Shown here one piece after another: positions 1-64,000 of a stretch of DNA of 64,000 nucleotides. Source of the DNA: Amia ocellicauda (lineage: Eukaryota; Chordata; Actinopteri; Amiiformes; Amiidae); the NCBI RefSeq assembly GCF_036373705.1, contig NC_089863.1, positions 5,118,857-5,182,856 of the forward strand, written 5' to 3'. The notes below the pieces were generated by a model that worked only from the letters and a program-made list of their open reading frames with translations, made no database searches and was not told the origin of the DNA. The position numbers and the translations under genes were made by a program. How positions within the stretch are numbered: the stretch's first letter is position 1; each line of letters starts with the position of its first letter.

Positions 1-66
1 CTGACCCGTCGAGGCATGGACTCCACTAGACCTCTGAAGGTGTGCTGTGGTATCTGGCACCAAGAC
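1..66 (-). mobile_element. Tc1-like transposon, terminal transposase fragment
   Basis: These bases match the stretch at 25,478-25,545 of the Tc1-like element annotated there, coding on the minus strand for the C-terminal part of the transposase. The fragment stops abruptly at about 66, where CR1-like LINE sequence begins. The left part lies outside the window. Confidence 0.8.
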
Positions 67-600
67 TTTCCCAGTCTATGTTTGGGAAATTGAAACCCCC
101 CATTATAACAGCCACATCCTTGCTACATGCAGTCCTGATTACACTGTACAATGCAGCATATTTGCTGAATATCTGAGTTGGGTGGCCTGTAACACTCCTA
201 CCGCTAAACCTCCACATCTCTTGTCCAATAGTTTCACCCACAAAGATTCTGTTCCGTTACTGGGATCTAATACGAGTTCTTCTGCCTCAATGTCATTTTT
301 CACATATAACGCTACCCCACCCCCTCTTCGATTTTGCCTGTCTCTCCTAAACTGTGTGTATGCTTCCAACTTGTATTCATCCCCATCGTTTTCTGTAAGC
401 CATGTTTCCGTCACTCCTACAACATCATAGTCACATGCCAGCACTGTGGCTTCTAGGTCTAACATCTTGTCTCTTATACTCCTGGTATTGAGGTAAAAAC
501 ATTTCAGGACTTTCCTACTAGCAGTTTCCCTTGGTTTTCTTTCCTTAGAGGAACATCTCCCATTGTCACAGCTCCCTGCCCCCCTGGTCCCTAGTTTAAA
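67..600 (-). mobile_element. CR1-like LINE fragment, endonuclease region, inverted
   Basis: Read on the minus strand, this codes for part of an APE-type endonuclease of a non-LTR retrotransposon, including the block ending TETWLTENDGDEY and the GGG-VALYVKND motif. It is close to identical to the plus-strand LINE at 45,384-45,800. The frame is broken between the two endonuclease pieces (139-465 and 26-241). The end near 600 is uncertain. It keeps sequence before the RSIRDKM motif that the 45 kb copy lacks. Confidence 0.8.
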
Positions 601-639
601 TGATTCTCAAGTCAAAGAGATTGGAATTTTGCTAACCTC

Positions 640-674
640 TGGTAGTGTTGTTGCTCTGTCTCTATGTCACTCTG

Positions 675-755
<81 letters not shown>

Positions 756-830
756 CGTTTCAGTATGAAACATATTACAATCAATCAATTTTGATCTAGT
801 ATAGCGCCCTTTCGCAGGGCAGCCACGAAT
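640..830 (+). repeat. (CT)n microsatellite with duplicated flank
   Basis: A pure CT run covers about 677-745. The sequence on either side, including the stretch ending in the TATGAAACATATTACAATCA motif, is repeated at 62,145-62,260 with a shorter CT run, so this is an edge of the duplicated unit. Confidence 0.9.
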
Positions 831-1400
831 TAAAAATAAACAAATACAGACAAAATGATCAAATCATTAGGCCCGGAAGACAGAAAAACAACAACTCCTA
901 GTAAATGAGTAGTAAACATGTGGTAAATGAGTAGTAAATTAAGGCACCACAGTAGGATTTGATGTTCCGCCTGTGTGTGTCTCTTGCTACGCCCAGCAGC
1001 TCAAAGGTAATAAGGCAGTGATGGGAAATCAACTGGTTTTGTGCCGATATTATTACGCCATATTACAAGTCTCCCATTTTAATACGTTTATCATAGTTTC
1101 CCTATTGCAACAGCACCAATTTAAATTAAGTAAAAGCATTGTAGCGACTTGTGTTTATTTTGGCAAATCATTCGACAGCCAATTGAAGTCATTTCCCCCA
1201 GAACTGTGCTGTGTGTGTTCAGAATATTATATATTGTTTTATGTCAGCTCTCTCTCGCTCAGCTTAAACAAAATGAGCAATGCTAAGACTGTCTGAAACG
1301 AGGAACACAACAGATGGCCGCCTCTCACCTGTCCTGTCCTGTGTCTGTCTGTGGCAACTTGTCAGTCCTCTCAGATGAGTTCCACAACACATTTTACAGC
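831..1400. other. Duplicated non-coding segment
   Basis: No gene is seen. Bases 1,018-1,060 and 1,075-1,260 match 38,930-38,970 and 39,125-39,300, with about 150 bp present only in the second copy. This places the segment just upstream of the small secreted-protein gene in the repeated unit. Confidence 0.7.
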
Positions 1401-1799
1401 TCATTTCAATTGTGGATAATAAGAACAGAACAATGTAGTAATCTATTATGTATTCTGTATCAGTAATCGGTTACATAGTGCATTCATTCTGAATAAAGAA
1501 TTGTAGATTCCCTCCCAACCACAGTGTGCTTTTTCTAATAGAATATAATTGATTGATGTCATCATCAGGGCAAGTACATCGTGTCACACAAACAATGCAT
1601 TCTGTTCCCTGAGCAGCACATTCAGTAATATCAATTTGATTAGTAAAGTAGGCTACCATGTCTCTGACCAAAAGTGCCTCCACAGGCAGCCCTTTGAGGA
1701 GATAATACTGACATTCATGTTGGCACACATAAGGCTTGTGTATGAGACACCTGACAGGCAATTAGACTTCTTCACACAGAGAGCTGGTACAATCTGGCC

Positions 1800-2760
1800 G
1801 ACGTGGACAATTTGGGAACATTGCTAAATAGACTGGACTGAGTTTTTAATGGACACCACAGGAGCACGATGGGTCGAATGGCCTCCTCTCATTCGTAACC
1901 TCTCTCATGTTCTAATGATCTGAAAAGTCAAAAATATAGATATGGCACGGTCTCAAACTAGAGAGGACAAAATTACGGGGATTGAACCATTTCATTAAGC
2001 TTTCATATTATTTGCAAATCATGTGCAAGAGAACACTACCACCGCCAGAAATGTACTGATGATCATCAGCTGATTACAAAATATAATGTTACACCATCAG
2101 AGAGAACACTCTCCAGAAGTGACCATAAAAAAATGCAAAAACAGGGATTCAGGTGAAAGTTTGAAATCATTTCTCACACCAGTATTTCAATAAGAGCATC
2201 TTTAAAAGGATTATATTTTGTTGAGATCTGCACAGCAATATTCAATTTTCCTTTTACTATAAAAATCGCAGGATGGAAAGGACCATTCAAGTCTGAATCT
2301 GCAGCTGTAATGATACTCAGCTTCCACTCAATATTGTGATGTTCTTGTATGAGGTGGCAGTCTGGTGGATTGCACAGTCCCTGTCTTCACTCAATACAGG
2401 GGAAGCTCTACAGTTTTCTAGGCTGAATCAATATGATTGTAACAGGGAGCAGCACACGCAGGGCTCGGATGAGCCGACAGGCTTGTGTTTATTCAGCACC
2501 TTTGAAACGACTGAAAATAAAGCAAACTATAAAAAGAAATGCAAATAAACGGACACAGGAAAGATGTTCAGGCGCTCCAAGACTCAGGGGTCTGGGGTCT
2601 CCCTGAAAGACAGACCGGTCACAATGCTGAACAGACTCTAAAACACACTCTTGATCAATGACTATACTTCATTCATTACACTGCATGAATCGGTGACTTG
2701 CAGTTTTTGAAACGGAGTGTCTGAATCATCTGAAGGCCATCTTTGCGTGAATGGGAGTGT
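1800..2760. other. Stretch present in copies 1 and 3, absent from copy 2
   Basis: It begins with a CR1-like LINE 3' end (about 1,808-1,920, containing the GGCCTCCTCTCATTCGTAA signature) and then AT-rich sequence without a recognisable gene. Copy 2 joins directly across it near 12,130. An open frame at 2,336-2,548 has no supporting features and I do not call it a gene. Confidence 0.6.
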
Positions 2761-2887
2761 GTTGATGCAACATTATGTGACACTGGAGTAACGTCTTCCT
2801 CATCTCAATATCCATGATATTCTGTGGTTCGATGATACTTTGCTGCCTGCAGCATTGAGCGAGAGGACATGATCGCACTGTGATAAC

Positions 2888-2986
2888 CACGTGTCGGCTG
2901 CTTTGTTAACTTATGCAAAGTATGAAATGACACACCCTGTGACAGTGGGATGAAGGGAGTGAGCTGTGAATTCTCCTGCATAAATA
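2888..2986 (+). promoter_or_regulatory. Promoter of secreted-protein gene, copy 1
   Basis: A TATA-like ATAAATA lies at 2,980-2,986, 45 bp before the ATG at 3,031. Upstream are an E-box CACGTG at 2,888-2,893 and an octamer-like ATGCAAAG at 2,913-2,920. All three elements are kept in the other two copies. Function is inferred from position. Confidence 0.6.
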
Positions 2987-3030
2987 GAGCTGACTGCTCC
3001 TCACACCACAACACTGAACCCAGAGACACC

Positions 3031-4310
3031 ATGAAGGCTACGATCATACTGTTCGCCATCGCCGCGCTCTACAGCAGTAAGTGAAACCCACGACAATTCA
3101 TGGTCAGTCGTTGTGTATTGTGCTGCAATGGACTGAAACACCAGAGGAGTGTTTAACTAGGAACGCAGTGCAGATTAGTCCAAATAACAGCAAATGTGGA
3201 GATGACTTTCTAAATGATACAAGGTCTTAAAAATGCAGAGTTTTGAAAGCTGAGGCTGTGGTTTATGTGTCTTTTTTGAAACGCTATACAGATCATCTGT
3301 CCAGCATGAAGAAGCCGCCCATTGTGTCTGTGTCAGTCTAGTGCTGTATCGATCCCACACTCGTCTGCTTTACATGCTTTTCTGTTCAGTTTCAGCTGTA
3401 GGTGCACTGGCCTACCAGCAGATTACTCCCAAATTATTACGTCAGTAAGAACAGTAAGGTAAGGAGACTTAAAAGTTGACTATTTATGATTATTATGACT
3501 ATTGAATGTAGATCTTATACTCACACAAGTTCCATGACAGCTCTATCTGCACCAGATGACTTTAACAGGGGTTAATGCAGCTACATACAAAAAGCCATTC
3601 ACCACAGTTCTCAACTTCACAGCAAAAGGTGTATTTGTGCAAAATGTTGCAATAAAGACAAAAGAAAACTTTTCACCACAGAGACCCCATGAACTGCAAA
3701 GCAGGGTTTCAGTTCAGAGTGTGAGAAAAGTTATTGCGTAAAGTCAAGAATAATGTAATGTTACAAACATTCCTAATTTAGCAGATAGGAAAATATCTGC
3801 ATGATTGTTATTTGTATCAGATACAGGGTTTGCTTTTATAATAATAACCCATGCATTCTGTCTTGTATTTCAGATGTAATTATATAATAGTATATGTTGT
3901 ATACACACACAAGAGTCACATATTGGTACATGACAAACTGAAGGACAGTACATTTCTACCATATATGAAAACTGTGTGTTTGTTCCCTCTGGGTTTGTAG
4001 TGTAGGAGAGAAATGTGCAAGAGCAACAGATCAGTTAGCAGAGGATCTTATAAACATAGATATTGGTCATTTTTCTTTACATCATATCAAAAACAAAAGG
4101 GTCATTTTGAAGATACAAACATTAGCATTTCAGCATCAAGAAAAGATCTGCATGGAGCTCAAAGTGACAAGAGAGTCTTTTTACAGAGAGACAGAGTCAC
4201 TGGGGGTTCAGGGACCTTGCGTTTCATTATTATAACCTATTTGTCTGTCTGTGTTTTCCTAGCGGTATCCGGCCGAAGTAATCAAGACCATTCCAGCCGT
4301 GCTCTATTGA
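3031..4310 (+). CDS. Small secreted protein, copy 1 (four-exon model)
   Basis: Not recognised. The proposed exons are 3,031-3,076, 3,390-3,444, 4,001-4,163 and 4,263-4,310, totalling 103 codons plus stop. Exon 1 encodes a hydrophobic signal peptide (MKATIILFAIAALYS) and ends at a strong GTAAGT donor. Exon 2 completes the signal peptide (ending GALA) and starts the mature chain (YQQITPKLLR), with a GTAAGA donor. Exon 3 follows a pyrimidine-rich acceptor and encodes a Lys-rich, probably helical segment with two cysteines (in GEKC and EKIC). Exon 4 encodes RYPAEVIKTIPAVLY then TGA. Phases agree at every junction. The weak point is the exon 3 donor (AAA/GTGACA); without it, exon 3 reads on to a stop at 4,233. 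An intronic open frame at 3,556-3,741 does not fit the phases. The size suggests a small secreted peptide or secretoglobin-like protein, but no family signature is seen. Confidence 0.55.
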
Positions 4311-4364
4311 CCCAAGAAACTGTAACAGCCTGTATAGTAGGAAGAGTGATGATGCTGTTTGACT

Positions 4365-4370
4365 AATAAA
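4365..4370 (+). terminator. Polyadenylation signal AATAAA, copy 1
   Basis: A canonical AATAAA lies 55 bp after the proposed stop codon and is conserved at 13,732 and 33,856. It supports a real 3' end for the small gene. Confidence 0.7.
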
Positions 4371-4883
4371 ATCCCTGTCCACAAAGCTGTGTTTCTGCCT
4401 CTCATTACCAGTGCTGAGAGCATCTTGTGTCTGTAAGGAAGGGTGTTGACAATGCAGTGTAACTGCACCTGCAGACCTGGACTCACAACACTGTGCAGCC
4501 TGTTCAAACACAAGCAAGGACTTCTGAATTGCCCTCCAGCCTTGGAAAAGCTCGGGCCAATTTGACGTCATAGATTTGCTCTCACTGTTAGAGTGCTGAT
4601 TGTTGTAGTCTCGGACTTTAACGATTACAGTAGACACACTTTGTATTAGTTGCATATGACTCCCATAGTCTGTGGCATTGACTTGTTGCCTATAAACAAT
4701 TTGGTTGTTTCAATCGTAAAGGTTTAAAGTATGGAAACATTTTAATAATTTCTTATCAACATTCACTGTGACTTGATTTGGTACACGGTTTAAATAAAAC
4801 TTTCAAATAAATGAGTATAACTCCTTAACATTGAAGAGAAGTAGTAGGTTATCTACAAAGGGGGATATTACACGAGCTTCAAC
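4371..4883. other. Duplicated 3' flank without a gene
   Basis: This is present in all three copies. Minus-strand open frames at 4,230-4,655 recur in the copies only because the DNA is duplicated. No signal or motif supports coding. Confidence 0.6.
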
Positions 4884-5224
4884 GCTGTGGTCACTGAGAG
4901 ACAGGAGAGGTGGACACACAGAGGACCGGAGAGACAGGAGAGGTGGACACAGAGAGGACCGGCGCTGTGGTCACTGAGAGACAGGAGATGTGGACACAGA
5001 GAGGACTGGTGCTGTGGTCACTGAGAGACAGGAGAGGTGGACACACAGAGGACAGTGTGGTCACTGAGAGACAGGAGAGGTGGACACACAGAGGACCGGA
5101 GAGACAGGAGAGGTGGACACAGAGAGGACCGGTGCTGTGGTCACTGAGAGACAGGAGAGGTGGACACAGAGAGGACCAGCGCTGTGGTCACTGAGAGACA
5201 GGAGATGTGGACACAGAGAGGACC
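4884..5224 (+). repeat. Minisatellite, about 36-bp units, copy 1
   Basis: Tandem units are built on GAGAGACAGGAGAGGTGGAC followed by ACACAGAGGAC and variable GTGCTGTGGTCACT spacers. Open frames through it on both strands are repeat artefacts. Homologous arrays lie at 14,251-14,503 and 34,374-34,627. Confidence 0.95.
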
Positions 5225-5315
5225 GGCTGGGGTGTTTGGCTTGAGTTTGGCTTGAGTTTGCACCAGTAAAGTGGAGCCTCTATTTCCTGACACGTCTCAT
5301 AGACTGTGTACTGCT

Positions 5316-5625
5316 GTGCAGTGCAGTAAACTACAGTATTGTGCAGTGCAGTAAAGCATTGTGCAGTACTGTGCTGTGCAGTGCAGTAGAGTACAGTATT
5401 GTGCAGTGTAGTAGATAGCAGTATTGTGCAGTGCAGTAGCATACAGTATTGTGCAGTGCAGTGCATTAGAGTACAGTAAAGTGCAGTGCATTAGAGTACA
5501 GTATTGTTAATGTAAAGTACAGTATTGTGCAGTGTAGTGGATAACAGTATTCTGCAGTGCAGTAGAGTACAGTATTGTGCTGTGCAGTGCAGTAGACTAC
5601 AGTATTGTGCAGTGCAGTGCAGTAG
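5316..5625 (+). repeat. Decamer satellite array 1 (short)
   Basis: This is a short array of 10-bp units such as CAGTATTGTG, CAGTGCAGTA and GAGTACAGTA. It follows a conserved lead-in (GGTGTTTGGCTTGAG) shared with arrays 2 and 3 and then breaks into unrelated GT-rich sequence. Confidence 0.9.
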
Positions 5626-5639
5626 TGTGTGTGTCTGTG

Positions 5640-6640
5640 TGTGTGTGTCTCACAAATAACACTAATCGTTTGATATTGATTGTTGTAAGTGATGTTTTAG
5701 CCCAATGTTTAATGTCTTAAAAGGGGCTCCTAACTGTACAGTGTTACAGATGTATTGCAGTGATTTATTTGGGGATGTAGCATTCTGTCCAATCAGACAT
5801 ATTAAGCAGCCCCTGTTTTGTTCACTAATACCATTCCCTCTTGCTCTGAACAAATACTCAGGGATGTGTCCATACTGAAGCACTGCTGCGGGTGAGAGGG
5901 GCGGAGAAGTTGTCTATATTGTCTATTGTGTTAATGTCAATGAAAAACATAATTTTGTCACTAGCAGCTGGTAGCAAATATGGTGGTTCATTATTGCAGG
6001 ATTTTTCTGAATTGCCCTCCTTATCCTTGTAATTTGCTTCAATTGTAGCTTAAAAACTGAGTTTTACAAAAATCAATCTCCTCTCTGTAATAGCCCCCCT
6101 ATTTCCAAAATCCTATAATTGCCCCTGCTGGGCTGCAACAGTAATTCAGTTACATCCTCAAAGTAGAATCATTCATGAAATTGATGTAAAATATGATTGA
6201 AGGCGATGTACATGGAGACAGAAACAGTCCTGCTGTGCTGCAGTGAATACAGTGCCATCTCTACAGGAAGAGTGTCCATGTGGGAGGGAACAGCAGTCAC
6301 AGGCAAAGGGGAGATTATAGAGCCCACAAGTGAGGGATATATACAGCCCATGGAGACACTGCGGAGAGCTGACAGAGGAGGCCACAGACTGATGCTCTAT
6401 GCTGCCGCCCACTGGACAGTATCTGAATGGCTTCCTGTGAATACACCATGAAACAGATCCATAGGCATTTATTGTATCTCATTGGAAGGGCAAGACATGG
6501 AATGGGCTTACACTCCCTCATGGCTTTGAGATCATGAATTGGGCCCTGACATCTTAGTTATTTTATTTCAGAACGAACAGGTCACAGTGTCTGGACAGTG
6601 ATGAGGGAAATGCAGATCGGCTAGTGGGTAGAAGGCCACA
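5640..6640. other. Intergenic DNA, nothing recognised
   Basis: AT-rich sequence follows a short GT run. Overlapping open frames at 6,169-6,521 on both strands lack any recognisable motif or splice context. Confidence 0.5.
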
Positions 6641-6800
6641 CCACAGAAACAACAATCAACATAAGCAGGATGTCTTTGGGTTGTGGGAGCAGCCTGGCGA
6701 CCTCCACACAGGCAGACCTCCTGGACTGGAATCGAACCCGGGTCCCTGGATGTATAAGGCAGCAGCGTCGATCACTGTGCCGTCAACATCGGCAGTGAAG
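6640..6800 (-). mobile_element. tRNA-related SINE fragment
   Basis: On the minus strand there is a pol III B-box-like GGTTCGATTCC preceded by a GTGATCGACGCTGCTGCCTT block, followed by TGTGTGGAGGTCGCC and CCCAAAGACATCCTGC. This order is typical of the tRNA-like repeats common in fish genomes. Boundaries are approximate. Confidence 0.55.
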
Positions 6801-6904
6801 TGCAAAATATTAAAAGACATGGGAATTTGGTAAGAGGACATAAACATCTGCATGGGCACCTGTTTTTGGATTTGGATATCGAATCAAGTCGGATCCAATG
6901 AGTT

Positions 6905-7135
6905 GCCCAGCCCCAGACCACCTTCCGGCAGCAGCTCAAGACCACACCTGTTCAGACTACCTGTACTGCCTCAACGGCCTGGGAAACACGCAGGCACTAC
7001 TTTGAGCTTCCTAACCTCCACCTAATCTGTACCTCGATGCGACAAATGATTCTGTTTGTTTTTGTGAAGAGCGTCTTCCTGTCATTACTGAAGGCTGCCC
7101 TGGGTAAGGGCATCTGCCAGTACATCAATTCACAC
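6905..7135 (+). mobile_element. LINE 3' end fragment (L2-like)
   Basis: The first part resembles the extreme C-terminus of an L2-type reverse transcriptase (TTCCGGCAGCAGCTCAAGAC, FRxQLKT). It is followed by a 3' UTR ending with the GCCCTGGGTAAGGGCATCTG signature seen in fish L2-like tails. Confidence 0.5.
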
Positions 7136-7273
7136 TAATAACAGGGAAGAGAGCGCTTGTGTGGACTGGGTTCACAGCAGAGAACAGAGGAGTGCACAGA
7201 GAGAGAGAGAGACAGAGAGAGAAAAGAAAGTGATGAAAATGTTATTTGGTAAAGTACTTCTGCCCAGCCTCAC

Positions 7274-7510
7274 CTCCACAGTGACATTCGCAGCGCTGAT
7301 GGTCTCCTTCCCCTCACAGAGCAGCACGGCGTAGTTTCCCCGGTCGGCTCTTCTCAACTCAACTCAGATCCAGCTCCTCGTCCTGCACTGGCGCTCTGTG
7401 CTCGTACCCGGGGCCAGGGTGGCTCGCTGCGCCCCTCTCCACAGCCACACAGAGACGGAGGCTCCCCCTCCCGCCGGAGCAAACCGCACCCCCACTGGAG
7501 CGCTTCTCTC
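7274..7510 (-). pseudogene. Immunoglobulin-like domain exon remnant, minus strand
   Basis: Read on the minus strand, this starts with VGVRFAPAGGGASVSV and ends with RRADRGNYAVLLCEGKETI then a TVEV strand, followed by a GTGAGG donor. Order and spacing fit an Ig fold whose second cysteine lies in the LLC motif. A 5-bp duplication (TGAGT) near 7,354-7,365 shifts the frame in the middle. The VRF-PAG block is shared with the plus-strand fragment at 39,440-39,577, so both come from the same gene family. The specific receptor type cannot be given. Confidence 0.65.
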
Positions 7511-7799
7511 TTTACTATGTTATGGTTACGTGTACGTAACGTATACAGATTCCTACTTCAATGTGTCCTGAATGCAACCTTTAAAGCAACACAATGTGGA
7601 CACTGTGAGAGGGTCACTGAACAAACAAAACAAGAACAATACAATAAATGCACTATTGCCACAGGACGAATCCTGTTGACATCATGCTTTATGCTGACAC
7701 TTGTAATTGGGCAGAATAGTTGGAAACCTCTTATTGTAAGATTTGTTTCTTCCCTCTTCCAGATTGTTGTGCAAAATGCGTGTGACAAAACCGCTTGAA

Positions 7800-8488
7800 A
7801 TGTATAATTCGCACACGCTACTCCACTGCTCCGCTCCCTCCACTGGCCCCCGATAGCGGCACGCATTCAGCTCAAAACATTGACCCTCACCTACCGCTGT
7901 CTCGACCACACTGCACCAAGATACCTTCAGACACTCGTCTCTCCACACATCCCCTCCAGACCACTGCGCTCCTCCAGCGCCAGAAGACTAACTCTGCCTC
8001 CTCTCCACTCTCCTTCCTCCAGAGCCGCTCCTTCTCATCCCCGGCCAGATGGTGGAACGACCTGCCCACCGAAGTCAAAACAGCAGAGTCCTTGACCTCC
8101 GTCCGGCGCTTACTCAAGACGCATATTTTCAGACAGTACTTGTAATATTAGTCCTTTTAATCCCCGTTAGATAGCACTTCACAGCATTTTATCATGCTTC
8201 TTGCATTATTGATTGATCAATAACCTCCTTGCTCCCTTTCCCGTAGCCCTTGACTGTGACCCTACATCTTGGCAGCACTTAGCTTTTACTTTCCAGGATG
8301 TAGGACCTCACTTACTGTACTTACCTGTGTAAATTGGAAGTTGTAAAATCTATTATACTTTGAATTGCTTTGTATAATGTAAATTTGAATTTGTAATGTT
8401 TGATGGCTTGTACTGAACTGTATTATTGCACTTATGTTGTAAGTCACCCTGGTCTGCCAAGAAATAAAAATACTACTAATAAAAATAA
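7800..8488 (+). mobile_element. L2-like LINE, C-terminus and 3' UTR
   Basis: The plus strand carries the C-terminal end of a LINE reverse transcriptase, recognisable by FLQSRSFSSPARWWNDLPTE and RRLLKTHIFRQYL, with at least one earlier frameshift. A 3' UTR follows, ending in a GTAAGTCACCCTGGTCTGCC block and AATAATAAT-type tail. It is 5'-truncated near 7,800. Confidence 0.8.
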
Positions 8489-8512
8489 TCATATTAATGA
8501 TTAATGATCCTC

Positions 8513-9841
8513 AGCCCCAGGCCTCACTCGGCACCACTCCACTGTCAAACTACTGCTGTACGCTGATGACCTGGTCCTGCTCTCACCCACACAGCGGGGC
8601 TGCAGCAGAGCCTGACCAGACTAGAGCAGTACTGCCAGGACTGGGCCTTGGAAGCCAACCTGGACAAGACCACAATCAAGGTGTTCCAGAAAAGAGCCAA
8701 GAACCAGGCACAGCAATTTCAATTCTTTCTAAATGGCAACACGGTACAGCACACAACCAATTACACATACCTCGGTCTGGACATTAGTGCATCAGGGGGC
8801 TTCAATGCAGCTATGAGTGCACTGAAAGAAAAGGCACGCAGGGCTTTTTATGCAATTAAAAACGATTGTACAACTTAAGACCTCCAGTGAGGATCTGTCT
8901 TTAAATCTTTGACAGTATATTGTCTCCAATCCTCCTGTACGGTAGTGAAGTGTGGGGCCAGTAACTTACCCTGATCACAGCAAGTGGGACAGCAGCCCAA
9001 CTGAGAGCCTGCACCTGCAGTTCTGCAGACACCTGCTCCAGCTGCACAGGAGCGCAGCCAATAACGCATGCAGAGCTGAACTGGGCCGCCTCCCCCTGCT
9101 GCTCACTGTGCACAAGAGGGCCCTGAAGTACTGGGTCCACCTCTACAACAGCCACCCTCACTCCTACTGCCACACAGCACTGCGGAGCCAGGAGCATGGC
9201 CCTAAACAGTGCGCCATTCGTACCCTGGCACAGCCCCTCACTGAGCAGAGCCACACCAGCCCCAGTGGGCAGACAGCGGGCACCAGGATCAACAACATCA
9301 CCAAGAAGATGAGAGCACAATACCTGGAGCGCTGGCACACAGAAACTGAGCAGCAGCACAAACTGCAGTGTGACCGCTCTCTACAGAGGGACTACAGCCT
9401 GGCACCGTACCCGCTGAGAGTGAAGGACCCCAAACAGAGACAAACCTGAGCCAGTACAGACTCAGTGCCCACAGCTTGGAAATAGAAACAGGGCGACACA
9501 GGCAGACCTGGAAGCCCAGAGAGGAGAGACTGTGTGGACAGTGTGCACAGGGGGAGGTGGAGGACGAGACGCACTTCCTGCTGCACTGAACCAAATACTC
9601 CACAGCCAGGGACACGCACCTCCCGAAACTCTCAGCCCAGGTCACAGGATCCAAGAGCTCAGTGATGAAGGCAAAATAAAAATCCTGTTAGGAGAGGATG
9701 AGCATACAGCAGAGCTGGCTGCCGACTATGTGCTCACCTGCCACAAACTGAGAGAGACAGTGTAAAAGACACTGTGTACTATGTATACATATATAGTACC
9801 AATTAATGCAGAATAGTTTTGTAAATGCTGTGTTCTATGTA
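8513..9841 (+). mobile_element. LINE reverse transcriptase fragment, part 1
   Basis: The frame opens with LLYADDLVLLSPTQ, the YADD active-site motif of a LINE reverse transcriptase. It continues through the YLGLDIS block and a long C-terminal region (NACRAELGRLPLLLTVHKRA, then ETGRHRQTW and a Cys/His-rich EDETHFLLH-like end). Frameshifts and stops break it into pieces (8,648-8,878; 8,952-9,449; 9,532-9,765). It is 5'-truncated directly after the preceding L2 tail. The 3' UTR is interrupted at 9,841 by a Tc1 element and resumes at 11,065. Confidence 0.85.
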
Positions 9842-11062
9842 CACTCACCTAAAGGATTATTAGGAACACCATACTAATACTGTGTTTGACCCCCTTTCGC
9901 CTTCAGAACTGCCTTAATTCTACGTGGCATTGATTCAACAAGGTGCTGAAAGCATTCTTTAGAAATGTTGGCCCATATTGATAGGATAGCATCTTGCAGT
10001 TGATGGAGATTTGTGGGATGCACATCCAGGGCATGAAGCTCCCGTTCCACCACATCCCAAAGATGCTCTATTGGGTTGAGATCTGGTGACTGTGGGGGCC
10101 AGTTTAGTACAGTGAACTCATTGTCATGTTCAAGAAACCAATTTGAAATGATTCGACCTTTGTGACATGGTGCATTATCCTGCTGGAAGTAGCCATCAGA
10201 GGATGGGTACATGGTGGTCATAAAGGGATGGACATGGTCAGAAACAATGCTCAGGTAGGCCGTGGCATTTAAACGATGCCCAATTGGCACTAAGGGGCCT
10301 AAAGTGTGCCAAGAAAACATCCCCCACACCATTACACCACCACCACCAGCCTGCACAGTGGTAACAAGGCATGATGGATCCATGTTCTCATTCTGTTTAC
10401 GCCAAATTCTGACTCTACCATCTGAATGTCTCAACAGAAATCGAGACTCATCAGACCAGGCAACATTTTTCCAGTCTTCAACTGTCCAATTTTGGTGAGC
10501 TTGTGCAAATTGTAGCCTCTTTTTCCTATTTGTAGTGGAGATGAGTGGTACCCAGTGGGGTCTTCTGCTGTTGTAGCCCATCCGCCTCAAGGTTGTACGT
10601 GTTGTGGCTTCACAAATGCTTTGCTGCATACCTCGGTTGTAACGAGTGGTTATTTCAGTCAAAGTTGCTCTTCTATCAGCTTGAATCAGTCGGCCCATTC
10701 TCCTCTGACCTCTAGCATCAACAAGGCATTTTCGCCCACAGGACTGCCGCATACTGGATGTTTTTCCCTTTTCACACCATTCTTTGTAAACCCTAGAAAT
10801 GGTTGTGCGTGAAAATCCCAGTAACTGAGCAGATTGTGAAATACTCAGACCGGCCCGTCTGGCACCAACAACCATGCCACGCTCAAAATTGCTTAAATCA
10901 CCTTTCTTTCCCATTCAGACATTCAGTTTGGAGTTCAGGAGATTGTCTTGACCAGGACCACACCCCTAAATGCATTGAAGCAACTGCCATGTGATTGGTT
11001 GGTTAGATAATTGCATTAATGAGAAATTGAACAGGTGTTCCTAATAATCCTTTAGGTGAGTG
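9842..11062 (-). mobile_element. Complete Tc1-type (DD36E) DNA transposon
   Basis: The 1,221-bp element has perfect 29-bp terminal inverted repeats beginning CACTCACCTAAAGGATTATT and is flanked on both sides by the TA target duplication (9,840-9,841 and 11,063-11,064). It contains one uninterrupted transposase gene on the minus strand and sits inside the 3' UTR of a LINE. Perfect ends and an open gene mean the insertion is young or the copy is potentially active. Confidence 0.95.
9874..10914 (-). CDS. Tc1/mariner transposase, intact, DD36E
   Basis: This 346-residue transposase cuts and pastes the element by binding its inverted repeats. Residues 8-47 form a paired-type helix-turn-helix (ISQSAQLLGFSRTTISRV) and 60-120 a second DNA-binding helix region. 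The catalytic domain has D155 (in WSDESRF), D246 (in QQDNAPCH) and E283 (in SPDLNPIEHLW). There are 36 residues between D246 and E283, not the 34 of classical Tc1 or Sleeping Beauty. This matches the spacing that defines the DD36E Incomer group of Tc1/mariner elements. The length is normal for the superfamily and no stop or frameshift is present. The ATG lies 151 bp inside the right end, as usual. It is not a host gene. Confidence 0.93.
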   Translation of the reverse strand: MGKKGDLSNFERGMVVGARRAGLSISQSAQLLGFSRTTISRVYKEWCEKGKTSSMRQSCGRKCLVDARGQRRMGRLIQADRRATLTEITTRYNRGMQQSICEATTRTTLRRMGYNSRRPHWVPLISTTNRKKRLQFAQAHQNWTVEDWKNVAWSDESRFLLRHSDGRVRIWRKQNENMDPSCLVTTVQAGGGGVMVWGMFSWHTLGPLVPIGHRLNATAYLSIVSDHVHPFMTTMYPSSDGYFQQDNAPCHKGRIISNWFLEHDNEFTVLNWPPQSPDLNPIEHLWDVVERELHALDVHPTNLHQLQDAILSIWANISKECFQHLVESMPRRIKAVLKAKGGQTQY

Positions 11063-11064
11063 TA

Positions 11065-11235
11065 TATTAATGTATGTAATGTCTGTAAACTTGTGTGTAT
11101 TGTATGTATACAGTATTATTGCCACTGCACTATTCTGTGTTTTGCAGTGGACCCCCCTGTACTTGCTTTGGCAAAACGGGTGTAACCTTGTCAAGCCAAT
11201 AAAGCTGTTTTTGAATTTGAATTTGAATTTGAGAA
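11065..11235 (+). mobile_element. LINE 3' UTR, part 2, with (GAATTT)n tail
   Basis: This continues the LINE interrupted by the Tc1 element. It ends with GCCAATAAAGCTGTTTTTG and a tail of TGAATT repeats, typical of a LINE 3' end with a simple-repeat tail. Confidence 0.8.
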
Positions 11236-11735
11236 GGGGAGGTTGCGAGGTTGTGATCAGTGTGCACGTATCCCCAGTGGCACTGTCACATAATGCATGT
11301 GGTCAATCTATTTTCTACAACTGTTGTATATATATATATATATATTGGTGTAATAAACGTATTACTTCAGGGATGTATCCTGAGAAAGTACAAAACCACT
11401 ACAGAAGTGTACGAAGGCTGCTGTCTATAACTTAGGGATCAGTGCACGACTTCTATCGATGGGTATCAGTTGCTCTCCCAACCAAGGTGTGATGTAAATA
11501 CAAAGCATACGCCTGGAAGCAAACCTAATGTTATGCGTAACTGCTTTGTTTTAGCAGATTTTTAATTTGTGGTGTATTTTCTTCAGAATAATATATATTT
11601 TTTAATACCATAATACATCATTGTTTACTATAAAGTCGTCCTCGCTATCTTAAAACACTGAAGCATATCAACATCATACAATGTCATCTAGACCACTGGA
11701 AAACACATGCAATTGCATGGAGCCTCTCAGATGAG
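11236..11735. other. Intergenic DNA with short (TA)n
   Basis: A TA run lies at about 11,325-11,346. No gene or known repeat is recognised before the start of duplication copy 2. Confidence 0.5.
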
Positions 11736-12340
11736 TTCCACCACACATTTTACAGGTCATTTAAACTGTGGATAATAAAAACAGAACAATGTAATAATTG
11801 TGTGTATTTTATATCATTAATCCACTACATATTCCATTAATTCTGAATAAAGTATTGTAGATTTTCTCTGAATTCCCACCCAACCACAGTGTGCTTTTTC
11901 TAATAGAATATAATTGATTGATGTCATCATCAGGGCAAGTGCAACGTGTCACACAAACAATGCATTCTGTTCCCTGAGCAGCACATTCAGTAATATCAAT
12001 TTGATTAGTAAAGTAGGCTACCATGTCTCTGTCCAAAAGTTCAGGTTGGTACACATGAGGGTTGTGTATGAGACACCTGACAGGACATTAGACTTCTTCA
12101 CATAGAGATCTGGTACAATCTGGCTGAAGCCGACAATGTGTTGATGCAACATTATGTGACACTGGAGTAACGTCTTCCTCATCTGAATATCCATGATATT
12201 CTGTGGTTCGATGATACTTTGCTGCCTGCAGCATTGAGAGAGAGGACATGATCGCACTGTGATAACCACGTGTCGGCTGCTTTGTTGTTGACTTATGCAA
12301 AGTATTAAATGACACACCCTGTGGCAGTGAGCTCTCCTGC

Positions 12341-12347
12341 ATAAATA
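12341..12347 (+). promoter_or_regulatory. TATA-like element, copy 2
   Basis: ATAAATA lies 47 bp before the ATG at 12,394. The E-box CACGTG and the octamer-like ATGCAAAG upstream are kept. Confidence 0.6.
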
Positions 12348-12393
12348 GAGCTGACTCTGCTCCTCACACCACAACACTGAACCCAGAGACACC

Positions 12394-13677
12394 ATGAAGG
12401 CTACGATCATACTGTTCGCCATCGCCGCGCTCTACAGCAGTAAGTGAAACCCACGACAATTCATGGTCAGTCGTTGTGTATTGTGCCGCAATGGACTGAA
12501 ACACCAGAGGAGTGTTTAACTAGGAACGCAGTGCAGATTAGTCCAAATAACAGCAAATGTGGAGATGACTTTCTTAATGATACAAGGTCTTAAAAATGCA
12601 GAGTTTTGAAAGCTGAGGCTGTGGTTTATGTGTCTATTTTGAAACGCTATACAGATCATCTGTCCAGCATGAAGAAGCCGCCCATTGTGTCTGTGTCAGT
12701 CTAGTGCTGTATCGATCCCACACTCGTCTGCTTTACATGCTTTTCTGTTCAGTTTCAGCTGTAGGTGCACTGGCCAACCAGCAGATTACTACCACCTCAG
12801 GTTCTGGTAGTGGAAGGTAAGGTAATGAGACTTAAAAGTTGACTAATTCAGATTATTATGACTATTGAATGTAGAGCTTATACTCACACAAGTTCCATGA
12901 CAGCTCTATCTGCACCAGATGACTTTAACAGGGGTTAATGCAGCTACATACAAAAAGCCATTCACCACAGTTCTCAACTTCACAGCAAAAGGTGTATTTG
13001 TGCAAAATGTTGCAATAAAGACAAAAGAAAACTTTTCACCACAGAGACCCCATGAACTGCAAAGCAGGGTTTCAGTTCAGAGTGTGAGAAAAGTTATTGC
13101 GTAAAGTCAAGAATAATGTAATGTTAGAAACATTCCTAATTTAGCAGATAGGAAAATATCTGCATGATTGTTATTTGTATCAGATACAGGGTTTGCTGTT
13201 ATAATAATAACCCATGCATTCTGTCTTGTATTTCAGATGTAATTATATAATAGTATATGTTGTATACACACACAATGGTGTCACATATTGGTACATGACA
13301 AACTGAAGGACAGTACATTTCTACCATATATGAAAACTGTGTGTTTGTTCCCTCTGGGTTTGTAGTGTAGGAGAGAAATGTGCAAGAGCAACAGATCAGT
13401 TAGCAGAGGATCTTATAAACATAGATATTGGTCATTTTTCTTTACATCATATCAGAAACAAAAGGGTCATTTTGAAGATACAAACATTAGCATTTCAGCA
13501 TCAAGAAAAGATCTGCATGGAGCTCAAAGTGACAAGAGAGTCTTTTTACAGAGAGACAGAGAGTCACTGGGGGTTCAGGGACCTTGCGTTTCATTATTAT
13601 AACCTATTTGTCTGTCTTTGATTTCCTAGCGGTATCCGGCCGAAGTAATCAAGACCATTCCAGCCGTGCTCTATTGA
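12394..13677 (+). CDS. Small secreted protein, copy 2 (four-exon model)
   Basis: Exons are 12,394-12,439, 12,753-12,816, 13,366-13,528 and 13,630-13,677, giving 106 codons plus stop. The signal peptide is identical to copy 1. Exon 2 differs after NQQIT: it encodes TTSGSGSG-type Ser/Gly/Thr-rich residues instead of PKLLR and ends at a different donor (AG/GTAAGG). It is 9 nt longer, so the phase is preserved. Exon 3 has one amino-acid change (Lys to Arg) and exon 4 is unchanged. A 2-bp insertion at about 13,560 lies beyond the proposed exon 3 donor, in the intron, which favours the splice model over read-through. The gene is followed by AATAAA at 13,732. Function unknown. Confidence 0.55.
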
Positions 13678-13731
13678 CCCAAGAAACTGTAACAGCCTGT
13701 ATAGTAGGAAGAGTGATGATGCTGTTTGACT

Positions 13732-13737
13732 AATAAA
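13732..13737 (+). terminator. Polyadenylation signal AATAAA, copy 2
   Basis: It lies at the same distance from the proposed stop codon as in copies 1 and 3. Confidence 0.7.
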
Positions 13738-14250
13738 ATCCCTGTCCACAAAGCTGTGTTTCTGCCTCTCATTACCAGTGCTGAGAGCATCTTGTGTCTG
13801 TAAGGAAGGGTGTTGACAATGCCGTGTAACTGCACCTGCAGACCTGGACTCACAACACTGTGCAGCCTGTTCAAACACAAGCAAGGACTTCTGAATTGCC
13901 CTCCAGCCTTGGAAAAGCTCGGGCCAATTTGACGTCATAGATTTGCTCTCACTGTTAGAGTGCTGATTATTGTAGTCTCGGACTTTAACGATTACAGTAG
14001 ACACACTTTGTATTAGTTGCATATGACTCCCATAGTCTGTGGCATTGACTTGTTGCCTATAAACAATTTGGTTGTTTCAGTCGTAAAGGTTTAAAGTATG
14101 GAAACATTTTAATAATTTCTTATCAACATTCACTGTGACTTGATTTGGTACACGGTTTAAATAAAACTTTCAAATAAATGAGTATAACTCCTTAACATTG
14201 AAGAGAAGTAGTAGGTTATCTACAAAGGGGGATATTACACGAGCTTCAAC

Positions 14251-14503
14251 GCTGTGGTCACAGAGAGACAGGAGAGGTGGACACACAGAGGACAGTGTGA
14301 TCAGTGAGAGACAGGAGAGGTGGACACACAGAGGACAGGGTGATCAGTGAGAGACAGGAGAGGTGGACACACAGAGGACCGGAGAGACAGGAGAGGTGGA
14401 CACAGAGAGGACCGGTGCTGTGGTCACTGAGAGACAGGAGAGGTGGACACACAGAGGACAGTGTGGTCACTGAGAGACAGGAGATGTGGACACAGAGAGG
14501 ACC
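14251..14503 (+). repeat. Minisatellite, about 36-bp units, copy 2
   Basis: It has the same unit as at 4,884-5,224, with a different number and order of variants. Confidence 0.95.
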
Positions 14504-15040
14504 AGGACCACACAGCAATTAAAGTCCAGTATTTGTTACAAGTAAATAAATGAACAGTATTTTAATTGTATTGATATCAAAAGTAAACATTGATAAAGTA
14601 GGACAGATCTCATACTGTCCAATACAAACACATTAACAATTATACATGCACAGTATCTGTACTTTGACTATTAAAACACCTGTGTTTACAGACATGACTT
14701 TCCAGAAGAACTGAGTGACTGATACATGAAACTACTGTATCTTCAAAAAAGTTAACTGCTACATATTCCTAGAACAAGACCCGCTTACGACTTTTGTCTT
14801 TACCTGAACTGAGAAGACAATTATTCTATTTTTCCAGAAGCACAAGCATGTCAATGAGCCCGTGGGTGAGACGTCTCTAGGACTGCAGATCAATCCAGAC
14901 CTGCACAATTCACAAGAGCACCTGGATGCTGAAATGCAACACAACCTTCTTGCAAAAACAGCGAGGATGGGGTGTTTGGCTTGAGTTTGCACCAGTAAAG
15001 TGGAGCCTCTATTTCCTGACACGTCTCATAGACTGTGTAC
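14504..15040. other. Duplicated spacer before decamer array 2
   Basis: It is about 98% identical to 34,628-35,164 and missing from copy 1. Minus-strand open frames here carry no recognisable domain. Confidence 0.6.
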
Positions 15041-18000
15041 TGCTGTGCAGTGCAGTAAACTACAGTATTGCGCAGTGCAGTGCAGTAGAGTACAGTATTG
15101 TGCAGTGAAGTGCAGTAGAGTACAGTATTGTGCAGTGTAGTAGATAGCAGTATTCTGCAGTGCAGTAGCATACAGTATTGTGCAGTGCAGTGCATTAGAG
15201 TACAGTAAAGTGCAGTTCATTAGAGTACAGTATTGTGCTGTGCAAATCAGTAGAGTACAGTATTGTGCAGTGAATTGTAGTAGAGTACAGTATTGCACAG
15301 TACAGTATTGTGCAGTAAAGTGTAGTAGAGTACAGTATTGCACAGTACAGAATTGTGCAGTAAAGTGTAGTAGAGTACAGTATTGTGCAGTAGAGTACAG
15401 TATTGTGCAGTGAAGTGTAGTAGAGAACAGTATTGTCCAGTGAAGTATAGTAGAGTATAGTATTGTGCAGTGAAGTGCAGTAGAGTACAGTATTCTGCAG
15501 TTGAGTACAGTATTGTGCAGTGAAGTATAGTAGAGTACAGTATTGTGCAGTGCATTAGAGTACAGTAAAGTGCAGTTCAGTAGAGTACAGCATTGTGCAG
15601 TGCAGTGGAGTGCAGTATTGTGCAGTGCAGTAGAGTACAGTATTGTGCAGTGCAGTAGCATACAGTATTGTGCAGTGCAGTGCAGTGGAGTACTGTATTG
15701 TGCAGTGCATTTGAGTACAGTAAAGTGCAGTTCAGTAGAGTACAGCATTGTGCAGTGCAGTAGAGTACAGTACTGTTAATGTAAAGTACAGTATTGTGCA
15801 GTGTAGTGGATAACAGTATTCTGCAGTGCAGTAGAGTACAGTATTTTGCAGTGTAGTAGATAGCAGTATTGTGCAGTGCAGTAGCATACAGTATTGTGCA
15901 GTGCAGTGCATTAGAGTACAGTAAAGTGCAGTGCATTAGAGTACAGTATTGTTAATGTAAAGTACAGTATTGTGCAGTGTAGTGGATAACAGTATTGTGC
16001 AGTGCAGTAGAGTACAGTATTGTGCAGTGTAGTAGATAGCAGTATTCTGCAGTGCAGTAGCATACAGTATTGTGCAGTGCAGTGCATTAGAGTACAGTAA
16101 AGTGCAGTTCATTAGAGTACAGTATTGTGCTGTGCAAATCAGTAGAGTACAGTATTGTGCAGTGAAGTATAGTAGAGTATAGTATTGTGGAGTGAAGTGC
16201 AGTAGAGTACAGTATTCTGCAGTTGAGTACAGTATTGTGCAGTGAAGTATAGTAGAGTACAGTATTGCACAGTAGAGTACAGTATTGTGCAGTGCATTAG
16301 AGTACAGTAAAGTGCAGTTCAGTAGAGTACAGCATTGTGCAATGCAGTGGAGTGCAGTATTGTGCAGTGCAGTAGAGTACAGTATTGTGCAGTGCAGTAG
16401 CATACAGTATTGTGCAGTGCAGTGCAGTGGAGTACTGTATTGTGCAGTGCATTAGAGTACAGTAAAGTGCAGTTCAGTAGAGTACAGCATTGTGCAGTGC
16501 AGTAGAGTACAGTACTGTTAATGTAAAGTACAGTATTGTGCAGTGTAGTGGATAACAGTATTCTGCAGTGCAGTAGAGTACAGTATTTTGCAGTGTAGTA
16601 GATAGCAGTATTGTGCAGTGCAGTAGCATACAGTATTGTGCAGTGCAGTGCATTAGAGTACAGTAAAGTGCAGTGCATTAGAGTACAGTATTGTTAATGT
16701 AAAGTACAGTATTGTGCAGTGTAGTGGATAACAGTATTGTGCAGTGCAGTAGAGTACAGTATTGTGCAGTGTAGTAGATAGCAGTATTCTGCAGTGCAGT
16801 AGCATACAGTATTGTGCAGTGCAGTGCATTAGAGTACAGTAAAGTTCAGTGCATTACAGTACAGTATAGTGCTGTGCAATGCAGTAGAGTACAGTATTGT
16901 GCAGTGAAGTGTAGTAGAGTACAGTATTGCACAGTACATTATTGTGCAGTAAAGTGTAGTAAAGTACAGTATTGTGCAATAGAGTACAGTATTGTGCTGT
17001 GCAATGCAGTAGAGTACAGTATTGTGCAGTGGAGTGTAGTAGAGTACAATATTGCACAGTACAGTATTGTGCAGTAAAGTGTAGTAGAGTACAGTATTGG
17101 ACAGCACAGTATTGTGCAGTAAAGTGTAGTAAAGTACAGTATTGTGCAGTAGAGTACAGTATTGTCCAGTGAAGTATAGTAGAGTATAGTATTGTGCAGT
17201 GAAGTGCAGTAGAGTACAGTATTGTGCAGTAGAGTACAGTAATGTGCAGTGAAGTATAGTAGAGTACAGTATTGCACAGTAGAGTACAGTATTGTGCAGT
17301 GCATTAGAGTACAGTAAAGTGCAGTGCAGTAGAGTACAGCATTGTGCAGTACAGTGGAGTGCAGTATTGTGCAGTGCAGTAGAGTACAGTATTGTGCAGT
17401 GCAGTAGCATACAGTATTGTGCAGTGCAGTGCAGTAGAGTACAGTGAAGTGCAGTGCATTAGAGTACAGTACTGTTAATGTAAAGTTCAGTATTGTGCAG
17501 TGTAGTGGATAACAGTATTCTGCAGTGAAGTAGAGTACAGTATTGTGCAGTGTAGTAGATAGCAGTATTGTGCAGTGCAGTAGCATACAGTATTGTGCAG
17601 TGCAGTGCATTAGAGTACAGGAAAGTGCAGTGCATTAGAGTACAGTATTGTTAATGTAAAGTACAGTATTGTGCAGTGTAGTGGATAACAGTATTCTGCA
17701 GTGCAGTACAGTACAGTATTTTGCAGTGTAGTAGATAGCAGTATTCTGCAGTGCAGTAGCATACAGTATTGTGCAGTGCATTTGCGTACAGTAAACTGCA
17801 GTTCAGTAGAGTACAGTATTGTACAGTGCAGTGGAGTACAGTATTGTGCAGTGCAGTGCAGTAGAGAACAGTATTGTGCAGTAGAGTACAGTATTGTGCA
17901 GTGCATTAGAGTACAGTAAAGTGCAGTTCAGTAGAGTACAGCATTGTACAGTGCAGTGGAGTACAGTATTGTGCAGTGCAGTGCAGTAGAGAACAGTATT

Positions 18001-19648
18001 GTGCAGTTCAGTAGAGTAAAGTATTGCACAGTGCAGAAGAGTACAGTATTATCCTGTGCAGTGCAGAAAAGTATAGTATTGTTAATGTAAAGTGTAGTGG
18101 ATAACAGTATTCTGCAGTGCAGCAGAGTACAGTATTGTGCAGTGCAGTGCAGTAGAGTACAGTATTGTGCAGTGCAGTAGCATACAGTATTGTGCAGTGC
18201 AGTGCAGTAGAGTACAGTATTGTGCAGTGCAGTAGCATACAGTATTGTGCAGTGCAGTGCATTAGAGTACAGTATTCTGCAGTGCAGTGCATTAGAGTAC
18301 AGTATTCTGCAGTGCATTAGAGTACAGTATTGTGCAGTGCAGTGCAGTAGAGTACAGTACTGTGCAGTGCAGTGCATTACAGTACAGTGAAGTGCAGTGC
18401 ATTAGAGTACAGTATTGTTAATGTAAAGTACAGTATTGTGCAGTGTAGTGGATAACAGTATTCTGCAGTGCAGTAGAGTACAGTATTTTGCAGTGTAGTA
18501 GATAGCAGTATTCTGCAGTGCAGTAGCATACAGTATTGTGCAGTGCAGTGCATTGGAGTACAGTAAAGTGCAGTTCAGTAGAGTACAGTATTGTGCTGTG
18601 CAATGCAGTAGAGTACAGTATTGTGCAGTGAAATGTAGTAGAGTACAGTATTGTGCAGTAGAGTACAGTATTGTGCAGTACAGTATTGTGCAGTAATGTG
18701 TAGTAAAGTACAGTATTGTGCAGTAGAGTACAGTATTGTCCAGTGAAGTATAGTAGAGTATAGTATTGTGCAGTGAAGTGCAGAAGAGTACAGTATTGTG
18801 CAGTAGACTACAGTATTGTGCAGTGAAGTATAGTAGAGTACAGTATTGTGCAGTGAAGTGCAGTAGAGTACAGTAGTATGCAGTAGAGTACAGTATTGTG
18901 CAGTGAAATGTAGTAGAGTACAGTATTGCACAGTACAGTATTGTGCAGTGAAGTGTAGTAAAGTACAGTATTGCACAGTAGAGTACAGTATTGTGCAGTG
19001 AAGTATAGTAGAGTACAGTATTGCACAGTAGAGTACAGTATTGTGCAGTGAAGTGTAGTAGAGTACAGTATTGTGCAGTAGAGTACAGTATTGTGCAGTG
19101 AAATGTAGTAGAGTACAGTATTGCACAGTACAGTATTGTGCAGTGAAGTGTAGTAAAGTACAGTATTGCACAGTAGAGTACAGTATTGTGCAGTGAAGTG
19201 CAGTAGAGTACAGTATTGTGCAGTAGAGTACAGTATTGTGCAGTGAAGTGTAGTAGAGTACAGTATTGTGCAGTAGAGTACAGTATTGTGCATTGAAGTG
19301 TAGTAGAGTACAGTATGGCACAGTGGAGTACAGTATTGTGCAGTGAAGTGCAGTAGAGTACAGTATTGTGCAGTGAAGTGCAGTAGAGTACAGTATTGTG
19401 CAGTGAAGTGTAGTAGAGTACAGTATTGTGCAGTAGAGTACAGTATTGTGCATTGAAGTGTAGTAGAGTACAGTATGGCACAGTGGAGTACAGTATTGTG
19501 CAGTGAAGTGCAGTTGAGTACAGTATTGTGCAGTGAAGTGCAGTAGAGTACAGTATTGTGCAGTGAAGTGCAGTAGAGTACAGTATTGTGCAGTAGAGTA
19601 CAGTATTGTGCAGTGAAGTGTAGTAGAGTACAGTATTGTGCAGTGCTG
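15041..19648 (+). repeat. Decamer satellite array 2 (4.6 kb)
   Basis: Nearly 4.6 kb is made of 10-bp units of the form CAGTNNNGTN (CAGTATTGTG, CAGTGAAGTG, CAGTAGAGTA), often grouped as 20- or 30-bp blocks. A 742-bp stretch is duplicated inside it (15,577-15,936 against 16,319-16,678). A marker GTTAATGTAAAG variant recurs at 15,775, 15,951, 16,517 and 16,693. Long minus-strand open frames in all three phases (up to 359 codons) arise because the 10-bp unit lacks stops on that strand. They are not genes. Confidence 0.97.
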
Positions 19649-20605
19649 TACTGGACTGTGTCTCTGCAGGACCAGGATTCAGCTTCTAAACAGGCCCTTC
19701 TGTAACCTCCCTCAAACCCTGTGGAGTCAATATAACACACAGACACACAGCTGGCATAAAAACAGAGTTTATTTGTGATTAGTACATGGTATAGCTGTTA
19801 TTAAATGCTTTTTAAGAAATTTATACCAGATAAATAATATTAATAAACACAATAACATCAAGAATCATCATCATCATCTTCATCTTCACCACACAACAGC
19901 TGGTTTAAGTGTTGAAGGCACAATTCATGATCAAAGATTCATTTTTAAGACAGTGGATTCATGCAGCCAGAAGCCCCAGATCAAGCGCTGATGTCAGTGA
20001 CTGAGAGGCTCCTGGAATCAGCACATCTACAGTGTGATGAGGAGGGGGTTTGTGTTCAGCTTGTTCTTGTATAGTCAGTGTAATTGTACATGTTTAGCAG
20101 AGTTTGGCAGTGATTCCCTACAGAGGTTTCTCAGTCCTGCACTGTGCTTTACTGCGCTAGAGCAGAGCAATACCATGAAATGAGAAATATTCCTTAGGCA
20201 TGTTTACTGCAGCGCACTAGTCTGTGGAGCAGTAATGGAGCGGCGCAGTACAGCACAGTGATGGTGTGTTGAGCCCATAGGAACCACAGAGTCAAAGACT
20301 GACCATGGTAATCGTTTATACACAACACAATAATAATAATCATAATAATCATAATAATCATAATAATAATTATCATAATAATAATAATCATAATATTGAT
20401 GTCCTTCTACAGAGTCTCATTATGGAGATGAGATGGATTGTCTTGGGATCATTTTAGCAGGTAGGGGCTCGAGAAAAGTATTTAACATGGATTTGTTTAT
20501 TGACAATAATATATCAAAGAGATCTGAACTTGGCTGACTTCTTGAAGTCGTGTTGCTCTGTCTCTATTTCACTCTGCCTCTCTCTCTCTCCCTCTTCTTT
20601 CCCAG
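19649..20605. repeat. Duplicated flank after decamer array (copy A)
   Basis: It is shared with 61,291-62,145 and, from CACACAACAGCTGG onward, with 37,776-38,454. It contains (AAT/CAT)n simple repeats at 20,325-20,395. No coding motif is seen. Confidence 0.85.
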
Positions 20606-20783
20606 TCTCCCCAGTTCTTGCTGCTATGCCAGTGAGAGTGGGGGATGCTGTGTTGTAATGGGACGGCCTACAGATGGATTCCAGTAGACTAGAGACATGT
20701 CTTATGGGAGACCGCAGATAAAAGTGTCTATGAGTGTGGAGATGGATCCATGTTTCCAGGCCGAGGCTTCGAGGGCAGTCCCA
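20606..20783 (+). pseudogene. Immunoglobulin V-like exon remnant, cut by gypsy sequence
   Basis: After a pyrimidine-tract acceptor the frame reads SPVLAAMPVRVGDAVL, then a stop and frame change. It resumes with WETADKSVYECGDGSMFPG, in the style of V-set Ig domains of fish Ig-superfamily receptors. A TAG replaces a codon just before the WET block. The exon ends abruptly at 20,783, where gypsy sequence begins. The paralogue at 38,455-38,775 continues through the rest of the domain. Confidence 0.7.
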
Positions 20784-22130
20784 GAGTTGGGCCTGTTGTT
20801 CCGGAAAAAGCCCCTCACAACTGGGGCGCCAGACAGCTGTGACATGGGGCTGCAGTACATCAGGGCTCACTGGGGCGTTAGTGCTGGGGCTTGGTTGAAC
20901 TGCTGATGCAGGATCGGTAGGTGGTATGGCAGTGTCAGAGGAGCCGAGACGCCTAGGGGGATGCTCTATGTCTGCTGGGGATCGCGGGCTTGGTGGCATG
21001 CTGTCAATGGTGGAAGGAATGAGGCTCCTCGTCACTTGATTGTGCCACCTGGTACAATACTTGACGTCCCCTGGTGGTGACATGGCCAGGTCAGCAACCC
21101 CCGGAATCCTCAGGGTTCCCGTCAGCAGGTCTAGTTGACTCCAGTGTCTCTGAGAAAATCCAATCCCAGAATACACGGATCCTGTACGGTGGCCACCCAG
21201 ACAGGATGGCAAACAGTCTGCCCGTCTAGAGAGATCTCCAACATAGCACGGCCATGCATGGGGGCTAACTCTCCTGTTACTGTCCTCATGTGGACCGTGG
21301 TGGCCTCCAGGGAGATCCCTCTTGACAGAACATCAGGTCTCACCAGTGTGACAGTGGAACCTGTATCCACCAAGGCGATGCAAGGAACTCCCTCCACCTG
21401 TACAGGAACGTGGCAGAAGTCCCCCACAGTTGTTCGGACCACCACGACACTGCGGCCTCGTTGTTGGAACTGGGGATGAAAGGGGGCGGCAAATGGGGAC
21501 AGGCTAGGGGGTCGGCAGACTGGTCCAGTTGGCACGCCGACAGGTGGCATTGACGGCAGGCAGGCGGCAACAGTACGGGGCACTGGTGATTGCATGTTGT
21601 GGCTAACAGGCATCAATGCTGTTGCTGTAGTCGTGGCGGCTTGCTGGGGGTTTGGATGCTCAGCTCCAGCTGGCGACAACTGCAGGGTCGGCGGCAGCGT
21701 CTCTACGCGGGCCCTCCCTCGCTTCCTGATCGTGAAGGTAGGTTGGTGGGCCTCGCTTTGCAGTTGGGCGATGGGCAGTCACGGCGGATGTGTCCGGGAA
21801 TCCCACATCCCCAGCAAAGGCGTAACTGGGAACTTGGGCCTCCCGGGCCCCTGACCTGGAGGGCTCTCAGCACGGCCACAACCTCAGGGGCCATTGGTGG
21901 CACTTCAGTAACTTCTGTCTGTCTTGCGGTTGGCTGGCGGGCTGTGGCAGCACTCTCCTCGATCACTTCTTCCCACTCTTGAGCCATGCGCAGTGCGGTG
22001 GCCAGAGAAGTAGGTCGCTGTAGATGTAAGTGCTTTCTCAATTCGCCCGCGCCCAGTGCTTCAATAAATTGCAAACGGGCCTTGCTCTGTCCGGCTGGAT
22101 GTGGCATAAGCCCTCTGGCTCTCCCTCTCC
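20784..22130 (-). mobile_element. Ty3/gypsy-like retrotransposon fragment 1 (gag to protease linker)
   Basis: The minus strand carries the C-terminal part of a gag protein with a CCHC zinc knuckle (CWGCGIPGHIRRDC) at about 21,703-22,107. This is followed by an aspartic protease with the ALVDTGSTVTLV active-site motif and the ILGLDFL flap-end motif at 21,131-21,679, then a Pro/Ser-rich linker before the reverse transcriptase (20,784-21,212). Frames are joined by shifts. Reverse transcriptase, integrase and recognisable LTRs are absent. Sequence from 22,131 to about 22,400 may be further gag or leader. Confidence 0.85.
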
Positions 22131-22397
22131 GGGTTAGAGGCTAGTTTGGCAAGGCCGTCCCCTGGCAAGCGTGTGCGGTGCCTCAGACGCAACACACTTT
22201 CTCTCCTGCTGACTAGCGCACTTCCTCCTCCCGCTCCTCAAAACTCCTCCCCCACGGACACTTTCTTCCCCCTCTCTCCCTCCTCCCGTGTGCGCACACT
22301 AATGCTGTCCCCCCTGCTGCCCCTCCTCCTACAATATATACACATATGTGTGTTCTATGGCTCTGTAAGTGTAAGTGGAGAACGTGTAATGATGGGG

Positions 22398-22465
22398 GTG
22401 AATTGACGCGGGGACGAATTATCGCGGAGACGAATCGTCGGGGACGAATTGATGTGCTCCCGCTT
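22398..22465 (+). repeat. Short GACGAATT tandem motif
   Basis: Four imperfect units of about 16 bp carry GGGGACGAATTGAYG-like sequence. It is CpG-rich compared with its surroundings. Identity unknown. Confidence 0.6.
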
Positions 22466-22730
22466 TGTACAATACAGACACACACTGCGCTGTGAACAGC
22501 ATCACACAATGAAACACACACTGTGCTTTGAACTGGAAAATGAACAATAACAGCCATAGAGTTAGCTTCCTGCTGCACACTTTCACTGTTTCATTTCATT
22601 TCATACAATTTAAAATAGTATTACCAAAGTACAATACTTTAAGTTATTGATGTCTGCATATTAACACATTAATTATAATGTTTACTAACAATGAAACACA
22701 TACAATGTTATATATTGTATCCATTATTAT
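22466..22730. other. AT-rich spacer
   Basis: No gene. The end (22,680-22,732) resembles 40,953-41,000, which is the same sequence without the transposon that follows here. Confidence 0.5.
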
Positions 22731-22732
22731 TA

Positions 22733-24151
22733 CAGTTTTTTGCAATTGCTTACACACTGAAAGTGAATGCTTAGACAAGAGCATCAAAACCTTAACTTTT
22801 GTAACCATGCCTTAAACAAATGCACCAAAAGTACAAACACATTTTCTGCTTTGCACTTTGTTTGCAATTCTGCAACACACTTGCAAAACACTACACACTG
22901 TTTCTTACATTAGACACTTCATTCAAGAATGAAAACTCTTGCAATCATTGGGAAAACACTTCTATTCAAAATGCAAAACATACCTGAATTTGGCAACACC
23001 CACACACACACATGAAAACACAGTAATTGAACACCAATTAGTCTGAGGCTTAGCACTACAAATATACCTCAGGTAAGCTCACCTGTTTTGTGAGAACTTT
23101 GCAAACATGGAGGCAGTGAGAGCGAGAGGAAGAGGAAGAGGAAGAGGAAGAGAGAGAGAGAGAGAGACGAGGACGAGAAGAACAAAGAAGGGGACCAGGC
23201 AATAGACGGAGACATATTTCCGACGACATTAGGGCCACCTTGGTGGACCATGTCATAAATCATGGCCTGACGATGAGGGAGGCTGGGCAGAGAGTCCAAC
23301 CCAACCTGAGTCGCTACACGGTAGCATCCATAATACGGACATTTAGACTGGAGAACAGGTACGTCTTCAACTCTCTACACTGGACTGTACCTGTGTAACT
23401 GTTGCACATCATTCTGAATCACAGTACAATACATCTTGCGTCAACACCAACTTGCGATGAAGCAGCTGTACAGCGTTCCATTTGAGAGGAACAGCGATAG
23501 AGTCAAAGACCTTCGCTATGACTATGTGCAAGTAAGTGTCACTGTGCTATACTGTAATACAGTAATGGCAGTAGATTGTGTCCTACTGGCACTGCATAGA
23601 TACATTCAGACAAAGAAGGGGGTTTGTCTGTGGGGGCATCTGCCTTGCCTGTAGCTTGTACTTTTGACAGAATGTGTCTGACCCAACCCACCCCCCTCCT
23701 TGTGTGAAAATGTAGACATTGTAGTAATGTGTTTTGAGTTACACCATATTCACGGTACAGTGCATGCATTTTCTGTTACAGACAGTCCTGGACTTTGATG
23801 CAGCTGCACAGCCTCATGAGTTCATTTTCATTGATGAAGCTGGATTCAATCTAGCTAAAACCAGGCGTCGGGACCGAAATGTTATAGGACAAAGAGCCAT
23901 TGTGAATGTCCCTGGGCAGCGCGGGGGAAATATCACCTTGTGTGCTGCCATTAGTCTGCAAGGAGTTCTCCATCACCATGCCACCCTAGATCCCTACAAT
24001 ACTGACCACATAATCACATTTCTGGATGTACTGCATAATGCAGGTGTACAGGACAGACCAGAGCAGCCCAGGTTTGTTGTCATCTGGGATAATGTTAGTT
24101 TCCACCGGGCTGCTCTTCCGCAACAAGTGTGTAAGCAATCGCAAAAAACTG
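22733..24151 (+). mobile_element. IS630/Tc1-superfamily DNA transposon with intron-containing transposase
   Basis: The element is bounded by TA on both sides and by inverted repeats starting CAGTTTTTTGCAATTGCTTA (right end CAGTTTTTTGCGATTGCTTA). It is 1,419 bp long and encloses a broken transposase gene. A smaller relative with similar ends is at 27,975-28,559. Confidence 0.85.
23108..24130 (+). pseudogene. DDE transposase with introns, 3'-truncated
   Basis: Three exon-like pieces can be seen. The first starts at ATG 23,108: an Arg/Gly/Glu-rich start followed by a helix-turn-helix region (DIRATLVDHVINHGLTMREA), ending at a GTACGT donor near 23,359. The second, around 23,444-23,530, contains ERNSDRVKDLRYDYVQ and ends at GTAAGT. 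The third, from about 23,780, contains FIDEAGFN and FVVIWDNVSFHRA. The last two hold the first and second catalytic Asp of a DDE_3-type (IS630/Tc1) nuclease. The sequence then runs into the right inverted repeat, so the third acidic residue is missing and the copy cannot be autonomous. Confidence 0.75.
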
Positions 24152-24326
24152 TAACATGCAAATCAATTAAAAACTTTTTTGAAATGCGTTTTTCTGGATT
24201 TTTTTGTTGTTATTCTGTCTCTCACTGTTAAAATACACCTACCATTAAAATTATAGACTGATCATTTCTTTGTCAGTGGGCAAACGTACAAAATCAGCAG
24301 GGGATCAAATACTTTTTCCCTCACTG
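24152..24326 (-). mobile_element. Tc1-like transposon terminal fragment
   Basis: It ends in GGATCAAATACTTTTTCCCT then CACTG/TA, the terminal sequence of a widespread fish Tc1 family, with GTCAGTGGGCAAACGTAC inside. Only the end is present. It abuts the preceding element. Confidence 0.8.
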
Positions 24327-25403
24327 TATATGTAATGTTCAATTGCTCTGGCAACACAAATTTGATTGTCATGCCAATAAGATCATTACATTGAAATTGA
24401 ATTGAGAGAGTCCGCATGTCTAATATATGCGCTCTGTTCTTTCTATCCATTGAAAATTGAGTAATGTTTACTGTTTCATCATTTCATTTTTATAATTTCA
24501 CTCAGCTCTTTTTGCCATTAACGTAATTTGTTTCTCTCCTTCACTTGTCATAGCGTCTGTGTTCTGTTATTCACTGTGAGATCTGATAATCAAATTTGCA
24601 GCCAAATAGATTGAGTTGCCCTAAAATGTGACTCTTTTTCCTAATAACGTGGCAGGCACAGGTGTCAATAACTCTATCTAGAACAAGCTCCAATTGACAA
24701 ATCCCATTTGCTGTTTTTTTAGACACCATGTTATAATAAAATCCTATTTGGTGGCAGGTAAGGGGTGAACTTGGACTGTCCAGTTAAAGAAACGAGAAAA
24801 CACCCTCACAGCCAGACAGCTATCTGGTTTAGTATGCCAGTATGCCAGCAAGCCACTGTACACACTCTTCTGTATAGGGCTGTCTTCAAAGGTTCGAACG
24901 TTCCCAAGGTTTGTTCGGTCTCCAGACATTCGGACGTTGTAACAAACCTTTTAAGACTCGTCACCTGACAATCACATAGATTTATTTTCTCTTGTTGACA
25001 GAAATTGACAATGTTTGAATACTGTAGCGCCACCGCACCAAACAAAGGGTTAATGGGGTAAAGGCGGTGCGGTGGGGAGGGAGAGGCATAAAAGGTGAAG
25101 GGAGGTGGAAGAGCCACTGAGTTTGAGTGTGTTCAGTCCCTGAGACCTGTGTGTGCTGCAGTAATAATAAATACAATGATTGGTTGTTGATCCACACTTC
25201 ACATGTCCCACTATCTAAATTAAAATATATCATTTGTATACTGCCAATTACTCAAATAAATGTGGCTGGATATATATATATATAAGTTTGAAACCGTCAT
25301 AAAAAGGCCCTCAATTGCCACTGTCGTGTCAGCAGGCAATTTTCCTAATTTTAAACAATGTCTTTTGAAAATATACGATTACACTTTTAAAGAAATATAT
25401 ATA
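24327..25403. other. Intergenic DNA with part of an unnamed repeat
   Basis: Bases 24,655-24,715 resemble 49,385-49,435 and, inverted, 41,920-41,945. The rest is unrecognised. Confidence 0.5.
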
Positions 25404-25405
25404 TA

Positions 25406-26293
25406 CACCGATCAGCCATAACATTATGACCACCTGCCTAATATTGTGTAGGTCTCCCTTTTGCCGACAAAACAGCCCTGACCCGTCGAGGCATGGACTC
25501 CACTAGACCTCTGAAGGTGTGCTGTGGTATCTGGCACCAAGACGTCAGCAGCAGATCCTGTAAGTCCTGTAAGTTGCGAGGTGGGGCCTCCATGGATCGG
25601 ACTTGTTTGTCCAGCACATCCCACAGATGCTCGATTGGATTGAGATCTGGGGAATTTGGAGGCCAAGTCAACACCTTGAACCCGTGATTCAGGTCACCTT
25701 CTTCCATTGCTCCGTGGTCCAGTTCTGATGCTCACGTGCCCATTGTAGGCGCTTTCGGCAGTGGACAGGCGTCAGCATGGGCACCCTGACTGGTCTGTGG
25801 CTACGCAGCCCCATACGCAACAAACTGCGATGCACTGTGTGTTCTGACACCTTTCTATCAGAACCAGCATTAACTTGTTCAGCAATTTGAGCTACAGTAG
25901 CTCGTCTGTTGGATCGGACCACACGGGCCAGCCTTCGCTCCCCATGTGCATCAGTGAGCCTTGGCCGCCCATGACCCTGTCTCCGGTTCACCGCTTTTCC
26001 TTCCTTGGACCACTTTTGATAGGTACTGACCACTGCAGACCGGGAACACCCCACAAGAGCTGCAGTTTTGGAGATGCTCTGACCCAGTCGTTTAGCATCA
26101 CAATTTAGTCCTTGTCAAAGTCGCTCAGATCCTTATGCTGCCCATTTTTCCTGCTTCTAACACATCAAATTTGAAGACAAAATGTTCACTTGCTGCCTAA
26201 TACATCCCACCCACTGACAGGTGCCATGATAACGAGATTATCAGTGTTATTCACTTCACCTGTCAGTTGTCTTAATGTTATGGCCGATCGGTG
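25406..26293 (-). mobile_element. Tc1-like transposon with internal deletion
   Basis: The ends begin CACCGATCAGCCATAACATT and are flanked by TA. The minus strand encodes the N-terminal helix-turn-helix part (25,689-26,054) and the C-terminal part with SPDLNPIEHLWD (25,438-25,707). The middle, holding the first two catalytic Asp residues, is missing and the two parts are out of frame. It is therefore a non-autonomous deletion derivative of 888 bp. Confidence 0.9.
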
Positions 26294-26295
26294 TA

Positions 26296-27972
26296 TATAT
26301 ATTGTATGTAAATTGGCATAACACCGATTTTTGCAAGTAAAATTACATTTTAAGATTCAAAATAGAGATGAATCCATACATTTTGTTTCCTTAAAAGGGC
26401 GCTTTAATTCATAACCAGTCCCGATTTGTACATGTGATTAACACAATTTGGTGCAAAGACATACTGTTTTGAATTCATGAGGAACATACAGGACAAAACA
26501 AACCCTTAATATGTATTAATCGTAATTATGAACCCTCTTACTTGCTCACCAGGGGGTTTTGAAAAATATGAATTAATTTGTGAAGACATGATTTATACAT
26601 ATGGTCACCTTCATTCATAATATATTGAACCTACTGAATCGATTCATATTTTACATTATTTACGTATTGTACCTTTTTTTAATTACTTTCCGCTGAATAT
26701 ATTCTTTGTTTTACTGCACTCTGTAAAGTCAAATACTTAAATGCAAAATACGGACATTTCCCTTCGCAATACATAAAGACCCAAAGAAATACGTACATAT
26801 ATATCCAAATTAATTTCACATAAGAGATGTATGGCGTGTTTTGTTGACCCAGGCCCTGGACTTTGACCCCGACCGGCCCGCCGACGCGCACACGTTCACA
26901 CGGCAGCCCCCAATAACACACCTGCGCATCACAGCTACTGTAGGACGCTAAAGCTGAGGGACACCAATCTACATTGGTAGGGAATGGAGTCTGTTATATT
27001 ATTAGAGGAGAGATTATGTACGTTCCTTTGTTATTACATGCATTTATTTAAAACAATCATAAGAGTGTAAAAAGTGCTCATGCGAGTTCAACATAATAAA
27101 AAACGCTTTTAGCTCATGCTTTCATCAGTGCTTGGATAGTGCTGCTCACAAAATACGATTTAGTACATTCAACGCTGTAATTATTGTAATTATATATTGT
27201 TATATTAACAATAAAATATTGAAAATGTGGGACCTCAGGGAGATTGAGGGGAGCAGCGTTGTGGGGGACAGCAGCCAGGCAGTTTTAAACAGCTTATTTT
27301 CGTTCGTTTAAACAATCCAAATAAAAGGAATTTTAAAAAGATGTTAACATGCACACAAAGACACAAACAACCAGTGACCAATGCAGGCGAGAGGAGGCAG
27401 TAAGGGTTTAACACAAAGACCTCGATGATTTCGTTTTCTATTCCCACTCCCATGCACTGTCCTGCTAGTGGCCGTCCCCTCACCGGGGCACAGGGCCTTC
27501 ACATAGTCTGAAGTTCAATTTCCCAATGAAACTGCTTTGCACGTCCCTGGGACTGGAGGTGAAAAACATGAAAATAATGAAAGGAAACACTGGAAAACCA
27601 TGCAGTGGGCTGACCATTACAATAGGATATACAACAACATTTCACAAAAACAAAGACAAAATCAACATAGTGTTAAATTAAAATACTCTCTCTGAGTAAA
27701 CTACAGTTTACTTTCCATAGATCTAAAATGCAACCGAAATGCGCGCAGTTTCTTATGCTGTTGCTGTTCAATATTAATGGGCCAATGATAACCCAAGCTT
27801 TGCGATGAGTGGTAAAACACACAGTTAATTAATGGGCTATATAAAAAAAATACAATAATTACAATATCAAAAAATACACGATTACCGACAATATTGAATA
27901 GGGTCATTCAAAGAAAATTAAGTTACTGTCAAAATAATTCCGCAACAATTCACTTACGATTACGGGACATGT
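26296..27972. other. Intergenic AT-rich DNA, nothing recognised
   Basis: Small open frames on the minus strand (26,679-26,921; 27,235-27,483) have no motif, and no known repeat was recognised. A CpG-rich patch lies at 26,870-26,910. Confidence 0.5.
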
Positions 27973-27974
27973 TA

Positions 27975-28559
27975 CAGTTTTTTACGATTGCTTACACACT
28001 AAAACTATGGCCAGATCCAGCTAGGCGAAGAGATGATGCTTAGGGTTTTTTTTTCATTCATGCTTTCTGTTTTGTCTCTACAGATGTTTTTGCTGTGTTT
28101 ATGTACTATATTCTGTTCAGAATATGTTCTGTTCTGATTGTCAGTGCAAAATGCAACATTTGGAAATGCATGGATGTATTGACTGATGTGGAGAGAAATA
28201 CATATTTTCAGTGTGCAGTACTGGACTTGTGTGTTGTGTTTGGTCAATATATTCATGTCCTTTACTCTAACAATATCTCTGAAAAATCAAACCCAGACTA
28301 TATCTTTATAAAAGCAGAAATGTTTAAAGTGTTTTAGATTGAGCACAGCAGTGTGAAACTGGTTGAAACAGAATCCGATTGCATGAATCGTGTGGGCCAT
28401 ACAGTGATAGAATTGGGTTTTTATAAATTATTGTATAGTTTTGAATGAAGGGTTTCATTTTGCAAAAAGATCTGAGGTGTTCTGCTATTGTGTGTGTGGT
28501 TGTGTGAATTGTGTGTAGTGTTTTGACAAAATCATGCTTAAGCAATTGTAAAAAAACTG
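27975..28559. mobile_element. Non-autonomous element (MITE) with CAGTTTTTT ends
   Basis: It is flanked by TA (27,973-27,974 and 28,560-28,561), with inverted ends CAGTTTTTTACGATTGCTTA and CAGTTTTTTTACAATTGCTT. These match the ends of the transposase-bearing element at 22,733. No transposase remains in its 585 bp. Confidence 0.75.
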
Positions 28560-28561
28560 TA

Positions 28562-29787
28562 ATACTTATTGACTGGCCTGTGGCAGCATTTAAAAATAAC
28601 ACTGAGACAGGTTCTGATCGTAGTGTTTTACATCCGTGTGATATTGGTTGTGACTGAGTTCTATTCATTGGTTGTATATACGTGTCATTGGCATGCAGAG
28701 TTTCATTTTGAGCACAGAGCACATGATTTTCATTGGAGTGTTTAGTTTTGCAAGATTTCTGTGGGGTTTAGGGAAACTGGCCAACACGTTTGTGTTTTGT
28801 GTATAGAGTTTTGAATACATGAGATGTAGTTGCAGGAAATGTGTGTTAACAACTGGGAAAATGGTACAGCTAAAAAAATATATGTTTTTTGACCATGTTC
28901 AAACTATTTCTATAGTCAAGCTAAGAACCTTTTAGATACATTTTTATTCGCATTAGACTTGTTGCTTCACATAGACAACTATGGTTGATTTTGTTTTTTT
29001 AAGAAATCCGCACCACTACAACACTTCATATTTCTTCCCTGTGGTGAAGAGAGAGTTATTTGTATAAAATGTTCTCACTCATCCTCCCTGCCTCACACGG
29101 CCTGACCTCTTCAAAAGCATATTCCTAAACTGCTTGCAAAACAAACACTGACACAGACATTTCTCTTAATAACTTGCAAAACATACTACTAAAAATACTA
29201 ATTACTGTAAAAGTCAGATAATATCAATATCAGCAGAACCAGTCTTGCTTCTCAAGCAGTAACTTTCCACCCTTTCAAACATTTATCCCCCCGTCCCCCC
29301 CGACATTTTTCACATAAATAAGATGCCTCGCACTACAGAGTCACACTGTCGCTCCGAGCTGCCCATCCCTTCTGTCCAGCGATCGACTGTCTCCACACTG
29401 GGTGAGTCTTTCTGTGCAATTGAGCACTTGTGGGGCTGCCAGTGGGATCTCAAGAGCAGATCATTAATGTATGTTATTAATATATCATTAACATGTAGGA
29501 ACATTTTTAAAAGCAACCAACGTAATTCAGCAAAAGGAAAGTTTATGTTACCAAGGAGAGAAGGGTCAGATTATGAGAGCAGCTCTCACAATACCAATAG
29601 CGTCTCTGAGTTTTACATTGACACACATACAGTATACATGCAGTGGGTACCTCTGACTCTGCAAACTCCACAAAATAACCATCTGTGTCACAAGGAAGTA
29701 ACAAACAAAGTTAAAAGATAAACCGGTCTCAAATTATGTTTTTATACTGCTCACAGGGACCTCCAGTAACAATCTACACAATAGGAC
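28562..29787. other. Intergenic DNA with one exon-like open frame
   Basis: At 29,323 an ATG opens a 27-residue frame (MPRTTESHCRSELPIPSVQR and on) that runs to a GTGAGT donor at 29,401. No partner exon is identified, so it is noted only as a possible first exon. The rest is unrecognised. Confidence 0.3.
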
Positions 29788-30886
29788 ATAAGAACATAAG
29801 AAAGTTTACAATCGAGAGGAGGCCATTCGACCCATCGTGCTCGTTTGGTGTCCATTAATAACTAAGTGAACCAAGGATCCTATCCAGTCTGTTTTTAAAT
29901 GTTCCCAAATTTTGAGCTTCTACCACATCACTGGGGAGTTTATTCAGATTGTGACGCCTCTCTGTGTGAAGAAGTGTCTCCTGTTTTCTGTCTTGAATGC
30001 CTTGAAGCCCAATCTGGTTTGATGTGGTCGATGCCTTTCATGATTTTGAAGACCTGGATCAAGTCCCCACATAGTCTCCTCTGTTCCAGGGTGAAAAGGT
30101 TCAGTTCCTCAGTCTCTCAGTAGGACTTTCCCTTCAGACCTGGAATAAGTCTGGTTGCTCTCCTCTGAACTGCCTCTAGAGCAGCGATATCTTTCTTGAA
30201 GTGTGGAGCCCAGAACTGTCCACAGTATCCAGATGAGCTGTAACTAGTGCATTGTACAGTCTGAACATCACTGCCCTTGTTCTCAATTCTACACTTTTGA
30301 CAATATACCCTAGCTTTCTGTTTGCCTTTTCTATTGCTTCCCCACATTGTGTGGATGGAGAAAGTGAGGAGTCCACATAGACTCCTAGGTCTTTCTCATG
30401 CGATACTTTATCTAGTTCTATTCCTCCCATAGTTTAATTAAAGTGGATATTATTGTTACCTGCATGTAATACCTTGCAATTGTCCACATTGAATTTCATC
30501 TGCCAGGTGTCGGCCCACAACTGAATATTATCTGAGTCCCTCTGAGTAGCCTGTGCTGCCGAGATTGTATCTGCTGAGCCGCCTATTTTAGTATCATCTG
30601 CAAATTTGACAAGTTTGCTAACTATCCCAGAGTCCAGATCATTAATATAGATTAGAAAAAGCACAGGCCCTAGTACTGATCCCTGTGGAACTCCACTAAC
30701 AACCTCACTCCAGTTAGAAGCGACTCCTCTAATCGACACCCTCTGTTTCCTATACTTCAACCAGTTCATAATCCATCTACTTACGTTACCCTGAATGCCT
30801 ACAGCTTCCAATTTGAGGATCAGTCTTTGGTGTGGAACCTTATCAAAAGCTTTTTGAAAATCTAAGTATATCATATCATATGCTTT
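29788..30886 (-). mobile_element. CR1-like LINE, 5'-truncated, minus strand
   Basis: On the minus strand it encodes the reverse transcriptase from DFQKAFDKVPHQRLI through GVPQGSVLGPVLFLIYINDL and KFADDTKIGG (FADD active site), then a frameshifted C-terminus and a 3' UTR with the GAGGAGGCCATTCGACCCAT signature (as read on the plus strand). It stops exactly where segmental duplication copy 3 begins. It is a close relative of the copy at 45,300-47,997. Confidence 0.9.
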
Positions 30887-32466
30887 CTCATTTCAATTGT
30901 GGATAATAAGAACAGAACAATGTAGTAATCTATTATGTATTCTGTATCAGTAATCGGTTACATAGTGCATTCATTCTGAATAAAGAATTGTAGATTCCCT
31001 CCCAACCACAGTGTGCTTTTTCTAATAGAATATAATTGATTGATGTCATCATCAGGGCAAGTACATCGTGTCACACAAACAATGCATTCTGTTCCCTGAG
31101 CAGCACATTCAGTAATATCAATTTGATTAGTAAAGTAGGCTACCATGTCTCTGACCAAAAGTGCCTCCACAGGCAGCCCTTTGAGGAGATAATACTGACA
31201 TTCATGTTGGCACACATGAGGCTTGTGTATGAGACACCTGACAGGCAATTAGACTTCTTCACACAGAGAGCTGGTACAATCTGGCCGACGTGGACAATTT
31301 GGGAACATTGCTAAATAGACTGGACTGAGTTTTTAATGGACACCACAGGAGCACGATGGGTCGAATGGCCTCCTCTCATTCGTAACCTCTCTCATGTTCT
31401 AATGATCTGAAAAGTCAAAAATATAGATATGGCACGGTCTCAAACTAGAGAGGACAAAATTACGGGGATTGAACCATTTCATTAAGCTTTCATATTATTT
31501 GCAAATCATGTGCAAGAGAACACTACCACCGCCAGAAATGTACTGATGATCATCAGCTGATTACAAAATATAATGTTACACCATCAGAGAGAACACTCTC
31601 CAGAAGTGACCATAAAAAAATGCAAAAACAGGGATTCAGGTGAAAGTTTGAAATCATTTCTCACACCAGTATTTCAATAAGAGCATCTTTAAAAGGATTA
31701 TATTTTGTTGAGATCTGCACAGCAATATTCAATTTTCCTTTTACTATAAAAATCGCAGGATGGAAAGGACCATTCAAGTCTGAATCTGCAGCTGTAATGA
31801 TACTCAGCTTCCACTCAATATTGTGATGTTCTTGTATGAGGTGGCAGTCTGGTGGATTGCACAGTCCCTGTCTTCACTCAATACAGGGGAAGCTCTACAG
31901 TTTTCTAGGCTGAATCAATATGATTGTAACAGGGAGCAGCACACGCAGGGCTCGGATGAGCCGACAGGCTTGTGTTTATTCAGCACCTTTGAAACGACTG
32001 AAAATAAAGCAAACTATAAAAAGAAATGCAAATAAACGGACACAGGAAAGATGTTCAGGCGCTCCAAGACTCAGGGGTCTGGGGTCTCCCTGAAAGACAG
32101 ACCGGTCACAATGCTGAACAGACTCTAAAACACACTCTTGATCAATGACTATACTTCATTCATTACACTGCATGAATCGGTGACTTGCAGTTTTTGAAAC
32201 GGAGTGTCTGAATCATCTGAAGGCCATCTTTGCGTGAATGGGAGTGTGTTGATGCAACATTATGTGACACTGGAGTAACGTCTTCCTCATCTCAATATCC
32301 ATGATATTCTGTGGTTCGATGATACTTTGCTGCCTGCAGCATTGAGCGAGAGGACATGATTGCACTGTGATAACCACGTGTCGGCTGCTTTGTTAACTTA
32401 TGCAAAGTATGAAATGACACACCCTGTGACAGTGGGATGAAGGGAGTGAGCTGTGAATTCTCCTGC

Positions 32467-32473
32467 ATAAATA
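32467..32473 (+). promoter_or_regulatory. TATA-like element, copy 3
   Basis: ATAAATA lies 45 bp before the ATG at 32,518, with the same upstream E-box and octamer-like site as copy 1. Confidence 0.6.
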
Positions 32474-32517
32474 GAGCTGACTGCTCCTCACACCACAACA
32501 CTGAACCCAGAGACACC

Positions 32518-33801
32518 ATGAAGGCTACGATCATACTGTTCGCCATCGCCGCGCTCTACAGCAGTAAGTGAAACCCACGACAATTCATGGTCAGTCGTTG
32601 TGTATTGTGCTGCAATGGACTGAAACACCAGAGGAGTGTTTAACTAGGAACGCAGTGCAGATTAGTCCAAATAACAGCAAATGTGGAGATGACTTTCTAA
32701 ATGATACAAGGTCTTAAAAATGCAGAGTTTTGAAAGCTGAGGCTGTGGTTTATGTGTCTTTTTTGAAACGCTATACAGATCATCTGTCCAGCATGAAGAA
32801 GCCGCCCATTGTGTCTGTGTCAGTCTAGTGCTGTATCGATCCCACACTCGTCTGCTTTACATGCTTTTCTGTTCAGTTTCAGCTGTAGGTGCACTGGCCT
32901 ACCAGCAGATTACTCCCAAATTATTACGTCAGTAAGAACAGTAAGGTAAGGAGACTTAAAAGTTGACTATTTATGATTATTATGACTATTGAATGTAGAT
33001 CTTATACTCACACAAGTTCCATGACAGCTCTATCTGCACCAGATGACTTTAACAGGGGTTAATGCAGCTACATACAAAAAGCCATTCACCACAGTTCTCA
33101 ACTTCACAGCAAAAGGTGTATTTGTGCAAAATGTTGCAATAAAGACAAAAGAAAACTTTTCACCACAGAGACCCCATGAACTGCAAAGCAGGGTTTCAGT
33201 TCAGAGTGTGAGAAAAGTTATTGCGTAAAGTCAAGAATAATGTAATGTTACAAACATTCCTAATTTAGCAGATAGGAAAATATCTGCATGATTGTTATTT
33301 GTATCAGATACAGGGTTTGCTTTTATAATAATAACCCATGCATTCTGTCTTGTATTTCAGATGTAATTATATAATAGTATATGTTGTATACACACACAAG
33401 GGTCACATTTTGGTACAAACATGACAAACTGAAGGACAGTACATTTCTACCATATATGAAAACTGTGTGTTTGTTCCCTCTGGGTTTGTAGTGTAGGAGA
33501 GAAATGTGCAAGAGCAACAGATCAGTTAGCAGAGGATCTAATAAACATAGATATTGGTCATTTTTCTTTACATCATATCAAAAACAAAAGGGTCATTTTG
33601 AAGATACAAACATTAGCATTTCAGCATCAAGAAAAGATCTGCATGGAGCTCAAAGTGACAAGAGAGTCTTTTTACAGAGAGACAGAGTCACTGGGGGTTC
33701 AGGGACCTTGCGTTTCATTATTATAACCTATTTGTCTGTCTTTGTTTTCCTAGCGGTATCCGGCCGAAGTAATCAAGACCATTCCAGCCGTGCTCTATTG
33801 A
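32518..33801 (+). CDS. Small secreted protein, copy 3 (four-exon model)
   Basis: Exons are 32,518-32,563, 32,877-32,931, 33,492-33,654 and 33,754-33,801, giving 103 codons plus stop. Coding exons match copy 1 except for a synonymous change in exon 3 (CTT to CTA, Leu). All splice sites are kept. AATAAA follows at 33,856. The encoded protein is therefore predicted to be the same as that of copy 1. Function unknown; the caveat about the exon 3 donor applies here too. Confidence 0.55.
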
Positions 33802-33855
33802 CCCAAGAAACTGTAACAGCCTGTATAGTAGGAAGAGTGATGGTGCTGTTTGACT

Positions 33856-33861
33856 AATAAA
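33856..33861 (+). terminator. Polyadenylation signal AATAAA, copy 3
   Basis: Same context as in copies 1 and 2. Confidence 0.7.
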
Positions 33862-34373
33862 ATCCCTGTCCACAAAGCTGTGTTTCTGCCTCTCATTACC
33901 AGTGCTGAGAGCATCTTGTGTCTGTAAGGAAGGGTGTTGACAATGCAGTGTAACTGCACCTGCAGACCTGGACTCACAACACTGTGCAGCCTGTTCAAAC
34001 ACAAGCAAGGACTTCTGAATTGCCCTCCAGCCTTGGAAAAGCTCGGGCCAATTTGACGTCATAGATTTGCTCTCACTGTTAGAGTGCTGATTGTTGTAGT
34101 CTCGGACTTTAACGATTACAGTAGACACACTTTGTATTAGTTGCATATGACTCCCATAGTCTGTGGCATTGACTTGTTGCCTATAAACAATTTGGTTGTT
34201 TCAGTCGTAAAGGTTTAAAGTATGGAAACATTTTAATAATTTCTTATCAACATTCACTGTGACTTGATTTGGTACACGGTTTAAATAAAACTTTCAAATT
34301 AATGAGTATAACTCCTTAACATTGAAGAGAAGTAGTAGGTTATCTACAAAGGGGGATATTACACGAGCTTCAA

Positions 34374-34627
34374 CGCTGTGGTCACTGAGAGACAGGAGAG
34401 GTGGACACACAGAGGACAGTGTGATCAGTGAGAGACAGGAGAGGTGGACACAGAGAGGACAGTGTGGTCACTGAGAGACAGGAGAGGTGGACACAGAGAG
34501 GACCGGAGAGACAGGAGATGTGGACACAGAGAGGACCGGTGCTGTGGTCACTGAGAGACAGGAGAGGTGGACACACAGAGGACAGTGTGGTCACTGAGAG
34601 ACAGGAGATGTGGACACAGAGAGGACC
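34374..34627 (+). repeat. Minisatellite, about 36-bp units, copy 3
   Basis: It has the same GAGAGACAGGAGAGGTGGAC unit as copies 1 and 2. The arrangement differs. Confidence 0.95.
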
Positions 34628-35164
34628 AGGACCACACAGCAATTAAAGTCCAGTATTTGTTACAAGTAAATAAATGAACAGTATTTTAATTGTATTGATA
34701 TCAAAAGTAAACATTGATAAAGTAGGACAGATCTCATACTGTCCAATACAAACACATTAACAATTATACATGCACAGTATCTGTACTTTGACTATTAAAA
34801 CACCTGTGTTTACAGACATGTCTTTCCAGAAGAACTGAGTGACTGATACATGAAACTACTGTATCTTCAAAAAGTTAACTGCTACATATTCCTAGAACAA
34901 GACCCGCTTACGACTTTTGTCTTTACCTGAACTGAGAAGACAATTATTCTATTTTTCCAGAAGCACAAGCATGTCAATGAGCCCGTGGGTCAGACGTCTC
35001 TAGGACTGCAGATCAATCCAGACGTGCACAATTCACAAGAGCACCTGGATGCTGAAATGCAACACAACCTTCTTGCAAAAACAGCGAGGATGGGGTGTTT
35101 GGCTTGAGTTTGCACCAGTAAAGTGGAGCCTCTATTTCCTGACACGTCTCATAGACTGTGTACT
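34628..35164. other. Duplicated spacer before decamer array 3
   Basis: It is homologous to 14,504-15,040. No gene seen. Confidence 0.6.
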
Positions 35165-37725
35165 GCTGTGCAGTGCAGTAAACTACAGTATTGTGCAGTG
35201 CAATGCAGTAGAGTACAGTATTGTGCAGTGTAGTAGATAGCAGTATTGTGCAGTGCAGTAGCATACAGTATTGTGCAGTGCAGTGCATTAGAGTACAGTA
35301 AAGTGCAGTTCATGAGAGTACAGTATTGTGCTGTGCAATGCAGTAGAGTACAGTATTGTGCAGTGAATTGTAGTAGAGTACAGTATTGCGCAGTACAGTA
35401 TTGTGCAGTAAAGTGTAGTAGAGTACAGTATTGCACAGTACAGTATTGTGCAGTAAAGTGTAGTAAAGTACAGTATTGTGCAGTAGAGTACAGTATTGTC
35501 CAGTGAAGTATAGTAGAGTATAGTATTGTGCAGTGAAGTGCAGTAGAGTACAGTATTGTGCAGTAGAGTACAGTATTGTGCAGTGAAGTATAGTAGAGTA
35601 CAGTATTGCACAGTAGAGTACAGTATTGTGCAGTGCATTAGAGTACAGTAAAGTGCAGTTCAGTAGAGTACAGCATTGTGCAGTGCAGTAGAGTACAGTA
35701 TTGTGCAGTGCAGTGCATTAGAGTACAGTGAAGTGCAGTGCAGTAGAGTACAGTACTGTTAATGTAAAGTACAGTATTGTGCAGTGTAGTGGATGACAGT
35801 ATTCTGCAGTGCAGTAGAGTACAGTATTTTGCAGTGTAGTAGATAGCAGTATTGTGCAGTGCAGTAGCATACAGTATTGTGCAGTGCAGTGCATTAGAGT
35901 ACAGTAAAGTGCAGTGCATTAGAGTACAGTATTGTTAATGTAAAGTACAGTATTGTGCAGTGTAGTGCATTAGAGTACAGTAAAGTGCAGTGCATTAGAG
36001 TACAGTAAAGTTCAGTGCATTAGAGTACAGTATTGTGCAGTGATGTGTAGTAGAGTACAGTATTGCACAGTAGAGTACAGTATTGTGCAATAAAGTGTAG
36101 TAGAGTACAGTATTGCACAGTACAGTATTGTGCAGTAAAGTGTAGTAAAGTACAGTATTGTGCAGTAGAGTACAGTATTGTGCTGTGCAATGCAGTAGAG
36201 TACAGTATTGTGCAGTAAAGTGTAGTAGAGTACAGTATTGCACAGTACAGTATTGTGCAGTAAAGTGTAGTAAAGTACAGTATTGTGCAGTAGAGTACAG
36301 TATTGTCCAGTGAAGTATAGTAGAGTATAGTATTGTGCAGTGAAGTGCAGTAGAGTACAGTATTCTGCAGTTGAGTACAGTATTGTGCAGTGAAGTATAG
36401 TAGAGTACAGTATTGCACAGTAGAGTACAGTATTGTGCAGTGCATTAGAGTACAGTAAAGTGCAGTTCAGTAGAGTACAGCATTGTGCAGTGCAGTGGAG
36501 TGCAGTATTGTGCAGTGCAGTAGAGTACAGTATTGTGCAGTGCAGTAGCATACAGTATTGTGCAGTGCAGTGCAGTAGCATACAGTATTGTGCAGTGCAG
36601 TGCAGTGGAGTACAGTAAAGTGCAGTTCAGTAGAGTACAGCATTGTGCAGTGCAGTAGAGTACAGTATTGTGCAGTGCAGTGCATTAGAGTACAGTGAAG
36701 TGCAGTGCATTAGAGTACAGTACTGTTAATGTAAAGTACAGTATTGTGCAGTGTAGTGGATAACAGTATTCTGCAGTGCAGTAGAGTACAGTATTTTGCA
36801 GTGTAGTAGATAGCAGTATTGTGCAGTGCAGTAGCATACAGTATTGTGCAGTGCAGTGCATTAGAGTACAGTAAAGTGCAGTGCATTAGAGTACAGTATT
36901 GTTAATGTAAAGTACAGTATTGTGCAGTGTAGTAGATAGCAGTATTCTGCAGTGCAGTAGCATACAGTATTGTGCAGTGCATTTGCGTACAGTAAAGTGC
37001 AGTTCAGTAGAGTACAGTATTGTACAGTGCAGTGGAGTACAGTAAAGTGCAGTTCAGTAGAGTACAGCATTGTACAGTGCAGTGGAGTACAGTATTGTGC
37101 AGTGCAGTGCAGTAGAGAACAGTATTGTGCAGTTCAGTAGAGTAAAGTATTGCACAGTGCAGAAGAGTACAGTATTATCCTGTGCAGTGCAGAAAAGTAT
37201 AGTATTGTTAATGTAAAGTGTAGTGGATAACAGTATTCTGCAGTGCAGCAGAGTACAGTATTGTGCAGTGCAGTGCAGTAGAGTACAGTATTGTGCAGTG
37301 CAGTAGCATACAGTATTGTGCAGTGCAGTGCAGTAGAGTACAGTATTGTGCAGTGCAGTGCAGTGGAGTACAGTATTGTGCAGTGCAGTGCCTTAGAGTA
37401 CAGTATTCTGCAGTGCATTAGAGTACAGTATTGTGCAGTGCAGTGCAGTAGAGTACAGTATTGTGCAGTGCAGTGCATTACAGTACAGTGAAGTGCAGTG
37501 CATTAGAGTACAGTATTGTTAATGTAAAGTACAGTATTGTGCAGTGTAGTGGATAACAGTATTCTGCAGTGCAGTAGAGTACAGTATTTTGCAGTGTAGT
37601 AGATAGCAGTATTCTGCAGTGCAGTAGCATACAGTATTGTGCAGTGCATTTGCGTACAGTAAAGTGCAGTTCAGTAGAGTACAGTATTGTGCTGTGCAAT
37701 GCAGTAGAGTACAGTATTGTGCAGT
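35165..37725 (+). repeat. Decamer satellite array 3 (2.6 kb)
   Basis: It has the same 10-bp family as array 2, with the GTTAATGTAAAG marker variant recurring (for example at 35,758, 35,934, 36,725, 36,899, 37,206 and 37,517). Its right end breaks into TTTATTAATATTATTTATC rather than the flank seen after arrays 2 and 4. Open frames are repeat artefacts. Confidence 0.97.
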
Positions 37726-37775
37726 TTATTAATATTATTTATCTATTCAAATAAAGACAATCTTCGTCGTCATCA

Positions 37776-38454
37776 TCAATATCACACAACAGCTGGTTTA
37801 AGTGTTGAAGGCACAATTCCTGATCAAGGATTCATTTTTAAGACAGTGGATTCATGCAGCCAGAAGCCCCAGATCAAGCGCTGATGTCAGTGACTGAGAG
37901 GCTCCTGGAATCAGCACATCTACAGTGTGATGAGGAGGGGGTTTGTGTTCAGCTTGTTCTTGTATAGTCAGTGTAATTGTACATGTTTAGCAGAGTTTGG
38001 CAGTGATTCCCTACAGAGGTTTCTCAGTCCTGCACTGTGCTTTACTGCGCTAGAGCAGAGCAATACCATGAAATGAGAAATATTCCTTAGGCATGTTTAC
38101 TGCAGCGCACTAGTCTGTGGAGCAGTAATGGAGCGGCGCAGTACAGCACAGTGATGGTGTGTTGAGCCCATAGGAACCACAGAGTCAAAGACTGACCATG
38201 GTAATCGTTCATACACAACACAATAATAATAATCATAATAATCTTAATAATAATGCCCTTCTGATTATGTCTCATTATGGAGATGAGATGGATTGTCTTA
38301 GTTGGGATTGTTTTAGCAGGTAGGGGCTCGAGAAAAGTATTTAACATGGATTTGTTTATTGACAATAATATATCAAAGAGATCTGAACTTGGCTGACTTC
38401 TTGTAGTCGTGTTGCTCTGTCTCTATTTCTCTCTCTCTCCCTCTTCTTTCCCAG
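37776..38454. repeat. Duplicated flank after decamer array (copy B)
   Basis: It matches 19,895-20,605 and 61,536-62,100. No gene seen. Confidence 0.85.
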
Positions 38455-38775
38455 TCTCCCCAGTTCTTGCTGCTATGCCAGTGAGAGTGGGGGATGCTGT
38501 GTTGTAATGGGGCGGCCTACAGATGGATTCCAGTAGACTAGAGACATGTTTTATGGGAGACCGCAGATAAAAGTGTCTATGAGTGTGGAGATGGATCCAT
38601 GTTTCCAGGCCGAGGCTTCGAGGGCAGAGCTGAGGTCCTCATAGAGAGGATCAGACAGAGGGACTTCTCTCTGACGTTCACTACATCCCCCTCTCTGATG
38701 AGAACAGCTGTGAGACACACATCCTAATCCAAGACAATATGATTATGATTGGAAAAACCCATTTCATGATCTCAG
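38455..38775 (+). pseudogene. Immunoglobulin V-like exon remnant, full length but broken
   Basis: The start (SPVLAAMPVRVGDAVL) is followed by a TAA, a frame change and a TAG at 38,539. It then reads WETADKSVYECGDGSMFPG, RGFEGRAEVLIERIRQRDFS, a one-base shift and HYIPLSDENSCETHILIQDN. The exon closes at a GTAAC donor. The order YxC, RGFxxR, DFSLT and SDENxCE is the layout of a V-set Ig domain. At least two stops and two frameshifts make it non-functional. The same stop occurs in the paralogue at 20,606, so the damage predates the duplication. Confidence 0.75.
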
Positions 38776-39439
38776 GTAACACAGTCCTGTTCTGAGCCTC
38801 CTGTACTCTGTTCTTAGCTGGCTGTGAATGTAGTCTCTGTCTATTGTCTCTCACTAAAGGCAGCCCCTTATGAAGCCAGCTCTTTACTTGAAGCACCTAC
38901 AGGTATCCCGGTCCCCTCCCTATGGAGCCAGTGATGTGAAATCACCTGGTTTTGGGCTGATATTATTAGACTGTGAATCTGTACTCCACGAGTAATGACT
39001 AGATTAAAGTGTGTGATTGTGGCGCTGTGTGGGCCTGACACACAGCACAGCCTACAGACTGTAGTAGGACAGGAGACTCACAGCAAGGGGGTCCTCATTC
39101 ATTATACATGTGTGTGAAAGTCCCCCAACCTAATACGTTCATCACAGTTTCCCTATTGCAACAGCAGCGATTTAAATTAAGCAAAAGCATTGTAGTGACT
39201 AGTGTTTATTTTGGCAAATCATTCGACAGCCAATTGAAGGCATTTCCCGCTGAACTGTGCTGATGTTCAGAATATTATATATTGTATTATGTCAGCTCTC
39301 TCTCTCTCCCTCTCTCTATCGTTCTTCTCAACTCACAGAGACTCTGAGACTCTGCCTCTGTCTCAGTGTGCGTTGTGGAGAGGGGCACATAGACCATGGT
39401 GTTGTCTGTGGTGTCTGGAGAAAGTGGTGCAGTGTTTGC
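38776..39439. other. Spacer between Ig-like exon remnants
   Basis: Its middle (38,930-39,300) is homologous to 1,018-1,260. CT-rich sequence lies at 39,297-39,320. No gene of its own. Confidence 0.5.
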
Positions 39440-39576
39440 AGGTCAGTGTCTGTATTGCAGCTCGTGAGGAGAGCAGCTCTCTCTCCTATGGGCAGCCCCT
39501 GGCCCTCGGTCTGTACAGCGGTGCAGCTGTGACGGTGCGGTTTAACCCTGCGGGCACCGGCACCTCTCTGCCAGTG
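39440..39576 (+). pseudogene. Second Ig-like exon remnant, truncated
   Basis: The frame VCIAAREESSSLSYGQPLAL followed by GLYSGAAVTVRFNPAGTG resembles the N-terminal half of an Ig domain. It shares the VRF-PAG block with the minus-strand remnant at 7,274-7,510. It ends where gypsy sequence starts, so the C-terminal half is lost. Confidence 0.6.
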
Positions 39577-40935
39577 GTGCCATTTCCTCCAGCACCTTCT
39601 CAGCTGCTTTGAATTTAGCCAGCGGCAGCCTACGGGGGTGTTGTTTAATTGGTCTTGCTGTTTCGGTGTCTATGTAATGCTGGACCAGGTGGGTCTTCCC
39701 TGTGTTTTTCTCACTAGTAGCAAAGGTGTGTTGAAAGTCAAACAGCAAGTCCCAGAGTTGGGCCTGTTGTTCCGGAAAAAGCCCCTCACAACTGGGGCGC
39801 CAGACAGCTGTGACATGGGGCTGCAGTACATCAGGGCTCACTGGGGCGTTAGTGCTGGGGCTTGGTTGAACTGCTGATGCAGGATCGGTAGGTGGTATGG
39901 CAGTGTCAGAGGAGCCGAGACGCCTAGGGGGATGCTCTATGTCTGCTGGGGATCGCGGGCTTGGTGGCATGCTGTCAATGGTGGAAGGAATGAGGCTCCT
40001 CGTCACTTGATTGTGCCACCTGGTACAATACTTGACGTCCCCTGGTGGTGACATGGCCAGGTCAGCAACCCCCGGAATCCTCAGGGTTCCCGTCAGCAGG
40101 TCTAGTTGACTCCAGTGTCTCTGAGAAAATCCAATCCCAGAATACACGGATCCTGTACGGTGGCCACCCAGACAGGATGGCAAACAGTCTGCCCGTCTAG
40201 AGAGATCTCCAACATAGCACGGCCATGCATGGGGGCTAACTCTCCTGTTACTGTCCTCATGTGGACCGTGGTGGCCTCCAGGGAGATCCCTCTTGGCAGA
40301 ACATCAGGTCTCACCAGTGTGACAGTGGAACCTGTATCCACCAAGGCGATGCAAGGAACTCCCTCCACCTGTACAGGAACGTGGCAGAAGTCCCCCACAG
40401 TTGTTCGGACCACCACGACACTGCGGCCTCGTTGTTGGAACTGGGGATGAAAGGGGGCGGCAAATGGGGACAGGCTAGGGGGTCGGCAGACTGGTCCAGT
40501 TGGCACGCCGACAGGTGGCATTGACGGCAGGCAGGCGGCAACAGTACGGGGCACTGGTGATTGCATGTTGTGGCTAACAGGCATCAATGCTGTTGCTGTA
40601 GTCGTGGCGGCTTGCTGGGGGTTTGGATGCTCAGCTCCAGCTGGCGACAACTGCAGGGTCGGCGGCAGCGTCTCTACGCGGGCCCTCCCTCGCTTCCTGA
40701 TCGTGAAGGTAGGTTGGTGGGCCTCGCTTTGCAGTTGGGCGATGGGCAGTCACGGCGGATGTGTCCGGGAATCCCACATCCCCAGCAAAGGCGTAACTGG
40801 GAACTTGGGCCTCCCGGGCCCCTGACCTGGAGGGCTCTCAGCACGGCCACAACCTCAGGGGCCATTGGTGGCACTTCAGTAACTTCTGTCTGTCTTGCGG
40901 TTGGCTGGCGGGCTGTGGCAGCACTCTCCTCCATC
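39577..40935 (-). mobile_element. Ty3/gypsy-like retrotransposon fragment 2
   Basis: It is near-identical to 20,784-21,960 for the gag zinc knuckle, protease (ALVDTGSTVTLV) and linker, but extends about 170 bp further into the start of the reverse transcriptase region (LVQHYIDTETARPIKQHPRR, then AAEKVLEEM). It ends in gag at 40,935, earlier than fragment 1. No LTRs are seen. Confidence 0.85.
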
Positions 40936-41250
40936 ACTTATGTTGTTGATTACTAACAATGAAACACATGCAATGTCATATATTGTATTCATTATTATTA
41001 ATCTAATTATGTCATTGTTTATGTTAATGATGCATCTGTCATTGAACGCCAATGGTTTACACCAGTCAATGTCCTGATGGGACAAATCCAAGTTCTTTCT
41101 TTAAATGGTCTTACAACTAATGGGCTTTTTTCCATCTTGAAAGCAAGGGATGTCTATGAAACTTTCAGGAAATATTAGGAAAAAGTATATGTAAACCCAT
41201 TAATGTAAAAAAAAATGACACTCTGGACTCGCATCACTGTCACTCGTCTG
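40936..41250. other. AT-rich spacer with empty-site sequence
   Basis: Bases 40,953-41,000 match 22,680-22,732, the left flank of the DDE transposon, but lack that transposon. Nothing else is recognised. Confidence 0.5.
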
Positions 41251-41259
41251 AGTTCATCC

Positions 41260-41660
41260 CGGCGGTAGGATGAACTCGGCAGGGGGCATCAGAAATTAGT
41301 AAGGGGGCACCGTAACACATTTCAACATGGACAATGAATTACCAGATAAACCAGAAGTGAGGGGCACACTATTCCAGCTGAGGGCATTGCGCCCCTTTGC
41401 CTATGATTGAGCTGGATTGCAGATTCGCTCAGCCGGCACGTCATCATCACCCCCTGCCCCAACGCTTTGCCACCCCAAGAATAAGCACTGGACCCCCTGG
41501 CCACCCCGTTTCACACTGTCTGCAATCGCCACTGCAGAGAGGAAAGAAGCTTCTATTGCAACAAGTATAATGTCGGAAAAAAGTCCAAGAACAGACCAAT
41601 CTGGCGGATAACAATACAAGAAACTGAAGAGAAAAACAAGCAAAAGAGAAAGCTATTGTA
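41260..41660 (+). mobile_element. Possible hAT-type transposon 5' fragment
   Basis: The text includes GCCACCCCAAGAATAAGCAC and an open start MSEKSPRTDQSGG followed by a Lys-rich stretch out of frame. This resembles the beginning of hAT-family (TTF/ZMYM-type) transposases in vertebrates. No transposase core or paired end is found. Confidence 0.3.
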
Positions 41661-41819
41661 ATACCGTTTGGTTATGCTTCGGCTGTATTGCTGTATCTTG
41701 CTTGCATACCGGCTAAAGTAACTGTTTTAATGACCATTATATTAAATGTGTAGCTGAGCCAGATGGCTGGCTGGCTGTATGTTCTTCTCTCGTTGCTTTA
41801 TGGGGGCCTTGAATAGGAT

Positions 41820-41990
41820 CTGCAAGAGGTTTGTTCAATGTTGTTCAGTACAAATCTATGCTAGAGCACTGCGGACTGGTTCTGCAGCATCAATGATCAA
41901 GTTAGCTAATTAGCTGTTAAGATCAAACCAGCAAATGGGATTTGGATAGACAGACTTATTTCAACCTGCAAAGTGTGTCATCAATATCAG
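41820..41990 (-). repeat. Unnamed dispersed repeat, inverted copy
   Basis: On the minus strand it shares the order CCAAATCCCATTTGCTG, AGCTAATTAGCTAACTTGA and CATTGATGCTGCAGAAC with 49,370-49,490. Family unknown. Confidence 0.55.
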
Positions 41991-42560
41991 TCAGGACCTC
42001 TGTTGACTGACAGACTTCAGAGGCACATGATGGGGTGCTGCTGACTATAACTGATCCTGGGGCGGGAATCTGTAAAGCACTAAACGTGTGTCATTGTAAC
42101 AAACGGGATCGGGATATGCAGCTCTACTGGATTATTTCACAAAATAATTAATTTAGGCTAACGAACAGGTAGATTAATAATGTGAGGACTACAGATCTCA
42201 TAGGTGAAAATATTTGTCCTTAAAGTTGAATATATTTGATGCTATTAAACCATTAAGCTTCAAAAGCTTTTGCGATACCTTCCTAAAGTCAGTTTGTATT
42301 GTTACACTTCTGTACAGTGCCGTCTAGTGGCCAAATATCATAATGCAATTGTGCTGCTCCATCAGTGGTCCAGACTTTTGTTAATAAGATGCAGTTGCTG
42401 CTAACACGTCCGTTTCTAGTCTTCACATGTATGTTTGTACACTGTATGTTTATATGTGTGTGCTTATACAAATGTTTACAAGACGTAAGCTTAAGTCTAT
42501 GTTAGTTGGATGTTGTGCCAAGTGGCCTACAGTGAAGGTGTCCCCACATCAAATCCTGCT
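41991..42560. other. Intergenic DNA, nothing recognised
   Basis: Mixed-composition sequence without a supported gene. Confidence 0.4.
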
Positions 42561-42564
42561 CAGT

Positions 42565-42591
42565 GCCCCCAAAAGGCTAGAAACGGCCCTG
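42565..42591 (-). mobile_element. hAT-like terminal sequence
   Basis: On the minus strand it reads CAGGGCCGTTTCTAGCCTTT, a terminal sequence typical of hAT elements. The rest of the element was not delimited. Confidence 0.4.
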
Positions 42592-43183
42592 CACCCATGT
42601 CATTATACTTGCCGCCGATACATCTGCGTCAGCAATTAAATAACATGATTGTTATCCCCCCACCCACAACAAATACTTGCACACTTGTTCCCAACAGTGT
42701 AAACGCTGTGCTGCTTGTATTATGCTGATGATGTCCTCTGTGTTGGCTGTAATGTCCAGTGTGCATCTACTGTTGACCTGCCCTCTTGATGTTGCAGGAG
42801 AGTGTAATCCATAATTAAACTGAGATTCTGTATCACAGCTTATTCCCTCATGAAATACTGCACTATTAATGCACACGTGATTGAAATGAAATAATATAGA
42901 CATGACTGGTCATTACTATTCATCCCACCCGTCCCGCCCCGTGTGTTGAGTGGTTTAGTCCACAAGCAGATACAGTCCTGTGTTGCACTCAGGGCCAGTG
43001 AAACCCAGTGGAGGAGGCGGGGGGGTGGTTGTAAGGTGGGCCTGACACCTGACAGCAGGCGTCCAATGGCCTTTCTTGTCCAGTCATGGGTGACTGTAAC
43101 TCAGGGAAGGATGGTGTTAAGACTAACAGCCCCCCCAGGATGGACAGGCCCAGACTGCCTGACTGAACACTGGCACTGAACTG
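42592..43183. other. Intergenic DNA, nothing recognised
   Basis: No motif-bearing open frame or repeat recognised. Confidence 0.4.
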
Positions 43184-43284
43184 AGAGGGGGTTAATACAG
43201 TACAGACACACTGCAGGTACTGCACTCTGAGCCCCCATCACTCAGTGCAGTGTCAGTGTGTCTGTACTGTATTAACCCCTCTCT
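43184..43284 (+). repeat. Perfect-stem hairpin, about 100 nt
   Basis: The left arm starts GAGGGGGTTAATACAGTACA and pairs over about 26 bp with the right arm ending TGTACTGTATTAACCCC. The 40-nt loop contains a further short stem (GCACT..GAG with CTCAGTGC). It could be a tiny foldback element or a hairpin RNA source. Confidence 0.75.
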
Positions 43285-43339
43285 CTCTCTCTGTCCTCAG
43301 ACAGTGTTTCTCCTTCCCTGGAGACGAGTGTCTGTCCCT

Positions 43340-43454
43340 CTGTGTGTCTGTCGGTGATGTCTTTGCTGTGTGTGTGTGTGCATGTGTGTGCATGTGTGCG
43401 TGTGTGCATGTGTGTGTGTGTGCGTGCATGTACATGTGTGAGCGGGCAACACTG

Positions 43455-43504
<50 letters not shown>

Positions 43505-43735
43505 CAAAGACATCACCGATTTGTGTGTGTGTGTGCGTGTGAGTGTTTGTGTCTGTCGGTGATGTCTTTGCTGTGTGTGTGTGTGTGTGTGTGTCTGTCT
43601 GTCTGTCTGTCGGTGATGTCTTTGCTGTGTGTGTGTGTGTGTCTGTCTGTCTGTCTGTCTGTCGGTGATGTCTTTGCTGTGTCTGTGTGTGCGTGTGTGT
43701 GTGTGTGTGCTGCAGTGTTGCCCGCTCAGGTCCAG
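43340..43735. repeat. Compound (GT)n/(AC)n satellite with an inverted segment
   Basis: TGTCGGTGATGTCTTTGCTG followed by GT repeats occurs at 43,349, 43,554, 43,609 and 43,661 on the plus strand, and inverted at about 43,502-43,520 after an AC run. GCGGGCAACACTGCAGCACA at about 43,442 is inverted at 43,708-43,730. Open frames here are artefacts. Confidence 0.9.
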
Positions 43736-44160
43736 ATGTGAGTCGGGTCACACAGCCTGTTCAGTGAGATCTTGCCCAGAGAGAGAGACTGGAGCTGTGA
43801 CTGACGTGTGATCAGAACCTCTTCAGGTCCAGAGATGGCCCTGTGTGACAGTTCTGTCTGACTGGAGGCACTGAGAGACGGTGCACAACCTGCTGAGCAT
43901 GCTGGGAGATGCAGCGCCGACACAGAGAGAGAGAAACGCAGAGACTGCAGTGTGTACAGAGCCGAGGACACGGACAGCTGAGGCCGCGCAGCAGAAGACT
44001 GGATCCATCCCTCGCTGTCCTCCACTGACTTACTGACGGACTCACGGACCCTCCTCTGCCCTGACCTCCCTGGACACAGCGGCCCGGATTCTGGGCTTTC
44101 TTCACAAATGCTGCATCTGACCACTTCACACTGACCAGCTGTTTATTTTTCTTTTACAAA
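43736..44160. other. Unassigned GC-richer stretch
   Basis: Overlapping minus-strand open frames (43,726-44,124 and others) show no recognisable domain. It could be a relic of coding or UTR sequence, but nothing supports a specific call. Confidence 0.35.
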
Positions 44161-44204
44161 GCTAACAAGACTGTTGGTGGTTTATGACACACAATATCCC
44201 AGAG

Positions 44205-44345
44205 ACGCACAGATAGACACAGACAGAGACACACAGACAGACACAGACAGAGACACACAGACAGACACAGATAGACACAGAGAGAGACACACAGACAGAC
44301 AGACAGACAGACAGAGACACACAGACAGACACAGACCCAGGACAC
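44205..44345 (+). repeat. (CAGACA)n-type simple repeat
   Basis: CAGACAGACACAGACAGAGA-type tandem units, low complexity. Confidence 0.9.
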
Positions 44346-45290
44346 TCAGGCTCATATTAGTAAGACTTAAATCTCATGTAAAAACTCAACACTTTCAATA
44401 AGTCCAGCAAATTTGTTTTTTAATCGGTTGCTTTTATTCATCGACAGTCCAATCTGTTTCTTTTATTCAACAAGACTCACAGTCCTCAGTGATGGACATC
44501 ATTTTTATATTGACATAAGACATCTATATTTTTGAATCATTTGATTCTTTTCTCAAACTTTTTTAGTTTACAGATGGTAACAGGACACGTATATAAATAT
44601 AAATATCCAGGAAACCCAGAGCACCTTTATCTCTGTCCATTCACAACTTCAATCTGCTCATTCTGGGAGCATTTCCTGTCCACAAACATTTACTGAAGAG
44701 TGTATTTGGTAGTGGGGAAGGTTGTAACAACGGAACTCCTTGTATTTGACATCAGTTCATGAAGCCTGTGATATTATTGCAGACGTCTGAATCTCTGCTA
44801 TTTGTAGTAGACAGGTGTGGTACTTTGTGTCAACATTTTTGTTTTTTGAGAAACCTCAGCCAGTTCTGTATGCCGAAGACAAAATGTGTTACAATCATCC
44901 CCGGTCTCCCCTACTGTAATATCAGCCTTTCACAATTCTCTTGTAACGTCTAGTTTTACAAATCTCTAAATCGTTACTTGTCTTTTTATTTGGGATTTAT
45001 TTTTACTGATGATCATATGTTTTTTTCTTCCAGTTGTAATTTAACACTGTGTCAGACTCTTACAGACCTGCTTTAACTACCTCTTTTCTCACAGGCTACG
45101 TTATCTATCTCGTTTTCATATAGATCATCTGTTCTACTCTTGTTGTTCTTTTGTTTGTTTGTTTTTTGCTTTAAAAGTTGTTTCTTCATGACTTAAACAT
45201 TCGTACCTGTGCCTGCATTGCTTGTCTTAAATTGAATTGTATTTCAGGAGCTGGTGCACTAGTGTACTAGGCACCAACTGGGCTGTTTAA
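44346..45290. other. AT-rich intergenic DNA
   Basis: No gene or known element recognised upstream of the CR1-like LINE. Confidence 0.4.
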
Positions 45291-45299
45291 CCTGCTGGG

Positions 45300-47997
45300 G
45301 GCCCTAATTAATGCACTGGCCTCCATTCTGCAGCTGTACAGTTGTACCCATATGTTGCCACAATAACTCTCAAATATGATGCCAGGAGTATAAGAGACAA
45401 GATGTTAGACCTAGAAGCCACAGTGCTGGCGTGTGACTATGATGTTGTAGGAGTGACGGAAACATGGCTTACAGAAAATGATGGGGATGAATACAAGTTG
45501 GAAGGATACACACAGTTTAGGAGAGACAGGCAAAATCGAAGAGGGGGTGGGGTAGCGTTATATGTGAAAAATGACATTGAGGCAGAAGAACTCGTATTAG
45601 ATCCCAGTAACGGAACAGAATCTTTGTGGGTGAAACTATTGGACAAGAGATGTGGAGGTTTAGCGGTAGGAGTGTTACAGGCCACCCAACTCACATATTC
45701 AGCAAATATGCTGCATTGTACAGTGTAATCAGGACTGCATGTAGCAAGGATGTGGCTGTTATAATGGGGGGTTTCAATTTCCCAAACTTAGACTGGGAAA
45801 GCCCGGTTGGGACTACAGAGGCAGAAATAGAAATGGTTGAGATGGTAAATTAATGCTTTCTAACCAGGGAGAGTGAATGCATTGACTCAGAGTCAGAGTC
45901 AGAGGGACAGTAGTTAGAGAACCAATGGCAAACTGTGATCACAACATGGTTAGCTTTGAGGCATTCTTTCAAAAAACAAGGTCCAAGTCTAAAACAATGG
46001 TCTACAATTTCAGAAAAGCAAACCTTGAAGGTATGAGGCAGCACTTAGAAGAGGTAGAAAATTTAGAAAACTTAGAAAAAGTTGAAAATGGATGGGTATA
46101 TTTTAAGAATATACTACTTGAGACTCAGGAGAAATTTGTACTAAAACTTAGCAAATTGAGGACCAAAAAACATTGGCCAAAATGGTTTAATAGAGGTATG
46201 CAAAAAAATATAAAGAGAAAGAAAATGTTGTATAGCGCATACAAAAGGAATGGTGACAAAACAAAATACGTAGAATACGTTGAGCTGCAAAGACATCTTA
46301 AGAAACGGATCAGGAAAGCAAAGAGGGAAATAGAAAGAAACAGCTATTGGAGCTAAAACCAATGCAAAGAGCTTTTTTCAATATTACAACAGCAAGAGTT
46401 CAATAAAGGAGGAAGTGAAACAGATAAAGAGCAAAAATGGAGGTATCTTGGAAAACGAACAAGATGTGGCAAATGTTCTAAATGAGTATTTCACAGAGGT
46501 TTTCACAAAAGAAAAGACAGATAACATGCCACAGGTTAACAATCAGTCCAGTCAAACCCTAAGAGAGATCAGGATAAATAAGGAGGAGGTACTAAAGGGA
46601 CGAGCAGAATTAAAAACAAACAAATCACCTGGGCCAGATGGGATATTTCCAACAGTACTTAAAGAAATGAGGGGAATTATTTACAGGCCGCTAACTCAAT
46701 TATTCCAAATGACACTTAGAACAGGGGATGTGACAGGTGACTGGAGGACAGCAAATGTCATACCAATCCACAAGAAAGGGGACAAAACTGAGCCAGGAAA
46801 TTACAGACCAATCAGTCTCACCTGCATCACTTGTAAAATGTTGGAAAAAATGATTAGACAGAAAATAGAGGAGCATCTCAATGAAAACCATATTCTTGGA
46901 GATAGTCAACATGGGTTTAGATGAGGCAGATCATGTCTTAATAATCTATTAGAATTTTTTGAACACGCAACTGCAGCTGTAGATCACGTGAAAGCATATG
47001 ATATGATATACTTAGATTTCCAAAAAGCTTTTGATAAGGTTCCACACCAAAGACTGATCCTCAAATTGGAAGCTGTAGGCATTCAGGGTAATGTAAGTAG
47101 ATGGATTATGAACTGGTTGATGTATAGGAAGCAGAGGGTGTTGATTAGAGGAGTTGCTTCTAACTGGAGTGAGGTTGTTAGTGGAGTTCCACAGGGATCA
47201 GTACTAGGGCCTTTGCTTTTTCTAATCTATATTAATGATCTGGACTCTGGGATAGTTAGCAAACTTGTCAAATTTGCAGATGATACTAAAATAGGTGGCT
47301 CAGCAGATACAATCTTGGCAGCACAGGCTACTCAGAGGGACTTAGATAATATTCAGTTGTGGGCCGACACCTGGCAAATTAAATTCAATGTGGACAAATG
47401 CAAGGTAATACATGCAGGTAATAAAAATGTTCACTATAATTACACTGTGGGAGGAATAGAACTAGATGAAGTAACGCATGAGAAAGACCTAGGAGTCTAT
47501 GTGGACTCCTCACTTTCTCCATCCACACAATGTGGGGAAGCAATAAAAAAGGCAAACAGGATGTTAGGGTATATTGTCAAAAGTGTAGAATTGAGAACAA
47601 GGGCAGTGATGTTCAGACTGTACAATGCACTAGTTAGAGCTCATCTGGATACTGTGGACAGTTCTGGGCTCCACACTTCAAGAAAGACATCGCTGCTCTA
47701 GAGGCCGTTCAGAGGAGAGCAACCAGACTTATTCCAGGTCTGAAGGGAATGTCCTACTGAGAGACTGGCTTCAAGGCATTCAAGACAGAAAACAGGAGAC
47801 ACTTCTTCACACAGAGAGTCGTCAAAATCTGGAACAAACTCCCCAGCGATGTGGTAGATGCTGAAAATTTGGGAACATTTACAAATAGACTGGATAGGAT
47901 CCTTGGATCACTTAGTTATTAATGGACAACAAACAAGCAGGATGGGTCAAATGGCCTCCTCTCGTTTGTAAACTTTTTCATGTTCTTATGTTCTTAA
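45300..47997 (+). mobile_element. CR1-like LINE, long copy
   Basis: The pol region is broken into several frames. The endonuclease has TETWLTENDGDEY and GGVALYVKND at 45,342-45,728 and GGFNFPNLDWE at 45,626-45,853. A spacer with a Lys/Arg-rich region is at 45,925-46,356. The reverse transcriptase runs from NKSPGPDGIFPTVLKEM through VIPIHKKGD and PGNYRPISL at 46,415-46,924, then FQKAFDKVPHQR, GVPQGSVLGPLL and KFADDTKIGG at 46,988-47,701. A TGA interrupts just after HGFR. The 3' UTR ends in an ATGTTCTT repeat, the usual tail type of the CR1 clade. It is not functional. Confidence 0.9.
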
Positions 47998-48000
47998 ATA

Positions 48001-48829
48001 CACTACATAGCCAAAAGTATCTCATTCCAAAATCATGGGCATTAATATAGAGTCTGTCCCTGCTTTGATGCTATAATAACCTCCACTCTTCCTGGAAGGC
48101 TTTCCACTAGATGTAGGAACATTGCTGCAGGGATTTCCTTCCATTCAGCCACAAGAGCATCAATGAGGTCGGGCACTGATGTTGGGCGATCAGGCCTGGC
48201 TCGCAGTCAGAGTTCCAGTTCATCCCACAGGTGTTCAATGGGGTTGAGGTCAGGGCTCTGTGAAGGCCAGTCAAGTTCTACCACACTGATCTCCACAAAC
48301 TATTTCTGTATGGACCTCGCTTTGTGCACGGGGGCAATGTCCTGCAGAGACAGGAAAGGGCATGTAGAATGTCATTGTATGCTATAGCATTAAATATCCC
48401 TTCAGTGGAACTCGCAGCCTTGCCCAAACCATGACAAACATAATTCTAGACACAGACCAGGGTTCTCCTGGCATCCACCAAACCCAAATGCTTCCGTCGG
48501 ACTGCCAGATGGTGAACCGTGATTTGGCTTGTGTGGCCCACGTCGCGGCTGAACTGTTGTTGGTCATAGATGTTTCCACTTCAAAATAAGAACTGGCACT
48601 TACAGTTGACCGGGGCAGCTGTAGCAGGGCAGTAAATTGATGAACTGACTTGTTGGAAAGGGGGCATCCTATGACGGTGAGAGGTTGAAAGTCACTGAGC
48701 TCTTCAGTACGGCCCACTCTACTGCCAGTGTTTGTAGTTGATTTCATACACCTGTCAGTAATAGGTGTGTCTGAAATAGCTCAATCCTGTTATTAGCAGG
48801 GGTGCCCACATGCTTTTGACCATGTAGTG
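48001..48829 (-). mobile_element. Tc1-like transposon, degenerate, in LINE tail
   Basis: The ends read CACTACATAGCCAAAAGTAT and, inverted, CACTACATGGTCAAAAGCAT. They are flanked by TA and placed exactly in the 3' tail of the CR1-like LINE. The minus strand carries broken transposase pieces, including LLQLPRSTVSA (helix-turn-helix) and SRFTIWQSDGSIWVW (after the first catalytic Asp), at 48,382-48,747. It is frameshifted and internally shortened. Confidence 0.85.
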
Positions 48830-49369
48830 TATAAATAGAAATGTAATGTCCAGTTCATGAGAAACCCGTCTTTCATACGCAGTTGGAGCCTGGGTGACAG
48901 CATCCCAGAGTCAGAGCTGAAACTGTACAGCTCCTGTAGGCCATATTGTTTCATCCTAGAGATCAAAATGGACACACAAGAGAGAATATTTTTTCAGTCC
49001 TCCACATTAACACAGAAATCATGGCAAATTGTGTTTTGTTGTTGATAACAAGTTTCTTGACAAAGTCCTAAAATTTCAGAAAGATTGAAAAAGGGTTTCC
49101 GAGGTCTGACATTTTTTAACCCTTGGGGTTTAAAATAACCCCTGTTGGCGCTTTTAGGGTTAAAAGTATAAAATAAATAAAACTCCAACTGAACAATTAA
49201 ATTAAATTAGCATTGAAATGGCCCTTAAATCAGATGGGTGCAAAGTGCAAACAACCAATAATAGTTTCATTCAAATGTTTAAATAATGAAAATAAATACT
49301 CCTCGATAAAGTGCACCGCATTAAGTGTGGTCTGAAGTGGGTCAGTCATCAAAGGGCCTGATATTTATT
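48830..49369. other. Intergenic DNA, nothing recognised
   Basis: No supported gene or repeat. Confidence 0.4.
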
Positions 49370-49490
49370 ACACACTCTGCAGGTGTAAATAACTCTATCC
49401 AGACTAAGCTACAATTGCCAAATCCTATTTGCTGACTTTAATTTATGAGCTAATTAGTTAACTTGAGCATTGATGCTGCAGAACTGAGGC
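49370..49490 (+). repeat. Unnamed dispersed repeat, plus copy
   Basis: It is homologous to the inverted copy at 41,820-41,990 and in part to 24,655-24,715. Confidence 0.55.
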
Positions 49491-49513
49491 AAAACATTAT
49501 ATATACACATACA

Positions 49514-49695
49514 CAGTACTGTGCAAAGGTTTAGGTAGGTGTGAAACAATACTGTAAAGTAAGAATGCTTTAAGAAAATAGACATGTTAACAGATTATAT
49601 TTATCAATTAACTAAATGCAAAGTGAGTGAACAGAAGAAACATCTAAATGCAATCATGACTGAAACAGAAACGCCTGTGTGTGCTGCACTAGTAA
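49514..49695 (+). mobile_element. Tc1-like transposon end fragment
   Basis: It begins CAGTACTGTGCAAAGGTTTA, the terminal sequence of a fish Tc1 family, and continues with the AATACTGTAAAGTAAGAATG region. No transposase or second end is seen. The right boundary is approximate. Confidence 0.65.
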
Positions 49696-50150
49696 TAAAT
49701 ACAGCGCAATAATGAGCTGTCATACAAATGTTAACATACATACGTCCACGGGCGTTTGATTTCAGGACTGGGGGGGGGACATTTCATATCCCAAACAAGA
49801 CCCACTTAATATGAATATAGAGCGCCAACATGGCAAATCAATCACAATAAACACTGTGTCCACAGAGAGCTGAACTCACTGATTGCACTAGTATATTCGC
49901 TGAGCCCACAGTAATGAGCTGTTCTGTCATACTGTGTCAGGTACTTCCTTCTGTACTGCACACACTATGGACACAAACCATGAACGATACACATCAATAG
50001 TTTTATGTTGACTATTTTGCACTTTGCAATTTATACAAATGTAGAAATAATTAAAAACATGATTACTGTAAAATACTAAACTAAAGGGGGTGGATTACTT
50101 TAAAACAAATTATACACATCCCTACATCTTTAATAGTCTATATCTGTACC
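49696..50150. other. Intergenic DNA
   Basis: AT-rich, nothing recognised. Confidence 0.4.
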
Positions 50151-50151
50151 T

Positions 50152-50152
50152 A

Positions 50153-50187
<35 letters not shown>
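50152..50187. repeat. (TA)n microsatellite
   Basis: A pure TA dinucleotide run of about 36 bp. Confidence 0.95.
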
Positions 50188-50191
<4 letters not shown>

Positions 50192-50399
50192 ATATATGTA
50201 GCGGACACACACTGGGACTGACGAGTCACGACTGCCTTCCTATTGTAGAGGAAGTGTTTATAGTCATGAGTTCACAACTGTAAATGATTGTATTATTTTA
50301 ATTGTCTGATGAGCTCCAGTCAATGACTGTACTGAAGGCACTGCTAATAAAAGCCTAATAATACTCACTAACATGCCAACACAGCTGTCCTCTGCGTCA

Positions 50400-50525
50400 C
50401 AGCACTGTGACGAGTTCTCCAATCAGACGCCTGTGACGTCACACGCAGCTCCTAGGACCGCCTGCGCAGCTGCGCTGCCACTGTAGCTCTGCAAAGGAGA
50501 GAAGACGACGTATATGTGTGAGTGT
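50400..50525 (+). promoter_or_regulatory. CpG-rich promoter-like segment with possible first exon
   Basis: In about 100 bp there are a CCAAT box (50,419-50,426), a full cAMP-response element TGACGTCA (50,434-50,441) and a palindromic TGCGCAGCTGCGC (50,463-50,475) with an E-box centre. CpG density is well above the surroundings. A GTGAGT donor at about 50,518 could end a non-coding first exon. It may serve the gene with exons at 54,030-54,995, the only host-like gene downstream. That link is inference. Confidence 0.5.
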
Positions 50526-52029
50526 GCCGTGTCTTTAGTGCCTTAATAAGCATCTGCAGGTGTATATATCCCAGATTAAAGTCATGCTCACGTAGCGATG
50601 GAAATGAAGCCCCTTACCGCTCCGTGAGTTTAATAATGCATGTGGTGCAACACAATGGCTTCATGATAACAATGGCGCTGTGCGGGACTGCTGTCCAGCT
50701 GCACTGGGACAAGTGCGACTCGTCCAGCAGCTGCTGCTCGCTGTGCTGTCACTGTCAGGCTGGACAGTGAAGACGTGGCTTCATTCAGCTCTCAGAGGCA
50801 ATTGAAAAATGAAACGATATTAATACGTGTTTATTATCCCCTAAAACCAGTGTCCAGAACATTTTGAGTGGGGTGGCCGAGGGGGGCACAGACCCAATTT
50901 AGGGGGCATCCTTAATCGATGTGAGGTCTATTGCTAAATGAAACGGTTGGTTCGATCAGCTTGACTAATGACCTGTCAGGCCACTGAAATTCTGGGGGCC
51001 AATTGTAAGGGTTCAGCAATAAACACGGCCCTGCCTATAAATGCAGCTCGTCTCTGTCCCTGTCCCAGGCTCCTGGCACCGCCCAACCAACAGAGCAGGA
51101 CAAAATAACTAAAAAACTGTCCCTCCTGAACTGACCCCTGTGGCAGCACTGCAATAGTGACCACAGGGCAGTGTGACCGACACACTGTGATTTGTAGACT
51201 CAGGGGATGTTGTCAGCACATTGTACGATGATGTAACTATAGACATGCACACGGCTGTGTTTTTGATATCATTATAACATGCATCGCAAGAAAACGTAAT
51301 TGAAGGTCAATGATAAAGATAACACACCGTCTACACGGCTGCAAAGTAACCCAGTTGCACTTGATGCATGTTGTCGTTGCAGAGAGGGAAATGTGAACAC
51401 AGACACTGCGCCTCCGTTGGAGGACCGCACCGCTGGCACAGGGTAAAGACCACCAAACCACGACCCACATCAGGGCCTGAGGTCGCACACACCTACACTA
51501 TTAATGCCATAATTAAAACCTGTACATGATGTAACAAAATAGTTCATATACACACAGCATTGTGCCTAGATACTACACAGAAAAGAGAGAAACCACTTAA
51601 TATGATTCAAATGACAAAATATCCAATAAATCAATTCTATAATGTTATATTTTATTTAGTTTATGGGCAGTGTGTTAATAATAATAATAATAATAATAAT
51701 AATTGTAAACAAATTTTAAGTAAATTGGTTTTCAAAATACTACCCCTAAAATGTGCTATAAATGAAATGCTGTACTGCATCAATTAAGTAATTATTTTCA
51801 GATAATTGTCAGACAAATCGTTCGAATTTCCCGGTTCTGTTGAGCACAAAATGAGGACACCTGGGTCAGTTTAAACGATAAGCTAACACAAACACGAACA
51901 CAGGATAACGATAGCAATAGCTGGGTTTTTAGCAAATAGAAATAAATAAAAAAACAGCGTCACTGTGAGAAAGGCAGGAAATAGTGTTTCCATTTGCTTT
52001 ATGAACCCCCGCCCCCTAACTGTTTCTCA
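50526..52029. other. Intergenic or intronic DNA
   Basis: A short open frame at 50,522-50,770 has no motif. An (AAT)n run lies at 51,677-51,702. GGCCGAGGGGGGCACAGACC near 50,876 may be a hAT scrap. Confidence 0.4.
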
Positions 52030-52248
52030 CACAGGTCCATAAATATTTGGACAGTGACACAATTGTCATCATTTTGGCTCTGTACGCCACCACAATGGAT
52101 TTGAAAGGAAACAACAAGATGTGCTTTAAGTGTAGACTTTCATCTTAAATTTTTGGGGAGTTACATCCAAATTGGGTGAACGGTGTAGGAATTACATCCA
52201 TTTTTATATGTGGTCCCCCCAATTTTAGGGGCTCAAAAGTAATTGTAC
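52030..52248 (+). mobile_element. Tc1/mariner-like non-autonomous fragment
   Basis: It contains GGTCCATAAATATTTGGACA, CACCACAATGGATTTGAAAG and TTAGGGGCTCAAAAGTAATT. This order is known from a widespread fish DNA-transposon family. The LINE coding region follows immediately. Confidence 0.65.
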
Positions 52249-52249
52249 A

Positions 52250-53640
52250 AACTAACGTCTGTGAAGAGGGAGAGAGAGAAGTCGTTGTCACTGGCTCTTT
52301 CTGCTGATCTTTTGACATTGGTTCCGCTTATGTGCCTCATGATTTTACAAGATTGTTGCATCATGAACATGCATTGCTTTTTTAAAATCAAAATGACTAA
52401 TTACAAGAAAGACATTCCCATCAAACTGGTAATGCAAAGGCGTTTAATTGTTCTTACGCTGCTCTTATCTGGAAATGTGTTGTCCAATCCTGGCCCACAT
52501 AAGGTAGAATATCTTACTTTTAACATCCTGCTCAATTTAAATCAAGAGCGGGGTTAGGATTTATACATTTGAATGTATGGAGCTTCATTGGAGAAATGGA
52601 TATGAATCGTATCTGGTCAAGTACTGCCGATGCTGAGTCGTGGCTCAGTAAGTCAGTTTTAGATGGATATAATGTATGTAGGACAGATCCACCTAAGAGA
52701 GGTGGGGGTGTAGTGATATATATAAAATGTAGGTATCATGTAAATGTGTTTCTCTCCAAGTCGGTTAGTAAACTATTTGAATTATTGGCTCTAGGCCTGG
52801 AGATTTCTAAATGTCTTCATCTTACTGTGGTGGGTTGTTACAGGCCTCCCTCAGCATCTAGTGATGCTCTCCCCTCTTTAATTAGTCTTATATCTTCTGT
52901 TCATTACAAGGAAATGGTCCTTATTGGTGATTTTAATTGGAACTGTTTACAGCCAGTCTGATGATTTTAAAGCGCACTGTGATTCTTTACATTTCTTTCA
53001 AGTAGTCAATACTCCTACTAGACCCAATCTAAAATATCCTGAAATATCTTCACTAATAGATTTAATTCTCACAAATGCTCCACATAAATATTCCTCAGCT
53101 TCTGTCTTTGCAAATGACATCAGTGACCACTGTGTAGTTGCAAGTGTTAGATGGCTAAATTAGCGAAAACAAAGCCTCGTATTATAATCAAGCGAAATAT
53201 GAAGCGGTTTGTGGAACAAGGTTTTGTGCATTGGTTATCTCAGTTTGATTGGGAGAACATTTATCTTATTCCGGATGTAGAAAGTGCTCACACATTTTTC
53301 TATGGTGGTTTTATGGGAGTTATTAATATACATGCCCCCCTTAGATAATACAGGGTTAAAGGTCATGACAATGCATGGTTTTCGACTGAGCTGTCACGTC
53401 TTCTTCACCAACGTGATTTATTTCAATCTCTAAACCATACCTGCCCAATACTTGAAAGTGCTGTTGCTGATGGTCATCAAATCAGCAATCAGGTGTTTGG
53501 GGTTAAACAGATTACTAACTCAGAGGTACATAAAGCCCTCAAATCTTTGAATACAAATAAATCAGCTGGTCCTGATGATTTAGATCCATTCTTTTTAAAG
53601 CTAGCTTCTGATTTTATTGCACCATCTTTTTAATCTCCCC
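52250..53640 (+). mobile_element. L2-like LINE, N-terminal half, broken
   Basis: It starts with a leader containing LLLSGNVLSNPGP, then an APE-type endonuclease with RGGGVVIYIKCRYHV, VVGCYRPPSAS, LIGDFNWN and a late ISDHCVVASVRW motif. These lie in successive frames (52,243-52,557; 52,569-52,961; 52,924-53,163). At 53,530-53,640 the start of the reverse transcriptase (LNTNKSAGPDDLDPFFLKL) is reached and then lost. Several frameshifts; not functional. Confidence 0.85.
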
Positions 53641-54029
53641 TCTCAAATTCTGGCCCTTTCTCAGTTACAGTTCAAACTGATGCAAAAGTAATTGATAAAA
53701 ATAAAAGTAAAACTTACCGAGTGAGATCTTCCTCCAAATCACATCCGCTGAAGACGTGTGGATGTTTGAAGTGCTCTAACATTGAAGACGCACTTTTGTG
53801 AAAAGCCAGCTCTTTCTTACATAATAAACAAGAAACCATGTTGTGATTTGCCTTTTAAAGTAGTTTCACACGACAGAACTTTTGTTTTCAAGATGTTTCC
53901 TGCAGGGGAACTTGTTGATTGTTCACCGTATGGCGAATACTCGATAATTCCTTCTTACAGTCGACTAATTTTATTCCTTTGCAGCACTAGTAGAAGAATG
54001 TATTCCTATATTTCTGTGTTTCTCTGCAG
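53641..54029. other. Probable intron sequence before the host-like exons
   Basis: The sequence is AT-rich. An open frame from 53,782 runs into the exon at 54,030, but its upstream part lacks coding character. Confidence 0.4.
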
Positions 54030-54995
54030 ACAATCGCTTCCTGAGCCGGAGGAGCCGGAGAACAATGTTTCTGCTGGGTGAGTGGCTCTCCCAGTCTGTC
54101 GAGCACAAAATAGTGTTTTAATTGTTGAGATGGAGGTGGTGTTGCCTGTTAAGAGTCCAGTTTTCTGTTGCCTTTCTGTATTTTATGTTTTGTCTTTGTT
54201 AAAATCAATGAATGCATCCCTAGAAATACATGTTTTCTGATTCTGTGGGATCTCACGCACTCCAGAGCCCCTTCCTGCTTTAATAGTGCCGTGTGTCTGT
54301 GTTTTTCTCTCAGCCAAGGCCGTGAGTTCGCTTTGTCGTGGGGCGGCAGCAAGGACAATGCGAAGGAAGACCTTGACCAGGCCTGTCGGATGCTATACAT
54401 GTTTAATGTCACTTATACCAAAACCGTAAACAAGGCCCAGGACATTGTGAACCAGCACTTCAACGCAGACATCCCCCTCCTGTCCTTCGATCGGGACCAG
54501 AGCCTGCGGGAGCACGTGTCGCAGGTCAGAGAGACCCTGGGCACCATCTACCAGAAGGCTGAGCTGATGCACAATGACCTCCTGTCCCAGCTGGAGCCAT
54601 CTATGTCTGCAAAGATTGAAGACTCCAATGTCCAGATGGAGGTAGAGATGGAGGTCGTCAACGAGCTGCAGAAGACGTACACTGGTCTGCTGGGAGAGAG
54701 CACCCCACTCGTCGCCGTGTTGCTGGTGAAGAAAGGCATGGTAGAGAGCGCCCTCCCGCACCCCGCCCGCCTCCAGGACTTGACCGTCCTCGACCTGTGC
54801 GGGAACGACCTGCTGCAGAGCACTGAGGGGGTGTGTAAAGCTCTGACCGGGGGCGAGAGTGAGAGCGACTATGACCGCGCCGCCCAGCTGGTCTGGGAGA
54901 CGGCTGAAGTGTTGTGGCCGCACTTCCACGGTTACGTTGAACTAATTGACGAAGTGCAGGCCTGCATCAGGGGGGAGGAGAGCCTGGATGAGTGA
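54030..54995 (+). CDS. Last two exons of an unrecognised host gene
   Basis: Not recognised. Exon 54,030-54,077 is bounded by a TTTCTCTGCAG acceptor and a GTGAGT donor and encodes QSLPEPEEPENNVSAG. The phase matches the terminal exon 54,314-54,995, which has a TTTTTCTCTCAG acceptor. That exon encodes about 227 residues, starting QGREFALSWGGSKDN and ending EEESLDE-like with TGA at 54,993. The protein is acidic, rich in Leu and Glu and probably all-helical, with coiled-coil potential around SLREHVSQVRETLGTIYQKA. No signal peptide, membrane segment or catalytic motif is seen. Codon use is GC-rich and unlike the transposons around it, and the frame is intact over 682 bp. The 5' exons are not found; they may lie upstream beyond the inserted LINE. 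It could be a cytoskeletal, kinetochore or adaptor-type protein, but that is a guess. Confidence 0.7.
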
Positions 54996-55818
54996 GCGTC
55001 GAGCGCGGGACGCCGGGGTCCGAGAGAGAGGCAGAACGAGGGTACTTCTATCAGCGAATGCCCCCCAGTTCATCTCCCGTGATCGAAAACACAACCCCCG
55101 GCGAGACGCGAGGCGACCACAGCCCCCTCACTCCCTCACAGAGCCGTGACCGGTGAGGGCCAGTGCTCAGGTGGGGGGGTCCTCACTCTTGACACTGCAC
55201 TTTACTTGTCCTGGAACAGAATTATTTGTATTGCTCTCTAGTAATAACAGAACGATACAGTGAGTTATCATTCAGTTTTGAAACCGTTCCCCCAGAGGCT
55301 GCTGGGAAATGCCCTTTACGCTGGAAACACTTGAATAGCCCGATTTAAAGTCACCTCCTCACACTGCCGTGCAGGTTTGAAAGAGCAAAGGAGGGATTTA
55401 GTTCTGAAGGAGGTGAGAAGGGAAGGCTAGAGCCTGTATAACACTATTATACCGCACTTAACACAGTTTTTAAATCATATGAGCATGTGTGCGTGTACGT
55501 ATATATTCAAGACATTGAGCTGATCAGTATATTCCACAAAGCGCTGCACGCTCACTGCATTAGCCCAGGTACTGGTTCTGTACGAGCAGCCCAGGTCACT
55601 CCGTACGGCACGTCTGTCGTTCCTGTCCTCGATGCCGTAGCTTGTATGTCAGTGCGAGTCTCAATGCTGTGAATGTGTGAAATCTGTCACACGTGTGATT
55701 TCAGTGCAAACCAGTCCAGGTCTAGTGAATCTAGTGCTGCTCTCACAGACAGGAGTGACAGCCGTGCCGTATTGAATGAGCTGCTGCTCGTACAGAGCGA
55801 GTGCCTGGGGGCGTCACT
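54996..55818 (+). other. Probable 3' UTR and downstream DNA
   Basis: CpG-containing sequence follows the stop codon. Bases 55,276-55,335 recur inverted at 58,200-58,260, and 55,500-55,541 recurs inverted at 56,003-56,040. No AATAAA is found close by; AATTAAA at about 55,872 is a weak alternative. Confidence 0.4.
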
Positions 55819-56037
55819 GTGTGTGTTTTCTTGTGCTCTCGTACCTCTTCTCTGTCCTTGAGTATTGTACAATTAAAAACAGTGGCCAGCTGCACTAGAA
55901 GTAGAAAAAATGTATTTTAATAACTGCAAAACCGTGTCTTCTAGATTCTGACTTTAACAGCGTACATATGTAGCCACTCGATGCACAACTGTGTGATTAA
56001 TGTGGAATATATTGATCAGCTCAATGTCTTGAATATA

Positions 56038-56843
56038 CACTGATCAGCCATAACATTATGACCACCTGCCTAATATTGTGTAGGTCCCAAAACAGCCCTG
56101 ACACATCGAGGCCAAGACGTTACCAGCAGATCCTTTAAGTCCTGTAAGTTCGAGGTGGGGCCTCCATGGATCGGACTTGTTTGTCCAGCACATCCCACAG
56201 ATGCTCGATTGGATTGAGATCTGGGGAATTTGGAAGCCAAGTCAACACCTTGAACTCGTGATTCATCAGACCAGGCCACCTTCTTCCATTGCTCCGTGGT
56301 CCAGTTCTGACGCTCATGTGCCCATTCTAGGCGCTATCGGCAGTGGACAGGGGTCAGCATGGGCACCCTGACTGGTCTGCGGCTACGCAGCCCCATACGC
56401 AACAAACTGCGATGCACTGTGTGTTCTGACACCTTTCTATCAGAACCAGCATTCACTTTTCCAGCAATTTGAGCTACAGTAGCTCGTCTGTTGGGTCGGA
56501 CCACACGGGCCAGCCTTCGCTCCCCACGTGCATCAATGAGCCTTGGCCGCCCATGACCCTGTCGCCGGTTCAGCGCTTTTCCTTCCTTGGACCACTTTTG
56601 ATAGGTACTGACCACTGCAGACTGGGAACACCCCACAAGAGCTGCAGTTGTGAAGATGCTCTGACCCAGTCGTCTAGCCATCACAATTTGGCCCTCGTCA
56701 AAGTCGCTCAGATCCTCACGCTGCCCATTTTTCCTGCTTCTAACACATCAACTCTGAGGACAAAATGTTCACTTGTTGCCTAATATATCCCACCCACTGA
56801 CAGGTGCCATGATAACGAGATTATCAGTGTTATTCACTTCACC
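56038..56843 (-). mobile_element. Tc1-like transposon, truncated, left half of palindrome
   Basis: It has the same family as at 25,406. The end reads CACTGATCAGCCATAACATT with TA before it. Transposase pieces on the minus strand include the helix-turn-helix part ([20 protein letters not shown]) at 56,334-56,684 and SPDLNPIEHLWDVLDKQVRS nearby. The far inverted repeat is missing: at a CCTGTC sequence near 56,845 it switches into the inverted copy of its own other end. Confidence 0.85.
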
Positions 56844-57155
56844 TGTCCACTGCCGAAAGCGCCTACAATGGGCACGTGAGCATCAGAACTGGACCACGGA
56901 GCAATGGAAGAAGGTGGCCTGGTCTGATGAATCATGAGTTCAAGGTGTTGACTTGGCCTCCAAATTCCCCAGATCTCAATCCAATCGAGCATCTGTGGGA
57001 TGTGCTGGACAAACAAGTCCGATCCATGGAGGCCCCACCTCGAACTTACAGGACTTAAAGGATCTGCTGGTAACGTCTTGGCCTCGATGTGTCAGGGCTG
57101 TTTTGGGACCTACACAATATTAGGCAGGTGGTCATAATGTTATGGCTGATCAGTG
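56844..57155 (+). mobile_element. Inverted copy of the Tc1 end
   Basis: It encodes, now on the plus strand, the region with SPDLNPIEHLWDVLDKQVRS and ends in the same terminal repeat (TGATCAGTG then TA). This gives the composite 56,038-57,155 identical ends. Confidence 0.9.
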
Positions 57156-57448
57156 TATATTCAAGACATTGAGCTGATCAATATATTCCACATTAATCAC
57201 ACAGTTGTGCATCGAGTGGCTACATATGTACGCTGTTAAAGTCAGAATCTAGAAGACACGGTTTTGCAGTTATTAAAATACATTTTTTCTACTTCTAGTG
57301 CAGCTGGCCACTGTTTTTAATTGTACAATACTCAAGGACAGAGAAGAGGTACGAGAGCACAAGAAAACACACACAGTCATAATGTTATGGCTGATCGTGT
57401 ATATATATATTACATCATGTACATATTGTTACTACTACGTATGTTATT

Positions 57449-57668
57449 AAGTACTGCTTCACCGTGTTTATGATCCCAGTCTGGAAGCAGGCGGCTGGTA
57501 AATAGGTGAAATTCAGGACTCTGGGTTTCACTCACCACACCTCCAAAGTGTTTTTGAGTGAAACCCTGAGCCCTGAATTTCACTTGCTTGCCTATCCACT
57601 GTTCAAGGGTCCCAGAAGTGGCAGCCGCCTGCTTCCAGACCGGGATCACACACACAGTGAGGCAGTAC
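57449..57668. mobile_element. Foldback hairpin element (possible MITE)
   Basis: Nearly the whole 220 bp folds on itself. The outer arms start AAGTACTGCTTCACCGTGTT and, inverted, AAGTACTGCCTCACTGTGTG, followed by GATCCC-GTCTGGAAGCAGGC in both. The inner arms read GTGAAATTCAG-GCTC-GGG-like and match in reverse. No coding potential is credible. Confidence 0.8.
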
Positions 57669-57699
57669 TTCTACTACTGATAATAATAATACTACACGT

Positions 57700-58014
57700 C
57701 AGGGGGGTCCAGCCCAGGTCCTGGAGAGCCCCAATCCACTTGATCTTACAGGTCACCCTCAATCACAAATTTCTAAACACTGGGAACACATGTGAGTAAT
57801 TAATCAATTAAGCAAGTCAACCCAGGGACCTCTGCCCTCAGGAGGCTGCAGGTATTCAGATAATTGCTCCACTAGTATCTAAAGGACTGAATTTAAACCA
57901 CCTGCTTCACTGATCAGACTGAAATACTTCCAGGTGTTTTAAATTGGTGATACGAGAGAGACCTGTGCAACCTGCTGGATAGGGGCTCTCCTGGACCAGG
58001 GCTGGACTCCCCTG
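57700..58014. mobile_element. hAT-like non-autonomous element
   Basis: The ends read CAGGGGGGTCCAGCCCAGGT and, inverted, CAGGGGAGTCCAGCCCTGGT, with GTCCTGGAGAGCCCC-like subterminal sequence on both sides. This is a familiar fish hAT-type end. A clean 8-bp target duplication could not be confirmed. Confidence 0.65.
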
Positions 58015-59175
58015 ATGGACATAATGGCAACAATATGTACATGTTGTAATATGTATATACATCACGCGTGTAGAGCTGAGCACACAGAAGCGATGAGGCT
58101 CTCAGTGTGGCGTTGAAAAGGCACAGAGGCCTTGTTCCCCAGTGCCGTGTGCTTGAGCTGGGGCAGGAGCCGGGCCCAGTGACGGACAGCAGGGGCCAAT
58201 CATTCAGTGTTTCTGGGGTGAAGGTCATTTCCCAGCAGCCTCTGGGGGAACGGTTTGGAATTGAAAGGTAACAGATGACAATAGCGGTATTGAATGGAAA
58301 TTACTTCAGAAACGCAAGACTGGAGTCTAAAGACTAATTTATTGAGTGGCAATGTTAGTGACACACATTATTCTCTGTTAATAAAAGTTAAGTCTTCATG
58401 TTTAGTTTTTTGTCATCTTTATTAGTTGAAGATAATTATTATTAAGTTATTATAGTTTGATTATGGTTTATACACGTCTTGGTTCTGGTTTATGTATTTA
58501 TTTTGGTTTGATCTTGTGGGTTTGAGTCTGTGTTTGATAGACTGTTTAATGGCTAAATGCTGTTTAGTGGCCCCGTCCAGGAAGGTGGGGGTAAAGTGTC
58601 ATCTATAGATTGAGGAGGGGGGGCAGCACCGTTGACAGGTGTTTGGATGAGGTGGATGGCGTATATTTTTGAGCTTCACATACACTTGTTTTTATTTCTT
58701 GGACTCTTCAGTTCATTTGGAAATAACTTGCTGGACTTTTGTTTTGAATTTAAATGTTTTCAAAAACCAATAGTATTCCCATTAAGACTGAATTCCCTGA
58801 TGGAAGTATACAGTCCTACTGGTATGTGTAGAAGTGCTTGTAGAACTGGTATATAGGAATCAGTACAAATGTAGGTGAACTGAATGTATTACTGAGCAGG
58901 AGGATTCCCACTAAACTCTGACTCTTGCGCAGTGTAGAGACAATAGAAGTGAGTGTAGATCAGGAGAGAACAGATAAGGGCTGACTTGTATTCCATGGGA
59001 AACAACAGTCTGCATCAAACAACACTGTGTCTGCAATTATTAGCTCACAGATCTAGGATGTATTACCTGTATATTTTCTAATGCACTTATTTTGTCATTT
59101 TGAACTTGTAATTTGTACCATGTCTTGATCTGTAATTCTAGACTGTATTGCACTTTTATAATGCCCTTGTGTTTT
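58015..59175. other. Intergenic DNA
   Basis: It includes the outer inverted repeat at 58,200-58,260. An open frame at 58,632-58,856 has no motif. Confidence 0.4.
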
Positions 59176-61290
59176 GTATTGTGCAGTGCAGTAGAGTGAA
59201 GTATTGTGCAGTGAAGTGTAGTAGAGTACAGTATTGCACAGTAGAGTACAGTATTGTGCAGTAGAGTGAAGTATTGTGCAGTGAAGTGTAGTAGAGTACA
59301 GTATTGCACAGTAGAGTACAGTATTGTGCAGTGAAGTGCAGTAGAGTACAGTATTGTGCAGTGAAGTGCAGTAGAGTACAGTATTGTGCAGTAGAGTACA
59401 GTAGAGTACAGTATTGTGCAGTAGAGTACAGTATTGCACAGTAGAGTACAGTATTGTGCAATGAAGTGCAGTAGAGTACAGTATGGCACAGTGGAGTACA
59501 GTATTGTGCAGTGAAGTGCAGTAGAGTACAGTATTGTGCAGTAGAGTACAGTATTGTGCAGTGAAGTGCAGTAGAGTACAGTAATTGTGCAGTGAAGTGC
59601 AGTAGAGTACAGTATTGTGCAGTGAAGTGCAGTAGAGTACAGTATTGTGCAGTAGAGTACAGTATTGTGCAGTAGAGTGAAGTATTGTGCAGTGAAGTGT
59701 AGTAGAGTACAGTATTGCACAGTAGAGTACAGTATTGTGCAGTGAAGTGCAGTAGAGTACAGTATTGTGCAGTAGAGTACAGTAATTGTGCAGTGACGTG
59801 CAGTAGAGTACAGTATGGCACAGTGGAGTACAGTATTGTGCAGTGAAGTGCAGTAGAGTACAGTATTGTGCAGTGAAGTGCAGTAGAGTACAGTATTGTG
59901 CAGTAGAGTACAGTAGAGTACAGTATTGTGCAGTAGAGTACAGTATTGCACAGTAGAGTACAGTATTGTGCAATGAAGTGCAGTAGAGTACAGTATGGCA
60001 CAGTAGAGTACAGTATTGTGCAATGAAGTGCAGTAGAGTACAGTATGGCACAGTGGAGTACAGTATTGTGCAGTGAAGTGCAGTAGAGTACAGTATTGTG
60101 CAGTAGAGTACAGTATTGTGCAGTGAAGTGCAGTAGAGTACAGTAATTGTGCAGTGAAGTGCAGTAGAGTACAGTATTGTGCAGTGAAGTGCAGTAGAGT
60201 ACAGTATTGTGCAGTAGAGTACAGTAATTGTGCAGTGACGTGCAGTAGAGTACAGTATTGTGCAGTAGAGTACAGTATTGTGCATTGAAGTGTAGTAGAG
60301 TACAGTATTGTGCAGTAGAGTACAGTAGAGTACAGTATTGTGCAGTAGAGTACAGTATGGCACAGTGGAGTACAGTATTGTGCAGTGAAGTGCAGTAGAG
60401 TACAGTATTGTGCAGTAGAGTACAGTATTGTGCAGTGAAGTGCAGTAGAGTACAGTATTGTGCAGTAGAGTACAGTATTGCACAGTATTGTGCAGTGAAG
60501 TGCAGTAGAGTACAGTATTGTGCAGTAGAGTACAGTAGAGTACAGTATTGTGCAGTAGAGTACAGTATTGCACAGTAGAGTACAGTATTGTGCAATGAAG
60601 TGCAGTAGAGTACAGTATGGCACAGTGGAGTACAGTATTGTGCAGTGAAGTGCAGTAGAGTACAGTATTGCACAGTAGAGTACAGTATTGTGCAGTGAAG
60701 TGCAGTAGAGTACAGTATTGTGCAGTAGAGTACAGTAATTGTGCAGTGACGTGCAGTAGAGTACAGTATGGCACAGTGGAGTACAGTATTGTGCAGTGAA
60801 GTGCAGTAGAGTACAGTATTGTGCAGTAGAGTACAGTATTGTGCAGTGAAGTGCAGTAGAGTACAGTAATTGTGCAGTGAAGTGCAGTAGAGTACAGTAT
60901 TGTGCAGTGAAGTGCAGTAGAGTACAGTATTGTGCAGTAGAGTACAGTATTGTGCAGTAGAGTACAGTATTGCACAGTAGAGTACAGTATTGTGCAATGA
61001 AGTGCAGTAGAGTACAGTATGGCACAGTGGAGTACAGTATTGTGCAGTGAAGTGCAGTAGAGTACAGTATTGTGCAGTAGAGTACAGTATTGTGCAGTGA
61101 AGTGCAGTAGAGTACAGTAATTGTGCAGTGAAGTGCAGTAGAGTACAGTATTGTGCAGTGAAGTGCAGTAGAGTACAGTATTGTGCAGTAGAGTACAGTA
61201 TTGTGCAGTGAAGTGCAGTAGAGTACAGTATTGTGCAGTAGAGTACAGTATTGTGCAGTGAAGTGTAGTAGAGTACAGTATTGTGCAGTG
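59176..61290 (+). repeat. Decamer satellite array 4 (2.1 kb)
   Basis: A regular array of CAGTATTGTG, CAGTGAAGTG and CAGTAGAGTA units with occasional GGCACAGTGG and TAATTGTG variants. It lacks the GTTAATGTAAAG marker of arrays 2 and 3. It begins in unrelated DNA and ends in the same flank as array 2. The minus-strand open frames of 783, 626 and 613 codons in different phases are repeat artefacts. Confidence 0.97.
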
Positions 61291-62145
61291 CTGTACTGGA
61301 CTGTGTCTCTGCAGGACCAGGATTCAGCTTCTAAACAGGCCCTTCTGTAACCTCCCTCAAACCCTGTGGAGTCAATATAACACACAGACACACAACTGGC
61401 ATAAAAACAGGGTTTATTTGTGATTAGTACATGGTATAGCTGTTATTAAATGCTTTTTAAGAAATTTATACCAGATAAATAATATTAATAAACACAATAA
61501 CAACAAGAATCATCATCATCATCTTCATCTTCACCACACAACAGCTGGTTTAAGTGTTGAAGGCACAATTCATGATCAGAGATTCATTTTTAAGACAGTG
61601 GATTCATGCAGCCAGAAGCCCCAGATCAAGCGCTGATGTCAGTGACTGAGAGGCTCCTGGAATCAGCACATCTACAGTGTGATGAGGAGGGGGTTTGTGT
61701 TCAGCTTGTTCTTGTATAGTCAGTGTAATTGTACATGTTTAGCAGAGTTTGGCAGTGATTCCCTACAGAGGTTTCTCAGTCCTGCACTGTGCTTTACTGC
61801 GCTAGAGCAGAGCAATACCATGAAATGAGAAATATTCCTTAGGCATGTTTACTGCAGCGCACTAGTCTGTGGAGCAGTAATGGAGCGGCGCAGTACAGCA
61901 CAGTGATGGTGTGTTGAGCCCATAGGAACCACAGAGTCAAAGACTGACCATGGTAATCGTTCATACACAACACAATAATAATAATCATAATAATCTTAAT
62001 AATAATGCCCTTCTGATTATGTCTCATTATGGAGATGAGATGGATTGTCTTAGTTGGGATCGTTTTAGCAGGTAGGGGCTCGAGAAAAGTATTTAAGACA
62101 GATTATTTAATTAAAATAGGAAGTCAAAGAGGTGTGAGTTTTGTT
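61291..62145. repeat. Duplicated flank after decamer array (copy C)
   Basis: It matches 19,649-20,500 closely and 37,776-38,330. Beyond it the sequence switches to the type found at 610-830 instead of the Ig-like exon. Confidence 0.9.
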
Positions 62146-62260
62146 GTTCTGTCTCTATGTTACTCTGCCTCTCTCTCTCTCTCTCTCTCTCTCGTTTCGT
62201 ATGAAACATATTACAATCAATCAATTTTGATCTAGTATAGCACCCATTCGCAGGTAGCCA
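62146..62260 (+). repeat. (CT)n microsatellite with duplicated flank
   Basis: It is homologous to 640-830, with a shorter CT run at about 62,168-62,193. Confidence 0.9.
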
Positions 62261-62261
62261 C

Positions 62262-62400
62262 CAGTGGCGGATCCAGCAAAAAAGTCTTGCCACCTCAATC
62301 TCCCCATGCTAAAATATATAATGTTTTACATTATAGTACATTTCGTTAAATAATATTAATATTAGTATTATTGGCATTATTTAAACTACAATGTTATAAT
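62262..62400 (+). mobile_element. Possible hAT end fragment
   Basis: It starts CAGTGGCGGATCCAGCAAAA, a terminal motif common to hAT elements. The right end is not identified. Confidence 0.4.
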
Positions 62401-63660
62401 AATGTATTGTGGCATCGGGTCACATCGTCCCTCCGATTTCGCATCGAATAACTCAGATAACCGCAGCAGCTTTCTAATGGGAGGTGCAGTGTATGTTCTC
62501 GACCACGGGGAGGCAACAGTGAGCTCAGCATGACCTCCTGCAGACGGGCTGCCCAGCGATGCCGAACCCGTGGCACGCAAGCCAGCGACTCCCAGCCCGC
62601 AGCTCAATTGTCTAAACTGATTGACACCAGTGACGGCACCGGCTCACGTTATTGTCTGAATATATATTTGTTTTTTTTGTCGGGTTCTTGTGCGCAGAAC
62701 TGCAGAATCCTCCGCTCCCATTGGTGGAGCTGCGCAGATCTGCGCAGAACTGCGAACATCTGCACTTCACGGAGGAGATGGGAGCAGCAGGAAGAGGACA
62801 AACTGAGTCTGTGCTGCTGGGATTCATTGTCAGCAATGGACGGGTTTTGCATTTTGTGTACTGTTACCTCCTGTATCAAATGGGGAAATGGCCAATCATT
62901 CGTATTGAACACATATTGAAAACTTCATATTGGCAAATAAAGCTGAATTCTCACAAATAAATAAATGATGCGTTTGATCTGTAGAGTACATTTGTGCACA
63001 CTCATAATCATGGTAGATTGGTAACACTGTCACACGATGTATATTAATCTACCAGTTTTAGTTGTTTTACAAAATATATATTCATTAAATATACGCTGAA
63101 AAAAACGAAGGCACATTAGTAATGATTGAGTGCAAGTGCAAACAAAACACAAATCAATATGAAGGGTTACTAATGCAGCCAAATGAACAAACTTCCACTT
63201 GTGTGTAACGGCAGGGCAATGGAGAATCTGTGGGACTTTGTTTTAGTGGTAGATTGTGATTTTAATGGGGTTTTTAAATGTACTTTAGCATTATAATCCT
63301 CGAACTTAATGCGTGATGAAATGTGATTCATGCATTTTACTGCACTGTAGCAATACTGCAGCATTGAAATGATGTATTCACTGTATGATGCACTTATTCT
63401 TTAATGTTGTGACATGCTTTGGCATAGTGTTGCACTATATACAATTAAGACTGATTGATTTAATATGAATGAGGATTAAAGATTAACGATTGGCAACTTT
63501 TGTTGATTAGAGAAACCTGTCTGACTCTAAGCCACATATCTGCTAATGTGTTTTTTATAATATGTTATTTAATGTCATATGATTAGCACAGACATTTAGC
63601 CAAGGATGTAGTATTGACCCACTTACTCTAATAGACACTGTCTTCTATGTTATTTCAGTG
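62401..63660. other. Intergenic DNA, nothing recognised
   Basis: Overlapping short frames near 62,386-62,960 on both strands share a GC-richer patch (62,400-62,780) but show no motif. Confidence 0.4.
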
Positions 63661-63667
63661 TTTACAT

Positions 63668-63763
63668 TTAATTCTGGACCCTTAGGGATAAGCCCATGGG
63701 CACGGTACCATCCGTACAGGTCAGGAGTCCTAAGTAGAGAAGGGTGAAGACCACTGCAGGCAT
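63668..63763 (-). CDS. Possible signal-peptide exon, minus strand
   Basis: On the minus strand a splice-acceptor-like CTTTACAG is followed by an ATG frame reading MMPAVVFTLLYLGLLTCTDG, which looks like a secretory signal peptide, and then about a dozen residues to a stop. No partner exon is visible and the frame is short, so this is tentative. Confidence 0.25.
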   Translation of the reverse strand: MPAVVFTLLYLGLLTCTDGTVPMGLSLRVQN

Positions 63764-64000
63764 CATTACGGGAGATCTGTAAAGACAATTGTTATTTTCC
63801 ACTGCACGCCACCCTCCTGCAACGAAAAATAACTTATTAATCATGTGATACATATAGATAGTAGAGGGAGGAAAGGAAACTGGAGATGAAATGAGCATTT
63901 CTTTTGTGGAATAATTTCATTTGAAACCAGTGCACCCATCTAGATTTCCCTTCTCTGTATAGGGCTACACTGAGATCAGTGGTCATTAAAACAGTGTGTG

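Follow-up and report, generated by a model that had tools for sequence, protein, structure and literature searches.

Gene parts shared by three copies in the window

The same short series of gene-like signals occurs three times along the 64,000-nucleotide stretch of Amia ocellicauda DNA that we analyzed (hereafter the window), and the question that it raises is what product, if any, these copies encode. An earlier note, made from the letters of the window, had described a gene of four exons for a secreted, helical protein of 103-106 residues with two cysteines. In copy 1, we find a ATAAATAG box, a start that resembles a signal peptide, a phase-1 exon 1, good splice sites for intron 1, and an AATAAA at 4365. 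A TATA-like box, a signal-peptide exon with its ATG (at 3031, 12394, and 32518 in copies 1, 2, and 3, respectively), intron 1, the start of exon 2, and an AATAAA are common to all three copies, confirming this part of the earlier description, and the phases of the four proposed exons likewise agree at their junctions in copies 1, 2, and 3. Splice sites were scored with generic matrices, and signal peptides were called by a simple rule or by eye. The features are as follows.

2913..2919, + strand: ATGCAAA promoter element, copy 1; upstream of 24 of 24 exon-1 models checked and kept across the family
2979..2987, + strand: TATA-like box CATAAATAG, copy 1; a TATA-like box is present in 18 of 24 exon-1 models checked
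3031..3076, + strand: coding part of exon 1, copy 1; bulk of the predicted signal peptide (MKATIILFAIAALYS), with donor AGCA/GTAAGT (the slash marks the junction)
3390..3458, + strand: exon 2, copy 1; end of the signal peptide, mature peptide, and stop TAA at 3446-3448, with the strongest donor at 3459
3413..3445, + strand: predicted mature peptide YQQITPKLLRQ, copy 1; boundary placed from the signal-peptidase motif ALA/Y (cut at the slash) and the onset of divergence among paralogues
4001..4163, + strand: exon 3 of the four-exon model, copy 1; judged non-coding, its frame being broken in 12 of the 16 loci that have the sequence and its donor weak
4263..4370, + strand: last exon to the AATAAA at 4365-4370, copy 1; 3' UTR in the favored model, with acceptor and polyA signal kept in paralogues
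12394..12439, + strand: coding part of exon 1, copy 2
12753..12821, + strand: exon 2, copy 2; in-frame stop TAA at 12818-12820, with tandem donors at 12817 (the stronger) and 12822
12776..12817, + strand: predicted mature peptide NQQITTTSGSGSGR, copy 2
13630..13737, + strand: last exon to the AATAAA, copy 2
32518..32563, + strand: coding part of exon 1, copy 3
32877..32945, + strand: exon 2, copy 3; stop TAA at 32933-32935, with a predicted mature peptide identical to that of copy 1
33754..33861, + strand: last exon to the AATAAA, copy 3

A search of both strands of the window for such chains of signals, using thresholds that were fixed after the gene had been seen, returned only the three known starts, and it returned none in six simulated 64-kb sequences. 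When the TATA and polyA requirements were dropped and every threshold was lowered by 1 bit, three further starts appeared in the window and two in one of four simulations. Copies 1 and 3 differ from one another by 9 mismatches and 4 gap positions over 3505 columns, while copy 2 is 96.8% similar to copy 1 across 2154 columns, a figure that falls to 81% in a stretch further upstream. Since the copies sit in larger duplications, their agreement is not independent proof of any gene model. The nearly identical stretches at 1400-4900 and 30887-34391 (the same 9 mismatches in 3505 columns) either arose by duplication very recently or are an artefact of the assembly. Large arrays of a AGTGCAGTAT-like minisatellite, at 15044-19650, 35164-37725, and 59181-61290, are also part of duplicated blocks.

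A dispersed family in the assembly

We searched the species' own 988-Mb assembly with the promoter and exon 1 of the window and obtained 31 matches, on contigs C20 (the contig of the window), C21, C7, C25, and C23. A search with the promoter and exon 1 of a distant copy gave 32 matches, and a search with the 3' exon gave 29. A pattern for the start of exon 2 occurs at 27 places in the assembly, and its reversed control occurs at none. For locus modelling, 33 stretches were taken, and exon 2 was modelled in 29 loci, namely the 27 pattern places, among which are the three copies of the window, together with L021 and L035. These 29 exon-2 loci are spread over C20, C21, C7, and C25. The proposal of an unrecognised multi-copy gene with a small secreted product is supported, with more copies than the window shows.

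Exon 1 is intact in 26 of the 29 exon-2 loci; it lacks its donor in L028 and is missing from L037a and L037b. Conversely, L015, L017, L018, and L027 keep exon 1 (two bases shorter in L027) and have lost exon 2, so that the damaged loci are L015, L017, L018, L027, L028, and L037. The six exon-1 models that lack a TATA-like box are all C21 copies. The last exon and its polyA signal lie within the fetched stretch in 20 of 24 loci, the others being L009, L025, L026, and L036. Among the individual loci, L018 (at about 885) is a family copy that breaks off at or near exon 2, the exon-1 side of L037 has been lost to unrelated sequence, and L041 holds most of one mature-peptide cassette with the usual signal part absent.

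On the basis of the comparison of the 29 loci, we are fairly confident that the window copies are members of a family of three-exon genes, about thirty strong, that has been duplicated in tandem and dispersed. A literature search returned no paper on the family among the matches listed, which is weak evidence of its novelty.

The conserved reading frame ends in exon 2

An in-frame stop codon lies beside a splice donor in all 29 exon-2 loci. The strongest donor starts 4-13 nt past the first base of this stop in 27 of them, and in the remaining two, copy 2 and L028, it starts 1 nt ahead of it. The best exon-2 donor of copy 1 scores 6.8 and follows the in-frame TAA at 3446, whereas the donor used in the four-exon model scores -0.6. 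Across 11 representatives, the mature segment extends 30-54 nt past its first residue, and every one of these lengths is in frame to the stop. The conserved frame therefore ends at the end of exon 2, and the predicted precursor is one of 34-42 residues, consisting of a signal peptide and a mature peptide of 11-19 residues, in place of the 103-106-residue, two-cysteine helical product that had been proposed. The 29 loci yield 14 distinct predicted mature peptides, examples of which are YQQITPKLLRQ, NQQITTTSGSGSGR, YYKITPKPLGGLSIGK, YQPVSFMGNQKGK, YDAMGPEQNPIYRFYKQV, CDEMQPKNNPIFRFYSGV, YDAMGPKENPIFGFYLNGK, and YDAMQPEDNPMYSFYARG. Each gene probably makes a secreted peptide of 11-19 residues and not a protein of 103 residues, and the sequence of this peptide varies strongly from one subgroup of copies to another, with much less change in the remainder of the gene.

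Under this model, exon 1 and the start of exon 2 would encode a conserved signal peptide ending in ...SAVGALA, the remainder of exon 2 would encode the hypervariable mature peptide of 11-19 residues followed by the stop beside the donor, and the last exon would be a 3' UTR that carries the polyA signal. Signal peptidase would free the peptide, with no propeptide to be removed, and some of the peptides may be amidated at the C-terminus, given that 6 of the 14 distinct peptides have GK or GR at that end and 2 have G. Because the last exon is a 3' UTR in this model, the stop would be near the final junction, and a stop codon in such a position is expected to escape nonsense-mediated decay.

Copy 2 and L028, in which the strongest donor precedes the stop, may have a longer product, and longer peptides might be made in part of the family if an upstream donor joined exon 2 straight to the last exon ahead of the stop; on a manual reading of its sequence, copy 2 would then end in ...SGSGSGIRPK. 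Two donors stand in tandem at the stop, 5 nt from each other, in L009/L010, in copy 2, in the copies of the C21 cluster, and in L023/L024, with the upstream member being the stronger in copy 2 and L028. However, the donor past the stop is the stronger in 27 of 29 loci, and in the other C7 and C25 types no donor ahead of the stop reaches -1, so we regard longer peptides as improbable.

The sequence that the four-exon model uses as exon 3 was found in 16 of the 36 loci examined. Its frame is open in four of them, namely the fragment L039 and all three window copies; in the other twelve it is broken, by stops in ten C21 copies and by interrupting sequence in L009 and L010. Frame 0 of the last exon (4263-4311, SSSEAAVIKTIPAVLY-stop) runs uninterrupted to a shared stop in 15 of 15 distinct paralogues compared (L010-L037). 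The changes among them, 7 synonymous and 9 non-synonymous, show no significant synonymous bias (p = 0.13; p = 0.27 for frame 2), and the last exon could be coding in some isoform. The four-exon gene, with its two-cysteine helical secreted product made at least from the window copies, draws on the agreement of phases in copies 1-3 (such chains being rare), on the open exon 3 of these copies and L039, on the open frame of the last exon, on the strongest exon-2 donor of copy 2 (12817), which leaves the frame open, and on a structure model in which exon 3 folds as two helices (pLDDT 69), but we consider it very unlikely, since exon 3 is broken in 12 of 16 loci and was not found in the other 20 of 36, no exon-3 donor scores above 0, copies 1 and 3 would need the donor of -0.6 in place of that of 6.8, and the product matches no Pfam family, no known fold, and no PDB sequence at an E value better than 1.3. 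The proposal that exons 3 and 4 are coding thus gives way, in our reading, to the short precursor.

Given that exon 3 is judged to be non-coding, its predicted structure is of little use; modelled by itself, it matched no PDB or viral fold. A profile search with the long product of copy 1 retrieved no Pfam family at E values up to 10, in keeping with the earlier note, which could not place the product in a known family, and relatives of the long product that were sought in viral or prokaryotic contigs were not confirmed. Saposin-like proteins, secretoglobins, and chemokines were considered for the long product and rejected, as 69, 65, and 39 of 100 shuffled sequences, respectively, scored at least as well in hhalign against approximate reference sequences.

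Domain searches and neighboring features of the window

A search of Pfam with the short precursors, covering 10 of the 14 distinct mature peptides, gave a best score of 13.9 bits against a cut-off of 25. The locus had been linked to immunoglobulin-like exon remnants nearby, but neither ORF scans nor a V-set search produced an Ig exon. The scan was confined to the 196 window ORFs of at least 55 residues outside masked repeats; for 192 of these the families listed include none of the Ig type, and in one ORF set 25 of 29 families were listed. Weak matches to IL3Ra_N (E 0.02-0.07) were seen among the scanned window ORFs. The motif [DE].[AGS].Y.C occurs twice in the window, both times in a duplicated stretch that contains stops. 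Of 1793 V-set candidates in the genome, 150 matches were scored, and none of these lies in the window. Most of the 150 cluster at about 7.0-12.2 Mb of C19, a contig other than that of the window.

The ORF at 54153-54992 (+ strand) matches DUF4533 above the cut-off (29.9 versus 28.6 bits), and we take it to be SMCO3-like, which, like the transposon types seen, suits a fish genome. Because of this neighbor, MGP was considered as a relative of the three-copy gene and set aside, the similarity being confined to the signal peptide. Between 37894 and 63916, weak matches link one ORF to CX9C (E 0.0018) and two ORFs to DUF986 (E 0.0032). ORFs 21134-21778 and 40105-40749 (- strand) are nearly identical, and the first, which was scanned, matches retroviral-type aspartyl protease families. 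A 536-nt inverted repeat has arms at 55816-56351 and 56842-57377 that are 99% complementary and 490 nt apart, in a region that is presumably Tc1-like. Rfam and tRNA scans of the window returned nothing.

Divergence of the mature segment

The mature segment has a mean divergence of 50% among 11 representatives, as compared with 6% in the signal part of exon 2, 13% in exon 1, and 17-30% in three intron segments; it is 13% in the last exon, for 9 of the 11. We then compared mature segments with introns in four pairs that share no locus, picked from 14 pairs for their similar flanks after the distances had been seen. In the pooled pairs, 36 of 168 positions differ in the mature segment versus 40 of 1381 in introns (p = 8e-17). 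The excess is significant in three of the pairs taken alone, L014-L031 (9/36 versus 19/348), L019-L022 (15/51 versus 8/338), and c1-L010 (10/30 versus 7/350), and it is not significant in L025-L026 (2/51 versus 6/345, p = 0.28). The order is reversed in the pairs L011-L014 and L011-L031, whose mature segments differ by 14% and whose promoter or intron-1 end differs by 35-38%.

Of the 43 substitutions that separate copies 1 and 2, 20 are concentrated in 64 of the 2102 aligned columns. Fast point substitution was considered for this difference and gave way to block replacement, given a 26-nt core with 18 mismatches, which is close to the level expected of unrelated sequence. At the intron rate, the mature segments of the four pairs would be expected to show 0.9 synonymous differences, but they show 7 (p = 5e-5). 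In most of 12 pairs, the mature part has roughly equal pN and pS. Therefore, selection on point mutations alone is insufficient to account for the divergence, and classic positive selection is not shown by the pN/pS of most pairs.

The kinship of mature segments also departs from that of their flanks. In its 5' block, L022 is nearest to L019 (3/346, versus 28/345 for L026), whereas its mature segment is nearer to that of L026 (10/51) than to that of L019 (15/51). In the block just upstream of its mature segment, L019 is equally near to L025 (5/124) and L022 (6/130), and an exchange boundary may lie in intron 1. The raised number of synonymous differences and this disagreement, which rests on small numbers, suggest that cassettes are exchanged, or flanks homogenised, independently. 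Diversification would act on the mature segments as cassettes, and the flanks would stay alike through gene conversion or recent duplication. In its strict form, in which exchange or in-place hypermutation affects a single coding cassette of 33-57 nt, its synonymous sites too, with promoter, signal part, introns, and 3' exon kept much more alike, this mechanism is one that we put forward as a tentative and rather unlikely candidate.

A decaying or non-coding repeat family, in which differences in exon 2 are neutral or stem from local recombination, would fit with the damage seen in several loci and with synonymous sites about as divergent as non-synonymous ones. However, the signal part of exon 2 is conserved beyond the introns, in-frame lengths and the position of the stop are kept in 29 loci, and in three of four pairs the mature segment exceeds introns in divergence, which makes neutral decay an explanation with little probability. 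The family of genes for short peptides remains our preferred reading, and its divergent mature segments beside similar introns make it a good case in which to ask how such diversity comes about, be it through point mutations under selection, exchange of cassettes, or mutation acting locally.

Predicted role of the peptides

The net charge of the 14 distinct predicted peptides ranges from -2 to +3. They carry either one cysteine or none, with none in 12 of the 14. Given that charges vary, that GK, GR, or G ends are common, and that no Pfam family matches the long product or the ten precursors scanned above a cut-off, a uniform membrane-active role is unlikely, and a ligand is favored. A secreted ligand would thus be a more likely role than an antimicrobial one, and we propose, with less than even confidence, that the peptides are pheromone-like ligands for a fast-evolving receptor.

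A host-defence family of antimicrobial peptides, diversified by pathogens as are fish hepcidins or frog skin peptides, would share the conserved signal peptide and hypervariable mature part seen here, and the C20 and C21 peptides are indeed cationic (+1 to +3). However, the C7 and C25 peptides have net charges of +1 to -2, so that net positive charge does not hold throughout the family, 12 of the 14 distinct peptides are without cysteine, and there is no acidic propeptide; we consider this role unlikely.

Comparison with known systems

With its conserved signal part and a mature part that exceeds introns in divergence, the family has the features of hypervariable secreted peptides, which are a kind and not a homology group. 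Mouse exocrine gland-secreting peptides are chemosignals encoded by clustered genes for small secreted peptides, and the likeness to the present family lies in that clustering, by description only. Conotoxins carry cysteine frameworks, unlike the present family, which is mostly without cysteine. As cited in PMC10561478, mature-peptide exons in conotoxin superfamilies are about three times as divergent as flanking non-coding DNA. The likeness, again by description only, is in secreted peptides encoded by few short exons, of which the mature exon outpaces non-coding DNA, whereas conotoxins have a propeptide (PMC10561478) and the present family, from a vertebrate and with peptides of 11-19 residues, does not.

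Plethodontid modulating factor (PMF), a hypervariable salamander pheromone, is described in PMC4029566 and PMC5373537 as having more than 30 isoforms, and it resembles the present family in being a set of multi-copy, hypervariable secreted products in a vertebrate (PMC4029566). The three-finger structure of PMF includes 8 conserved cysteines (PMC4029566), whereas none of the 14 distinct mature peptides has more than one. Fish hepcidin, according to PMC3325200, is a small secreted precursor whose mature peptide is reported to be under positive selection, but its eight cysteines and its cleaved prepropeptide of 99 residues (PMC3325200) have no counterpart here. By analogy, PMF is the nearest vertebrate analogue in behavior, and neither PMF nor conotoxins are shown to be relatives by the tests made.

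The present family is very small and simple, with no propeptide, mostly no cysteines, and a mature peptide contained in one short exon, so that direct synthesis and testing of the peptides are feasible. Hypervariable families of secreted peptides usually sit at recognition fronts, with mates, prey, or pathogens on the other side. If the cassette mechanism is true, the family would be an inherited generator of diversity for secreted recognition peptides of a vertebrate, that is, a repertoire of peptide ligands.
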